DNA of 64,000 nt from Zygnema cylindricum (lineage: Eukaryota; Streptophyta; Zygnematophyceae; Zygnematales; Zygnemataceae): positions 186,001-250,000 of the forward strand of contig JBBHKE010002999.1 in NCBI GenBank assembly GCA_037447655.1. The letters run 5' to 3'. Under the pieces are notes generated by a model that was not told the DNA's origin, ran no database searches, and worked only from the letters and a program-made list of their open reading frames with translations. The first letter of the stretch is position 1. The number at the start of each line of letters is the position of its first letter. Positions 1 through 64,000 of this stretch are shown here, one piece after another. A program made the translations under genes and the position numbers.

Positions 1-91
1 TTATACTTGCTGAAACACAAAGGGGTGAGGGTTATCCTAGAGGCTTAGTGTGAGCTGCCTACTCTGAGGATCTATGGAGGTCTCAGAGTTA
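1..91 (+). repeat. 3' end of the Copia-A 5' LTR (window-truncated)
   Basis: This stretch repeats almost base for base at 5381-5471, the end of the 3' LTR. Identity stops after the shared CTCAGAGTTA, where the left copy goes into a primer-binding site and gag and the right copy goes into unrelated DNA. It is therefore the last 91 bases of a 5' LTR whose remainder lies left of the window. Confidence 0.85.
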
Positions 92-92
92 G

Positions 93-108
93 TGTTATGG
101 GTCCAACC
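93..108 (+). other. Copia-A primer-binding site (half-tRNA type)
   Basis: TGTTATGGGTCCAACC directly follows the LTR. It is close to GGTTATGGGCCCACC, the complement of the anticodon stem-loop of plant initiator tRNA-Met, with a C-to-T change. No TGGTATCAGAGC-type site (tRNA 3' end) is present here. The ATG at 97 is also the first codon of gag. Confidence 0.65.
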
Positions 109-1080
109 TCTAGAGTACCCATCTTCAATGGAGCAGGCTTCATCTATTGGGAAAGTATGATGACAAGAGCTCTATGTGAGAAACGGTTTTGGGGAATAGT
201 AAATGGACGGGTGAGGCGTCCATCAAGTCTTGGGATCCCTCGAGGGTTTACAGGAGGTAGATTCACTAGAGATGCAGATCCATCTTCAACGGAGGAGACA
301 AAGGAAAGGGAGGTGGTGGAAAAATGAAAGGAGAAGGAGACCGCACACCAATAACAACCGGTTCGGCATTCATGTCACCTATTTCGAGAAACGAGGAGAA
401 TGATATCGGTCCTGGAACTACAACAATATGGCGGTTAAGCACTTCATCCTCCGCCATCTTACTTAAGGGCTTGCATCTCCTCATTTGCAGGTAGAGAGGG
501 CATCCAATCTTTGGGTGGCTCTCATAGAGATGTATTTAAGTGGTACGATTCAGCAACAACAGTTGGCTGATCAGAAAACTAAAAAGTATGTATACAAAAA
601 GGGGAAGATGTTGGATTGTTGCAATGAGCTTGCTACACTTTTCATGGAACTAGAGAGTGCTAGAAAAGTATTTAGTGAAAAGGAAAGGTTAATTGTTTAC
701 TGATGAAGTTACCCAATGAGTTCGAGAACATAGTCAACCGTGTGCAGGACTTGGCGAACTCAAGGTGGATTTGGAATTCAGTGGTAAAGATGATTGTCGT
801 TCGGGAAAATACGATTGAGATCCGAAAGGGAGGAAAGGGTGAGCAAGCCTTGGCAGCTAAGACCGATTGGAGGAACAATGATTCCAGGAAACAGGTTGGA
901 AATTATTGAGGGGGGGGGCAAAAAAATAAGACCGAGGAGTTAGGACCAAGGACTCCAAAAGGTTTGTGCCATTTTTGTAAGAAACTAGCGCACTATATGG
1001 CTGAGTGCACTAAGTTAACCAAGCTATAGTTAAAGGAGGGGCAAACCGATGGGCCCTCGAGAGGAAAGAAAAAGGCCCTT
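97..1080 (+). pseudogene. Copia-A gag (capsid/nucleocapsid), broken
   Basis: Gag of a Ty1/copia element, the structural protein that packages element RNA in cytoplasmic particles. It opens with MGPTSRVPIFNG, shared with the other copia gags here. The UBN2-type middle is readable at 485-900 (KLPNEFENIVNRVQ-type motif). A complete CX2CX4HX4C zinc knuckle sits at 967-1008 (CHFC...H....C). The frame is closed by several stops, including one at 701-703, and by frameshifts before 485. It lies between the primer-binding site and the protease, the normal copia order. The identification is secure and the gene cannot be functional. Confidence 0.85.
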
Positions 1081-1530
1081 GTGACACAGGTATATGAGGC
1101 GGAATCCGAGGACGAGGACGATGAGCTTCTATTCGATGAGGAGTTGGAAGCTAAAAACGAGGTCAAAATTCCACAAAAGCAGAAATGTGCTTTCGGTGGA
1201 TTGAGAGGTGAAGCAGGATGGATTGTAGACTCAGGTGCATCCATGCACATGTGTAAATATAAACACCTATTCACTAAGATAAGAAAGATTCCCACCTTAG
1301 AGATAGAGTACGGGGATGGGAGGATAGTCATTACTACTGTTGTAGGATCGATAGATCTAAAAGTGTTAGTAGAGGGAAAGACATCTATAGTTACATTCTC
1401 CAAAGTATTATTTATTCCGGATCTGAACAAAAACCTCATCTCTACGTATGTATTAGATGATAAGGGTTTTGATACTAGCACTAGGAAAGGAGTCTTTACT
1501 GCTAGTTTTGAGGAGGAAGTTTAGTTTACT
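1081..1530 (+). pseudogene. Copia-A aspartic protease
   Basis: An open stretch of 147 codons carries the copia protease active site DSGASMHMC (Asp codon at 1228). It is preceded by an acidic linker and the family motif CAFGGLR. This protease processes the Gag-Pol polyprotein. It follows the gag zinc knuckle and precedes the integrase. The local frame is intact but is cut from gag and integrase by stops, so it is a relic. The related Copia-C ORF shares the CxFGGxR motif and then diverges. Confidence 0.85.
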
Positions 1531-2600
1531 CCTGAAAAAGGTACCCAAAGGATGTTTAGGCTGATTTTAAGCAATGAAAAGAATAAACTTTATTATGCTG
1601 GTGTTCATGATATAATGATGTGACATAAGAGGCTTGGGCATGTGAATCTAGATAAGTTAAGAGAGATGAAAAAGATGGGAGTAGTGGAAGAGATTCAATT
1701 CGGTGAGAGTGAGAATCTAAGTGATTGTAGTGGATGTGCTTAAGGTAAAGCACACAGGTTACCCTTCCCAAAAACTTCCACCTATAAGGGAGAAAGATTT
1801 TAGACATAGTACACACAGATATTTGGGGGCCAACCAGAGTGCCATCACCGGGGGGGAAGAGATTTATGATGACTATCACCAATAATTGGTCTCAATATTC
1901 CAAGGTGTATTTAAAAAAAAATAAGCCAGAGGCTCAGGAATGTTTTAAACAATATAAAGCATGGAGTGAAAAACTCCATGAAACCTCAATCAAGAGAGTA
2001 CGGAGTGACAATGGTGGAGAATATACCTCCAACCAGTTTGAAGATTTTTTGAGAGAAGAAGGAGTGCAGCACTAAAAGACAGTTCTTGAAAATCTTGAGC
2101 AGAATGGTGTAGCTTAAAGATTAAATAGAACACTGAGTGATAGTAGTAGGAGTATGCTGTCACATAAGAAGATAAGAAAGAAGTTTTGGGCCGAAGCAAT
2201 GAACTATGCAAATTATCTCAAAAATAGAGTTCTTACTTCAGCAGTAAAAGGCCAAACACCCTATGAGAGATGGACTGGCCGAAAACCTGATATTTCACAC
2301 TTAAAGGTTTTTGGTAGTCAAGTGTTTACTTTAAACACAGATTGGTCAAACTGGAAGTTAGACCCAAAAGGAAAACCAGGATATCTACTAGGATATGATG
2401 AAGATGTAAAAGGATATAGAGTCTATGATCTTAAAAAAAAGGATATTATCCTAGTGAAGTATCTAGTGCTTATGGATGAAAGAAAATCTATAGATCCCTT
2501 TAAACAAACAAAGACAGTCAGAATCAGATTTGTGTCAGAAAATTCAGATGACTTTGAGCTTCCTAACTATCCAAGATTTGAAGAAGATGATGATCTTGCA
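1531..2600 (+). pseudogene. Copia-A integrase
   Basis: The pre-integrase zinc region is visible as HKRLGHV (about 1623-1643) and CSGCA, with the expected Trp codon before it now TGA and a Gln codon at about 1741 now TAA. The catalytic core shows HTDIWGP (first Asp, about 1815) and RSDNGGEY (second Asp, about 2003). The catalytic Glu expected in NGVAE reads as a stop (about 2115). The copia integrase C-terminal region follows (FWAEAMNYANYLKNR and FGSQVF motifs, 2185-2330). The protein would insert element cDNA into host DNA. It is inactive as written. Confidence 0.85.
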
Positions 2601-3570
2601 GGTACAGATCAGATCGAGAAAATCCCAAATGTGAAACCCCTAGTATTAACTCCAACCGAAGCGGAAGACGTGGTGGAAATCAACCCGAAATCAAGGGATA
2701 CGAGAGAAGTAGACACTATTCGGAAGAATCCAAGAGAGCCATCTATTCCGGCAACCGAGTTTGAGGGAGGAAGTAGAAGCAACAAAAGATTGCAAGAGAG
2801 GCAAGTTAACAATAAGGTAACCAAACTGTCTCACCCCGATGAATATCAAACTTATAATGAGGCAATGACTTGTCCTGAGAGAAACCGATGGAAGACAACG
2901 ATTAATGAGGAGATGGTCTCAATCATCGCTGCCGATACATGGGAATAGATGGATTTTCCTCTTGACAAGAAGCCAATTGGGTGTAAGTGGGTATTTAAGT
3001 TGAAACTCAACCCGGATAACACCATTGAGCGCTACAAGGCTCGTTTAGTGACGAAGGGATTTACCCAAAAAGAGGGAATTGACTACGAGGAGACTTTTGC
3101 TTTGATCGTCAGGTTTCCTTCGGTTTGGATACTTCTCAGTATGGCGCAACAGAAGACATGGAAGTGCATCAAATGGACACCAATACGACCTTTTTACATG
3201 GAAAGTTGGACAAGTAAATTTTAATGCGACAGCCCGAACCATTTGTGGAGCAAGGGGAGAAAAACAAGGTATGCCGATTGATCAAATCTTTGTATGGGCT
3301 GAAACAGGCGCCCTGACAATGGAACAAGAAGCTCGATGAGTTTCTTACAGGTTTGGGATATGTTCACATTAACACAAATAACTCAATTTATATGTTTGAG
3401 GATGAGGAATGAATTATTTTTATTGCAATTTATGTTGATGATATGCTTGTTTTAAGTAAATCTATGGATAAAATAAATAAGTTGAAAAATGATCAAAAAG
3501 AAAGATTTGAGATGAAGGATATGGGAGAAGCAAGGTATATTTTGGGAATTTAGGTAGAGAGAGACAAAGA
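2601..3570 (+). pseudogene. Copia-A reverse transcriptase
   Basis: Ty1/copia RT (RVT_2 type). The N-terminal motif CKWVFKLKLNPDNTIERYKA lies at about 2983-3042, followed by GFTQKEGIDYEETF. The catalytic box YVDD is at 3431-3442. Stops at 2946, 3222, 3315, 3410 and 3551 and at least one frameshift break it. It copies element RNA into cDNA and sits between integrase and RNase H, which defines copia rather than gypsy order. Confidence 0.88.
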
Positions 3571-4378
3571 TAGAAAAATAATAAGATTAACTCAAAAAGA
3601 GGCCATTGGAAACATGTTAGAAAAAATCCAATTGGACAAGGCTAATAGTTGTACCACTACTATGGAATTAAAAAAGGGAAGTGAGGGGAGTGTGGAAGAG
3701 GGAGTTATAATCTTAGATGATGAAGTAGGCCTGGAAAAGAAAATATTTATGCAGACCATCCTTTATAGACAAGTAGTCGGCAGCCTAATATATTTCATCA
3801 ATTATACTCGTCCGGACATAGCCGTAGGTGTAAGAGTACTAAGTAGGAGTCTGAATGCTCCCACTAAGACAGATTGGGAGGCAGCTAAGAGAGTCATTAG
3901 ATATCTCATAGGGACTAGGGATCTATGGTTGCATTTGGGTGGGAACAATACTGACATCACCACTTGGAGTGATGCCAGCTATGGGGATGCTTCTATAAGG
4001 AGATGTACATCTGGATATGTATTGTATGTGAGTGACGGGGCTTGCTGCTCGAGCAGCAAGCAGCAAAAGGTCATTGCTCAGTCCACCATAGAGGTTGAGT
4101 ACATGGTTTCTTGCTCTACTGTAAAAGAATTAATGTGGGTCAAGTCTATGCTTGGTGAGCTTAGTCATCTTAAGAGTGGTGTCCAAAAAGTATTTTGTGA
4201 TAATCAGGATGCCATTGCCATTTCTGCCAATCCTAAACATCACTTTAAAGCCAAACACATAGACATTAGACTTAGCTTTGTTAGGGAGAAAGTAGAAAAC
4301 AAGATAATCAGTTTGGAGTATAAACTATATAGTGAAATGGTAGCAGATATGACAACCAAACCTGTGCCTTCCCCTTAA
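3571..4378 (+). pseudogene. Copia-A RNase H
   Basis: The copia-type RNase H region is open for 254 codons from about 3614. It has the TRPDIAVGVRVLSR connector, then TWSDASYGD, TSGYVLYVSDGA, CDNQDAIAISANP and KHIDIRLSFVREK, ending with VADMTTKPVPSP and TAA at 4378. It degrades the RNA strand after cDNA synthesis. This is the best-preserved part of Copia-A and serves as the reference for the Copia-B, Copia-C and Gypsy-M junction analysis. Confidence 0.88.
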
Positions 4379-4420
4379 CTAATTTTTTGCCGAGTGAAGT
4401 GTGGTCTTAAAATAAAGAGT

Positions 4421-4439
4421 GACTAGAAAATAAGGGGAG
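4421..4439 (+). other. Copia-A polypurine tract
   Basis: CTAGAAAATAAGGGGAG immediately precedes the 3' LTR and primes plus-strand synthesis. The same 17 bases occur before the Copia-C 3' LTR at 31298-31314, showing the two belong to one family. Confidence 0.85.
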
Positions 4440-5471
4440 TGTAGAAATTAAAGGCTATTTTAGTATTTTCTAAGTTTTGTAAAATGTAGAAAAGAAGCAG
4501 AGGCAATCTGCCTCTAACTCCTCTCTCCAGCTCCCACACTTGTCGCAGTCAATGAAAGTTGGAGAGGGAGATGGAGCCATGGGCGCCTATGCTATCTAGA
4601 CGGGGACATACATTAGATTGGTAGATTTACCAAAATAGTAATTGACAAACCCGAGATTTGAACCCGGTACTTGCTGTCCGTCAAAGTCGCCGGTAGCCGG
4701 TCGCCTTAGCGAATTAATCCTAGGTCAAGGTTATACGATATAGTGTTTGATAAATACATAAATACTTACACGTAGGCTATTTCATTTAACAGGATATTTG
4801 CACATATATACAGTTTGTGTTGTACGGCGTACGGAATATCCAAAACAGATACGGCGCACTTTGTTTTGAAGGCAAAACAAATATCGCCCAAGTATTTATG
4901 ACGGCTACGATTGAATCTGGTTTAATCAGACGGCCGCAAAGCATGCTGAGATCACAAAATAGGTTTTCGGGGGTTTGCGGTCAATGTCACATCGATTGAC
5001 ACGTTGCACAACCATATTGGAAACCGGCATCTCCGGGGATTACAGGAACAAATCTTAAAATGGCATGTGTCGACTTGTAGGCCATGTCGTAAAATGGCCG
5101 TAGAGAAAGTACACCGACACCCGTACCTTTCTGTACGATTCAGTATTATGATTGGTGCCGTACTTTAGTCGATAGAGTTTTAGAGAGATATAGGACTTTG
5201 AAAAATTTGATAGATTGGACCCTATCTCCCAGGGAGCTTTTGTCCAAAAGGTCAACTTTGACCCTCCATAACTTACTGCTCAGGGGAGAAAATTCAGAGA
5301 ATTTTTTTTTTTTGTACTCACGTGAGTCTTCCATTCACAGGGTTGAAGGTGGTCAGAGTTTTTGTCTGTCAAGGTGGCAGCTATACTTGCTGAAACACAA
5401 AGGGGTCAGGGTTATACTAGAGGCTTAGTGTGAGCTGCCTACTCTGAGGACCTATAGAGGTCTCAGAGTTA
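4440..5471 (+). repeat. Copia-A 3' LTR
   Basis: The LTR begins TGTAGAAATT right after the polypurine tract and ends at CTCAGAGTTA, as in the 5' copy. It is about 1,032 bp. The first 130 bp and last 250 bp match the Copia-C LTRs, the solo LTR at 48588-50320 and the fragments at 51736-51985 and 63229-63353, so these form one LTR superfamily. Open frames inside (for example 4817-4999) are not supported as genes. Confidence 0.85.
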
Positions 5472-5858
5472 TAAGCTTGTCGTATCTGAACGTAAACAGA
5501 GAAAACATAGCGGATCGTGCACTTTTTTGTCGTTGCTTCAATTCTTTTGTAATTTTTGGAAAACTTTTTACATATGTGAATACATGTTCCTATTTGTTTT
5601 TTGAAAATACTTTGTTTTAAAACACATCAGCCTTGTGTTTTAAAGAAAAGTTTAAAGATGACGTTTTTTGGCGTGGTTGTGGGGCAAAGAACACAAAACG
5701 ACAATATGTAGTACATTTTAAATTCGATGATGACGCAAAATTTACTTTTCATTTTTCTTATTTTTTGTACGGTTGAAACTTACGCGATACGGCTCTAAGT
5801 TTTACAGGAAAACGACACAAAAAAACCCTTATTTTGGCACATAGAGACGCACCTCAAG
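5472..5858. other. AT-rich spacer, no gene seen
   Basis: This is the flank of Copia-A. I see no coding signal. Its end (GGCACATAGAGACGCACC, 5836-5853) closely matches 37456-37473, so part of it may be an unclassified repeat. Confidence 0.4.
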
Positions 5859-6140
5859 TGTCAAAAATTGTAAAAGTGGAGTTTTAGTGGAATTAGTGAC
5901 ATAAGTAGTATAGTTTTGTCTACTGATGGTGATGGGGGTAGAGTATTTAAAGAAGAGTGTAGTATAATTTTATATATCACAAAACAATTGAAAAAAGAAA
6001 AAGGATGTAAAAAGTTCGATTGAATATACAATCTATTTGGTCGATTTTTCTCTATTTATGATTCTAAAACTATTTTGATGTCTGGCAATTTTTGAATGCT
6101 TCCGCAAAAGATGTATGCATAAAATCATCTTTATAATAAC
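5859..6140 (+). repeat. Putative Copia-D 5' LTR
   Basis: A segment of about 282 bp begins TGTCAAAAATTG and ends in ACA two bases before a canonical initiator-Met primer-binding site. The 3' partner is not in the window because the element is truncated, so the start is inferred only from the TG dinucleotide and typical short copia LTR length. Confidence 0.5.
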
Positions 6141-6142
6141 AT

Positions 6143-6154
6143 GTGGTATCGGAG
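6143..6154 (+). other. Copia-D primer-binding site
   Basis: TGGTATCGGAGC differs by one base from TGGTATCAGAGC, the complement of the initiator tRNA-Met 3' end used by most plant copia elements. This contrasts with the anticodon-loop type used by Copia-A, B, C, G and H. Confidence 0.8.
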
Positions 6155-6946
6155 CGGGTAAATGCTCCCAGTAGTAAAAAAGCTCCTAGTAGTAGAAATC
6201 ACTATGTCATCACTGTTAGTGTGGGGAGTGTTGCTGCAATGGGAGGAAAGAAGAAAAAAGGTTGCAGCTCTATAGCTTGCAATGGGAGGAAAGAAGAAGA
6301 AGGCTGCAACTCCACAGCCTCCACCTGTGCAGTCTCATACTCTAGAGCCAAGTCATAGGGTTTCAGTGCTGCCCAGTTCGAAGAAGAAAGAGACATGTTT
6401 CCGACAGATGATTATGAAGAGGAGTAGGTAGAAGGAGCAGGGGTGTTTATAACGGAGGAGAATCACTGTCATCACTGTGAGTGTGGCGAGTGATGCTGCA
6501 ATGGGAGGAAAGAAGAAGAAGGCAGCAGCTCCACAGCCTGCACTAGTGGAGTATCGCTCCACAGCCTGCACGTTTGCAATCTGATACTCCAGAGCCGAGT
6601 CACAACGTGTGCAATCTGATACTCCAAAGCCGAGTCACAGAGCTTTAGTGCTTCCCAGTTCGAAGAAGAAAAAGACATGTTTCCAACAGATGATTATGAA
6701 CGGAGACGTTTCCAACAGATGATTATGAACAGGAGTAAGTAGGAGGAGCAAGGGTGTTTCTTACGGAGGAGAGACTTCACACATTGTTGATTGGAGTTCA
6801 TCAGAGTGTGCTCTCAGCTGCCCCTCAGGGAGGCACACTGTGAATTGGCAACAATGATGGTTTTTATGAAACTGAAGAAGAGAGAAGAGAAAAAATTCGA
6901 AAAGGGAAGATGAGTCTGATTTGGACAAAAATGAGGAAAAATTGAT
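6155..6946 (+). repeat. Copia-D leader with about 270-bp direct duplication
   Basis: The block around 6197-6465 is repeated at about 6466-6735. Both contain the ATCACT-GTCATCACTG start, GCTGCAATGGGAGGAAAGAA, and the end CAGTTCGAAGAAGAAA with GACATGTTTCC and GATGATTATGAA. The last 29 bases are duplicated again (6678-6735). Gly/Lys-rich short frames are present, but I cannot show that the region is translated. Confidence 0.7.
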
Positions 6947-7760
6947 TCAGATGCTCGGCAAAGTCGTTTCTTCAATGGAATGAATTACTATATTTGGAAG
7001 CGATATATTAAAGGACATCAAGAACTTCGACATCTTTGGAAAATTGTTATTGGAGAGGAGACCATGCCAATTTATGATCGAAAGGATAGAAATAGATGGA
7101 AACGAAAGAATGTCGCGGCCTATACTGGCAATATGCAAACTTGTACGCCTGCATTTCATGATTATCTTCTGACGCATGACTTTGCTCATAAATGTTGGCG
7201 GGCTATCGAGAATGAATTTGAAAAAAGAAATCAAAATAGCGGCCAACATGCATATACCGAATTCTCAATTTTAAGATGAATCCGAATGAATCGATAAAAG
7301 ATGCTTCAAAACGTTCCAATATTATTGTGGAATGACTTACGGCTACTAGTCAGCTTATCATTGAGGCAGATAAAGTTACCAGTTTTCTCAATGCCTAGCT
7401 GGATAGGCTTGTCCATCTCAAAGAAATTTTGAGAGTGAAAAACAGGTTAACTTACGAGTTCATATTTTTTTATTTAATAGATAATTAAGATAATCGAGTG
7501 AGTTTTTCTCTGATTACTCCTTCTAGTACTCTAAACGCCACCGTTACTAGTGGCCGTGGTGATGGCCGAGGTGGAGGACGTCTTGGTGGTCGTGGAGGTG
7601 GTCGAAATGGTGGCCGATTTGAAGGCCGTGGAAATTATATGGGAAATCGAAATGACAATTATGAAAAAGAAGAGGAATCGGGTGCTCAGATATTTTCGTG
7701 TCTAAATTTATTTATCAATTCACTTAATGAAAAGTCAAATCGGAGAAAGAGTGTGTGATT
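6947..7760 (+). pseudogene. Copia-D gag with RGG-rich tail
   Basis: An open stretch from about 6980 to 7279 reads as a copia gag N-terminal/UBN2 region (MNYYIWK, then FAHKCWRAIENEFEK). The nucleocapsid part (about 7540-7650) is glycine/arginine-rich with repeated GRGGGR-type units, and I find no CX2CX4HX4C knuckle in any frame before the protease. RGG boxes bind RNA, so this may replace the knuckle, or the knuckle may be lost. Stops at 7335 and 7396 and frame changes make it a relic. Copia-D is a different copia lineage from Copia-A. Confidence 0.7.
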
Positions 7761-9166
7761 GATTCTAAAGCGTCGCATCACGCTTGTAATGATGTAACGC
7801 TATTTAATGACTTAAGGCAATAGATTGTTCCTAACTTAATTATAATGGCAAGTGAGGAAGTCATTACGGTCGGAAAAGTAGGCACGATCCGGATTGACCT
7901 ACCTCATATCGTTTTGATGGCACGGAACGCTTAATTGAAGCTCGTCTAGTGAATGTTTTATACATTCTGGACGGATCTGTAAATCTCCTAAGTGTACCTC
8001 AAATTCAGCGGGCGGGTGAAAGTGTACTCGCACTTGGTGACTCTTCAATTCAAATTAAAAATTTGAAAGAAGTTATCATTGGTGAAGGAGAGGTGATAGA
8101 AAATTTGCATAGTCGGCTAATTTAGCGGCGACCGAAATCAGAAATGCAACCGGATGGCTTGATTGCTTAGATATCAGAGCTTAAAGGTGATTTAACCTTT
8201 TGGCACTATCGGATGTGCCACACATCCGAGGGTAGTTTGATGCGGATGATTAAAGTGGGATGTGCGAGAGGTTTGGATTTGACATCGGGAGAAAAAGTAA
8301 ATAGATGTGAATGGCTTAGCCGAGGGAAGCAAATTCGAAAGCCTCACCCGGCTAAGGATACAAAATTCAGATCCGAAAAACCCCTCGATTTGGTCAATGT
8401 TGATTTATGTGGACACATTAAACCAAAGAGTATTAGGGGAAATAGATATTTAATGGTGATTATCGATGATTACTCACGATTTTCTTGTGTAATCCTCTTG
8501 AGTTCAAAATCTTAATCTCTTGAGAGATTTAAGGAGTGGCATGTCATGACGGAGAGACAATGCAATGAAAATTGAAATCAATTCGAACTGACAATGGTGG
8601 AGAATTCATCGTATTTGATGGATATTGTCGAGAATGGGGAATCAAGCATCAATTGACGGCTTCTTACTCCCTGCAATCCAATGTATTTGCTATCCAATGG
8701 ATTTGCTGAACAAAAAAATCTGACATTACAAGAAATGGTCCGTTCCATGGTGCACGCATCCGATCTCTCAATGTTGTTTTGGGGAGATGCGATTTTGACC
8801 GCCAACTATATTTGTAATTGGCGGCTTACTTCAATTTCAGGTGATAATACTGCTCACGAGTTATGGTACGACAGAAAAAAGACTCTTCATCACCTTCGGA
8901 TTTGGGGATATTAAGCGACCATCTATGTGGAATCGCAAAAGAGAAAAAGAAAATTTGCGGCAAGGAGTTCGACCGGAATTTTCGTCGGCTATAGTTCGAA
9001 AGGAAATCTATACCGAATTTATGATCCATATAATCATACACTTATTGAATCCCGGAATATAGATTTCCATGAAGACTTAAAATCAGCAATAAAAGAATCG
9101 GCAAATGGGCAAAATCTCACAGAAATCTCGATTTTCTTAAAAAAGACGAAATTTCTCAATTTCTGA
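7761..9166 (+). pseudogene. Copia-D protease and integrase
   Basis: The protease region starts with VIDSKASHHACND (about 7757), where the usual DSG is DSK. The pre-integrase zinc region is near 8200. The integrase core shows NVDLCGHI (about 8397), then MVIIDDYSRF, then IRTDNGGEF (about 8580) and an AEQKN motif (about 8703) corresponding to the catalytic Glu region. The C-terminal part has TGIFVGYSSKGNLYRIYDP (about 8960-9015). Multiple stops and frameshifts are present, so it is non-functional. Confidence 0.8.
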
Positions 9167-9899
9167 ACATTGAAGGATCATATTCGGAAAATGAATCTGA
9201 GTCGGAGTCTAATGTTAACAGGGGGAAAAGAAAATTGGACATTAGGGATGACATTGGGGACATTGACATTGAATCTCAAAGTGTCAATTCCCGAATGTCC
9301 CTAGAATGTCGAAATTCTCAAAATTCTAAATCTAGTTTGCCGAGTGTAACTCAAATGGAACCGAATGTTGAAGAAGATGTTCAATTACGAAGGAGTATAA
9401 GAGATAAAAGAGGAAGGAAACCGACACGTTTGTTGTATGATAAAAAAAAAAGGAAATGCCGAAAATACTCACTACTTTATTTCGGCGGCAATAGAGGAGG
9501 ATTTCCTCCTCTAGCAATCACTTTGTGAAAATTCCGCCAGTTACCCTCAATCTTATACCAACACGAGAAATTGAGAAAAGATTGGGAGTCAAAATGGCAA
9601 CCAGCTTGGGAAAGAGAATTCAAGTCCATTGTTGAAAATCGTACATTCGAGGAAGTAGATTTACCGGAGGGGAAGAAGGCGAATGACGCGAAGTGGATCT
9701 CTAAGACCAAACGTGATGCTACTTGACAAGTGATTAAATACAAGGCTAAGCTAGTTTGCAAACGATTTCAGCAAAGGGAAGGAGTAGATTACACTGAGAC
9801 ATATGCATAGTGAAATTTGACTCATTACGGATAATTGTGGCGATCGAGCCAGCCAGTAAAAAGCACATCTATAAAATGGATGTGGAGACGACATTAGAG
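9167..9899 (+). pseudogene. Copia-D reverse transcriptase, truncated
   Basis: An acidic linker is followed by the RT N-terminus: ENRTFEEVDLPEGKK, KWISKTK, then AKLVCKRFQQREGVDY and ETYA. It ends at KMDVETT (about 9877-9897), the copia MDVxTAFLNG motif, where a (GAGGGA)n array begins. RT catalytic motifs, RNase H and the 3' LTR are missing. The array thus marks a deletion, an expansion or an insertion breakpoint inside the element. Confidence 0.8.
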
Positions 9900-10776
9900 A
9901 GGGGGAGAGGGAGAGGAAGGCAGCGTGGAACGGGGGGAGGGAGAGGGAGAGGGAGAGGGAGAGGGAGTGGGAGAGGGAGAGGGAGCGAGAGAGGGAGAGG
10001 GAGAGAGGTGTGAGCGAGGGAGAGGGAGAGGGTGGAGAAAAAGAGGGGGCCAAGGGAGAAAGAAGGGGTGCGAGGGAGAGAGAGGGGGGGAGGGAAAGGG
10101 GGAAAGAGGGGGCAAGGGTGAAGGAGAGGGAGAGGGAGAGGGAGAGGGATAGGGGGAGGGAGGAGACGAAAGAGAACGAGAGGGAGTGAGAAAGTGATGG
10201 AGATGGTCATCGAGAGGGAGAGGGAGAGGGGAAGGGTGATGGTGAGGGCGAGGGTTTGGGTGACGGAGAGGAACAGGGATAGGGAGAAGGAGAGGGAGAG
10301 GGAGAGGGAGAGGGAGACAGAGAGAGAGGGTGGGGGTGAGGGAGAGGGAGAGGGAGAGGGAGAGGGAAAGGGAGAGGGAGAGGGAGAGTAAGAGGGAGAG
10401 GGAGAGGAAGAGGGAGAGGGAGAGGTAGAAGGAGGGGGAGAGGTAGAGCGGGGTGAGGGAAAAAGAGAGGGAGAGGGAGGGAAGAGACAAATGAGAAGAA
10501 GAGGGAGTGAGAGAGCAATGGAGATGGTCACGGAGAGGGAGAGAGAGAGGGAGAGGGAGAGGGAGAGGGAGAGGGAGAGGGAGAGGGAGAGGGAGAGGGA
10601 GAGGGAGAGGGAGAGGGAGAGGGGAGGGGAGAGGGAGAAGAGAAGGAAAGGGAGAGGGTCAAAGAGAGGGAAAGGGAGAGGGAGTGGGAAAAGGAGAGAG
10701 AGGGAGAGTAAGAGAGAGAGGGAGAGGAAGAGGGAAAGAGAGAGGGAGAGGTAGAGGGAGGGGGAGAGGTAGAGTG
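9898..10776 (+). repeat. (GAGGGA)n polypurine microsatellite array
   Basis: About 880 bp of nearly pure purine on the plus strand, built from GAGGGA and GAGAGG units with scattered interruptions. Long open frames on both strands (Ser/Pro/Leu-rich or Arg/Glu/Gly-rich) are a by-product of the repeat. The same array resumes at 27373 and again at 32495 on the far sides of Copia-B and Copia-C. Confidence 0.95.
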
Positions 10777-10781
10777 GGGTG
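10777..10781. other. Copia-B target-site duplication (left)
   Basis: GGGTG directly abuts the left LTR. The same pentamer at 27373-27377 abuts the right LTR, which is the 5-bp duplication expected from a copia integrase. Confidence 0.8.
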
Positions 10782-11788
10782 TGTTGTTTTACAACCACCG
10801 TTGTAGGAGGAGAACCACCTGTAGTAGTGGAAGTAGACATTAAAACAACATAAAACTATCAAAACACCTACTCAACAGCCAACTTTGATCCAACACAGAA
10901 TATGACTCAAAAGGCCAATATGCCTCAACTTTTACACAACACAGTAAACTGACAATTCCCAAAATTGCAGCTCAAATGACCAAATAAACCATAAGATATG
11001 ATGTCTCAAAGTTTCCCAAAAACTGCCTTTCCAAATTCATATTCCAAAAACTGGATACTACAAAATTGGCTCTGTCTTAAGTTATATACTCACAGTGTGT
11101 ATCTATTGGTCTACACTAATTTGGGTAACTTTTACTGTTGTTATTACCCTAACTAACGACATTGTATCCTACCTGTACGTTACAGTACCGTTATTACATC
11201 AAAAATCCTAATTACTATTTTCCAAAAACCTAATTAATGGAACACTATATTTTATTACACTAAACTACAAAACAATGTTTATTCAGATATTTTTAGATGT
11301 CAAACGGTACACAAAGCGTTCCAGATGCTTAGTCAACGGTAGTCGCTAAATTCCAGCCAACCGTGGTTGAGTAGTAAGAAGCACCTAAGTGCTTTGTCAC
11401 TTGTTGTCCCACGTGAATCACGCTTGTGGTCCCTCGTGAATCACGCTTTTGGTCCTAGATGAATCGCGTCCATTGGAACCAATTCAATCGACGATGGTAC
11501 CGTCGAACCGTACCATATATTTGCAAAATACCCAGTTCAAATTCCGTTCGTCTGATCCGGTGAATCTAATCTTCAATTGCGTGACACGTGTGGCTGACTC
11601 TCAACGCCACTATGTAAACCTTGCATACGTTCTCTTGCCGACACGTGTCCTTCTAAAATTAAAATATACTCTATTGTACTTTTGCTACTCTAACACTAAT
11701 TAAGGTAAGTATTACAGCAGACAACTTCAAAAATATTCTAAGTTATTTTAGCCCTATCTACTGAAATAAATATTTCTAAATTACAACA
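10782..11788 (-). repeat. Copia-B 3' LTR
   Basis: About 1,007 bp. On the minus strand it begins TGTTGTAATTTAG and ends ACAACA, with perfect 6-bp inverted termini. It matches 26365-27372 throughout. The terminal 60 bp can be read as the start of an open frame (MSTSTTTGGSPP), which also exists in the 5' LTR and continues there into gag. Adjacent sequence is polypurine array on one side and the Copia-B polypurine tract on the other. Confidence 0.9.
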
Positions 11789-11972
11789 CTCCCCTAAATT
11801 TTTAGACTCAATTACTCACTTACTCCAATAGCATCTCTACAAAACTAAAACTTAGAAGCAGGAAGGGCTTTTGTTAACATGTCGGCCACCATCTTCTTTT
11901 CCAGTAAATAACACAATTTAACAACTTTTGCAAGTATTTTTTCTCTAATAAAGTGAAGTCTAACATCCATGT
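11789..11972 (-). pseudogene. Copia-B RNase H C-terminus and polypurine tract
   Basis: On the minus strand this reads MDVRLHFIREK, then KKMVADMLTKALPASKF and a stop, the standard end of copia RNase H. An AAATTTAGGGGAG polypurine tract follows, abutting the LTR. The 5' continuation of this frame (ending NSKH) is 10.4 kb away at about 22410, because Gypsy-M is inserted between the two codon blocks. Confidence 0.9.
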
Positions 11973-12922
11973 TGTCATGCCGCAAGACGTCGGCGAGTAT
12001 TATAGTGGATTCTTATACTAATTGGGGTATAAGGGAATATTACAGGTCGGTGGCGGAGTGTTCAGTTGAAGATACGGACAGAACTGAGGTCGTACCATGT
12101 TACCAGCATGAAATCAGATTGCGGTACGACATCGAATTTCGCGAATTTGAACGGCTCCAAGCTTGATATCTTATGGAATCAAACGGTTACATACCTGACA
12201 CATGTCCAAGTTGTGAACCCTTGGAGGTTCATGCATTATTTTTGTAGCATAGGGAGGGTTTTCATCCTCGCGGTGTAGATGTAAGGCTTCTCGAGGCGGC
12301 CATGTAGCGGCCACCTCTAGAAACTGGCAGCGTTTGTACATAAAAAGTTGCTTGCTCAGAGACATATAGAAATTAGTGTAGCTGTACGATAGGCGACAAC
12401 AAAGGATAAAGGCCATATGGCCGCTTAGGATTAGTTGCAAATTACAGCACGAGAATCCAACATTGGAGAGTTGTCGTTTTCTGGCAATCTACATTCTCGG
12501 GATTTGTCGAACCTTTTTTTGGTTTTCAGTTAGCATTCCACTGCGATATATTTAGTATTGGTTGGTTGTTGAGTTAGGGTTTCTCTTTCTGTATCCTTAG
12601 TCTCTGGCTAGCTTTGTCTCTCAGCTTTCCTGAGCTCTCTTTTCTGTACTAAGTCCTTACCTAATCTACCGGCGCAAGCGAGCTTGCAAGGTTTTCCTCC
12701 AGACTGTGTCTCACTTGTCATGCTCTGCGAATTCTGGAGTGTGAATCTTGTGTGTATTATCGTTGTTGCGTGGTTTCTGTCGTTTGTCTCCATTTTTTTT
12801 AGACTTTGGGAGTGCCAGTTTTCTTGGAGGTCTCATCTGGTTAAGGAGAGTCTGTTTTTTGCTTGTTGGACTCTTGTAGGGAATATTGAAGACTTCACGG
12901 CCTAGTGGCTACTGTCGCAAAT
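11973..12922 (+). repeat. Gypsy-M 5' LTR, lacking its last about 215 bp
   Basis: A block of 950 bp is closely repeated at 21242-22190. It begins TGTCATGCCGCAAG and ends TGTCGCAAAT. The right-hand LTR continues for another 215 bp (22191-22405), which this copy lacks. That missing segment instead appears just before the 3' LTR at 21015-21239. Small open frames inside are not supported as genes. Confidence 0.88.
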
Positions 12923-13936
12923 ATTCTCGTGCTATAATTTGTCTTTCTTTTTAAGTCAAGCATTGATTAGTTGTTTTGTTTTCTTTCCAGTCTAGTTTCT
13001 TTCTTTGGATTACTCTAATTTGTTTTCATTCTCAATTTTTTAGGGTTTCATTGCTTGGTGGGCTGTGAGTTGGATATTGTTGATTTTATCTGTAAATCCG
13101 GTATAGTTTTTATTTCTATCTATCTATCGGATTAACTCACTCAGAAAACCTAGCAAACCTAAAAAATTATAAAAAAAAAATATCCATATTAAAAACCCAG
13201 AAAATGTATATATATATATATACATTTAAACATATATAAATTAGCTTGCACGAATTATCATTTAAAATTATAACTGCTTTTATAATTGGGTAGAGAGTGG
13301 CTTAAAGCTGATACGCGTACCCTAACAGGCTACTAACTACTTTGGCATTGAGCTGTGGTGTAATTACGATAACTTGGAACTGGAGCATCGTTAGGGAATA
13401 TTTAAAATATCCTACTAGATGTTATTGCTTTAGGTGAGCAACCAATCCTTGTGGGTGCAGGCGCGATATAGGTTATCAAGCCACTCGTTTAGAGGGTTAA
13501 ATATCTTGCCGAAGGCTGCGTTTTCCCTTCGCCTAGGACATCATCGTTGCATGGTCTTAGATCTGACCTTGATCGGTCTTGATTAAAAGTTTCTTGCTTT
13601 ATTACATCTGGCTGTGTTGGCCCTGAATAGTTTCCTGCTTTATTACATCTGGTCGTGTTGGCCCTGAACAGTTTCTTTCTTTATTACATCTGGTCGTGGT
13701 GGCCCTGAATAGTTTTTTGATTATTATATCTGGCTGCAAGTGGCCTTGCATAGGTGACATGAGTTTGCTTGGAATGGCGTGACGTGAGTGAGATTGAAAA
13801 AGACAGTTTACGAATAGACTGACTCCGGTGATACAAGATAGACCGAATTGCGTGGCGTGTCTGGGTTGCGGTTATTAGCATACTTTTGTGTGTGTTCGGC
13901 ATTTAGCTGCATCCGGATAGGACCATCTGTTGTTAC
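12923..13936 (+). other. Gypsy-M leader
   Basis: About 1 kb lies between the LTR and the gag ATG. No convincing tRNA primer-binding site is visible next to the LTR end. The region holds a short (TA)n run near 13209-13222 and a 41-bp tandem repeat near its end. I see no coding sequence. Confidence 0.6.
13588..13751 (+). repeat. Four-copy 41-bp tandem repeat in the Gypsy-M leader
   Basis: Units start at 13588, 13629, 13670 and 13711, each containing TTATTACATCTGG, then a variable TCGTGTTGG and GGCCCTGAAT core. The first three are near-identical and the fourth is degraded. Position in the leader suggests an RNA-level role such as packaging or translation, but this is inference. Confidence 0.85.
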
Positions 13937-15400
13937 ATGCCAACGGAATGGAATAATTTACAGTTCTTGGCTGGTACCACCAAAAGCTCAGGTGCTTACC
14001 GGGGGCCGCCCAGAGAATTGATTACAGCCGGCTCCCCTCCTATACCTTTTCTAAACTCAGCAGTTCATTCTCCATTTTTAGGATCATCCTGTCAGTGGAG
14101 ATCTGGTCTTTCTTCTATCCATAGATCTACGTTCTCTGTTTTTTCATCTTTCACCCATAGTTCGAGGGAAGATTCAGACACCGACTCGCTTGACATACAG
14201 GGTCTAAGTTTACCGCCGTCAATTTTCTCATTGGGCAGTACCATACACACTAATCACAGTCCTTTCAGCATGGACATGGCCTCGTCCATTGACACCGGAA
14301 ATGGTAAACATCATTTATGTTTTTCAGGTCTGAAAGACACCATGTCTTTGTCCCACTTTCGCATGCTTTTCAATACAAAAATGCGTGACCTTGCGTTTCG
14401 GTACCAAGACTGTTACGATCTGCGGGTCGCTTTTTCTTTGCTAGGGAGATACCTCAGAGGATTTGCCCTATCTCTTTATACACGGAAATATGAGGAAATT
14501 TGTGGTATGACTGAAATAGCACCCGCCTATTCCGGAGCGTTAGCCATAATTGGCAGCCCCGAAATTCCTTTCCAACCCCCTGTCTTGGCAGTTTATGACT
14601 CCACAGGCAACGAAGTTTCACCTGAAATACCTGAGGTCCCTCATCAATTTGCAATGGCAGCTAGGGCTGCAATTCTGGCTAGACCGGTTATGCTAGTCCC
14701 TTTAAAAGATCTAATCTCGTTAATTTTTTATTTATTACATGACGAGTATCGAATGCAGAATCTTGACCAAGTCAAAGAGTTAATTAATTTTGAACGTAGA
14801 CTTGGTGAAACAGCCCCGGCATTGCGGTCACGTATGGAAACTTTGCGTGAAGCCTTACCGGATCTCATGTGAGGGGCTGAGGCGGTACAAAAATTTGTGG
14901 GTCAGTTTCTCACATAATCTCGACGGTTCATTCAGAACTGTCTGACTGAAGCATATGGCCTTAAATTAACTTTCGAGCAGGCTGCAGAGTATGGTGTGAA
15001 GTACGAAATGCAGACCAGCTGGTGGGACGCTCACGAGCAGCGGAAACCTTCATCTCAAGATTACCCTAATCCAAATCCTAACTATAATCCTAACCCGCGC
15101 AACCCATGGCCCAACCCAAGACTCCCAACAAGGGCCCCCGCCATGGGATCGTTACCAACGTCGCCTAGTGTGTTAATATGTTTCCGGTGCGGTCACGGTG
15201 GTCACGACGCACGCGGCTGTCCAGACAAGGCAGCCACGTGTACTCACTGCAATCAAACAGGTCATTACGTACAGCAATGTCATATTAAAAATCCGGATTT
15301 CAGTTATCAAAATCAAATTAAAAACGTTGGTATACTTGCTCGCTCGGCTAAATTGTCACTCCATGGAAAGGGGAAGAGAATGACTCTCCCACCAAAATCA
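13937..15400 (+). pseudogene. Gypsy-M gag
   Basis: Gag starts at ATG 13937 and reads in one frame to about 15400, with in-frame stops at 14870-14872 (CGA to TGA is plausible) and about 14918 (TAA). The N-terminal 110 residues are Ser/Pro-rich. A capsid-like helical region lies at about 14330-14990. A Pro/Asn-rich linker follows, then two intact zinc knuckles, CFRCGHGGHDARGCP (about 15180) and CTHCNQTGHYVQQCH (about 15241). Gag binds element RNA. Two knuckles in tandem are unlike the single-knuckle copia gags in this window. Confidence 0.88.
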
Positions 15401-16378
15401 GTGGGAGGGACCGAGATAGAGCAGAGATGCAGGCAACCATGGCAGCCATGGCAGCCATGATGAAGGAGCAGTTTGCCGCGCTAATGGCGCAGGTCAAACT
15501 GCAATTAACTGGAATGGCCCGTAGCGTAGTCCATATGCCCTCTTTTGCCGGGCGATCTCTCACAAAGTCAACTGTCCAACAGCGGGCAGCCCTTTTCAAA
15601 GGGACTCTCGATCATAATTGTGAGTTTAAATCCATTAACACTCGCATACCATTATCTTTCGCTAAAGAACCTAAAACCCTTATCCGGGAAACAGCCTCTG
15701 GCATCACCGCTGAGGCCTTAACCATTCTAGAAGGGAGTATATAAGATGCTTATAAGGTCAAGGAACAATTAGCAATACTGTCCATTATGCTTCCCGAACC
15801 AAATAGTGAGGCTAAATCCTCAAATCTAAAGAAATCTGCAAATGCATTACCAGCGCTTCAAAACCATCGTAGTACCCTATCTCTTCAAGCAATTACTCTT
15901 GAAGAGCGTTCCAGTCTTACTCCACACATTAGTTTTCTGGATAACAAGTTAGGTGTGTTCACAGTTAATGGGGTAGCCCAAGCTGTACCTCTCATGGACA
16001 CAGGGGCGAAACCCATTATTCTTATATCAGATTTTGCCAAGAAAATAGGTCTTAGTGCAGATACAGTACAACCCACTACCACACGTTTGTTGACTTCCGC
16101 AGGAACCACAAAACCAGTCTTAGGTATGACAAAAAAACCACTATGTTCTCAGTTTCAGTGTCAATCGTAATCCGATTTTTGCAGAAATATACGTTCACGC
16201 CTTGGTCACCAAGTGTAGTGATTATGAGTGCTTGGTCGGCCAAGACTTCATTTTCTGAGTAGGGGGGGGGGTTGATATGTATGATCAAACATTTTCGTAC
16301 AGACCAAACAATTTTCCAAACCGCAAAGTTTGCTTACCTCTTATCTCGGCCCGGCAACCCATGCCTACTATGGCTTAG
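15401..16378 (+). pseudogene. Gypsy-M linker and aspartic protease
   Basis: The frame switches near 15400 and then runs to about 16140 with one stop at 15742. A Met/Ala-rich helical linker (15427-15500) precedes the retropepsin, whose active site reads LMDTGAKPIILI (about 15990-16026). A frameshift near 16135 is followed by the flap and dimer region YECLVGQDFIF (about 16230-16256), then a stop. The protease would cleave the Gag-Pol-methyltransferase precursor. Its position directly upstream of the methyltransferase implies the extra enzyme was made as part of Pol. Confidence 0.85.
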
Positions 16379-17682
16379 TCGGCATTTGTCTTACCAGCCA
16401 ATGCTACAGTTGGCATGGGTGCTGATATTCTTGAATCTTTAAAAGCGCAAGAAATCTTACCAGACCCCTCCGGAATACCGAAATTATTTGGCACCCCAGG
16501 TTTTATTATTGACTGGATAGATTTTAACAGATTGTATAAGTTCACTGTACCGTATCCTTTATCCACTATTCCAGATCCACCCGCTATTGCCATGGATCCT
16601 TCCGGGTTTCCCCTCATTTAATGGAAACCAGTCAGCTTACAACGTAACCCGGACATTCTCGTTATCTTAGACCTTTTTGCAGGTATATGTACCACACTTC
16701 TCTCTTGCCTTAGGAACAGTATTCTAATCAAGCAATATTATTCTGTAGATATTGACCCTTTGGCTAGACGCGCTCAGTTGCATCACTGTCAAATCTTACG
16801 TGAAGAATACCCTCACCTCTTACCGCAGTCTGCTTTTCACAACATGCATTCAGCTTTACCACAGGATATCCGTCTGATGGGTAATCATTATTTGGCGGAG
16901 TTAGAACCAATCGACCTCCTTTTCGCATGTTGGGAATGTCAAGGTAAGTCTAGAGTCCGGAAGGGTTTAGGTCTAGCGGATCCGCGCACTAAACTGTTCT
17001 TTGAGGTAGTAAGTCTTATGTATTTCTTTCAGTCACTTACCGTCCCTTTCGATACGTCTTAGAAAACATCGCAGCTCATAATGACCTCCGACCCACAGTT
17101 CTCGCAAACTACAAACTTATTCAATCATTAATTGGACCGCCACTAATACTCAATGCCGCACACCATGGGTCGTTGGCCCACCGGGTTCGTTCCAAGTGGA
17201 GAAATCTGGTGGGCATATGCTGGCTCCGAGAAGCTAACCTAGCTGTTCGACCACCTAAACTTTTCATCCATGAAGCACTTCTTCCATTTCATAAGGTTCA
17301 GACATGTGTCCAGACATACTATCCTCCTGCATTTTGTCTTAACATCCCTGGCCAGCCGTTACGTGCACTTCCTACACTAATCGCATATCCACACTCCCAT
17401 TGATATTCACATAACGGACCGTGTATGCTTCATAACACTCACACAGGCAATCTAGAAGAACCTACTGCTGCGGAGAGACAACTCCTCCTCTATTTCATTC
17501 CAGACACAACCGCTGCCCTAGGACTCACTGAGCTGCAGCGCTGCACCTTACTTGGTCGTTTTATGGATCCTCAGTCACTGTCATTTGTGTTAGGCATAGG
17601 GTTTGCAGCCGGTCGATACGCACAGAATCATCAGTCTCAATCCGTTGGGGGGGGGATACACCATTCAAAAACACTGCTCTAA
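16379..17682 (+). pseudogene. Cytosine-5 DNA methyltransferase domain in Gypsy-M pol
   Basis: About 330 residues of a C5-methyltransferase lie between protease and RT. In order: motif I DLFAGICT (16670, S-adenosylmethionine binding), acidic motif II in SVDIDPLARR (about 16745), motif IV FACWECQGKSR with catalytic Cys codon at 16937 and GLGLADPRTKLFF after it, motif VI YVLENI with its Glu codon at 17062, motif VIII AHRVRSKWRNL (17176-17208), target-recognition region, then PTAAERQLL (17461) and LLGRFMDPQSL (about 17548) for motifs IX/X. The A.R.R..W.NL form of motif VIII resembles DNMT3/DRM enzymes, while the usual PPCQ is WECQ. Stops at 16619 and 17401 and a frameshift near 17045 inactivate this copy. 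Upstream, 16379-16618 is a linker in the same frame. Family identification is firm because six motifs occur in order. Confidence 0.93.
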
Positions 17683-17900
17683 ATCCTCACCTTCTCTCCA
17701 GGGTACAACTTTTCAGCTCTCTCTTTTTCCTCATTCTGCCAAGTCTAACACAAATCACACTATTTCGTAGAACCTAGTCACATGAGTTGGTCCATCCCAT
17801 AATACACAGCGGCTAGATCTTCGATACCAGTACACGCAGTCCCACATTGGACAGCTGCATTTCTATCTAGAAGTTGGCATCATGCAGTCAATTGTTTCCA
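17683..17900 (+). other. Degraded linker between methyltransferase and RT
   Basis: Short disrupted frames continue the polyprotein but show no recognisable domain. A run of nine or ten G at about 17647-17655 just upstream may have slipped and shifted frame. Confidence 0.5.
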
Positions 17901-18980
17901 TCAGCCCCCAGTTGAGTATGAGCTGGGACAATCTTTAGTCGCGGATGAGCAGCTAGCATTTGCACAGGCAAAGGAAGCCATTACCATCAACGCACCTGAA
18001 AAACCAACATGGAAATTTGGGATGGGACTAACGAAACCGGAACATGAACTGTTAGACAGAGTCATAAACCAACACAAAGAGGCGTTCGCTTACTCCATGA
18101 AAGATCTAGGTCGACACACCACCTACAGAATGTCCATTGACCTAGAAGATGACAGACCCATATTCAAACCTAAGCATCGTCTATCAGAAACTGAATGGGA
18201 AGCAGTGGACAAACGATGCGCAGAGTTAGAAAATGCAGGACTGATTTATACATTAGACTCCACCTTTGCGGCGCCTACCGTCATGCCTCGTAAAAAAGAT
18301 GCAGAGGAGAATTTCACAGAGCGTCGCATGTGCGGGGACTATCGAGAACTGAATTCCCGTACAATCCAGGACCGACATCCAATGCCTTTGGCGGAGGACA
18401 TTTTTGATGACGTCGGAGAGGCTAAATATTTGAGCATTCTGGATCTACGACAAGGTTTTAACCAAATTGAAATAGAGGAAAAAGACCGACATAAGATGGC
18501 ATTTTAGGGAAGTGATGGGCGTTGGGAATGGTCAGTTATGCCCTTAGGCTTGAAAAATGCTGCGTATTTCAAAAGGTTATGTACTCAGTCTTAGGGGGAT
18601 GTAAGTTCCCCCGGTGTTACATTGACGATTTGATTATTGCTTTAGCCTCTATTGAGGAACACGTAGCCCATATAGAGTGGGTATTAAAGGAGTTGAAAAA
18701 GGTGGGTCTCAAATGCCACCCGGCCGAATGCATCTTCGGGGCTAAAGGGGTACCATATCTGGGGCATTTTATCTCCTCCGAGGGAATCACTCCTCTAGAA
18801 GCCAAGGTAGAAGCGATCAGTAAACTATCGGTCCCCACAGATTTAACGAGCTTGCGTGCATTCTTAGGTTTGGCTAATTATTATCGGAGGTTTGTTTCTG
18901 GGTTTAGCACGCTTGCATCCCCACTAAATGAACTCTTGAAAAAATCAGTGTCGTTTACATGAGGACCCCCGCACATTGAG
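17901..18980 (+). pseudogene. Gypsy-M reverse transcriptase
   Basis: Ty3/gypsy RT. The pre-RT segment is KPEHELLDRVINQHKEAF (about 18034). Then come FAAPTVMPRKKD, MCGDYRELNSRTIQDRHPMP, ILDLRQGFNQIEI (first catalytic Asp, about 18440) and the YIDD box at 18618-18629. The thumb/connection has FLGLANYYRRFVSGFS (about 18860-18907). Breaks are TAG at 18505, a frameshift near 18565 and TGA at 18960, where FTWG is expected so TGG became TGA. The RT type groups with gypsy elements, and the methyltransferase immediately precedes it. Confidence 0.9.
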
Positions 18981-19420
18981 GCATTTCAGGGATTAAAAAA
19001 GGCACTGTCCACCGCTCCCATTCTCCGTCCACCAAATCATAAGTTACCATTTTGCCTTCAAACACACTTTGGTAAGCCCGATATCGCTGCCATCCTAACT
19101 CAGCGTGAGCTTACAGGTGAGGAATATGTGGTGGCTTATGCAAGTCGAAGCAACAATCAAGGGGAGTCAAACTATAGTAGTTATGAGGGGGAGTGCCTGG
19201 CTGCAGTTTGGGGAATTGCGCATTTCCGCCATTACCTTTATGGCAAACCTTTTACGCTTCTTACTGACCATCAACCATTGCATTGGCTCATGACTAATGA
19301 CAAACTATCGGGCAAGTTAGCCCGCTGGGCTCTTATTTTGCAGGAATACGATATGGAGATCATTTATCGACCCGGGCTCCTCAGTTTGAATGTTGATGGT
19401 CTTTCCCGAAACCCCTTACC
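18981..19420 (+). pseudogene. Gypsy-M RNase H
   Basis: The gypsy RNase H shows FCLQTHFGK (about 19051), where the first catalytic Asp is His, then YASRSNNQGESNYSSYEGE (about 19137) with the catalytic Glu, and LLTDHQPLHWLM with Asp (about 19265). The tail is NVDGLSR, equivalent to the usual NxxADxLSR. It would remove RNA from the cDNA hybrid. The D-to-H change alone should inactivate it. Confidence 0.88.
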
Positions 19421-20640
19421 CAATTCTGCCGATGATAGAGAACGACAGGATTTTGATGACGAACCACTTGCATCGCTGTCTGCTGGAGCATATTTGGTCT
19501 ACAGTTTTTTGGGTCCCATTGTTCGCAATACTGAACACGATCCATGGTGGGACAGCGCTCTGGTCCTATTTTTATCCACCCTGTCCTTTCAAACATGCAC
19601 CACACCAGGAGAGGAGGAGCGTGTTCGTAAAAGAGCTCAAAATTACTTATGGATGGGAGGTTCTTTTATCCGTCTCCTCGCAGATGGAAGTCATCAGCAT
19701 GTTCCTCAGCCGACAGAACGCCTATCACTTATCGATCACATTCATATTGATGTGGGACATTATGGTACTAAACGGACTTTGAGTTTGGTACACGCACCTT
19801 ATGGGTGGTCAGGCATGCAGGCAAACGTTGTGGCCATGTTAGAAGGATGTAGCACATGTGACCAATTACGGACCTCCTTCTCTAACCGTCAGACTACACT
19901 TCAACCTTTGCCTATCCGAGGACTTTTCTACAGGTGGTTGTGTGATCGGTCTTTTTCCCGTCTCGCGAAGGGGCAAGCAATACCTCATGATCATGATCGA
20001 GAATTTCAGCAAATGGGTGGAAGTTGTGGCCCTCACGCACAAAACTGCCAAACTCACCACGGCTCCTTTCAAAGAGCATGTGCTCCTCCGATTTGGAGCT
20101 CCAACAGAAGTCCTTACGGACCAAGGGACCGAGTTCCGTGGGGAATTTCAGGAAATGCTAGATGAGGCATTGATCGATCACCGTCATACAAGTCGAGATC
20201 ATCCCCAGGCAGATGGTTTGGCAAAGAGGGTGGTGCAAACATTTAAGCGGGCTCTGCGTAAACATTGCTTGGAGAAACAGATTACTATGTGGGATGATCA
20301 TTAGGATATATTGTCATGGGTTATCGCATGTCTGTACAGGCCAACTTAGCAAATTTCAGTCTTTATTATGTGTTATTTGGTCGAGAGCCACTGCTCGGTA
20401 GAAATATACGGAAAGCGGCTAGTTTTCCTTTGCCGCTTATGTTTGATTCTCTTTTTTTGGAAGAACTAACTAACCGGGCTTTGCTTTTTGCTAGGGAAAT
20501 CCCAATGGCCTTTGAAAACTAGCAGATTGCTCAACATCGCGACTCCTTACGGTTTGCAACAACTCGCAGCGGCAGTTAGCGGCCACAACAAAAACCCTAT
20601 CGGGTGGGGGACAATGTATATTTGCGTCCGACAAACATTT
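19421..20640 (+). pseudogene. Gypsy-M integrase
   Basis: An HHCC zinc region spans about 19735-19865 (DHIHIDVGHYGTKRT, then GCSTCDQL). The catalytic core changes frame near 19925: CDRSF (first Asp region), then SKWVEVVALT, LTDQGTEF (second Asp, about 20116), and DGLAKRVVQTFKRAL where the catalytic Glu of the usual NG.AER motif is Lys (about 20224, consistent with GAG to AAG). FSLYYVLFGREPLL follows (about 20358). The C-terminal GDNVYLRPT region is near 20605-20635. This enzyme would insert the element. Confidence 0.88.
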
Positions 20641-21009
20641 GACACACTTGACATGGATGTCTCGTCTCTCATATTAAGGATCACCAAAATCGACTCCTAT
20701 GGATTATTAAGCCACAAGGGGGCCGACACGCGGACTTTAAGAGAACATTCGAAAAATTATGCTCCTTGCTACCTACCTGATCTCTCTCACATTATGGATC
20801 CGTGGCGGATGCCGATTACTGAGGCCACCGAGTGTCAGTTGTTTCGGCGTTCTGACGAAGAAACGTCGATGCTTCTCAGCGACTATTGCAATCTAGGATT
20901 TCACATGGAGTGCTTTGTCCCACCTTTGCACGCTATTTCGGCAAGACAGTGGTTTTGCCATGGATGTGGCCACCTACCGGCTTTCCTTCCCAGCTCCCCT
21001 GTAGGCTAA
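20641..21009 (+). pseudogene. Gypsy-M integrase C-terminus with PHD finger
   Basis: One open frame carries the integrase tail (LILRITKIDSYGLLS, then APCYLPDLSHIMDPW). After it comes a PHD-type C4HC3 finger: Cys 20833, Cys 20887, FHMEC with His 20902 and Cys 20911, VPPL, then WFCHGCG with Cys 20956 and 20965. Two expected zinc ligands are replaced (Phe at 20842, Ser at 20878), probably decay. PHD fingers read histone H3 tails in chromatin. At an integrase C-terminus it could direct insertion, as chromodomains do in chromoviruses. The stop is at 21007-21009, just before the terminal repeats. Confidence 0.82.
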
Positions 21010-21014
21010 TAAGC

Positions 21015-21239
21015 TTGGGGGGGGGGGGGAATTCCCTCCTTTTTCCCTCTCTACCTACCAAACTTGTCGTTGTACTATTATTCGTTTGTTTGTTTTCTTG
21101 AGCCGATTCATTAATATTTCTGATGTTATATATTCTTTGCCCTCTGGTTTTGGCATACATATATGCGGTCTATACATTTTTGGCAACGCTAATTGGGTGT
21201 GATGACTGTCATTTCACGGTTGTTTGCTCATGCACGACA
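21015..21239 (+). repeat. Displaced copy of the Gypsy-M LTR end
   Basis: It matches 22191-22405, the last part of the right LTR, but begins with an expanded 13-G run (21017-21029) where the other copy has three G. It ends CACGACA, then two bases (AC), then the start of the 3' LTR. It therefore looks like a tail-to-head LTR junction placed where the polypurine tract should be. Confidence 0.8.
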
Positions 21240-21241
21240 AC

Positions 21242-22405
21242 TATCATGTCGCAAGACGTCCGTGAGTATTATAGTGGATTCTTATACTAATTGGGGTATA
21301 AGGGAATATAACAGGTTAGTGGCGGAGTGTTCAGTTGAAGATACGGACGAAACTGAGGTCTTACCATGTTACCGACATGAAATCAGATTGCTGTACGGCA
21401 TCAGATTTCGCGAATTCGAACGGCTCCAAGCCTGATATCTTATGGAATCAAACGGTTACATACTTGACACATGTCGAAGTCGTGAACCCTCGGAGGTTCA
21501 TGCATTATTTTTGTAGCGTAGGGAGGGTTTTCATCCTCGCGGTGTAGATGTTAGGCTTCTCGAGGTGGCCATTTAGCGGCCACCTCTAGAAACTGGCAGC
21601 ATTTGTACATAAAAAGCTGCTTGCTCAGAGACATATAGAAATTAGTGTAGCTGTACGATAGGCGACAACATAGGATAAAAGCTATATGGCCGCGTAGGAT
21701 TAAATGCAAATTACAGCACGGGAATCCAACATTGGAGAGTTGTCCTTTTCTGGCAATCTACATTCTCGGGATTTGTCGAACCTCTTTTAAGTTTTCAGTT
21801 AGCATTCCTCTGCGATATATTTAGTATCGGTTGGTTGTTGAGTTAGGGTTTCTCTTTCTTGATCCTTAGTCTCTGGTTAGCTTTGTCTCTGAGCTTTCCT
21901 GAGCTCTCTTTTCTGTACTAAGTCCTTACCTAATCTACCGGCGCAAGCCAGCCTGCAAGGTTTCCCTCCAGACTGTGCCTCATTTGTCGTGCTCTGCGAA
22001 TTCTGGAGTGTGAATCTTGTGTGTATTATCGTTGTTGCGTGGTTTCTGTCGTTTGTCTCTTTTTTCTTTTGACTTTGGGAGTGCCGGTTTTCTCGGAGGT
22101 CTCATTCGGTTAAGGAGAGTTTGTTTTTTGCAGTTGGACTGTTGTAGGGAATATTGAAGACTTCAGGGCCTAGTGGCTACTGTCGCAAATTTGGGAATTC
22201 CATCCTTTTCCCCTCTCTACCTACGAAACTTGTAGTTGTACTTTTATATGTTTGTTTGTTTTCTTGAGCTGATTCATTAATATTTTTGATGTTATATATT
22301 CTTTGCCCTCTGGTTTTGGCATACATATGTGCAGTCGATACATTCTTGGCAACGCTAATTGGGTGTGATGCATGTCATTTCATGGTTGTATGCTCATGCA
22401 CGAAA
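21242..22405 (+). repeat. Gypsy-M 3' LTR
   Basis: About 1,164 bp. The first 949 bp match the 5' LTR (11973-12922). The last 215 bp (22191-22405) match 21015-21239. The right end abuts Copia-B RNase H at the target duplication ATGT. Confidence 0.85.
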
Positions 22406-23920
22406 ATGTGTTTGCTGTTAAAGTGATGGTTGGGGTTAGAGGTGATTGCTATGGTTGTCTGGTTGTTACACCAGATAGCTTGAGGAGCAATTTGCATATA
22501 CCCAAGTTCGTGTAAAATGGACTTGACCCATAATAGCTCCTACAGGGCGGAAGTTGCTGCCATATTTTTTGACCCCATTGTGGATTGATTTTTAACCTTT
22601 TGTAATTTGGTACTCTAGCAGCAAGTTCCATCTTTTATCTTTAGAACAAAGCCGGTCGTAGATTCCGGCATGGCATGTCTCTATAGGTAGCATCACTCCA
22701 CGTCTGTATTTTCACCTCTCATCCTCTGAGTATAAGCTAAAGATTTCGAGCACCTGCAAGATATCTCAACACCCTTTTTGCTGCTTCCCAATCTGCCTTT
22801 TTAGGATTCGACTTCTTCACAAGGCTCCCACAGCGGCTGCAATGTCGGGTCTCGTACAATTCATAAAGTATATAAGACTTCCAACTACTTGTCTATATGG
22901 CTTTGAAGCCATAAACTCTTCCTCCCTTGTCTCTAAACTCTCACAAACCATTATACCTGAGTCTGACACAATTCCTTCCGATTTTTTCCTAAATTCCATA
23001 GGAGTTAGAGATCCTTTCACATCTTTCATATCAAATTTTTCCAATATGTTACCTATTGTTTGTTTCTGAGTCAACATAATCAGCGTTTTGTTTCTGTCTC
23101 TTTGTACGTGTATACCTAAGATATACTTGGCCTCTCCGAGGTCCTTCATTTCAAACCTAGACCTTAAAGCTGTTTTAATGCGGTTTATTTCATTCATTGA
23201 CTTACTTATTAATAATAGATCATCCACATATACAGCAATGTAAAGTATCCCATCCTCCCCTTGTAGAACATATAGAGATTGATCTGAGCTAATTCTCTTA
23301 AAACTTAGCCCAATCAAAAACTCATCTAACTTCAAATTCCATTGTCTCGGGGCTTGTTTCAGCCCATACAAAGACTTCATCAATTTACACACCAATTCCT
23401 CCTTTCCTTATTCTACATCATATCAGGTTGTTTCATGTAGATGGTCTCTTCCAACTCTCCATTGAAGAAAGCACTTTTGACATCCATTTGATGTGTTTTC
23501 ATAATCTGTATAGCCGCTAAACTTAGCAAAATTCTGACAGTAGGAAATCTAACAACTGGAGAGAAGGTTTCTTCAAAATCAATACCTTTTTTTTTATTAT
23601 ACCCCTTGGCCACTAGTCTGGCCTTATACCTTTCAATAGTGCTTTCTGGGTTCAACTTCACCTTGAACACCTATTTGCTGCCGATGGCTTTTCTGCCTGG
23701 GAGGAAGATCCACCAGCTCCCACGTCTGTGCCACCATAATAGATTTCATTTCATCGTTTGCCACCTCGATCCAGTGATTTCTCTCGGGTGATGAAAAGGC
23801 CTCCTCAATTGTTAAAGGCTCCTCTGTAGCTGCAAAAAAAGCGAAGTGAAAGCTTGCTTGCAGACGGCTGCTAGATCTCTTTTCCCCCGTAAATTTTAAG
23901 GTTAAAATCGTCGACAACCT
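22406..23920 (-). pseudogene. Copia-B reverse transcriptase and RNase H (N-terminal part)
   Basis: Read right to left: the RT start (PERNHWIEVANDEM, then [15 protein letters not shown] at about 23610), a well-kept stretch from 23395 down to 22817 with LMKSLYGLKQAPRQWN and the YVDD box (near 23222), then TRPDIAAAVGAL, AAKRVLRYLAG, TWSDATY and NPNHHFNSKH at 22410. There Gypsy-M interrupts it, and the rest is at 11789-11972. Frameshifts near 23405, 23665 and 22817 and several RNase H stops are present. The YVDD segment is the best-kept enzyme fragment in Copia-B. Confidence 0.9.
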
Positions 23921-25160
23921 GTTATTTGACTACCTTGGCTGATCCGCGACCTGTTGTGGACGAGACGGTGTAAATGTTTGTTCCACGTGAGGTGCAACGT
24001 GTGGTGAAGCATCTTGTGAAGTCACTAAGGGAATTAAAGGAAGAGTAGTCCCACTTGGTTGTGGAAAGTAAACTAGCTGCGTATGGTGAAAGATGACATA
24101 TTCATGTTTTTCCTTTGCCAGTTTGTCTGGTAATTTAAAAGAGTTAACCAAATCTATCGCATCTTTAATCTGGATATTTCTAGAGATAACCACTTTATGT
24201 TTCTCAAATACAAAAACTCTATAACCTTTTGCATTATCATCATACCCCATGAAAATTCGCGGTAAGCCCTTAGTATCCATTTTCCATCTATTCTGTGAAG
24301 TATCTAGAATAAAACACTTGCTGCTAAAGATCTTAAAGTGACTAACATCAGGTTTCTCTCCTATCCAAAGCTCATAAGGTGTAGTGCTAACAGATCTAGA
24401 AGCAATTATGTTGTTAATATAAAAAGCACTGTTAAGTGCTTCAACCCAGAATTTTAGATCTAGCCCTTTATCTACAAGCATAGATCAAGAACTCTTTGTC
24501 ACTATCTTATTTAATCTCTCATAAACACCATTTTGTGTTGGTGTATATGGAATAGTTAGATTGTGGCTGATACCTTCATGAAGGATAAACCCTTCGAATT
24601 CCTTCGATTTGTATTTTTCCCCATTGTCCAATCTCAGCGCTAAGATTGGAACTCCATGAAGCTTTTCTGCCCACGCTTTGTAGTGTTTGAAGTGAGTAAA
24701 CACTTCACTTTTATGCTTCATGAAGTAAACTTTGGTGTACCTCGAGTAGTCATATGTGAATGTAACCATATAGTGGACGCCTGAAGCTGAAGCTACTTGA
24801 GAAGAACTGAGAACATAAGAATGTATTAGCTGCAGAACTTTCTCCGATCAGTGGTCTGTTTCATGTGGAAGCGGCAATTTGTGGATCTTGCCCAGTGAAC
24901 AACCATCACATGATTTTATAGGATAAGATCTAAGAGAAACTCCCGCAACTTTTCCCGAGTTCACCATTTTCTTAAGACTATCATAATTCATATGCCCTAA
25001 TCTTTTATACTACAACTCATTATCAGATTGGACACTAAAGTAGAGGACATCATTTTCTTTATATTCAGCCAAGCCCATCCGGTACATTTTGCTAGCATCT
25101 CTAGTTCCTGTTACTGCTAATTTCCCTTTCCTGCTAACAACTTGTCTAGCGTCTACCTCC
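23921..25160 (-). pseudogene. Copia-B integrase
   Basis: The zinc region shows KRLGHMNYDSLKKMV and CDGCSLGK (about 24900-24990). The core runs from 24769 to 24485 with LRLDNGEKY (Asp) and TPTQNGVYERLNK (catalytic Glu). The C-terminal part (24481-23930) has FWVEALNSAFYINN, GEKPDVSHFKIFSSKCF and IFMGYDDNAKGYRVF, typical copia. The expected first Asp reads as Ser (IHSYV). A stop separates the core from the C-terminal region at about 24483. Confidence 0.88.
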
Positions 25161-26364
25161 TTTTAGAACAACTTCAACCTTTACTCTCCACTAAGGATGT
25201 AGAAAAAAGATTTTTCTTAAAGTTTGGAACATACAAAACATTGTGAAGGCTTCTCTCTATCGCCTTTCCCCCCACATCTACCATCAAAGATACATCACCC
25301 GGAGCTGAGGTTTGAACACTCATGCCACAAGTATAGTAGATACTCTTTGGAGACGTTTGCTGGAGATTTGTAAAAGTTGCCCAGTTCCAACACATGTGGG
25401 CTGACGCTCCTATGTTCATGATCCATCGTGGATCCTTTGAACCCTCTATGACTGTCGCCATAGCAAATAACTCCGCTTCCTCTTGCTCATTGAAGCTTAG
25501 AGACTCATCTGCATCAATTGCAAAAGCTAAAAAAAAAGTATTTCCACAGGTTTGATTTCCAAAAAAACCTCTGTGATACTGGCTCTATAGCCAACCTGGC
25601 CAGTATAAACCTGTCTCATTAGCCTTTTTCAGTTTAGGATAATACCTGTATCCATAACCCTTCTCATAACAATAAAAACAAGTAGTAGAAGATGGCATAT
25701 TCTGTCTCTAATTAAACTGATTCTGATTTTGATTAAACTGACTCCTGTTCTGATTAACATAATTTCTTTTGTCAAAGTCTGTTGCAAAAGCTTCAACCTT
25801 TCCTTCTCCCTCAAGGAGCTTAGTATTAGTCTCTTCCTCCATTATAAGATTGTACGCTAACTTAAATACCCAGCTAGCTTTATAATGACTCTTTAGCTGA
25901 GCAGACATACCTTTCAAGCTACTAACGAGACCTCTAATAAGCAGAGTTATTTGTTGAAAATCAGGAAATGACCCCCTAGCAGAAGAGTGTGCATCAATAA
26001 GTGCACGAAAATTGTCACAATACCCGACCATATTTCCCTCAAGTATTTGTGTCCCCAAATTTTTCCTGCCACAAAAAGTCTCTCATGAACATTCGTTTTC
26101 TCAAAAGCATATTTCTGTAAAGTCCAAATCTCGCTCGCCTTCTTCATTTTCACTCGAGACATGACCAAATTTTCTGAAATACAAAGAATTAGATTGTTCC
26201 TTGCCATTGAATTCTTTTTCGCCCAAATTGGATCTTTGTCAACAAGGGAGCCATACAAGACCGCTAATAAGTCAACAGTTTCAAACAAGGATTCGACCAT
26301 CGGCGCCCAGTACGTATACTTTTGGCCATTCAAGATAGGAATTCTTGACGAAAGGCCCATAACG
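25161..26364 (-). pseudogene. Copia-B gag and protease
   Basis: Gag begins at the primer-binding site ATG (about 26361) with MGLSSRIPILNG, but the same frame is open upstream to an ATG at 26423 inside the LTR. UBN2 gag follows. The zinc knuckle at about 25640-25680 reads CFYCYEKGYGYRYYP, with the His and last Cys both changed to Tyr, each explained by one transition. The protease motif at about 25400 reads MNIGASAHMC, with active-site Asp changed to Asn and the next Ser changed to Ile. All of this indicates an old element. Confidence 0.85.
26349..26364 (-). other. Copia-B primer-binding site (half-tRNA type)
   Basis: On the minus strand CGTTATGGGCC directly follows the LTR end ACAACA. It matches the core TTATGGGCC complementary to the initiator tRNA-Met anticodon arm. 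Confidence 0.7.
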
Positions 26365-27372
26365 TGTTGTTCTACAACCACCGTTGCAGGAGGAGAACCA
26401 CCAGTAGTAGTGGAAGTAGACATTAAAACAACATAAAACTATCAAAACACCTACTCAACAGCCAACTTTGATCCAACACAGAATATGACTCAAAAGGCCA
26501 ATATGCCTCAAATTTGACACAACATAGTAAACTGACAATTCCCAAAATTGCAGCTCATATGACCCAATAAACCATAAGATATGATGTCCGGAAGTTTCCC
26601 AAAAACTGCCTTTAGAAAATCATATTCCCAAAACTCGATACTACAATATTGGCTAAGTCCTAAGTTATATACTCACACTGTGTATCTACTGGTCTACACT
26701 AATTTGGGTTACTGTTACTGCGGTTATTACCCTGACTAACGACACAGTATCCTACCTGTACGTTACAGAACCGTTATTACCTCAAAACCCCTAATTACTA
26801 TTTTCCAAAAACCTAATTAATGGAACACAATTTTTTTATTACACTAAACTACAAAATAATGTTTATTCAGATATTTTCAGATATCAAACGGTACACAAAG
26901 CGTTCTAGATGCTTAGTCAGCGGTAGTCGCTAAAGTCCAGCCAATTGTGGTCGAGTAGTACGAAGCACCTGAGTGCTTCGTCGCTTGTTGTCCCACGTGA
27001 ATCATGCTTGTGGTCCCTCGTGAATCACGCTTTTGTTCCTAGATGAATCGCGTCCATTGGAACAAATTCAATCGACGATGGTACCGTCGAACCGTACCAT
27101 ATATTTCTGGAATACCCGGTTCAGATTCTGTTCGTCCGATCTTGTGAATCCAATCTTGAATTGCGTGACATGTGTGGTTGACTCTCGGCGCCACTCCATA
27201 AAACGTGCATACGTTCTCTTGCCGACAGGTGTCCCTATAAAAGTAAAATATACTCTATTGTACTTTTGCTACTGTAACACTATTTAAGGTGAGTATTACA
27301 AGCAGACTATTTAGAAAATATTCTAAGTTATTTTAGCCCTATCTACGGAACACATAATTCTAAATTACAAGA
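26365..27372 (-). repeat. Copia-B 5' LTR
   Basis: It matches 10782-11788 along its length. The outer terminus reads TTACAAGA on the plus strand where the partner has TTACAACA, a one-base change. It is followed by the target duplication GGGTG (27373-27377) and resumed (GAGGGA)n. Confidence 0.9.
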
Positions 27373-28226
27373 GGGTGAGGGAAAAGGAGAGGGAGAGGGA
27401 GGGAGGAAAAGAAAGAGAAGGTGAGGGGGTGAGAGAGGGAACGAGAGGGGGAGGGAGGGATAGGGAGAGGGAGAGGTTGAGGAAGAAGAAGGAGAAGGAG
27501 AAGAAGGAGAAGGAGAGGGAGACAGAGAGGGAGATGGAGAGGGAGAGGGAAAAGGCGAGAGACGGGGGAGGGAGGGGGCGAAGGGGAGGAAAGGAGGTGA
27601 AACGGAATGGGATAATGGAAGCAGGATGAAGGAAAATGATGAGAATGATAAGACGCAGATGATCCCACCTGATGATGATGATGAGGATAAAAGATCCAAC
27701 CAAAACATACGCGAGAGATGGATATCGATAAGAGGGGCGATGATGAAGATGAAGATGGCGATGGGGCATGATGAATGATTGATGATGATGATGATACCGG
27801 AAGAATGATGCGAAGATGATGATGGACTGGTGATGAACATGAACGATGACGTGATGAACGGGAGATAAATGATGATGATGATATGATGACCATGATATGA
27901 TAATGATGCAAGATGACACAATGGCATGCATTTATATCCACGATGATGTGTTCATGATAAAATTAATCGCGATGAAAACATACAGGAAACGATGATATTA
28001 TGATGCGATGTGATAATGATGATGATGATGCAACATGATGATGATGAACATAAAAATGATGGCGATGACGATGAGATAACGAAAGATGATGCAACGATGA
28101 TGTCGAGGAGATGATGAGAGGAAGAGGAGGGATGGGAGGGGAGGATAGGAGGAGGGAAAGGAGAGGAGGGGGGAGGGAAGGGGTGGATGGAGAGGGAGAG
28201 GGAGAGAGAAAGGAGAGGGAGGGGGT
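27373..28226 (+). repeat. Purine-rich array, right of Copia-B, with (GAT)n core
   Basis: 27373-27600 is (GAGGGA)n-like and starts with the right-hand GGGTG duplication. 27640-28110 is rich in GAT/ATG trinucleotides with little other structure. 28110-28226 returns to GAGGGA. Overlapping Ser/His/Ile-rich frames on the minus strand are repeat artefacts. This is the same tract that ends at 10776, split by Copia-B. Confidence 0.88.
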
Positions 28227-29388
28227 GGATTTTCTTGGTCCAGGAATGGATAGAAAAGGCAGAGGGTTCCCTTCTAACTCCCTCCCAAGCCCCCACACTC
28301 TGAGTTCACTAAAGGCCGGATAGGAGCTAGGAGCCATGGTTGCCTAAGATCTCTATAGAAGACATGGGGTAAATTAGGTAGACTTAACAAAAGTTAGTTG
28401 ACGAACCCAAGAATTGATCCTGGTCCCTGCCGTCCGTCAATTTGAAGTAGCCGTTAGCTCTAGCCGTTAAGTCTAGGACACATATTACGATATATAGGGT
28501 TTAATACATATATAAATCGTTACATGTAGATTAATTCGTTTAACGGCGAATAGATACTTAGCGCATAGATACAGTTTATTTTAGTACGAAGTACGGTATG
28601 GGGACAGAACGGAAATCGCGCATTTGTTTCGATAGCAAAACAAATACCGCGCGTCGAATTTATATAGCGGCTAGGATTATAGCCGGTTTTGATCGAATAA
28701 CCGCGATAGGCGCCACGATCACGGAAAAGGCATTTTTGGCGTTTTACGGTCTTTGCCACGTCAGATGACACGTGGCGTGATAACATTAGATTACGGGAAT
28801 TACGGAGATTACAGGAACTAATCCTGATTTGACACGTGTCGACTTTTTGGCCATGTCGTACAATGGTCGTACATAAAGTACACCGGCACCTGTACTTTTC
28901 TGTGCGACAGAGTAATTTGATTGGTGCCGTACTTTAGTAGATAGAGTTTTAGAGGGGGAATATGACTTAGAAAATTTTGGGTAGGTAGCTGCCTCTCCCA
29001 GAGAGCACCCTGTATAAATGACAAACTTTGGCCAGCCATAACTAACAATTTACTTGACCATTTTCAGTGATTGTTTTTGCTCCAGACTCAGGGGAGTCCA
29101 GGCTACACAGGGGTGTAGTCGGTCAAAGTTTTTGTCTGCCAGGGTGGCTGCATTTCTAAAGGAAATTCAAAGTGGGTGAATGTGTCCAAATCTCATATTC
29201 AAACTTTGCATTCTGTGGTGGAACTGAGCACACAGAAAGTGTTATTTCACAAGGGTGAATATATATTGGGGTTTTGACTGTCAAGGGGTCAGTCATTTGG
29301 GTTTATATCAACTTGGAGTCGGCATTATCTAGATTAGCTTCTTTTGGATCTGCTTACTCTGAGGGCCAATGGAGGTCTCAGAGTTTCA
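28227..29388 (+). repeat. Copia-C 5' LTR
   Basis: It pairs with 31330-32494. It starts at ATTTTCTTGG because the outer TGTTGATGATTGTGT is lost against the array. It ends GAGTTTCA before the primer-binding site. Confidence 0.9.
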
Positions 29389-29403
29389 GGTTATGGGCCC
29401 ACC
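29389..29403 (+). other. Copia-C primer-binding site (half-tRNA type, perfect)
   Basis: GGTTATGGGCCCACC is, from my memory of plant initiator tRNA-Met, a full 15-base complement of its anticodon stem-loop. It starts one base after the LTR terminal CA. The gag ATG at 29393 pairs with the CAU anticodon. Confidence 0.82.
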
Positions 29404-30410
29404 ATCTAGGGTGCCTATGTTCAATGGAACAGACTTCACTTATTAGGAGTTTACAATGGCGGGATTGCTTTTCGAGAAGCACTTATGGGGAATTGTTTCG
29501 GGACAAGTGAGATGTCCGCCACCTCGCTTTGGAGGAGCTTACTATGGAGATTCATTTGAGGCTGCCTATAATATCAACCAGAGTTCAGATGCAACAGAAG
29601 GTGAAGGGAAAAATCTTTCCGTGGATGGGGAAATATGGTAGAAGGAAAAAGGGACACCTATGGTGAGGAGAGCTAGGCTCTCAGCTATGGTACCACTTGT
29701 AAAGATTATAACTGAAGAAAATGACAGAAAAATATGGGAATACAAAAACACTATAGCAAAACATCTCATACTTAGATATGTGTCTAAGTCCATAGCTATC
29801 ACTCTTTTAAGTATAACCAAGTCTTCAAAGATATGGGAAGCACTAATTCAGATTTATAAGAGTGAGACTATTCAGAGGCAATAATTAGTAAAACAGGAAA
29901 TAAAGGCCTACGTTTATAAAGGCGGTAGCATGATAGAGTTTTGCAATGATATTGCTGCGTTATATGTTGAGCTTACAAGTGCGGGATATGTAGAATCTGA
30001 GGAGAGTAAGATTAATACACTACTTATGAAACTCCCAGATGAGTACGAAAACATCATTTGTCATATACAGGCAATGGTTGGTTCCTCATGGACTTGGAGC
30101 TTTACCATGGGGATAATTTTTGTTAGGGAAAGCACTTTGGAGCTTCGTAGGGGAAGGGACAAGGTCAATGCATTTTCAGCTGGTGGTGATTGGCGGAAGC
30201 GTGATGAGAGGAACGGCGGTGACGAGCGGAAGCGTGATGAGAGGATTAGTGGTGCTGAGTAGAAGCGTGATGAGAGAAAGAAAGACAAATGTAAACCTTA
30301 TCGGATTTTTGGTGGAAAGAGAGGGAGAGGAAAAGAAATGGGAGCTTTGAAAAAGGGGGTTTGCTTCTTTTGTAGGGAACCGGGACATTATATGGAGGAA
30401 TGCCCTTGTT
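29393..30410 (+). pseudogene. Copia-C gag
   Basis: Starts MGPPSRVPMFNGTDF. UBN2-like gag is readable at 29660-30260 with stops at 29445, 29640, 29883 and 30262 (MKLPDEYENIICHIQAMVG at about 30028). A short degenerate repeat encoding KRDER-type units lies at 30195-30275. An intact zinc knuckle CFFCREPGHYMEECP follows at about 30363. It is homologous to Copia-A gag. Confidence 0.82.
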
Positions 30411-31296
30411 TGGAAATTTTAGAAGTTGGAATGTGGATGAGGAGGAAGAAGGGGAAGAGGAGAAAGAGGATGAAGATATTTTAGATCTTCTCCGAATTAG
30501 TAGTATGGGGAAGAAAGAAAAGCACACAGAAATTCCACGAAAGCAACAGTGTGTTTTTGGAGGTATAAGGGAAGTAAAGAGAGACGAGGTACTTGAGGAT
30601 GTCGAGGAGGGTAAAGTGTATGACTTAGAAATGAGAAAGTCAAATCTAGGATCCATAAGTGAAAACGGGAAAGATAAAATTAATGAGGATAATTTTATAG
30701 ATAATAGGGAAACAGAAAACTGGTCGGAAAGGGAGACTTCAACGGATTCCGAGGAAAGGGGAGAAGTGAAACTCGAAGAGGTTTTAAAGGATAGGGGAGA
30801 AGAGAAATATTTGATTAAAGGTTTAGTGGAGAAGAAATATTTATTGGGAATTAAAACAGAAACTGATAGTGGAAAGAAATCCATGGGAGAAAGTGAGGAA
30901 AGTTTAATTTTTGCGGGTAATGGATTTGACATCGCTAAAGGGAGTGATGGTATTTATGAAGGTGTGCCTGTAAAAGGGTTAACATCTGGGTATATGTTGC
31001 AGATTGGAGATGGGGCTGGCTGTTTGGATTGCAAGAGAGAAATCGGGTTGTCTGTGGATGAAAAAGTGATGAGGTGGACAAAATCTTTGCTCGAGGTTAT
31101 GAAAATTGCGAAGCTTAATAAAATATGTGATCAGCAAGATGGAATTTTTATCTCAGCTCATCTAATGGACCTTTTAAGATGTGAGGGTATTGGCATAAAG
31201 GTTCATAAAAAGAAAAGGAAAAATAAAAGAGAAAAAACAAAAATTGGGACAGAGTATTTTGGTTTTTTTTGTGTGAGGGAGTTGAAAGGAAAATAG
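30400..31296 (+). CDS. Open 298-codon acidic ORF of Copia-C
   Basis: Starts at ATG 30400, overlapping the end of gag in another frame, and stays open to 31296. Residues 1-50 are Glu/Asp-rich and end with KQQCVFGGIRE, matching the Copia-A linker before the protease. The DSG active site, integrase and RT are absent, replaced by about 130 charged residues. From about residue 197 it matches RNase H pieces (LTSGYML..GDGAGC, then WTKSLLEV, CDQQDGIFISAH). It ends Lys-rich. Its openness amid decayed neighbours is striking, but its function is unknown. It may be a gag accessory region or chance. Confidence 0.55.
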   Translation: MPLFGNFRSWNVDEEEEGEEEKEDEDILDLLRISSMGKKEKHTEIPRKQQCVFGGIREVKRDEVLEDVEEGKVYDLEMRKSNLGSISENGKDKINEDNFIDNRETENWSERETSTDSEERGEVKLEEVLKDRGEEKYLIKGLVEKKYLLGIKTETDSGKKSMGESEESLIFAGNGFDIAKGSDGIYEGVPVKGLTSGYMLQIGDGAGCLDCKREIGLSVDEKVMRWTKSLLEVMKIAKLNKICDQQDGIFISAHLMDLLRCEGIGIKVHKKKRKNKREKTKIGTEYFGFFCVRELKGK

Positions 31297-31297
31297 A

Positions 31298-31314
31298 CTA
31301 GAAAATAAGGGGAG
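31298..31314 (+). other. Copia-C polypurine tract
   Basis: CTAGAAAATAAGGGGAG, identical to that of Copia-A, directly precedes the 3' LTR. Confidence 0.85.
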
Positions 31315-32494
31315 TGTTGATGATTGTGTATTTTCTTGGTCGGTAAATAGGATAAAAAAAAGCAAGGGCAGTCTGCCTCTAACTCCCCTCTCCAAGCCCC
31401 CACACTTGTTGTAGTCACTGAAAGGTTGGATAAGGAGCTAGAGCCATGGCTGCCTAAGCTCTCTAGAGAAGACATGGGGTAAATTAGGTAGACTTAACAA
31501 AAGTTAGTTGACGGACCCAAGAATTGATCCTAGTCCTTGTCGTCCGTCAATTTGAAGTAGCCGTTAGCTCTAGCCGTTAAGTCTAGGACACATATTACGA
31601 TATATCGGGTTTGATAAATATATAAATCGTTACATGTAGATTAATTCGTTTAACGGCGAATAGATACTTAGCGCATAGATACAGTTTGTTTTAGTACGAA
31701 GTACGGTATAGGGACAGAACGGATATCGCGCATTTGTTTCGATAGCGAAACAAATACCGCACGTCGAATTTCAGCGGCTAGGATTATAACAGGTTTTGAT
31801 CAGACGGCTGCGATAGGCGCCCCGATCACGGAAAAGGCATTTTTGGCGTTTTACGGTCTTTGCCACGTCAAATGACACGTGGCGTGATAACATTAGATTA
31901 CGGGAATTCCGGAGATTATAACAACTAATCCTGATTTGACACGTGTCGACTTTTTGGCCATGTCGTACAATGGTCGTACATAAAGTACACCGACACTTGC
32001 ACTTTTCTGTACGACACAGTAATTTGATTGGTGTCGTACTTCAGTAGATAGAGTTTTAGAGGGGGAATAGGACTTAGAAAATTTTGGGTAGGTAGTTGCC
32101 TCTCCCAGAGAGCACCCTGTATAAATGGCAAACTTTGGCCAGCCATAACTAACAATTTACTTGACCATTTTCAGTGATTTTTTCTGCTGCCGACTCAAGG
32201 GAGTTCAAGCTACACAGGGGTGTAGTCGATCAGAGTTTTTGTCTGCCACGGTGGCTGCATTTCTAAGGGAAAGTCAAAGTGGGTAAATGTGTCCAAATCT
32301 CATATTCAAACTTTGCATTCTGTGGTGGAACTGAGCACACAGAAAGTGTTATTTCACAGGGGTGAATATATATTGGGGTTCTGACTGTCAAGGGGTCAGT
32401 CATTTGGGTTTATATCAACTTGGAGTCGGCACTATCTAGATTAACTTCTTTTGGATTGCTTACTCTGAGGGCCAATGGAGGTCTCAGAGTTTCA
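31315..32494 (+). repeat. Copia-C 3' LTR
   Basis: Full-length at 1,180 bp, TGTTGATGATTG to GAGTTTCA. It is nearly identical to 28227-29388, so this is one of the younger insertions here. The next base starts (GAGGGA)n. Confidence 0.9.
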
Positions 32495-32812
32495 GGAGAG
32501 GGAGAGGGAGAGGGAGAGGGAGAAGGAGAGGGAGGGGGAGGGGGAGGGGCAGGGGGTGATGGAGAGGGAGAGGGAGAGGGAGAGGGGTGAGGAAGGGGGA
32601 GAGGGTGATGGAGAAAGAGGGGGGCAAGGGTGAAATAAAGGTGTGAGAGAGAGGGGGGGAGGGAGAGGGGGGGTATATGAGGGAAATTGAGAGTGAGAGG
32701 GAGAGGGATATGGAGAGGGAAAGGGATTAGGAGATGAGAAAAACGAGAAGGAGGAGGAGAAAAAAAAATAAGAGGAGTGTTAGAGAGAGGGAGAGGGAGA
32801 GGGACAAGTGAG
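32495..32812 (+). repeat. (GAGGGA)n array, right of Copia-C
   Basis: It continues the purine array interrupted by Copia-C. There are no genes in it. Confidence 0.92.
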
Positions 32813-32839
32813 GAATGATGTGGGAGTTAGTACATCGTG

Positions 32840-32985
32840 AATCGCTGACAGTGTGAATGTTTTTTGCTTTGGTCGTTTTCTAAAAGGGAAAAGCATTCAA
32901 GACGCATTTGGTAATCGCTGACAGCGTAAATGTTTTTTGCTTTGCACTTTTTCAAAAAGAGAAAAGCATTCTAGTCGCATTCGTC
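32840..32985 (+). repeat. Two-copy 73-bp tandem repeat
   Basis: Units start at 32841 and 32914 with ATCGCTGACAG and share GTTTTTTGCTTT and GAAAAGCATTC. They sit at the edge of the purine array. Confidence 0.8.
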
Positions 32986-34379
32986 TCTGGTGACAACGAT
33001 GATTGATCGTCGATTTTTTTGTGTTAGATCTTGAGCCATTGAGTGTTTTGAGTTTTGATTGGCTTTGTCATGTTCGAATTTTGATGTAATGAAAAAAGAC
33101 ATGTGGTACAATGGTATTTGTTGTATTTCGCGTGGTTGTAATGGTATGATAAATGGCTAGACAAATTAGACGTCACGCTTAAATGTTGAGTTATCAATAT
33201 CGGTAGAGTAATGTACATTATCGTAATTTTAATTTATGCGCGTGGGATCTCGTCATTTCACGCCACGTTGTCGTGTTCTCAATATCCGTACACTACCGTA
33301 ATTTCAGTGTTGGCGTCACGTGTAATAGGATTTTCTACCTCTCAGAAAATCCCATTACTACAACCAATTTCAACCACATATTCCACACATTGGAAAAATA
33401 TACATCCACATTGAAAAGCACTCGCGTAAAGATAAACTTTAAATTAGAAGAAGCTTCTGTCCACATAACATTAGCTTGGTCTCTTGCCCTCGTGGCTCAA
33501 CCATTCTTTTCAAAGTGTTTTCCACTACTCTCCACTCTTAATAATTATATTTCTTAACTACTTAAACACTACGTAGTTTGTAAGAGATTTCATTGCAAAA
33601 ATGCCATTGCTCCAATTTGGTTTTAATCGCTCATAACGAAGATCAGTCAGAATTTCCACAAATTTTCCAAAGAAAAAGATGTTTACTCTTTTCTTAGACT
33701 TCACTATTTATCCATCATCGCCTTAGACCAGCCAAGCCAGAGTTAACGCTCCGTAGAACAAGTTTTAACTGGGCCAATCATTGATTAGCAAGGACTCAGA
33801 CTGACCAATACAAAAACGTGCGAAATCTCTTACTAACTACGTAGCATTTACCAACCAATCAAACGCTACGTTTCACTACATAACATTTACGTGCAAAAGT
33901 GCGCGCCAAACGAAACGCGACTTCGCACGACTGTGCGTCGCAAATTTCGCACGCGATACTATTTACGAAATTCTATTAAGTGAAAGACGTTTCATACTAA
34001 AAATTGTGCGAAACAAACCATCGTGCGCACTAAACAACTAAATGTTTCATTAGTACTTTATGAAACGTACACACGAAATTCGGTACTTATTTGACCCTTG
34101 ACCCGTTTCAATGATACCCATTTGTTAATTTGACCTTGCGTTGTCACCTAAATACACCTATCGCTATTTCTTTTAAATTAAAACTCCAAATCGTGCGATT
34201 TTTCGCAGACGTCTACCAAATTCATAACTTTATATTCCTAACCTTTAAATACCCATTTACGACCAAGTTTGATCCACTATTACTGATACATCATCCCCTC
34301 CTTATTTTTAACTGACCTCAGTTAAAACACATTTCATTCTCAAGACGGGACTTCTACATTATTATCTCTCCAATACCTT
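32986..34379. other. AT-rich spacer with an inverted repeat
   Basis: I see no gene. About 33565-33592 (ACTACGTAGTTTGTAAGAGA) and 33827-33856 (TCTCTTACTAACTACGTAG) are inverted relative to each other and enclose about 235 bp, which would fit a small MITE. I could not find a clear target duplication. The rest has no structure I recognise, although 3' sequences of Gypsy-E may be included near 34300. Confidence 0.45.
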
Positions 34380-35560
34380 TTGTAAAAACTCCAAACTCTT
34401 ATCTTTTAAAGTTAACTCATCTTTTGGCCTTCCTAGATAATACACTTGCCAGAATATAGTATTCTCGACCTTAAACCGTTGACTAACCCAATCTATAACC
34501 CATCTGTGGACCTCAGGTTTCTATAATTATTGAAGGATTCAATTCCAATTCTCTTTCAGTTAGCCGAACATTTGCTGGTTTCAGGTGACTGGTGTGTATT
34601 ATTGGATGGTTTTTTGATGAAGGCGAAAAGTCTAATTTGGCTGCAACTGAAAATATCATCTCGATTACACTAAATGGTCCAATGTACTTAGGAGTGAATT
34701 TCCCCGTAGGATCCGACTGTCCCTCGATCTTACACTTGTAATAAGTTGTAGAAAGCCAAATTTTGTTACTTGCCCTTACCACCCAATCACCCCGTTTGCG
34801 GTTAGCATTTAAATCTTGCCTTCTTTGTGCCTCCACTAATGCATCCCGTACTGTTTTCCAAACATTTTAAATGTATTCCCAAAACTCTATTCCAGAATTT
34901 CTACTCTCTTGAGTGACCTTGTTATTAAGTCTAATGTTTCTCTAGGTTGGTATCCGTATGCAACTTCAAACATTGAGAATCCTATACTACCATGTTAACC
35001 TGAATTGTATGCAAATTCCATTAATGGCAATGTAAATTCCCATGTGTTCTGAACTCCACTACAAACAGTCCTAAGCATTTCCTCCAGTGTACGGTTCATC
35101 TTTTCTGTCTGTCAATCTGTCTGAGGATGATGAGAGGTAGTCATTTTTAATTCAGTGCCAAAATTTTGCTGCATTTTTTTCCAAAATGCAGACTGAATGT
35201 AGAATCTCAATCACTGATTATACACAGAGGAACTCCATGATGTCTAACCACGTTGTCAAAATATAACTTTGCAATATCTACAACTGAATGAGTAGTTTTG
35301 CAAAGGATAAATATTGCCATTTTACTGAACCTATCAACTACGACCATGATACTGTAATTTCGTCTCGACGTAGTTGGCAACCTAACAATAAAATCCATAC
35401 TGACAGATTCCCATGGTCTTTCGAGGATATCTAAAGGTTTAAAGAGACCTCTATGTTTTTGGTTACTAGGTTTACTCTGTTGGCAAGGGACAAAACTTTC
35501 CATGTGTTTCGACACCTCTTTTGCCATCCCGGGGCCAAAACAATCGACTCTTCAATCGAC
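34380..35560 (-). pseudogene. Gypsy-E integrase with degenerate chromodomain-like tail
   Basis: Minus-strand chromovirus-like integrase. The core portion (35527-35207) has WESVSMDFIVRLP, VVVDRFSKMAIFI and HHGVPLCIISD. The C-terminal part (34836-34513) has TGKFTPKYIGPFSVIEMI, then HTSHLKPA, the GPY/F-type module of chromoviruses. After a frame change, about 34500-34385 reads VYYLGRPKDELTLKD and LEFLQKVLE, weakly like a chromodomain. The core between 34860 and 35207 is broken by stops. Confidence 0.8.
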
Positions 35561-36745
35561 CAAGAGTCTTATCTCGACCTAGATGTCCTAAATGCTCATG
35601 GGCTTCCTGTAAAGTTTGTTTTCTTAAGTCTCCCATTTCATGAATGCGTAATCTATCCCATGTTCGGGAATACAGTAAACCATCTTCTATTCTAAATTTT
35701 TTGACATGCCTTTCATTCAATGGGTCAGAATTCCCTCCGAAAATATTCCTGCAAATCACAACAAAATTAGGATGTTGATCATAACCATTTCTAGCAGCAT
35801 CTAAAAACAATTCATTCCGAACCATCACGCTTATCTCAAAACATCTAGTTAAAGGATCTGCGACTACATTTGTCTTTCCGAGAATATGTTTGACGTTAAA
35901 TTTGAAATATGCCAATTTTTGCATCCACCTAACGTGTCTGCCTTTCATAATCTGTGCATCACTTAATCTTTGTAGATAGGAGAGTGCCTTAGTATCACAA
36001 TGAACTACAAATTCTTTATTATGCAAATAACAACGCAATTTCACCAATGCATGAACTATTACAAGTAATTCTTTTTTCTGTGCCGGATAGTGCTTTTTAG
36101 CACCATTAATTTTTTTACACTCAAAAGCAATAGGATGAAAATGTTTTCCGACTTTTTGACTTATGAATGCAGCTAGACATTTATCAAATACATCAGTAGT
36201 GATCAAAACTTCAAATTCCCCAGCAGGATTAAGATACACCAGTGTAGGGGCAAAGGGCAACTTCCCTTTAAGCTCCTCGAAAGCTCTCTCCTGATCGGCT
36301 CCCCACACAAACGTCTCTTTCTCCCAAAGTAAATCCGTCAAAGGTGCGGCGATCATACTGAAGTTTTTGATAAATTTCCTGTTATAAGTGGCCAATCCCA
36401 AAAATGATCTAACTTCTGTGACATTAAAGGGTTGCTTCCAATTTTGGATTGTAGTAATTTTGGATGGATCTGTTTTAACACCCTCCCCACAAACTATATG
36501 TCCCAAAAATAATTGTTCACTCTTAAAAAAACTGGATTTTGAAAATTTTCCATATAGTTGTCTTTCCCTTAACCTTTCTAACACTTTCCTTAAATGAATT
36601 ACATGTTGTTCTCTAGATTTTTGTAAATTAAAAAATCATCTATAAACACCTGAACAAACTCATCTATATAATCAGAAAATGTTTGGTTCATTAATCTTTG
36701 AAAAGTAGGCGGTCTCAGTAAATGTACGGAAAATTCTACTGGCAG
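35561..36745 (-). pseudogene. Gypsy-E reverse transcriptase C-terminus and RNase H
   Basis: Minus strand. The RT palm end carries FQRLMNQTFSDYIDEFVQVF with the FIDD box (about 36640-36700). After a break comes one open frame of 370 codons (36584-35472) with FLGHIVCGEGVKTDP, FLGLATYNRKFIKNFS, RNase H (VLITTDVFDKCLAAFISQ, HPIAFECKK, VVHCDTKALSYL) and the integrase zinc region (EAHEHLGHLGRDKTLGRL). Gag, protease and the first half of RT are missing beyond 36745, so the element is 5'-truncated. The 370-codon stretch is the longest intact gypsy pol frame here. Confidence 0.88.
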
Positions 36746-37517
36746 CGTTTACAGGAAGACTATTCCATTTTGTCGGGCCAGTAACAAACCTTCGTCAATT
36801 ATGATTGGCGCCACTCAGGTTAGAGACCAGATTTTCAAAATCTTAAAGTAAATCTTCAAACGGAAAGTCATAACGAAATATTTGTAGGACCAGAGGTAGT
36901 TAATGATTCATACGTAAAGTTTGCGGCCAGATTTTTGATTTTGAAAATCAAAATCAAAATTTTGAAACGGAATGACAAAAAGATGCGGCAAACTTTGAAG
37001 GTCGCGACAAACTTTGAATGTTAGTGGATGTCAGACGAAGCGTGCGAAAATATTTTCGGCTCGCCTGCATCCATCATGGTAGGCGACACATGGACTCTAC
37101 GACATAGGCACATGACATGTACGACGTGTACATCTGCGATCGCTTGTTCAAAGCGGATATTTTTTTGCTTTTTCACGTGTACCAATGGTACACATCTAGT
37201 ATCGTAGAACTCTCCTCGCGATGAGAGTATCGTCACACTGGATGATGTGCGCGATTGCTTCGCGGATCTAAAAAGTGGAATATCTAACGGCCAGGAATTA
37301 TGCCTACATCATTGGAGCTTCCCGACAGCTTTCCAGTAACGATATTTGGTTTGACAAAAAACAAATTTAAGGTTCGGCGTGGTACGGATATGAACAAAAA
37401 CGTACGGCGTCCAGTAACGAACCACACTTTTTGTGTAATGGAATTTTACCCTTAGGCACATGGAGACGCACCCTTAGAACATCTTTTCTTGGTGCATACT
37501 TGTTCGATTGAAAATCT
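36746..37517. other. Spacer, no gene seen
   Basis: No coding signal. A local palindrome occurs at about 36937-36960 (GATTTTGAAAATCAAAATC). The end near 37456-37473 resembles 5836-5853. Confidence 0.4.
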
Positions 37518-37800
37518 GACCGTTCCGATTGAAAGGCAAGGTTATGACCTTCCGGTTGGCATTCTCCAATCACATATCAGACACGTGTGTATTGAGAAAA
37601 GATGTTTTAAGTGGTGAAATATTTTTATTAAACACTACAGTAATTGCGATACACGGTGTACTGTACACCGTGTATCGCTATTAATGTTACTAATTTTCTG
37701 TCACTTAAAACATCTATTCTTCGTACACACGTGTCTGATATATGATTGGAGACCGCCAATCGAAAGGTGGGAATTTCACCTTTCAATTACAACCGTCACA
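37518..37800. repeat. Palindrome with head-to-head transposon ends
   Basis: Arms of about 140 bp (37518-37660 and 37664-37800) are inverted around a 3-bp centre. The central bases are GCGATACACGGTGTA and TACACCGTGTATCGC. The same terminal motif (TACACCG.G.ATCGCTATTA) forms the outer ends of the element at 45703-47004, so two transposon ends appear to face each other here. Confidence 0.75.
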
Positions 37801-37802
37801 TC

Positions 37803-38262
37803 TATAATCCTCCTCCACATCGCGACAGGACCTGCTCCTCGCAAAATCTTGTCTTCTCCTCCTCCACATCGCGACAAGACCTGCTCCCCGCAAAAAATCT
37901 TGTCTTTTCCTCCTCCACATCGCGATAGGATGTGCTCCTTGCAAAATCATGTCTTTACCTCCTCCACATCGCGACAAGATCTGCTCCCCGCAAAATCCTG
38001 TCTTTTCCTTCTCCACATCGCGACAAGACCTGCTCCCCGCAAAATCCTGTCTTTTCCTCCTCTGCTCCCGGCAAAATCCTGTCTTTTCCTTCTCCACATC
38101 GCGACAGGGTCTGCTCCTCGCAAAATCCTGTCTTTTCCTCCTCTGCTCCCGGCAAAATCCTGTCTTTTCCTCCTCCACATCGCGACACGACCTGCTCCAC
38201 GCAAAATTTTGTCTTTTCCTCCACATCGCGACAGGATCTGCTCCCCGTAAACATTCACCTCC
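37803..38262 (+). repeat. 49-bp tandem repeat block before the non-LTR element
   Basis: About ten units of CTCCTCCACATCGCGACA, then CTGCTCC.CGCAAAATCCTG and TCTTTTC. Eight are full or nearly full length (about 49 bp) and two are 32-bp versions lacking the CACATCGCGAC part, alternating with full units at 38057-38169. Degraded units extend to about 38400. Overlapping Ser/Pro-rich frames on both strands are artefacts of the repeat. Confidence 0.9.
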
Positions 38263-38827
38263 TCCAGCTGGCCGCTGCAAAACTGCCTTTCCTTCTCCAC
38301 ATCATAGGTGACCGCCTCCGAAAATCCGCCTTTTCCCTCCCTGCCTCCCCGCAAAATCCTCCTTTCCTCCTCCACATCGCCTCACGCCCTCATTACACGA
38401 CACTTTTCTTTCCTCCAAAAAATTCTCACAGATCAAACGCCTCTCGCAAATGAACACCATCCACATACCAGGTCAGCACGTTCCCGCAAAATGCCTGACG
38501 GCAATTTTGGTTCCAGCTGGCCAGATTGGGCGGAGAATTAGGTTCCCATCCCCGCTCGGCCATCCTCCCCTATTATTGAACCCATTGTTAACTCCCTCCT
38601 TCCTCTCCATTCAGTTTAATTACTCACCCTTCCTACCTCTCCTGCCACCCCCACCTCCTATTTTATTTTCCTACTATCAATTTCTTTAACTTCCCCACCC
38701 CTCCATCCACCCCCTTTTCGATTTCCTCCACCACTTCCCCTCCACATACCACTACTTCAACCATCTTCTCTTTCACACGCCCCCCTCGTTTTGGTCCCTT
38801 CCTCCATATCCTCCCCTCTTCTTCCCG

Positions 38828-39780
38828 TTGCAACCTTTCTCCCACCCAACCCATGTTGCTGTCCCACTACCATTTCCACCATCTATTTCCCATGGTTTCC
38901 TTTCCTCTTTCCCATTTCCCCCTTCCTCTCTCTCTATCACGTCCCATGCTTCTCATTCTCATTCAATGACCATGTCTGGCCGTGCATCCTCGCCTCTTCT
39001 CCCTCGTTCACCTCTTCCTCCTAAATCTCGTACACAAGCCTCAGCACCGTTAGAATGTAACGGGTGTCATAACCATTTCGCGATCGGTGCCGGTATTGCC
39101 CGACATACAAAGAGTTGTAAACAAATTTTGGCCCTGAGCGACCCTTCCTCTAGTACCCTTTCTTCCACAACACTCCCGTCCGGACCTACGAGCGAAGATT
39201 GGGTATGTGTACGCGATTTAGGCATGCTCGGAGCTTATGATTTGGGGGCTTCCCGTCCGCGTTTATACACACGGATTCCGATGGCTGTGCGGATTATCGT
39301 ACAGGACGCCCTCCACCTTCATTTGTCCCGTATTTATTCGGATCCCACGGATGTTGGACCTTGGCACCTCCTTTTCATGTTCTCACTTTGGGTTCTAGTT
39401 TTACCTGGTCGTGGCTGTGGTAGCGAAGGCCGAGAAACTATGGCTCGATGTCGGCGATTCGTTCGAGGCGATTGGCGAGCCCTTCATGCCAAGCACGAGG
39501 TTCGAGTTGCGAGTGTTTCTTTCATGCCACGTTGTATATCTCGAACTTCATATGTGCCATCCTCTTATCGTCCTGCATTACATTTGGGCCGAGTTGGTGA
39601 GCTCTCTCGAGCAGTTCGGGCCCTCTAGCCTTGTAATCTTGCTCCTCGGTCTGTTGCGACTGTTGAGATTCTTTGAGCTCTTAATCCCACAGCTTCTTCC
39701 CCTCAGCCCCCCTCTATTCACACCTTCGAGCCGATAGAGTGTTTTCTTTAGGATCGAGACTCTTTAATAAAAGCCCATAC
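38828..39780 (+). pseudogene. Non-LTR retroelement N-terminal region with zinc finger
   Basis: After a Pro/Ser/Phe-rich stretch, the frame from 38828 has a finger with Cys 39056, CX2C, His and Cys 39116 (CNGCHNHF, then RHTKSC). R2-type elements carry such an N-terminal DNA-binding finger. Further on, RETMARCRRFVRGDWRALH (about 39430) resembles the linker before R2-like RTs. A stop is at 39626 and the frame changes before the RT. The exact start Met is uncertain. Confidence 0.65.
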
Positions 39781-40806
39781 GACTTCTCCACATCCTTCAG
39801 TAGGGGGTCCTTCGGGCACGGTTTATGAGTTATTTCACGATGTTTTCCCTCCAGAATTTGGTGCTCGGGGCTTTGATATGTTTTTTCGAGTATGTTCCCT
39901 TATTGCGGCTGGCACTGTCCCCTCTCGTATTTGCAATCTCTTCACGGCCTCCCGCCTCGTGGCTGTCACCAAACCCAATGGGGGAATCCAACCTATTGCG
40001 GTGGGGGAGGTATTGTACCGATTGGTGGCCCGTGCAATCTGCATCTAGCTCCAGCTACTTTCCATGATTATTTCTCGCCTCATCAGTTCGGAGTGGCAAC
40101 CAAGGGGGGTTGTGAGGCCGTGATCCATGGGATCCGGGCTTTGCTAAATGCCCATTCGGATTGGTTAGTCCTCCAGGTGGATGTTTCTAATGCCTTTAAT
40201 ACAGTGGATTGGAATGCCATATTTTTAGAGCTTATGGCCGCACCTTCCCCAATTGCCAAGATATTTCCTTTTGTGAGGGCCTTTTATTCTCTGAGCACTA
40301 GCCTCTCTTTCTCCACGGATGATGGTTTGGTCCCACTTTCCTCCACGACTAGCACCCGTCAGGGCGATCCTCTTAAGGGCCCTTTGTTTGCCCTAGCCCA
40401 TTACCGCGCCCTCCGAGCTTCAGCAACTGCTTACCCTTCTTGCCTCTTCCCTTCTGTTGCGGACGACACACACATTATTGGTCCTTCGGACCAAGTTATA
40501 CCAGCCTATAACTATTTCAAGGCTCACTTGTCCGAACTCAATCTTTCGGTCCAACCATCAATGTGTGTTGTGTGGTCCCCACGTGCTATTCCCCTATCTT
40601 TCACTCCCCCTTCTGGTTTTCAGACTCCTCCTACCGAACGCATTCTGGTGTTGGGTTGCCCGCTTAGTTCCGATCCCTACGTCACGAAATTCCTCGATTC
40701 CGCTCTTCAGACAGATTTGTCCCACGTGGACGACCTTCCTCACCTTTCTGATCCCCAAGTGGCCTTTGCTCTTCTGACACGTTGTTTCTCGGCCCGGCCC
40801 TCCTAA
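39781..40806 (+). pseudogene. Non-LTR reverse transcriptase (R2/RLE-like)
   Basis: RT motifs occur in order: SRLVAVTKPNGGIQPIAVGE (about 39950-40008) and LYRLVARAIC, a frameshift near 40045, then QFGVATKGGCEAVIHGIR (about 40086), VDVSNAFNTVDW (first Asp, about 40179), TRQGDPLKGPLFALAHY (about 40354) and the catalytic box ADDTHIIGP at 40459. This is the non-LTR pattern (ADD rather than YxDD). It would prime on nicked genomic DNA. The stop is at 40804-40806. Confidence 0.88.
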
Positions 40807-41774
40807 CTTACTCACACTCCCCCTCCCACCCCATCCTTTGTGTCCTCACTTTCCGCATTCGATGATCGTCTTATGGATGTCCTCCACACTTTGTTGGGCC
40901 GTGGAGCTTTTGATCGCGAGTCTGGGCCCGCGGCACGCATCCAAGCCTCTCTTCCAGTCTCGGCCGGCGGTTTGGGTTTACTCTCGACGGCGCGTGTAGC
41001 TCCAGCCGCCTATTTGGGAAGTTGGTGCCTTGTTGCTTCCACTATTGTCTCTCGTTTTGTGGCTGGGGACACTCCTATTCTTGCGGCCGTGGTTCCCCGT
41101 GTTTCAGATGGTGAGCTCGCCTTCCAACGGTCCCTTTTGGATGCATCACGTTCTCTTAATCCGTCGGCTATCAAGGAGATGCCGATGTTTCCACTCTTGT
41201 TACGACATCAGTTGCGCGTGTTCAAGAATCCATTTCTGATCGGGTTGTCGCCGCTATTAAATCCCAGCTTCTCGAGGCGCTTCCTTCCAATTCTTCGCGT
41301 GCACGCTTCCTGTCTTGTGGCGGACCTGGCTCTGGAGCTTGGCTATTGGCTGTCCCTATCTTTTCCACTCTTCGTTTCTCCCCGGCTCAGTTCACGACGG
41401 CCCTTAGGTTCCGGCTTGGCCTCCCTCACCCACCTTTGCTTGGCTCACTTGTTTGCTCCTGTGGCCACGTTCTTGAGCCCGACGGGGTCCATTTGCTTCG
41501 TTGCTCCCACGGAGGCGAGTCAATTCAGGCGCACGACACGATTCGAGACACCATCGCTACTATCGCTTCTGAGGGGGGATTTTCTGTTCACCGAGAGGTC
41601 TCTCACATTATTCCTTCGCGTCGGATCGATCTTGTATTACTTGATGGTGCGCGTCGTACATTTGGTGATATTGTTGTGGCAAACCCTACCTCAACTACAG
41701 TCGTCAACCAAGCGGCTCGGCATGTGGGAGTGGCCGCCTGTGACGCGGCTAAAAGGAAGGAGCGTGATTATGCC
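40807..41774 (+). pseudogene. Thumb, CCHC motif and restriction-like endonuclease
   Basis: The thumb-like part (LSAFDDRLMDVLHTLLG, then LPVSAGGLGLLS) lies at 40840-41250. After a frame change, CSCGHVLEPDGVHLLRC (about 41457-41507) is the Cys/His motif of RLE-bearing elements. It is followed by GGESIQAHDTIRDTI, then RRIDLVLLD and DIVVANPT (about 41621-41692), the PD-(D/E)xK-type nuclease core with its two acidic residues. Such nucleases cut the target for target-primed reverse transcription. The frame ends in an assembly gap, so the 3' end is unknown. Confidence 0.82.
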
Positions 41775-41983
41775 NNNNNNNNNNNNNNNNNNNNNNNNNN
41801 NNNNNNNNNNNNNNNNNNNNNNNNNNNNNNNNNNNNNNNNNNNNNNNNNNNNNNNNNNNNNNNNNNNNNNNNNNNNNNNNNNNNNNNNNNNNNNNNNNNN
41901 NNNNNNNNNNNNNNNNNNNNNNNNNNNNNNNNNNNNNNNNNNNNNNNNNNNNNNNNNNNNNNNNNNNNNNNNNNNNNNNNNNN
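41775..41983. other. Assembly gap (209 N)
   Basis: The run of N hides the 3' end of the non-LTR element. Apparent open frames across it are meaningless. Confidence 1.
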
Positions 41984-44900
41984 CCTTTTAAGAGTTAATT
42001 AGTAAAAGTGATGACCGAACAGACTAAGTAATCAAGTGTATGTGTAGTAGCCCTAAGTACCATAAAAGATTAGTCATCCAAAAGTAACAGATGATAATTA
42101 TCGACTGCCTAGTTTGAGGAAGGTGGCGCTAATTGTTAAGTACATGGTGAGAATTTGATCATCCTCTCGAACATCGACTTTGTTAGCTCCAGATGTATCT
42201 AGGCCCACTTTGCGCATCGGGTTACTTCCAAAAATAAGACTCTCATCTTTCCGTATATGATCCTCAACCAACCAACACCCAATGGTTACCTGTCAATGCC
42301 ATTGCCTACTTTATCTTCCTACTAAGCGATAGATTATGTGCATGGCTAAAACAGTTACATTTTGACTCTATGTAGACCTCGATTGTTTCAGCTACAAGCT
42401 CTCCTACTAGTTTAAGAGTGGTACATGAATTGTTAATCGCGGTGGAAGGAGTTTGATCCGTCAGCTATTAATAGTAGACAATGAAAACCTACTGATTAGA
42501 AAATACCATGAATCCCGATGATGTGTATGTGAACTAATGAATCAGACAAGCCAGTAGTGAAAATGATTAATTGAGAATTTTCCTTCAGTATTTGCTCAAA
42601 CGTGCATTTTTAAAGTTTCACTCGTAAGTTCAGTAAGACTGGAGCCTGTGGAACTAAATATCCCCGAAGAAATGCTTTCAGAAACATAATTTTCGATATG
42701 GTTTATTGCTCTTCTCCAAAAATGTGAGTGAACATCTAAAAAAGATGAAGGTGACATAATGAGTTGACGAAAATTTCAAGCTTTTGGAGATAGAGCTAAT
42801 CCAATTACCAGATTGGGTGAATGGGGAAGCAAAAAGTAAAAAAATTGCACACAATGTGCCTATTCTATCTGTTCTACGACCGTAAAGTTAGAAAACATGC
42901 AAATTGTTTATTTTGTCAAGATGGCAACTGTAAGGGGTTACACCAGCTTGCAGGATAATCGTTTTTATTGTTGTTGAATATGCATAAACAAACTAAGAGT
43001 TCATCTCCCAGTTTCACATAAGCACATGGCTCAATTTCGCCAATGACCTAACAATCAGTTTATAAAAACTAAAAAGAAAAATTATGTCTCTTAATGTGAA
43101 AATTGTTACCTTTCAATTATTGCAAAGTTCGATCGCACCTCTTCCGTAAAAAAAATCATGCATTAAATAGAGATGATTCCCTTTATCTCCTCGATAATTG
43201 TGCCAAAAAACTTATTCTATATCTGGTTTTGGATATTATCCGCCTCCGGTTCAAAAATCTAGATTTTACAGCGATCCAATTCATAGTAGCAGTTCTATTC
43301 AACTTTCAATCTAACAATACTATCATTATTCAGAAGGTTGGTTTACAAAGAACACATTAAAATCCACAAATTTTGATGTAAAATGGCCACCGTCGCATAT
43401 CTCTGAATTCGACTACAAAATATCTATAATTTTACCACTTTTTTGGTGCGGAAACAAGCCCGTACATCTTTGTTTTTCCTTGTAATTCTCACATAGTCCT
43501 CTTACCTTTAGGTAATTTGTCACATTTGAAATTATTGAAACATATTTATCATGAGTGAATCATCCGCGCAAAGTTCAGCAGTTTCCAGAAGTAAAATCGT
43601 ACTTTTGGAAGAAACAGGGTGAGCTTACACAGAAAAAAGGATTCGCATACAGTCAAAGAAATGTAGAAGAGTGTCCATGAAGTCAACAAGACAGAAATAA
43701 TGTCGTCCAGCTGTGTAAAAACAACGGCTTGCAGGAAAAGAAAGAGACGGAAAGCAACAAGGTGTATAATTTCCAGCAAGGAAATGTGGAAAGCGACCGC
43801 CGTCACAGAAACCCTAAATGGAAAACGTGAGCGGCCTGCTAATGAAAGTCATGTCTAGCTTTGCTTTGTAATCACGGAGAGGGCAGAAGCTGCTGAAGCT
43901 CCGGTTTGAACTAGGAATTTGAGCCGTCCGATTTTGTCTAGTCGGATGATAAAAGGATCGACGGTAGATATAGAATGCCCATTACTAGGCTTGCGCACGT
44001 GGCGACGGAACTGGAGATTCTCGGCTCTGGAAATGAACCGTTCGATGCTTCTGTAGCATTTGTCGATGAGATCGACGGTAATTAGTGCTGGTTTTGTTTC
44101 CTTTCCTGCGGAATGTAAAGTTGCTGGAATCTGCTAACTGGAGATATCTTCACCGTTCGATTCATAAATCGCCGTACATTAAAAAATCAACGGGGAAGAT
44201 CATGCATTCCATCGGCGTCGGGGTCCTCGTTGCACCGGCGTCAAATGGGGCCATCGTACCGTACTTCTTTGACTTTTCCATCCAATTACCGGTGAGACCA
44301 GCCCGAAGGCAGGGAACCGGTGGTTCTGTTCTCGAGTATCGGTCCTGTCTGTGATTGGATGATGGGTATTTTTGAAGGCCTGATCGGGTCGCAGGAGTAT
44401 TCTTTTTCGTGTCGGTCGTGAAAGGTGGTGGTGCTACAGTAGCTTAATTCTGACTTGGCGTTCTATGAGTGTGTAGCTGATGAGCTGTTTCTTTTCGTAA
44501 AAGAATCATAACAGCTCAGGAAATTGACATAGATCTGTACATTTGTACGTATGAGTGTACAAACAATTTGGCAGTTGGCACACGTGACACCCACGTGTCT
44601 CTAGATGTGATAGGAAGTCATCCAACTGGATCGGGTTCATGCCGGACAGGTATTACTGCTTTTAGGCTGTAACTCGTAGATCTCGCGGTCTACCTTTTTG
44701 TGAACGTAATCGGACGGCATGGGACCCGAATCTTGGCGTTTTCGCTAGTGGACAACATATGCGATCGATATTCTGACCATCATGTCTCAGCCAACTGGGA
44801 GTTGACACTATGACGCCTTAGGTAAAACCACGCATGGAACCACATTAACAGACGGGGAAATGTATAACAACAGGGGGGATGAGTCGCCCATATCTACGGC

Positions 44901-45702
44901 GATGTGTCTCAACTGTCGACACAGATTTTCCTACCATAGAATCAGATCGGAAGCCCCGGGTTTCCGCTTTGAGAACCGGCAGGGATCCCGGTTTTACTCG
45001 TACTGCCATTCGATTAGAGATACCTATATTAAAATGTTTTTCTTAGGGTGAAGTTCCAACGGACGAAAAGTGAGGTTGTTTACAGAACTTCAGACCTCTC
45101 CGTACTACTCAGTGCCCTTATTTTGTTATTATCCACGAACAACACTAAAGATAATCTTGCCAATATTCTCCAAAGTTCTGGAGGTAACAATGACCGTTGG
45201 ATATTTTTTCGCAAAGCATTCGCTTCAAAAGTTTCGGTAAAATGTTGATGTACCTCGTGAGGTACAAAAAAAATTGAGCCGCGACACGTTGGATAGTGAG
45301 CATACGTGTCATGACGGCAACCAACGGAAATCAGAAAATGTCGCACATGATATATACATTTAAAAATACAGCAGAAATCACAAAAGTAATCTCGTAACGC
45401 ATTTTATTCACGCTATTTTTGTTACACCTATTCGTCACACTATTTTAGGAAACACCCATTCATCACGCGAAAAAACAGGAATCCTAAAAAAATGGTTCGT
45501 ATCTCATAAGGCGTCTGCAAAGAGTACAAAAATTGTGTTGTACAAATGACCTGTGACGCATGTACATGGTACGCAAATGAAAACTTTTGGTCGGTGTGAA
45601 AATCATTGCCGATTTTTAATATCCGATCTTAGCTTACGTGGTACCACCAAATTTCAAACACGTGGATTACAGACTCTGCGCGATAGAACATCGTTCAAAA
45701 TG
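41984..45702. other. Low-repeat region, no gene supported
   Basis: About 3.7 kb without a transposon domain, long frame or tRNA that I can recognise. The longest frames are under 90 codons (for example 43103-43360, 43549-43806 and 44085-44354) and have no family resemblance. 43800-44450 is GC-richer than its surroundings and 44578-44600 holds two CACGTG cores, so a promoter or exon of a host gene is possible but not shown. Confidence 0.4.
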
Positions 45703-47004
45703 TACACCGCGAATCGCTATTAGCGTACATGACGCTAATTGGGGTACCCCTTTTTTGGGGCAAATTCTCAAATAGAATAAAGTACGCTAAATGTTTTTGC
45801 ACGTTATTTGAGGTACCCCGCTCAATGCGGTTCATAACTGTAATTTAGTTCCCTTTTAAATAGTGTGGTGTACGGACTACCAGATCGGTACTATTTCGTA
45901 CATTTTTAAATTTAAAAGTACTGAAAATATAATAATATATAATTGCGCAAATATTTTCCGGCATAGCAGATGTTAAAAAAACGCGACGGCGTACGATTTG
46001 AACAGTTTCGTACATATACATGTTTTAGTGTGAACATATTATGTGCTGAAAATTTTTACAAAGCAGTTTACAAATTAGAGTACATGATAAATTAGGGGAA
46101 TTGCTAATCGCAGAGACGATTTTTGCTGCGCGCAGGTAGTTGTCAGAAATTGTACATTTGAAGTACAATTTGGTACAAGCTACGTACCTTTAATTTCAGA
46201 TCTGACGGTCAATCCGTCGAACAACTTTGACTGGCGGAATATTGTACCGGCGGTTAAAAAAGTGTCGCGCTTGCAAACGTCGACCGTCATAAAAAAAAAA
46301 ATTTTCACACGGCCGGCGCAGTTTTACTGTAACCAAACTGCGGCAGCCACATATAAATAAAATGGCTGCGCGCAGGTAATTTACTGCAAAAATGAAATCA
46401 ACTCGCGAACCGTTACATTGAACTTGGACACATATTAAAGGACGACGTACAACATGTGTAAACTCGCACGAAACCAAATAAACTTCGTACAAAATAAAAA
46501 TGCGTACCCGCGTATAAATATCGATGAAACCAAAATGACACGTCGTCACGTCCACGGTGGACGTGACAACAAGTTGATTTCATTTTTGCGGCTAACGTGG
46601 AGTGATAAACTACTGTACCTGCGCGCAGCCATTTTATTTATATGTGGCTGCCGCAGTTTGGTTACAGTAAAACTGCGCCGGCCGTGTGAATTTTTATTTT
46701 TTTATGAGGGTCGACGTTTGCAAGCGCGACACTTTTTAAACCGCCGGTACAATAATCCGCCAGTCAAAGTTGTTCGACGGATTGACCGTCAGATCTGAAA
46801 TTAAAGGTACGTAGCTTGTACGAAATTGTACTTCAAATGTACAATTTCTGACAACTACCTGCGCGCAGCAAAAATCGTCTCTGCGATTAGCAATTCCCTA
46901 AATTAGTACCATGGTGTACCCGGAAAAACACAATTAACCGTAAAGTACGCTAATTGTTTCATTACGCTATCTATTTCATTACGCTAATAGCGATTCACGG
47001 TGTA
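45703..47004. mobile_element. 1.3-kb terminal-inverted-repeat element, non-autonomous
   Basis: The left end TACACCGCGAATCGCTATTA and the reverse complement of the right end match over 25 bp with one mismatch. There is no transposase frame. Flanks show no duplication longer than TA, so it may be of the TA-targeting type. It hosts the foldback element at 46096-46898. Copies of its termini occur head to head at 37664. Confidence 0.72.
46088..46906. mobile_element. Foldback/Mutator-like MITE with 8-bp target duplication
   Basis: An 803-bp element (46096-46898) has inverted arms of about 275-280 bp (46096-46378 and 46617-46898) around a 238-bp loop. The termini are GGGAATTGCTAATCGCAGAG. TAAATTAG flanks it on both sides (46088-46095 and 46899-46906). 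Long arms and an 8-bp duplication fit Mutator-like or hAT-like foldback elements. Frames on both strands mirror each other through the arms and are not genes. Confidence 0.88.
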
Positions 47005-47018
47005 GCATCCTTTATTCT

Positions 47019-47078
47019 TGTAATGTTGGCCGTACAATTACAAATGTAGCAACCTGTAATGTTGGCCGTACAATTACA
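47019..47078 (+). repeat. Short direct repeat
   Basis: TGTAATGTTGGCCGTACAAT occurs at 47019 and 47055, a 36-bp period, just outside the transposon end at 47004. Confidence 0.8.
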
Positions 47079-48582
47079 GTGTCCTGATGGAGCTTCGCCC
47101 TAATTGATAGTTAAGGTTTATAGAACTCTTTATTATTTAGCGTTGTTTGGGGTGACGTTCGAAGACAAAAACTTTGTTCAAAAAACACAAAAAAACTCTA
47201 CAAAAATTAGATTAAAACCAAAACTAGAAACCCCCTAATCTAAACTGGAAAGCCATAACAACTTTAAGAAACCTTATAATACTATAAAATCCCAAATATC
47301 ACATTATAAAACCTTAAGCATTGAAACATCCCACGGAAGCTTTCAAGACAAAATTTTCTATTGATAAGTAATTCGACATGTAAGCCCCGTGAAAAAAAAA
47401 AAAACAAGTTAATAACGTGCTCTTAACCTGTATAAGATAGCTAAAGTCATGTGTTAGTAACTTCCTATACCGCGAACAAAACAATCATGGATACCGTTTG
47501 TCAATACACCATGTGACACACTTGGTGGATTTGACGATAATAAGTATCTTAACAAATTGTTCCAAAAATGGTGGAAAGCAAAAACAACCTTGTTAAGCGG
47601 CCACAATCATATGTGTGCCATAGGAAACAAGGAATCAAGTACAAATTGAAAAAGAAACAATTTATTTTCTTAAGAAAAACCTTTTGTGGGTTACTTCAGC
47701 GAGAACCAGTTGTGGAATCCAAATTGGTGAATTCTCTCAATGTTCCCACCATCGGATAAATTAAGAAGCTTCATTAAAAGAAAAACAAAAAAATAGAAGT
47801 TCAATTTAATTGGAGATCGCGATTGAGAAAGCTCACAAAATGTGGCAAGAGAATCGAAAAAAATGAAAGCATTGACGTTATCGATTTAAAAACCCACCCA
47901 ATCCGGGTAAAAATCGAACATAAATCGTGGACATCCGCCTTAAAATCTCCATGAGACGCCTCGTCAAGTTGACATGGGGCAAAATGATCATGTGAAGCCT
48001 CTTAAGATTTAAGATACACTGGTCTTTATAAGAGGATACAAAACTTCCCTTATAACAATAGGGCAAAAACCTTCGACAAGTTAAGAAACATCAACAAGGC
48101 GTGTTGCTCCTAAAGGTGGTACTGTAGTGGACAACGTATGTCTATGAGCTTGTTTACAAACCACTTATAAAAACGAAATTAACACATATGATGGGCTTAA
48201 AAAAAAAACAAATGTGTAAAAGTCCATATACCTAAGATCCCGTACATTTGAGACGAGGCCACTGAACGAAAAACCGAATGAATGTTTCTTAATGAATATT
48301 TAAGGGTTCAAAATAACCACATTAGCCAATAAAAGGCAAATCTTTATAACGTTGGGGGTAAAAGGGTAAGTTGTCGCTTTCGTGGTTGGGGATTGCGTAA
48401 AAGGGCGATATGGTCGAGTGGGCAACAAATGCATCATTAACATGAAATGACAACTAATTACATTTTTTACTGTAGAGCACGCTTCATAATTTCATGTTCT
48501 ATATGTTCGGTATGTAACACTAGTTACAACTCTCAGCAACAAACGTTATAATCACGTAAAGATAATGTAAAGAGTTAACGAT
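47079..48582. other. AT-rich region, no gene seen
   Basis: There are scattered A-rich runs and frames under 65 codons. Nothing is recognisable on either strand. Confidence 0.4.
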
Positions 48583-48587
48583 AAAAT

Positions 48588-50320
48588 TGTTGATATTTGC
48601 AGTGTTGTGTATCGGTAAGGATTTGCCGATAACCAATATTGGCCTTTTTTCCGGCAGCCGATAATCGATATATCGGTATAGAGATATATGTACGGACCAT
48701 ACAGATAAATGTACGCCAAGTTCACTCAACTGTACGTGTTATTCCCCCGACGCGGCCTACTCATAACCCCTATCTATTGAGGTGCCTACCAATCAAATCA
48801 TTTATACAAGCCGAAAGTATAGTAGCCGACAATAGATATGTACGGCTCCAGTTAAAGGGATTAACCTTTTACATTCGACGCCATGACTTTGCCCCTTTCT
48901 TCTTTGGGATCCACTGGAAACCTGCCACGTGTATTCCATACAGAAAGTACAAAAAGTACAAATATATCGGTAACTTTGACCGTTCGATAACCGATAACTA
49001 TCACTATCGATGTTATCGCGCTAATTTTTTTACCGATACACAACACTAGATATTTGTGTATTTTTTAGGTATATATTGGGATAGAAAAAGGCAGAGGCAG
49101 TCTGTCTCTAACCCCCTTCTCCAAGCCCCCACACTTGTCGTAGTTATTGAACGCTAGAGTGGGAGCTAGAGTCATGGCTGCCAAAGCTCTCTAAAAAGAC
49201 ACGAGGTTTGGTAGATTCACCACAAAAGGTATTTGACGAACCTAGGATTTGATTTCGATAACTACCTTCCGTCAAATCGCTTGCAACCGGTAGCTTTATC
49301 ATATAGTTTATGACTAATGTTGAAGTAGATAGGGTACGATAGGTAAATAAAAGTTTATGCATAGAGAATACCAACTAAGAGATGACGAAAATGTTTCTTG
49401 TGCCCAGATCTGCTCTGGGTACGCGAAACACTGTAGTCGGTCGCTTTATCCACTAAGGCGTCGACAAATGACAAACTTATGTGGCTCGATATTTTAATAG
49501 TAGGTTAGTGACGACGCTTTAATTTAATGGACCGAATTGACGTGGGTAGAGTTTCAACGAACGTGAAAAAGGGCGACGACCTTAAAAATTCAACAAGTGG
49601 AAAAAGATTTGGTGCGTCGTCAAGATCGAACGGCTGACGTTGATCGTTGTATTTCAAACGGACGGCACGCGTGAGCGTCGGCCTACCCGAATGGCTATTT
49701 TGGCGACGCTTCGCGAAAATGGAGGAAAGTGACACGTGGCACCATCCTATAGGATGTCGGAGAAGAAAGGGACAAAATGGCGACGACTTATTTGCCACGT
49801 GGCAGACCGAGAGTGGTGCCGCATAATTTTGTACATAAAGGACGGCGACTATCGTACTTTGTATGTACATTATATAGTGTATGATAATTTGAGTAGGTTC
49901 TTAGTACTTAGACATTTTTGGAAGCCCTCTCTCCCAGAGGCCATCTGTATAAATATGTTGTCTTTGAACAACCATAATTTAATGCACAGGGAGCAAATTC
50001 AGTGATTTTTTTTCCTACAGACTCAGGGGAGTCCAGGCTACAGAGGGGTGTAGTTGGTCAAAGTTTTTGCCTGCTGGGTGGCTGCATTTCTAAGGGAAAG
50101 TCAAAGTGGGGAATGTTATATAAAACTCATTTTCTAACTTTGCATTCTGTGGTGGAACTGAGCACACATAAAATCTTCTATCACCGGGGTGGAGCTGTAT
50201 TGAGGTTTTGATTGTCAGGGTGTCAGTCATTTGGGTTTTTATCAAATTGGAGTCATAACTATCTAGAAAAGTTTCTTTATATCTGCGATTTTTGTGGGGG
50301 AATGGAGCCCGTAGAATTAC
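48588..50320 (+). repeat. Solo LTR of the Copia-A/C family, split by a MITE
   Basis: Starts TGTTGATATTTG, is interrupted at 48600-49048, and continues at 49057 with the family LTR (GGCAGAGGCAGTCTG, CCCACACTTGTCGTAG, later GACTCAGGGGAGTCCAGGCT). It ends GTAGAATTAC. AAAAT precedes the start (48583-48587) and follows the end (50321-50325), a plausible 5-bp target duplication. No internal sequence adjoins, so it is a recombined solo LTR. Confidence 0.82.
48592..49056. mobile_element. hAT-type MITE inside the solo LTR
   Basis: A 449-bp element (48600-49048) has termini CAGTGTTGTGTATCGGTAA and TTACCGATACACAACACTA, inverted with one mismatch. The 8-bp duplication GATATTTG lies on both sides (48592-48599 and 49049-49056). 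CAGTGTTG-like ends and an 8-bp duplication are typical of hAT elements. No transposase is encoded. The target lies 12 bp inside the LTR terminus. Confidence 0.92.
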
Positions 50321-50325
50321 AAAAT

Positions 50326-50844
50326 TGAAGATGAAGCACGTTCCATAAGCCCAAATGAATGCACAATTAAGTGAACTTCCCGGTCAGAACCGAGCTAATG
50401 GACGATCACTCCCACATCCCAACACAGTTTGTACCACTTTAAAACTGTTGTTTAATGGACACCCATGGGCATTAACCACAAAAGGAGAACAATCTTACCC
50501 TGGATAAAACATAAAGTTAGAGTGAGTTATTTTTCACCCACATTAATAATATTAGTGTTAATAACGCCACTTTGTTTAATTACCTTCATGATCCACGAGG
50601 CAGAACCTGGTCTACTATGGTTGACCCTATTAAAATGGCAAGACAAATAAATCGCCTATTCAAATAGCTATAGTTGATGAAGTGTTCTTTGTCTGAATAA
50701 CATCTCTGGGTTTTTCATTTCCATATAAAGGATATTTTCTACCATCGTTGAAGCAAAATTATGGTGTATACATTTTCATATCATCAACGTGATAAGTAAT
50801 GATCTTATGACTTTTAGAAAAAAACATAAAAACGCCCAAAAGTT
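50326..50844. other. Flanking sequence with a dispersed repeat
   Basis: No gene. 50697-50842 (ATAACATCTCTG, ATTTCCATATAAAGGA, AATTATGG, GTGATAAGTAATGATCTTA) matches 54666-54798, so both belong to one unclassified repeat into which LTRs of the G family inserted. Confidence 0.6.
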
Positions 50845-51735
50845 TGTTGTCCTTGGCCTATTTCAACCATGGATTACTCACTGAAGACACCCACAAACTA
50901 CCCCAAAACATTTGTGTTTTAGACAGCACATATTACTCCACAACTAATAGAAGTTGTTAAAACTGCACCTGTATGTAGTGTATACTAGACACTATAATAT
51001 CCCAAAATTACAGCCTCATCCACAAAGGAATCCAACAGATATGAGCTCAAGAGTTTTCCAAAAACAGGTGACAGCTTATCAAACTAACCAAGTAAACTTC
51101 TCACAGAATTCTACAAAAACAACAGAACAAAATGAAACTACACACATATATAGTTACTATATCATAGAACATCTACACAAGGTTTCATAGCAAGATATCA
51201 ATCAGAGTGATCACACTGACAAGTGAAAGATGCAGATAAACAATCTGCCATTACTTTGATAAACTTAGTTGATGATAAAATAAACTAAGTCCTACAAGTT
51301 TATACTCACAAAGTTATCTACTGAGCCCTAAACTAATAAAATAGCTACAGGTCTAATTAATTACTGTACTCAAATAAAGACAATGTACGTCAACGGTACA
51401 TCTACTATACTGGAGGTACGTCTAAACCCTAATTATGACTTTTTATCTAATTTCACAATTGTACATCTCCTATACCGGAGGTACGTCCAAACCCTAATTA
51501 TGACTTTTTATCTAATTTCACAATTGCAGCACTAAAAAGTGATTCGCTAAATACAAATTAATGTTATTTCATATATTTACAAATAAGAGCCGTACATAAA
51601 TTGTGTGACTTGCTTCGTCAGCAATTTGCTAATCCGTCCAAGCGTTTGTACAAGTCAGCTCGGAATTTGCGAATCGACGTTAAATGTAAAGTAAATCTTC
51701 GCCGTGGACGACATGCGTCCAAATCACTATCCCAA
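50845..51735 (-). repeat. LTR-G fragment (3' part)
   Basis: It matches 52963-53880 and 61636-62457, beginning TGTTGTCCTTGGCC on the plus strand. Homology stops at CCAATGTG, where the sequence switches to the end of an A-type LTR. The first third of LTR-G is missing. Confidence 0.85.
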
Positions 51736-51985
51736 TGTGAAAATCTGAGACCTCCATAAGTCCTCAGAGTAGACAGCTTCCAAGAAGCCTCTAGGATAAT
51801 CCTGACCCCTCTGTGTTCCAGCAAAAATAACTGCCACCCTGGTAGACAAAAACCCTGACCACCTGCACCCCTGTAAAGGCAAGACTCCCCTGAGTCGGTA
51901 GCAAAAAGAATCTCTGAATTTGCTCCCCTGAGCAGTAAGTTATGGAGGGTCAAAGTTGACCTTTTGTACAGGAAGATTTGTCCAA
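51736..51985 (-). repeat. LTR-A fragment (3' part)
   Basis: This is the reverse complement of the last 250 bp of the Copia-A LTR (5235-5466), including the CTCAGGGGAGTCTTGCC-like segment and TGAGACCTCCATA end. It stops at GACCTTTTG and joins the proline-rich coding segment. Confidence 0.85.
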
Positions 51986-52957
51986 GGGATGGTGGCGATC
52001 CAGACCCAATGATCCCGAAATTCTGGGGGTGAAGATAGCGGATCTCATCAAAGTGGTCTAGAAAGCTAAGGAAGTAGTGGAGGTTCTAAAATCCCAGGGA
52101 CAAGCTACGGCGGGGGTCGGACCTGCCACGGTAGATTAGGAGGCCTTAGAGGAAGAAATGCCAAAGACATGGGAAAAAGAATTGACGCTTATTAGGGAAG
52201 CTCGGCGTAGGACAAGTGGGATTCTTAGCGGAAAGATTCCTCCTACACCAAAAATAGGGCCACATTCAGAAGCACCAACTGCGGGGACCTCTCCTCTCGC
52301 CAACACTCAGCTTGACATTCCGTCCTCGGAATCAAGCCGAGAGCCTCCTCTTCAACGGAAAGGGGAGGGAAACGCATGACCTAATGTGAAGGGTTTGGGT
52401 ACAGATTTACCTCCTGGACTCGCTTCGGCTCTTCGGGGAAAGACTACCTTTGTCTCAGTGAAGGTGTCAACTGCCGTGGAGGCTTTAGTGGAGTTACGAC
52501 CTGACGAGAGGATTCACATATCCTTGAGGGCGCCAACACCTCCTTCCACTTCTCCTTGAGGCTTTTCGGAGCTCCCACCTTCTCCTCCTCCGCCTTATTC
52601 CTCCCACTCCCCAAGACTCACCACAGAGCCTCGGGATTGTCCCGCCACCTCTCCTTCCTCATCCGCTTCTCCTGCTACAGCTGTCCGTGGGTCGCCTAGT
52701 CCGTCTGTGTCACCCTACAAATACGACGTTCCTGTCTATTCACCTTCTCACCGACGCTCTCCTTCCTCCAGCTCCGGAACCCCACCTCCCGAGACCTCTA
52801 GGAGGCAAACGAAGTGACAAACACCTTTCCCCACAAGGGCTTTGCAGTCTCCGTCTCCATCTCCTTCGCGTCTCCGCCACCGGCCATCCCACGAAAGCAT
52901 TTGAACAAGCCTCTTCTCCACATTCCATCGGTGGAGACCGTGCTCAGAGAGGCACAA
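51986..52957 (+). pseudogene. Degenerate Pro/Ser-rich coding segment, left half
   Basis: One frame stays largely open for about 300 codons. It has a charged start (VKIADLIKVV, then KAKEVVEVLKSQG), an EARRRTSG segment and long Pro/Ser-rich stretches. Stops fall near 52061, 52138, 52378, 52558 and 52815. It is GC-richer than the surroundings. It continues at 62862 once Copia-G (52963-62856) is removed. I do not recognise the family. It could be a captured host fragment or gag of an unknown element. It is sandwiched between pieces of A-type LTR on both sides. Confidence 0.5.
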
Positions 52958-52962
52958 TATTC
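52958..52962. other. Copia-G target-site duplication (left)
   Basis: TATTC abuts the left LTR and is repeated at 62857-62861 against the right LTR. Confidence 0.85.
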
Positions 52963-54381
52963 TGTTGTCCTTGGCCTATTTTAGCCATGGATGACTCACG
53001 GAAAACACCCACAGACCACCCCAAAACAGTTGTGTTTCAGACAGCATAGATTCCTCCACAATAAACACAAACAACTAAAACTTTACCAGCATGTATTGTA
53101 TTGTATACACTGTAATCCCCGAAAGGTACAGCCAAATATACTAAGGAATTCAAAAGATATGAGCTGCAAAGTTTACCAAAAACATCTGACAGCTTATCAA
53201 ACTAACCAGGTAGATTTCTCACTGAATTTTATAGAAACAACAATATAGGCTGAAACTACACAAAAATATAGTTTCTACATCATAGAACATTTACACAAAG
53301 TTTCAAATCAAAATGTTAATAAGAGATTCTATAGAAACAACAATATAGGCTGAAACTACACAAAAATATAGTTTCTAGATCATAGAACATTTACACAGTT
53401 TCACATCAAAATGTTAATCAGAGTGATCACACTAACAGGTCAAAGATGCAGAAAAAACAGTCTGTCATTACTTTGATAAAACTCAGCTGTGATAATAAAA
53501 TAAACTAAGTCCTACACAAAGTTATCTACTGAGCCCTAAACTAATAAAATAGCTACACGTGTAAATAATTACTGTACTCAAATAAAGACAATGTACGTCA
53601 ATGGTAGATCTACTGTACCGGAGGTACGTCCAAACACTAATTATGACTTTTATCTAATTTCACAATTGCCACACTAAAAAGTAATTCACTACATACAAAT
53701 TAATGTTGTTTCAGATATTTACAAATAGGAGCCGTACATAAATTGTGTCACTCGCTTAGTTAGCAATTTGCTAATCCGTCCAAGCGTCCGCACAAGTCAG
53801 CTCCGAATTTGCAGATCGCCGTTAGATGTAAAGTAAATCTTCGCCGTGGACGACACGCGTCCAAATCACTTATCCCAATGTGGTCCCATTTCGAATCGAG
53901 TCTGTCGACTCGGTTCGTATCCACCGTTCATTTTTTGTCATGTATTTGAGCATAGTTCATATACGTCCAGCCGACTGTTGCTGTGCGGTACGAAGCACCT
54001 GAGTGCGTACGGCATGTTTCGTCACTTGTGGTCCCGCGCGAATAGCGTTCATCGACACGATTCGAATCAACGTTCCATACTGATTTCGTATAGTATATTT
54101 TCCGGATGTCTCGTCCAAACTTCGTCCGTCCGATTCTGCGAATTTGCTCGTTTGATATTCGACACTTGTATGTGAGTGTCGGCGCCATTCCAAAATACCT
54201 GCAAAGTCCTCATATGGCGACGCGTGTCCCTGTAGAAGTATGGTACACTCTTTTATCCTTATACTGCTGTAACACTATTAAGGGTTAGTACTTAAGTGTT
54301 TATACTAAAAAAAATATTCTAAGTACTAATCCCTCTCTCACTGACCCATTTATTGAGTACCAAAGCTTTCTAATCACAACA
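52963..54381 (-). repeat. Copia-G 3' LTR
   Basis: 1,419 bp. On the minus strand it starts TGTTGTGATTAG and ends GGACAACA. It matches 61636-62856 apart from a 100-bp tandem duplication (units at 53231 and 53331) and an extra segment near 54180-54240 that the other LTR lacks. The polypurine tract GCTTTAGGGGAG lies just outside at 54382-54395. Confidence 0.9.
53231..53430 (-). repeat. 100-bp tandem duplication in the Copia-G 3' LTR
   Basis: Both units begin ATAGAAACAACAATATAGG, with start positions exactly 100 bp apart. The 5' LTR has one unit, so the duplication arose after insertion or by template switching. Confidence 0.88.
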
Positions 54382-56880
54382 CTCCCCTAAAGCTTTAGAC
54401 TCAGTACTGCACTAAGTCTACAAAGTTGTCAACAGTAATTTAGGTACATACTAAAGCAAGGACTTAGAAAAAAAAACATATGTTCGGTAATTCCCTCTCA
54501 CAACCTCCACTATTAAACATCCAAAACTTTACAAAAACGACAATATTGCGTTAGAAGTCCAAAAACCACAATAAAATAATTTTAAACGAGGCCTCCTATG
54601 GCACGTCCGTTAGCTCCAATACTTAGCCAAATTTTGGAAGCCCCTTGTGGAACGCCCGTTGCATGTATAACATCTCTGAGACTTTCATTTCCGTATAAAG
54701 GAAATTTCTACAATCGTTGAAGCAAAATTATGGTTTATATAATCTATATCATCAATGTGATAAGTAATGATCTTACGACTTGTAGAAAAAATATAAAAAC
54801 GCCCTAAATTGCGTTAGACGCAAAAAACCACAGTAAATTTTTTTCAAACGAAGCCTCCTATGGCGCGTCCGTTAGCTCCAATGCTTAACCATATTTTGGC
54901 AGCCCTTTGTGGAACGTCCGCGGGGAAATTTCGCCAAATTTCGGTGGCCTCACCGTGACGCGTCAGCGAGCTCCGTTAATTAGGCAAATTTCGGTTGCCA
55001 CATTTGGCTCGTCCGCTAAATGGACTCAAATTTTTTGTCAAATAGCTTAAAAACCTTAAAACGCAAAATAAATGCCATGTAAACATGCAAAACAAAAACG
55101 AAAAAAACAAAATTAAAAAACTTATGTGAACATATAATGTACTCATATATTTTTACTCGTATATAAAATAAAAAAAAAATGTTAAGTTAGACACCCCTAC
55201 ACATCAAATGCATTATCTTCTTTTTCAAATCTGAATGTTGTGAGTTATTGTTATTTACGTGGTCGTGTTACCCCACACCTCTATGGATTTTTTTGGGCAT
55301 ATATGGATAGGGAGATTACAGTATTAAGGGCGGCTCATGTTGTTACAATACTTTCGAAGGTGTCAATAGGTTAATTTATTCGTTAAAAGTGGATAATTGT
55401 TTCGTTCAGTAATCATTCACGCGTTCCTCTTTAAACAAATGGCCCATTCTAAAAATTAATAAAGTTGATTCACGCGTTCCTCTTTAAACAAATGGCCCAT
55501 TCTATAAATTAATAAAGTTGTGTGACAGCTCCCGGCACATGTTTTTTCTCTTTTCAAATCTTAGCCCTTGTAAGTTTTATAACATTAAGTTTTGATTGCT
55601 ATAACCGTTTTTAAGCCTTAAGCTCGTTTCTACACCAACTTGTTTACATTTACCCACATTTTACTGCCACGTTATTAATTGCACCCCGTAAACTTAACCG
55701 GCACAATGCCTTTCTTTATAAGTATTTTATAGATATGCGTGAAGACGTGGAGCCCCGCCAACCGCTAAATATGACCTTGTTAAACTTTATAGCTCGTTGT
55801 TAAATGTTGAATTTTAAACACCTATTGTGGTCGCAAGTGATAAAAAACTAACAGTCGTGTTGCAACGTACCAATGTTATTTGATAAGCACTCACGATCTA
55901 AGTTTACTTTGGACTCTTGTAAGTTTTATTTCGCTAAGCAACCAAACTTTTTGACTATTAAAAACTAATATTGCCGCAAGTGGTTTGGAGAAATATATGT
56001 CAGCTAATCAGAGCATATGAATCATACAAAACGCTTAATCTCTACCCACCGTTTGTATGTCATTGATGACACTAATTTTCGAAATAGAGAAAATTGTTCA
56101 GCATTCTAAGGTTCACTTAGGCATATACTACAAATGGTCCAACTTAAATTTGTAAAAGTTTATATGTCTTTGTGATTCTTATCACCAAATGTTTATTGCT
56201 TCATAGCGTACAATTATTAACGGTCATCAACATTAAGGATATTAGTATACAATGCACAAAGTAAGGCCTTGTCTGAATTTACATCTTTTGATAATACAAT
56301 AGTATCAATGGGATATCGACGAAATCGATCTAATGCGTATTCGATTTGGATGAAGTTGTCCACGACTCCTAACCAATTTTAAAGTTGATAAGTCTAAAAT
56401 TGAGTGTTGTATTTGTCGATTTTATAAGTTATAACATATATAGAATGTTACAAAATTGGCATTTACTAATTTTACTGCGCTTTTGGATAACAAATTGTAA
56501 AATTTCGTATACAATTTTTTACCGCTTATAACAAAAAAAAAGTAAAAATGTCGTGTTTTTTCTGTATAAAACCCGTCTTCTAAATCACTTCTATCAATCT
56601 TTTAACGATTTTTCATTGCATTTCAATATTTGTTTTAACATTTATGGCTTTTTTGAGGCGATTTTTTAGTTTTGAAGGGTTTTAGGGTCTTTATGGTATT
56701 TTATACTTTAAATTTAGGGCTATACATTTGATTATTCTACTTTTGTTGCTGAACCTTTACGTTGCTTCCAACAATTCAAATTGTATAAATTTTATCGTCG
56801 TTTGAAACCTGTACAAAAATTAGGGTTGCCAATGCTATTGAACTGCCATATCGACAAAGATCAAGACCCTTGTGGATATT
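54382..56880. other. AT-rich interior of Copia-G, largely unassigned
   Basis: The first about 100 bp are the polypurine tract and 3' end of Copia-G. The rest shows no coding. It holds two tandem copies (starting about 54545 and 54805) of a repeat with CCTCCTATGGC.CGTCCGTTA and GTGGAACG.CCG, and a two-copy 53-bp repeat (TTCACGCGTTCCTCTTTAAA at 55416 and 55469). Copia-G RT and RNase H are missing. Confidence 0.55.
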
Positions 56881-57500
56881 GAGTCTTCGATTTCCGATAT
56901 GCAATGAATCCTATTTAGTGTTTCGTCTACTCTATTTTGCTCCGGATTATAGGGAACAGTTTTATGATTATAAATTCCTTCGTTTATTAATAACTATTTG
57001 AAATCATTTGAGGTGTACTCTCCCCCATTATCACTTCTTACTTCTTTTATGGAGGTCTCATGAATTTTCTCACTACAAACTTTATATTCTTGAAAGTACT
57101 GCAACAATTTTGACTTATGATTAATGAAGTATACCTTAGTATATCTAGACCAGTCATCGGTGATTGTCAACATATACCTTTTCCCTCCGTGTGAGAGAAA
57201 ACTTTGTGGTCCCCACACATCTGTGTATACAAGCTCCAAGACTTTCTCTCTCCTATAAGTGGTAACCTTTGGGAAAGGAAGTCTATGGATCTTCCGTTGT
57301 GCACAACCACTAGAATCATCTACCATTTCTGATTCCTCAAACTTTATCCCATCTACTATTCCCTTGGTCTTCATTTCTTTTAATCTATCTAGATGCACAT
57401 GTCCAAGTCTCTTATGCCACAACATATTATCACTTACACAAGAGTAGAGGACACCTTTCTTTTCATTGCCAAGTAAAATTTTGAACATTCCATGGCTACC
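56881..57500 (-). pseudogene. Copia-H integrase (N-terminal and core)
   Basis: Minus strand, open from 57488 to 56994: MLWHKRLGHVHLDRLKEM (zinc region), CAQRKIHRLPFPK, YTDVWGPQSF (first Asp), MLTITDDWSRYTKVYF and RSDNGGEYTSNDF (second Asp). After one stop it continues TVPYNPEQNRVDETLNR, where the NGVAE motif reads NRVDE, to about 56890 and then ends abruptly. It is close to Copia-A in sequence. The core frame of 164 codons is intact. Confidence 0.88.
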
Positions 57501-58085
57501 CTTTTCAGCTATGAAATAGACCTCACCATCAAAACTAACAGTGAACCCTCTTTTCTTAGTTCTTGTGACAAAATTTTTCTCATCTAAGACAGCTGTAGAG
57601 TTAGATTTTTGCTAAGCTTGGACCTTTAGATCCACTGATCTTACAAGGTTTGTAATCACAACTCTACCATCCTCCTATTCTATCTCAACAGTGGGGATCT
57701 TCCTCAACTTTGTAAACCACCTATTGTCTTTGCACATATGCATAGATGCTCCGGAATTGATGATCCACCCTTCCTCAGATGGTTCCTTTTTACCTCGAAA
57801 TGCACATTTTTGCTTTCTTGGTATTTCCACTTGGTTATCTCTTTTCTTATTGCGGAGAAGCTCCTTGATTTCTTCTTTGTTGTTGTTTACCTGCCCGTAT
57901 TTGATACTTTACTCTTCCAATCAGGTGCAATCAACCATGTAATGTCTCGGTGTTTTACAAAAGTGACAAACGCATGTCTTTAGAGCTCCCATTTCTTGTT
58001 CATTGGGTTTTCCTCCTTTTTTTTTCCCTTATAGATAACACCTGAACTATCTTTTATGGCCACTGTATTTGGTAGGCCCATAACT
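57501..58085 (-). pseudogene. Copia-H protease and internally deleted gag
   Basis: The protease reads WIINSGASMHMC (about 57770, Asp to Asn) with KLRKIPTVEIE. An intact zinc knuckle CHFCKTPRHYMVDC is at about 57930-57975. Only about 100 bases further lie the gag start MGLPNTVA and the primer-binding site AGTTATGGGCCTACC (about 58070-58084). Nearly all of capsid is therefore deleted between the gag N-terminus and nucleocapsid. Confidence 0.82.
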
Positions 58086-59049
58086 TGAAATTCTGTGGGG
58101 CTCCGTTGCCCCACAGAATGCATAATTCAAAAGTAGCAACTTTGATAGCATCAACCACTTTGGTTCTCCCAATAATAAATTTCACCCTAGCATGCAATCA
58201 TTCTAACCAGCCTCACCCGTGTGAGGACAAGAATCCCTTGGGTCCATCGCAAAAAAAATCACTAAATTTTCTCCTTTGAGCAATTAGTTATGGTTGGCCA
58301 AAGGCGACTAAATTATACAGTAAGTCACCAGGAGAGAGGCGCCTCAAATATTACAAAGTCCTAGTTTGCCTACTCTCTGCTACTTATAACTAAACCCTAG
58401 TCTTTTAGGAACACTGTATAGTACAAAAAGGTATAGTGGCCGATGTAGTTATTGTACGGCCATTGTACGACATGGCCTTCAAGGTGACGCCTGTCAAATC
58501 GAGAGCCATGGTTCCTCCTCCCATCTTCTTTGGTATTAACTAATGTGGCGCCATGTGGTATTGCGTAACGCTATCTCCAAAGGCCGCCAACGACCATTGT
58601 ACGACATGGCCTTCAAGTTGACGCCTGTCAAATCGAGAGTCATGGTTCCTCCTCCCATCTTCTTTGGTATTAACTAATGTGGCGCCATGTGGTATTGCGT
58701 AACGCTATCTCCAAAGGCCGCCAAAAGCTCATTTCGGGTGGCGGCTAGAATGACGGCCGCCTGATCAATTAAATTTACACGGTTAATATTCGCGTTCGTG
58801 CATGAATTATTTCACATCCGTCTGGTGGTCATCTTGGTGTGAATTAGCCGTAAAGTCACAGTTTAATTACGTATCAAACTTAATGAGTGCATTGGTTTGT
58901 TAATTTCTTAATGGTTAAGGCGTCTTGATGTATGTAGTCGATGTGACCTATGTTCAAATTCGGTTAAGGGCGACACTTTGGTAGAAACCGCCCTCTACTT
59001 AAGTCTACCACCTTTCTGAATAGCGCGGCAACCATGGTGTGTCTTTCAT

Positions 59050-59086
<37 letters not shown>
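58086..59086 (-). repeat. Copia-H 5' LTR, diverged, running into a gap
   Basis: On the minus strand it ends ATTTCA before the primer site, like the Copia-C LTR end. 58190-58330 resembles the LTR-A/C segment with the GGGAGTC and GGCCAGCCATAAC parts. A 133-bp tandem duplication occupies 58460-58725 (both units start CCATTGTACGACATGG). A (CT)n run at 59055-59086 meets the 10-N gap, so the LTR start is not seen. Confidence 0.7.
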
Positions 59087-59096
59087 NNNNNNNNNN
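59087..59096. other. Assembly gap (10 N)
   Basis: Ten N at the end of a (CT)n run, probably an unresolved microsatellite and not a measured distance. Confidence 1.
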
Positions 59097-59159
59097 CCTT
59101 AGGCTGCTAGCTAACCGTTTCACCACTATACTCTCACTTCTTTCCACTTCTTCTCAAAC

Positions 59160-59650
59160 TCCATTTTCGCCCTCGCCGACCATTCCCTCGCCTTCTCCCT
59201 GCTCACCTTTCTTCACTCTCATATCACCACTTCGCCAATCGATCGTCGGATTCCATTTTTGCAGCCACGGTTTCCCCAAGATTACTTCATGGTCCCCAAG
59301 AGGTAATACATGAAGCGTGTCATACCATCAGAATTTCCCAATTCCAACGCGTAACCTCGGAGTACGATGGGTAATCGATAAGGAACTTCCGTCGGCCAAT
59401 TGTACCGACTGATGATCCTTTAGCAATACGAGGAGAAATTTTAACCTTTTCACCGTCGACTCGTTGATGAAGTTCCCCGATGCTTCGGAGTCCACCATGA
59501 TGTTAGTTGCGTTCACTCCGATTTGACCCCGAAATATCAAAGGGTCTCCTCCTTCTCCGGCTAACCTCATAACGTTGAGTTTTCCCTTTTTGGTACCTTT
59601 TCGTTTTGGACATTCTCGAGCCACATGATCTGGGGAACCGCACTGAAAGC
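59160..59650 (-). pseudogene. Gypsy-I zinc knuckle and protease
   Basis: Minus strand. An intact knuckle CFQCGSPDHVAREC (about 59600-59640) precedes a retropepsin whose active site reads MVDSEASGNFI, with the usual DSGA changed to DSEA. The dimer region and following motif ILGKPWLQKWNPTIDW (about 59230-59280) is the standard gypsy signature after the protease. Sequence further toward RT is lost at the gap. Confidence 0.82.
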
Positions 59651-60514
59651 ATAGGCCATTTTGCCTCCTCCGCTGAAGCTCCTGAGGGATAAGTCATTGG
59701 TCTTGGTCTTGGTAGGTTTCTTCTTTCTCCGCAGGACGTTGACAACTTCCTTATCCTCGTCAATTGCTCCGAGCTCCATGGGGGTTGGGCCATTGTCTCG
59801 GCGGCTTCCTTCGCCGCTGCTCGACCCGTAATGATAAGGTCTTCGGAGGTTGAAGTCGACCGAATCGGTCCGCTCCGCAAATTGGATGATTGCCGAGAGG
59901 CTAGGAGTCGTGCTTTCTTGAGCAAGCCATTGTTCCACATCCCTACGAATAGAGGATTTAAGCCCCTTCACGTAGCGATCCACGGCTTCATCCTCCGTCA
60001 TCGTGGGTATTTGAACTTTGCACTCGAAGAACCGCTGCGTAAACTCCAACACTGAGGTTCGTTTCTTCATCACTGCGATCTTATCTCTTGCCGCCTTCAC
60101 CGTATTGACGGGCTGCCAAGCGTCACGGAGGAGTTGAATAAAGAGAGCCCAAACGGTCGCTACCTCATCATTCTCCACCATTGTCCTCCACCATGCCCCC
60201 GCTGCCCCTTTAAGAAGACCACCCACATAGTGAATCTTCTCACGATCCGATCAGCTAGGAAAATTCTCGAGATAGTTCGCAACGGAGAATAGCCATGTGT
60301 CAAGGTTCTTGTGTCTTGCAAGGTCAAACTCGTCGGGAAGTCTCAATTTTGGTCTCCTCAAGTCTCTCTCTATGCCTCCATGAGGACGCTCCCCAAGACG
60401 AGACTCCAAGGCTGCGACGGTGTTGCTCAGCAGCGCGTTCTGTAATCTAACGCTTTGCAACTCCCTGAGAACTTGCGCTAACATTTCTGTAGTGGATACG
60501 GCGTGTTCATCCAT
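59567..60514 (-). pseudogene. Gypsy-I gag
   Basis: Starts MDEHAVSTTEMLAQVLREL at 60514 with an N-terminal coiled-coil-like segment (LQNALLSNTVAALESRL). A stop near 60250 is followed by the retrotransposon gag capsid: LKGAAGAWWRTMVE, FIQLLRDAWQPVN, EFTQRFFECKVQIP and DRYVKGLKSSIRRDVE, then a basic region. The frame changes before the knuckle. This is the classic Ty3/gypsy gag, unrelated to Gypsy-M gag. Confidence 0.88.
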
Positions 60515-60535
60515 GCTGTCGAGTCACGAGAAATA

Positions 60536-60547
60536 GCTCAGATACCA
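60536..60547 (-). other. Gypsy-I primer-binding site
   Basis: TGGTATCTGAGC on the minus strand, one mismatch from the complement of the initiator tRNA-Met 3' end, two bases from the LTR end. Confidence 0.85.
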
Positions 60548-60548
60548 G

Positions 60549-61058
60549 TGTAAAAGGGACAATTGCGCGCCAGAGCACACCACAATGCACAGCGGAAAAC
60601 ACCAAGGATCTCCCTGTAGCAACAGTAGCAGCACACAGCACTGACAGACAAAGTTGCGCTTTATTACTTGGAAGAGAGTACAAGGTTGCGCTCGCTGCGT
60701 ATGTCTTTTCGAAGAGTGTCTTATCCACTAAGCCTACCTGACTATTTAAACTAGCTAGCTGTTTGTCAACCTAGTACTGTACAACCGTACACGTGGACCT
60801 TCACGGTCAACCGAGACAAATCCCCGAAATATCTTCTAGAACAATATCGTTCTATCTACATTCCGCGGTGTTGCTATACTGCTAATCTGCGTTGCTCTAC
60901 TGCGCTGCTATGCTGCTATGCCACTAAGTAACTATGTTGCTAAGTTGCTATACTGCTATGTTGCGCTGGTCTAGAATCGCAGCTGCGCTGCTCTGACATC
61001 GCAACCATAGCAGCCTAGTTTCTAACTACTAAGTACCCAACTATGTAACCTTGTTACA
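60549..61058 (-). repeat. Gypsy-I 5' LTR
   Basis: 510 bp with TGTAA...TTACA termini, adjoining the primer-binding site on one side and Copia-G gag on the other. It contains a low-complexity TGCTATGCTGC-like region at 60890-61000. Its 3' partner is not seen. Confidence 0.75.
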
Positions 61059-61635
61059 CTTAGAGACCTCCACATTCCTCTCAAAAACCTTTTTCTAGTC
61101 TTCTTCCTCTAACACTATGCGGATTGCCTGACTTAAGTTCCAATCCCTTTTATCAATTTGAGCTATTCTATTTGATGCATCTCTATAGTCACTAGGTAAT
61201 CCTCTCATTAATAAAACAACTTGTTGAGCATCTGTAAAACATCCTCCATCCAAAGCATTTTTTGCAAACAATCTTTCTATACCCATACATTGTTCAACCA
61301 TGCTTCCGCTTACATACTTATATCCAAAAAGTTTAGTGGCACTACTAAACCAATGATACAAAGAAGTCTCTTAATACCTTTATTCTAGACATTTCCATAG
61401 TTCAGCTGCATTTCTTAACTTAAGGTATGTCATTACCAATTTCTCTGTCAAGGAGTTCTTGATAACCCTTAGACACTCACGGTTCTTCTTCTCCCATCCA
61501 ATTGATGTCTTGGCCAAAGTCCCATCCACCACATCCATTAGCTCCATCACCTCGAAATAGCTCTCGAGCATACACTTCCAGTAGTAATAGTTACATCCCT
61601 CAAATATGGGTAGCCATGGGTGTGGGCCCATAACA
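61059..61635 (-). pseudogene. Copia-G gag, interrupted by Gypsy-I
   Basis: Minus strand. It reads HVMGPHPWLPIFEGCNYYYW from the primer-binding site, but the frame is open further upstream into the LTR (an ATG at 61685). UBN2-like gag continues (LTEKLVMTYLKLRNAAELW, then LLMRGLPSDYRDASNRI, RIVLEEED), broken by two or three stops near 61375. It ends where the Gypsy-I LTR starts at 61058. Confidence 0.85.
61620..61635 (-). other. Copia-G primer-binding site (half-tRNA type)
   Basis: TGTTATGGGCCCACAC on the minus strand, with 12 consecutive bases matching the initiator tRNA-Met anticodon-arm complement, directly after the LTR end ACAACA. Confidence 0.78.
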
Positions 61636-62856
61636 TGTTGTCCTTGGCCTATTTCAGCCATGGATGACTCACTGAAAACACCCACAGACTACCCTAAAAC
61701 AGCTGTGTTTCAGACAGCACAGATTCCTCCACAATGAACACAAACAACCAAAACTTTACCAGCATGTATTGTATTTTATACACTGTAATCCCCCAAAGTA
61801 ATAGCCAAATATACCAAGGAATTCAAAAGATATGAGCTGCAGAGTTTACCAAAAACATCTGACAGCTTATCAAACTAACCAGGTAGACTTCTCACACAAT
61901 TCTATAGAAACAACAATAAAGGCTGATACTACTCACAAATATAGTTTCTAGATCATAGAACATCTACACAAAGTTTCACATCAAAATGTCAATCAGAGTG
62001 ATCACACTAACAGGTCAAATATGCAGAAAAAAACAGTCTGTCATTACTTTGATAAAACTCAGCTGTGATAATAAAATAAACTAAGTCCTACACAAAGTTG
62101 TCTACTGAGCCCTAAACTAATAAAATAGCTACACGTGTAAACAATTACTGTACTCAAATAAAGACAATGTACGTCAACGGTACATCTACTGTACAGGAGG
62201 TACGTCTAAACCCCAATTATGACTTTTATCTAATTTAACAATTGCCACACTAAAAAGTAATTCACTACATACAAATTAATGTTGTTTAAGATATTTACAA
62301 ATTGAAGCCGTACATAAATTGTGTCACTCGCTTAGTTAGCAATTTGCTAATCCGTCCAAGCGTCCGCACAAGTCAGCTCCGAATTTGCGGATCGTCGTTA
62401 GATGTAAAGTAAATCTTCGTCGTGGACGACACGCGTCAAAATCACTTATCCCAATGTGGTCCCATTTTGAATCGAGTTGGTCGACTCGATTCGTATCCAC
62501 CGTTCATTCTTTGTCGTGTATTTTAGCATAGTTCATATACGTCTAGCCGACTGTTGCTGTGCGGTATGAAGCACCTGAGTGCGTACGGCATGTTTTGTCA
62601 CTTGTGGTCCCGCGTGAATCGCGTCCGTCGACACGATTCGAATCAACGTTCCATACTGATTTCGTACAGTACATTTTCTGGTTGTCCAGTGCAAACTTCG
62701 TCCGTGCGATTCTTCGAATTTGCTCGTTCGATATTCGACACTACTGTAACACTATTAGGGGTGAGTACTAAAGTGTTTATACTAAAAATTATTCTAAGTA
62801 CTAATCCCTCTCTCACTGACCCATTTACTGAGTACTAAAGCTTTCTAATCACAACA
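61636..62856 (-). repeat. Copia-G 5' LTR
   Basis: 1,221 bp with TGTTGT...ACAACA termini, matching 52963-54381. The right flank TATTC (62857-62861) repeats the left flank, which closes Copia-G as a 9.9-kb minus-strand insertion (52963-62856). Confidence 0.92.
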
Positions 62857-62861
62857 TATTC

Positions 62862-63228
62862 TCCTGGATATAGAGGAGTAGTGGGGAACATCCTTCCTCC
62901 AACCATATTTTCAGACGTCGCGACTTCTTCTGTGGGAGGGGGATCCACACCTCAGGAGGCCGCACCTTTTACCGGAGGAGGACACGGTTCTGACCTAAAG
63001 GAAGATGATACGTGAGTCATCTCTCCGGCTTAGTTTGTCCTTCCCACCGGGCCTTCCTCTTCCTATTTCACCAATGTTGCAGAGGAAGAAAAGGAAATTA
63101 GGGATATCCGGATCTTTACAGGAGATAGCTCGAGAATCGCATTTTCGGATTTCGAGTTGTTGTGGAAATATTTCACACAAGCCGAAATCAATAAGTACCG
63201 TGGAGGAGCCATTCCGGATAACTTCGAC
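62862..63228 (+). pseudogene. Degenerate coding segment, right half
   Basis: Continues 51986-52957 across the Copia-G insertion. It reads Gly/Pro-rich (SPGYRGVVGNILPPTIF), then IRIFTGDSSRIAFSDFELLW and YFTQAEINKYRGG, with two stops near 63020. No family is recognised. It ends where a minus-strand A/C-type LTR start begins. Confidence 0.45.
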
Positions 63229-63353
63229 TCTAGCTCCCTTTCCAGCCTTCAGTGACTACGACAAGTGTGGGGGCTTGGAGAAGGGAGTCAGGGGCAGACT
63301 GCCTCTACTCTTTTCTATCTAATAAAGACCTAGAAAATACCCAAATATCAACA
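63229..63353 (-). repeat. Fragment of an A/C-family LTR start
   Basis: On the minus strand TGTTGATATTTGGGTATTTTC, then GAGGCAGTCTGCC and CCCCCACACTTGTCGTAG match the first about 125 bp of the Copia-A/C LTR. Homology stops at GGGAGCTAGAG. Confidence 0.85.
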
Positions 63354-63354
63354 G

Positions 63355-64000
63355 ATGGCTCCTAGCATTAAGATCTCGGATCTAACCCTCGATGCTGCCA
63401 TTTTACAAGAGGAGGCTGACTTTGCTGCCGCGGTTGCGACACCTGTGACCGTTACCTTTACACATGACATGAAACTCCAGGCGCAGGGAGGTGCCTATGT
63501 TAACCAGCTGCAAGCAATCCAGGCAGCCCAGGCAGCAACTCGCATGGTTGCCAATCCTAATCGTTGTACCACCCTGCTTAACATCTGGAGACTCCTTTAC
63601 ACAAAGAGGAACGAGTCAGCGATCAAGGAATTCACGGAATTCCGATGCTTGAAGAACGAGACTCCCCCGACTCTCTTCAACCGACTTTCAAGCATTTGTC
63701 AGAAAACGAAACTGTCCACGATTGACCCTCCCGCAATGGCAACTAAATACTTTATCGTTGTCCGCAATTCATTCGGACAAACAAGGCAGACTGCTCTAGA
63801 TAATTGGATTGGCGGACAGGCAATTCAGGACATCAATCCCTCGGCAAATGAAATCTCACTGGTGGCGATGAAATTATATGACCACTTTGTCCAGAGTGAG
63901 GCAAGGGAGAAGGCCGTGACATGCAAAGCCCGAGCAAATTTTGCAGGATTCGCTGGGGAGACCTCTCTGAATGAGGAGGAACAGGCTGAACTTCTAGCTT
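63355..64000 (+). CDS. Gag-like ORF, open to the window end
   Basis: Begins ATGGCTCCTAGC two bases after the LTR terminus and stays open for 215 codons with no stop before the edge. The N-terminal half is Ala/Gln-rich (NQLQAIQAAQAATRM). The middle, WRLLYTKRNESAIKEFTEF, then ETPPTLFNRLSSICQKT, PPAMATKYFIVV and VAMKLYDHFVQSEAREKA, is helical and reads like a retroelement capsid. I see no zinc knuckle yet. The start is uncertain because the LTR junction may have removed upstream codons. The lack of stops sets it apart from every other coding region nearby. It could also be a host gene. Confidence 0.5.
   Translation, partial: MAPSIKISDLTLDAAILQEEADFAAAVATPVTVTFTHDMKLQAQGGAYVNQLQAIQAAQAATRMVANPNRCTTLLNIWRLLYTKRNESAIKEFTEFRCLKNETPPTLFNRLSSICQKTKLSTIDPPAMATKYFIVVRNSFGQTRQTALDNWIGGQAIQDINPSANEISLVAMKLYDHFVQSEAREKAVTCKARANFAGFAGETSLNEEEQAELLA

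Follow-up and report, generated by a model that had tools for sequence, protein, structure and literature searches.

Why would transposons, which the host silences by DNA methylation, carry a methylation writer of their own? A natural setting for this question is offered by the 64,000-nucleotide stretch of the Zygnema cylindricum genome analyzed here, hereafter the window. It contains an old and decayed Ty3/gypsy element of 10,433 bp (11973–22405) with the direct repeat ATGT on both sides. Pieces of this element match Pfam families in the order zinc knuckle (weak), aspartyl protease (below cut-off), PF00145, RVT_1, RNase H, Integrase_H2C2, and PHD finger (table 1). The initial annotation had placed the motifs of a cytosine-5 DNA methyltransferase (MT), in order, between the protease and the reverse transcriptase (RT) of this element and in the same orientation, and both statements hold. 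The motifs follow one another on the plus strand within 16622–17682, and the RVT_1, RNase H, and integrase pieces that come after them (17803–20165) lie on the same strand as the protease piece and the MT. Searched alone, the N-terminal MT piece (16622–17059) matched PF00145 (DNA_methylase) with an E value of 2.2e-5 and 24.5 bits, above the cut-off of 22; the three other pieces of 16379–17682, each searched alone against Pfam, matched no family. The extent first proposed, 16379–17682, stands for its larger part: an MT is present, but 16379–16621 is a linker and the MT proper starts near 16655. In the window copy, the MT is broken by stops and one frameshift, and the other genes are broken too.

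Table 1. Features of the Ty3/gypsy copy in the window, numbered from the first base of the window
Feature	Position	Strand	Evidence or remark
Left target-site duplication ATGT	11969..11972	.	Same four bases at 22406-22409; abuts the element
Repeat A1, outer left end TGTCATG	11973..12922	+	93.4% identical to A2 over 948 bp
A1 segment that would pair with the primer-binding region; presumed 5' end of the RNA / self-primer	12438..12456	+	18/19 bases complementary to 12923-12941
Primer-binding region, directly after A1	12923..12941	+	Complementarity score 16.5, against at most 11.5 in 200 shuffles
gag region with zinc knuckle, broken	13907..15460	+	ORFs; zf-CCHC-type match below cut-off; 517/540 residues aligned to the intact copy
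Aspartyl protease piece	15745..16170	+	Asp_protease_2 match under the cut-off (E 1.7e-4); 80% identical over 278 residues to its counterpart in the intact copy
Linker, protease to MT	16379..16621	+	No Pfam match; aligned in the frame of the intact copy
DNMT3-like C5-methyltransferase domain, broken	16622..17682	+	PF00145; alignment with the intact copy covers 438/460 residues at 78% identity
MT motifs DLFAG, VDID, WECQG, LENI, AHRVR, EPTAAER, LLGR	within 16622..17682	+	
Reverse transcriptase and RNase H, broken	17803..19400	+	RVT_1, RT_RNaseH, RT_RNaseH_2
DDE integrase (H2C2 zinc-binding domain and core), broken	19401..20350	+	Integrase_H2C2; intact copies also match rve
C-terminal PHD finger of pol	20833..20970	+	PF00628 E 9.9e-7
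Purine-rich / poly-G tract (polypurine tract), directly before B1	21006..21026	+	
Repeat B1	21027..21239	+	91.6% identical to B2 over 214 bp
B1-A2 junction	21236..21245	+	GACAACTATC in the window copy; GACAGCTGTC in 8 other copies
Repeat A2	21242..22190	+	
Repeat B2, outer right end	22191..22405	+	GCACGAAA in the window copy; GCACGACA in other copies
Right target-site duplication ATGT	22406..22409	.	

Taken alone, the window copy could be read as a host methyltransferase that landed once in a single gypsy element. A search of the 352.8-Mb assembly of the same genome with the MT piece gave 150 scored matches among 1107 candidates, all with E values of 1.8e-53 or better and with 57–100% identity. 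The search with PF00145 (123 scored matches of 782 candidates) yielded a third family, M3, besides subfamily M2 and subfamily M1, the one that includes the window copy. The number of matches and the shared position of the MT in the three groups rule out the one-off insertion, to which we leave practically no chance. Both conditions under which the initial annotation would have been refuted, no C5-methyltransferase profile match and absence of the segment from all other copies, were examined and do not hold. M1 and M2 are 77% identical in the MT and 86% in the RT, and the two subfamilies have little in common in their A and B repeats. M3 shares 41% MT identity and 48% RT identity with M1, its RT being 48–49% identical to those of M1 and M2. 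Its order of domains, protease-MT-RT-integrase-PHD, is the same, the PHD match falling below cut-off. With the RT before the integrase, an RT/RNase H of gypsy type, and a DDE integrase, these are Ty3/gypsy elements. Sequence comparison of the copies shows at least three subfamilies to have inherited the MT as part of the element. One M1 copy (C1344, locus L009) encodes a single frame of 2379 aa running from gag to the PHD finger, and its A1 and A2 repeats are 100% identical over 931 bp, which points to a recent insertion; C1407 is nearly identical to it across the parts that C1407 keeps. The enzyme is thus built into pol, as first proposed, but the element did not merely "once encode" it: other copies of the same genome still have the MT in frame.

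Two features of Pol accompany the MT. At five of seven M3 loci (L039, L040, L041, L044, and L046), an in-frame TAG CAA TTC splits the protease and MT frames at the same place; the motif was not seen in the examined stretch of the two others. UAG-CAR-YYA is a leaky readthrough context, and the M3 motif is close to that type; this stop may reflect programmed readthrough. A PHD finger ends Pol in the window copy and in L009, L016, L019, and L052, at the position where chromoviruses have a chromodomain. It is possibly a reader of histone marks involved in target choice.

Retrotransposon-borne DNMT3 is not confined to one alga. To the three subfamilies and the hundreds of candidate copies of this genome are added 33 metagenome relatives of the MT, among which proteins fuse it to an RT (P0012, P0014, and P0028), a protease (P0015), or an integrase zinc domain (P0022). 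In P0022 this zinc domain directly follows the MT with no RT between them, and the position of the MT within Pol may therefore differ in some relatives. A scan of viral contigs gave 77 pattern matches and no confirmed relative. A tblastn search of phages returned 108 records, the ten listed all having less than 30% identity and at most 65% query coverage.

What type of methyltransferase is this? Its membership of the C5 family rests on a PF00145 match above the curated cut-off and on motifs I, IV, VI, and VIII found in order in a 22-row motif table. An in-frame MT from an intact M1 copy of the same genome matched PF00145 at 1.7e-12 and DNMT3A at 1.8e-10, and the M3 MT alone matched DNMT3A in the PDB at 2.9e-14. 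With a profile of the MT family, the PDB matches were DNMT3A (1.6e-16), DRM (2.9e-8), HaeIII and HhaI (about 4e-6), and DNMT2 (0.02). This agrees with the DNMT3/DRM-like character that had been proposed, and the motif order I-IV-VI-VIII-IX-X is not rearranged, the rearranged order of DRM type being absent. None of the 52 PDB matches of the profile is a chain named DNMT1, and a DNMT1/CMT origin was rejected on this basis. The metagenome relative P0002 gave a weak fold model (mean pLDDT 51); all 50 matches listed for this model are DNMT3. On these profile and fold matches, the MT is of DNMT3 type, with DNMT1/CMT, DRM, DNMT2, and bacterial enzymes all more distant; the trees built here took in retroelement MT rows only. 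In sequence and in fold, it matches best the catalytic domains of DNMT3A and DNMT3B, with which it shares the unrearranged order of motifs I to X and, after motif VIII, a stretch of the FHKVQT/FSKVRT kind, as found in DNMT3A. It differs from them by a glutamate in place of proline before the catalytic cysteine in M1 and M2, by a wider spacing of motifs VIII and IX (by eye), and by its location within a gag-pol polyprotein. Separately, locus L045 (G000:C514:126680-126928) is a 100-aa exon of a chromomethylase-like host gene. It matches chain 4fsx_A, which we take to be maize chromomethylase, at 3.7e-29, and DNMT1 entries outside the small 4fsx_A group far more weakly, at 1.2e-12.

The catalytic dipeptide is EC in M1 and M2 (WECQ) and PC in M3 (WPCQ). 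To our knowledge, the proline before the catalytic cysteine is near-invariant in C5-methyltransferases, and its replacement by glutamate in M1 and M2 would fit an enzyme that modifies RNA, like Dnmt2, or that binds DNA without catalysis, WECQ marking a loss of DNA catalysis in these two subfamilies. However, the catalytic cysteine and the motif-VI glutamate are retained in all 22 copies tabulated, which were chosen as best matches or for long open frames, and DNMT3 heads the matches of the family, DNMT2 trailing by a wide margin. The two residues have also interchanged at least three times. In a tree of 36 MT rows (12 from the same genome and 24 metagenome proteins), glutamate and proline precede the cysteine in 18 rows each, with four changes, of which three are forced by well-supported branches. 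Among the 33 metagenome relatives, nine have glutamate and 15 proline within this lineage, one has aspartate (P0012), one of a distant type has proline (P0013), and seven do not match the pattern. We consider an RNA-directed or noncatalytic enzyme quite improbable. The EC dipeptide is a point of difference and does not bear on membership of the C5 family, M3 and many relatives keeping PC. This even distribution and the repeated changes also mean that WECQ does not mark one new lineage, as the initial annotation had suggested it might.

Is the MT maintained by selection? In four M1 pairs, its dN/dS is 0.08 (C1344-L028), 0.15 (C1344-window copy), 0.21 (C1344-L020), and 0.22 (C1344-L021), and that of the RT in the same pairs ranges from 0.06 to 0.12; between M1 and M2, synonymous sites are saturated. 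Six close M2 pairs gave 0.40–0.63 for the MT and 0.26–0.85 for the RT, values that are based on few changes and partly on wrong-frame codons. Among the young M2 copies L016–L019, all four have a stop or a frameshift in the MT and two a disrupted RT, the other domains being mostly intact; some of the single-base gaps may be assembly errors. These disruptions and dN/dS values suggest that the MT may be dispensable in M2. As far as codon comparisons tell, M1 shows clear constraint on the MT, which is not proven for young M2 copies, so that the selection sought on the enzyme is found in one subfamily and not established in the other. The M2 copies would fit an MT captured once from a host DNMT3 and carried as a passenger or as a restraining domain, with no role in making or inserting DNA; it would be retained because it damps the element or is simply co-inherited. 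The presence in this genome of retroelements with no MT (copia and another gypsy element in the window, by eye) points the same way. Against this stand the low values in the four M1 pairs and the persistence of the MT both in M1, M2, and M3, despite the distance between the RT of M3 and those of the two others, and in metagenome proteins with RT, protease, or integrase domains. A passenger MT seems to us rather unlikely.

The repeats of these elements are unusual. Among the 11 copies with extended sequence (window, C1344, C1407, C829, C2573, C1915, C2577, C783, C232, C449, and C1374), eight have the layout A-coding-B-gc-A-B, which departs from the ordinary LTR-coding-LTR layout with integrase ends at the LTR ends. 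The three others are C1407, with no visible A1 and part of A2 missing, C783, which ends after the first B, and C2577, with no pair in the examined stretch. The identities of A1/A2 and B1/B2 are, respectively, 93.4 and 91.6% in the window copy, 100 and 99.6% in C1344, 99.6 and 99.5% in C829, 99.1 and 99.0% in C2573, 99.5 and 99.5% in C1915, 97.8 and 99.5% in C1374, 96.6 and 96.8% in C232, and 88.8 and 95.7% in C449. The two pairs thus track each other in most copies, less well in C449. The outer ends of the element are TG...CA. In five of the seven complete copies with both ends seen, an exact 4-bp target duplication is present (atgt, ttgg, aagg, ccct, and ccat), and none of 42 cross-pairings of the flanking 4-mers matches. 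C2573 has three of the four duplicated bases, and the M3 copy C1374 has no duplication (ccgt/gagg). This copy carries an extra B and looks rearranged: over C1374:15500-37000 (L053, L051, L044, L052, and L054), a second B is followed by about 3.7 kb and then by PPT-B-gc-A-B, and the copy is nested or recombined. The flanks of C783 (gggt/taat) show no duplication either.

The joint between B1 and A2 reads GACAGCTGTC, a 10-base palindrome (GACAgcTGTC), in eight of the nine copies seen, the exception being the window copy with GACAACTATC. A 23-base form of the joint, CATGCACGACANNTGTCATGCCG, occurs 182 times in the genome, and the reversed pattern used as control does not occur. The two free bases are GC at 69 of 100 places listed, and 27 of the 31 others differ by transitions only. 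As the joint contains CAGCTG, a symmetric CHG site, these transition-only changes may be traces of CHG methylation.

Priming signals lie at the edges of B-gc-A. In 7/7 copies and in all three families, a region that opens at the first base after A1 is complementary over 17–23 bases to a segment of A, with scores of 15.5–19.5 against 10.5–13 for the best of 200 shuffles per copy. The self-primer segments differ between families, M1-M2 cross scores being 6–10. Upstream of the segment by about 25–35 bases, TATA-like boxes are visible by eye in M1 and M3, none being obvious in M2. A poly-G or purine tract directly precedes B1 in 10/10 copies where this region is visible. Complementarity following A1 is the signature of self-priming described for Tf1/sushi elements (PMC4600332, PMC6317226).

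With a polypurine tract before it and a primer site after it, B-gc-A would be the LTR of reverse transcription, and the TG/CA ends and target duplications suggest that the integrase acts between B and A, inside this LTR. We propose that reverse transcription is of the ordinary LTR kind and self-primed as in Tf1/sushi, the RNA 5' end corresponding to the A segment complementary to the primer region. The linear product, BgcA-coding-BgcA, would be closed to a two-LTR circle. The DDE integrase would then open one palindrome of the circle, GACA-gc-TGTC, giving A-coding-BgcA-B flanked by a duplication. A cut of both strands after GACA would produce recessed CA ends with a 2-base overhang, as does retroviral 3' processing. 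Closing the circle and opening it at one LTR joint would explain why the A2-B2 joint has few or no extra bases. The MT, made in Pol and thus near the new DNA, might methylate the cDNA or the circle before integration, which could protect it, let it pass as host DNA, or steer silencing. We prefer this role for the enzyme at modest odds. Altogether, we read the locus as a broken copy of a gypsy element with a DNMT3-type MT and a PHD finger, probably self-primed, integrating through a two-LTR circle, and perhaps methylating its cDNA or circle, this last part being the weaker one; we give the whole a probability of roughly 70%. If the circle is a true intermediate, an integrase that acts on a circle joint would deserve the attention of retrovirologists, to whom two-LTR circles count as dead ends. 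The DIRS-like repeats of Gypsy elements with an MT would also gain a testable account, in-LTR integrase sites combined with a two-LTR circle.

The same element, MT included, might instead form its repeats by a route like that of PAT and DIRS elements, in which the internal B-A joint templates a one-junction circle that is then inserted. A-coding-B-A-B is indeed the DIRS order as drawn in PMC5890265, also for the Klebsormidium nitens Gypsy-Dnmt3. The Pfam matches over the whole intact frame of C1344 include rve but no tyrosine recombinase, and an element of the tyrosine-recombinase kind was rejected for this reason. Moreover, the insertion of DIRS elements is described as occurring without target duplication (PMC3266345), whereas exact 4-bp duplications prevail here, and the polypurine and primer sites are at the B-gc-A edges, as in an ordinary LTR. 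We regard such a route as unlikely and retain integration through the two-LTR circle. Integration of this kind may also underlie the DIRS-like repeats described in K. nitens (PMC5890265, legend of fig. 4).

The base composition of the copies bears on the role of the enzyme. The observed/expected ratio of CpG is 0.88 in the intact M1 copy and 1.06–1.08 in three M2 copies; the flanks of C1344 give 1.02, the window 0.79, and a copia element nearby 0.50. CpG depletion was rejected as a sign of self-methylation, none being found in the four intact or near-intact copies, and lasting CpG self-methylation is thus unsupported by their CpG content. As in the initial annotation, self-methylation of the element DNA is no more than an inference.

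Tf1/sushi elements and Tcn1 have ordinary LTRs and a chromodomain; the element described here differs by its PHD finger, its MT, and the location of the integrase sites within its LTR. It shares with them and with the plant Tcn1 chromoviruses a Ty3/gypsy pol and self-priming from a site complementary to the RNA 5' end (PMC6317226, PMC4600332). The closest known system is KnitGypsy-Dnmt3 of K. nitens, a Gypsy element with a Dnmt3 in Pol and DIRS-like repeats, under purifying selection with Ka/Ks < 0.2 (de Mendoza et al. 2018; PMC5890265). It provides the precedent that the initial annotation had mentioned for retrotransposon-borne methyltransferases, and the arrangement is not a new class: a Dnmt3 in a Gypsy Pol is already known. 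Compared by description, both are LTR Gypsy elements with a nonrearranged Dnmt3-type domain in the Pol frame, purifying selection, and DIRS-like repeats. Self-priming, TG/CA ends with target duplications, a palindromic joint, a PHD finger, and a WECQ box do not figure in the available description of the K. nitens element (PMC5890265). Within the open PMC literature, the self-primer, the in-LTR integrase sites with target duplications, the PHD finger beside the MT, the WECQ box, and the M3 stop appear to be new. Among the papers listed there, no other on a Gypsy-borne DNMT stood out beyond PMC5890265, nor any on integrase sites inside an LTR. That a self-primed LTR element with a two-LTR circle, a DDE integrase acting at an in-LTR palindrome, and its own DNMT3-type enzyme marking the free circle would represent a route undescribed before is a tentative proposal, which we hold to be somewhat doubtful.

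Like this element, SymbioDIRS-Dnmt3 and DIRS1-like elements have unusual repeats and encode a DNA methyltransferase in Pol; a circular intermediate, proposed in the case of DIRS1, would be a further parallel (PMC5890265; PMC3266345). They use a tyrosine recombinase, DIRS1-like insertion being without duplication in these accounts, whereas the present element has a DDE integrase and mostly 4-bp duplications. According to the same sources, the MT of DIRS1 type is Dam-like (N6-adenine; PMC5890265), and DIRS1-like elements pair an MT with the proposed circular intermediate, Ngaro and Viper being without MT (PMC3266345). If the circle route is true, element-borne DNA methyltransferases would be a recurrent companion of circle-making retroelements, with the Dam-like enzyme of DIRS1, the Dnmt3 of SymbioDIRS and of the K. 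nitens Gypsy, and the element described here. SymbioLINE elements, which carry a DNMT (PMC5890265), are an exception and do not fit a strict rule.

Other repeats are present in the window. Decayed Ty1/copia sequences were recognized by eye, from ORF translations, at 1–4400, 22700–26440 (minus strand), and 56994–57611 (minus strand), and other gypsy-type pieces, likewise by eye from translations, at 35472–36635 and 59503–60250, both on the minus strand. The region 38690–42002 holds a reverse-transcriptase element that bears a zinc finger and looks LINE-like by eye; part of it, near its end, is masked (X). A long purine-rich repeat array at 9862–10800 gives rise to spurious Ser/Pro/Leu-rich frames.
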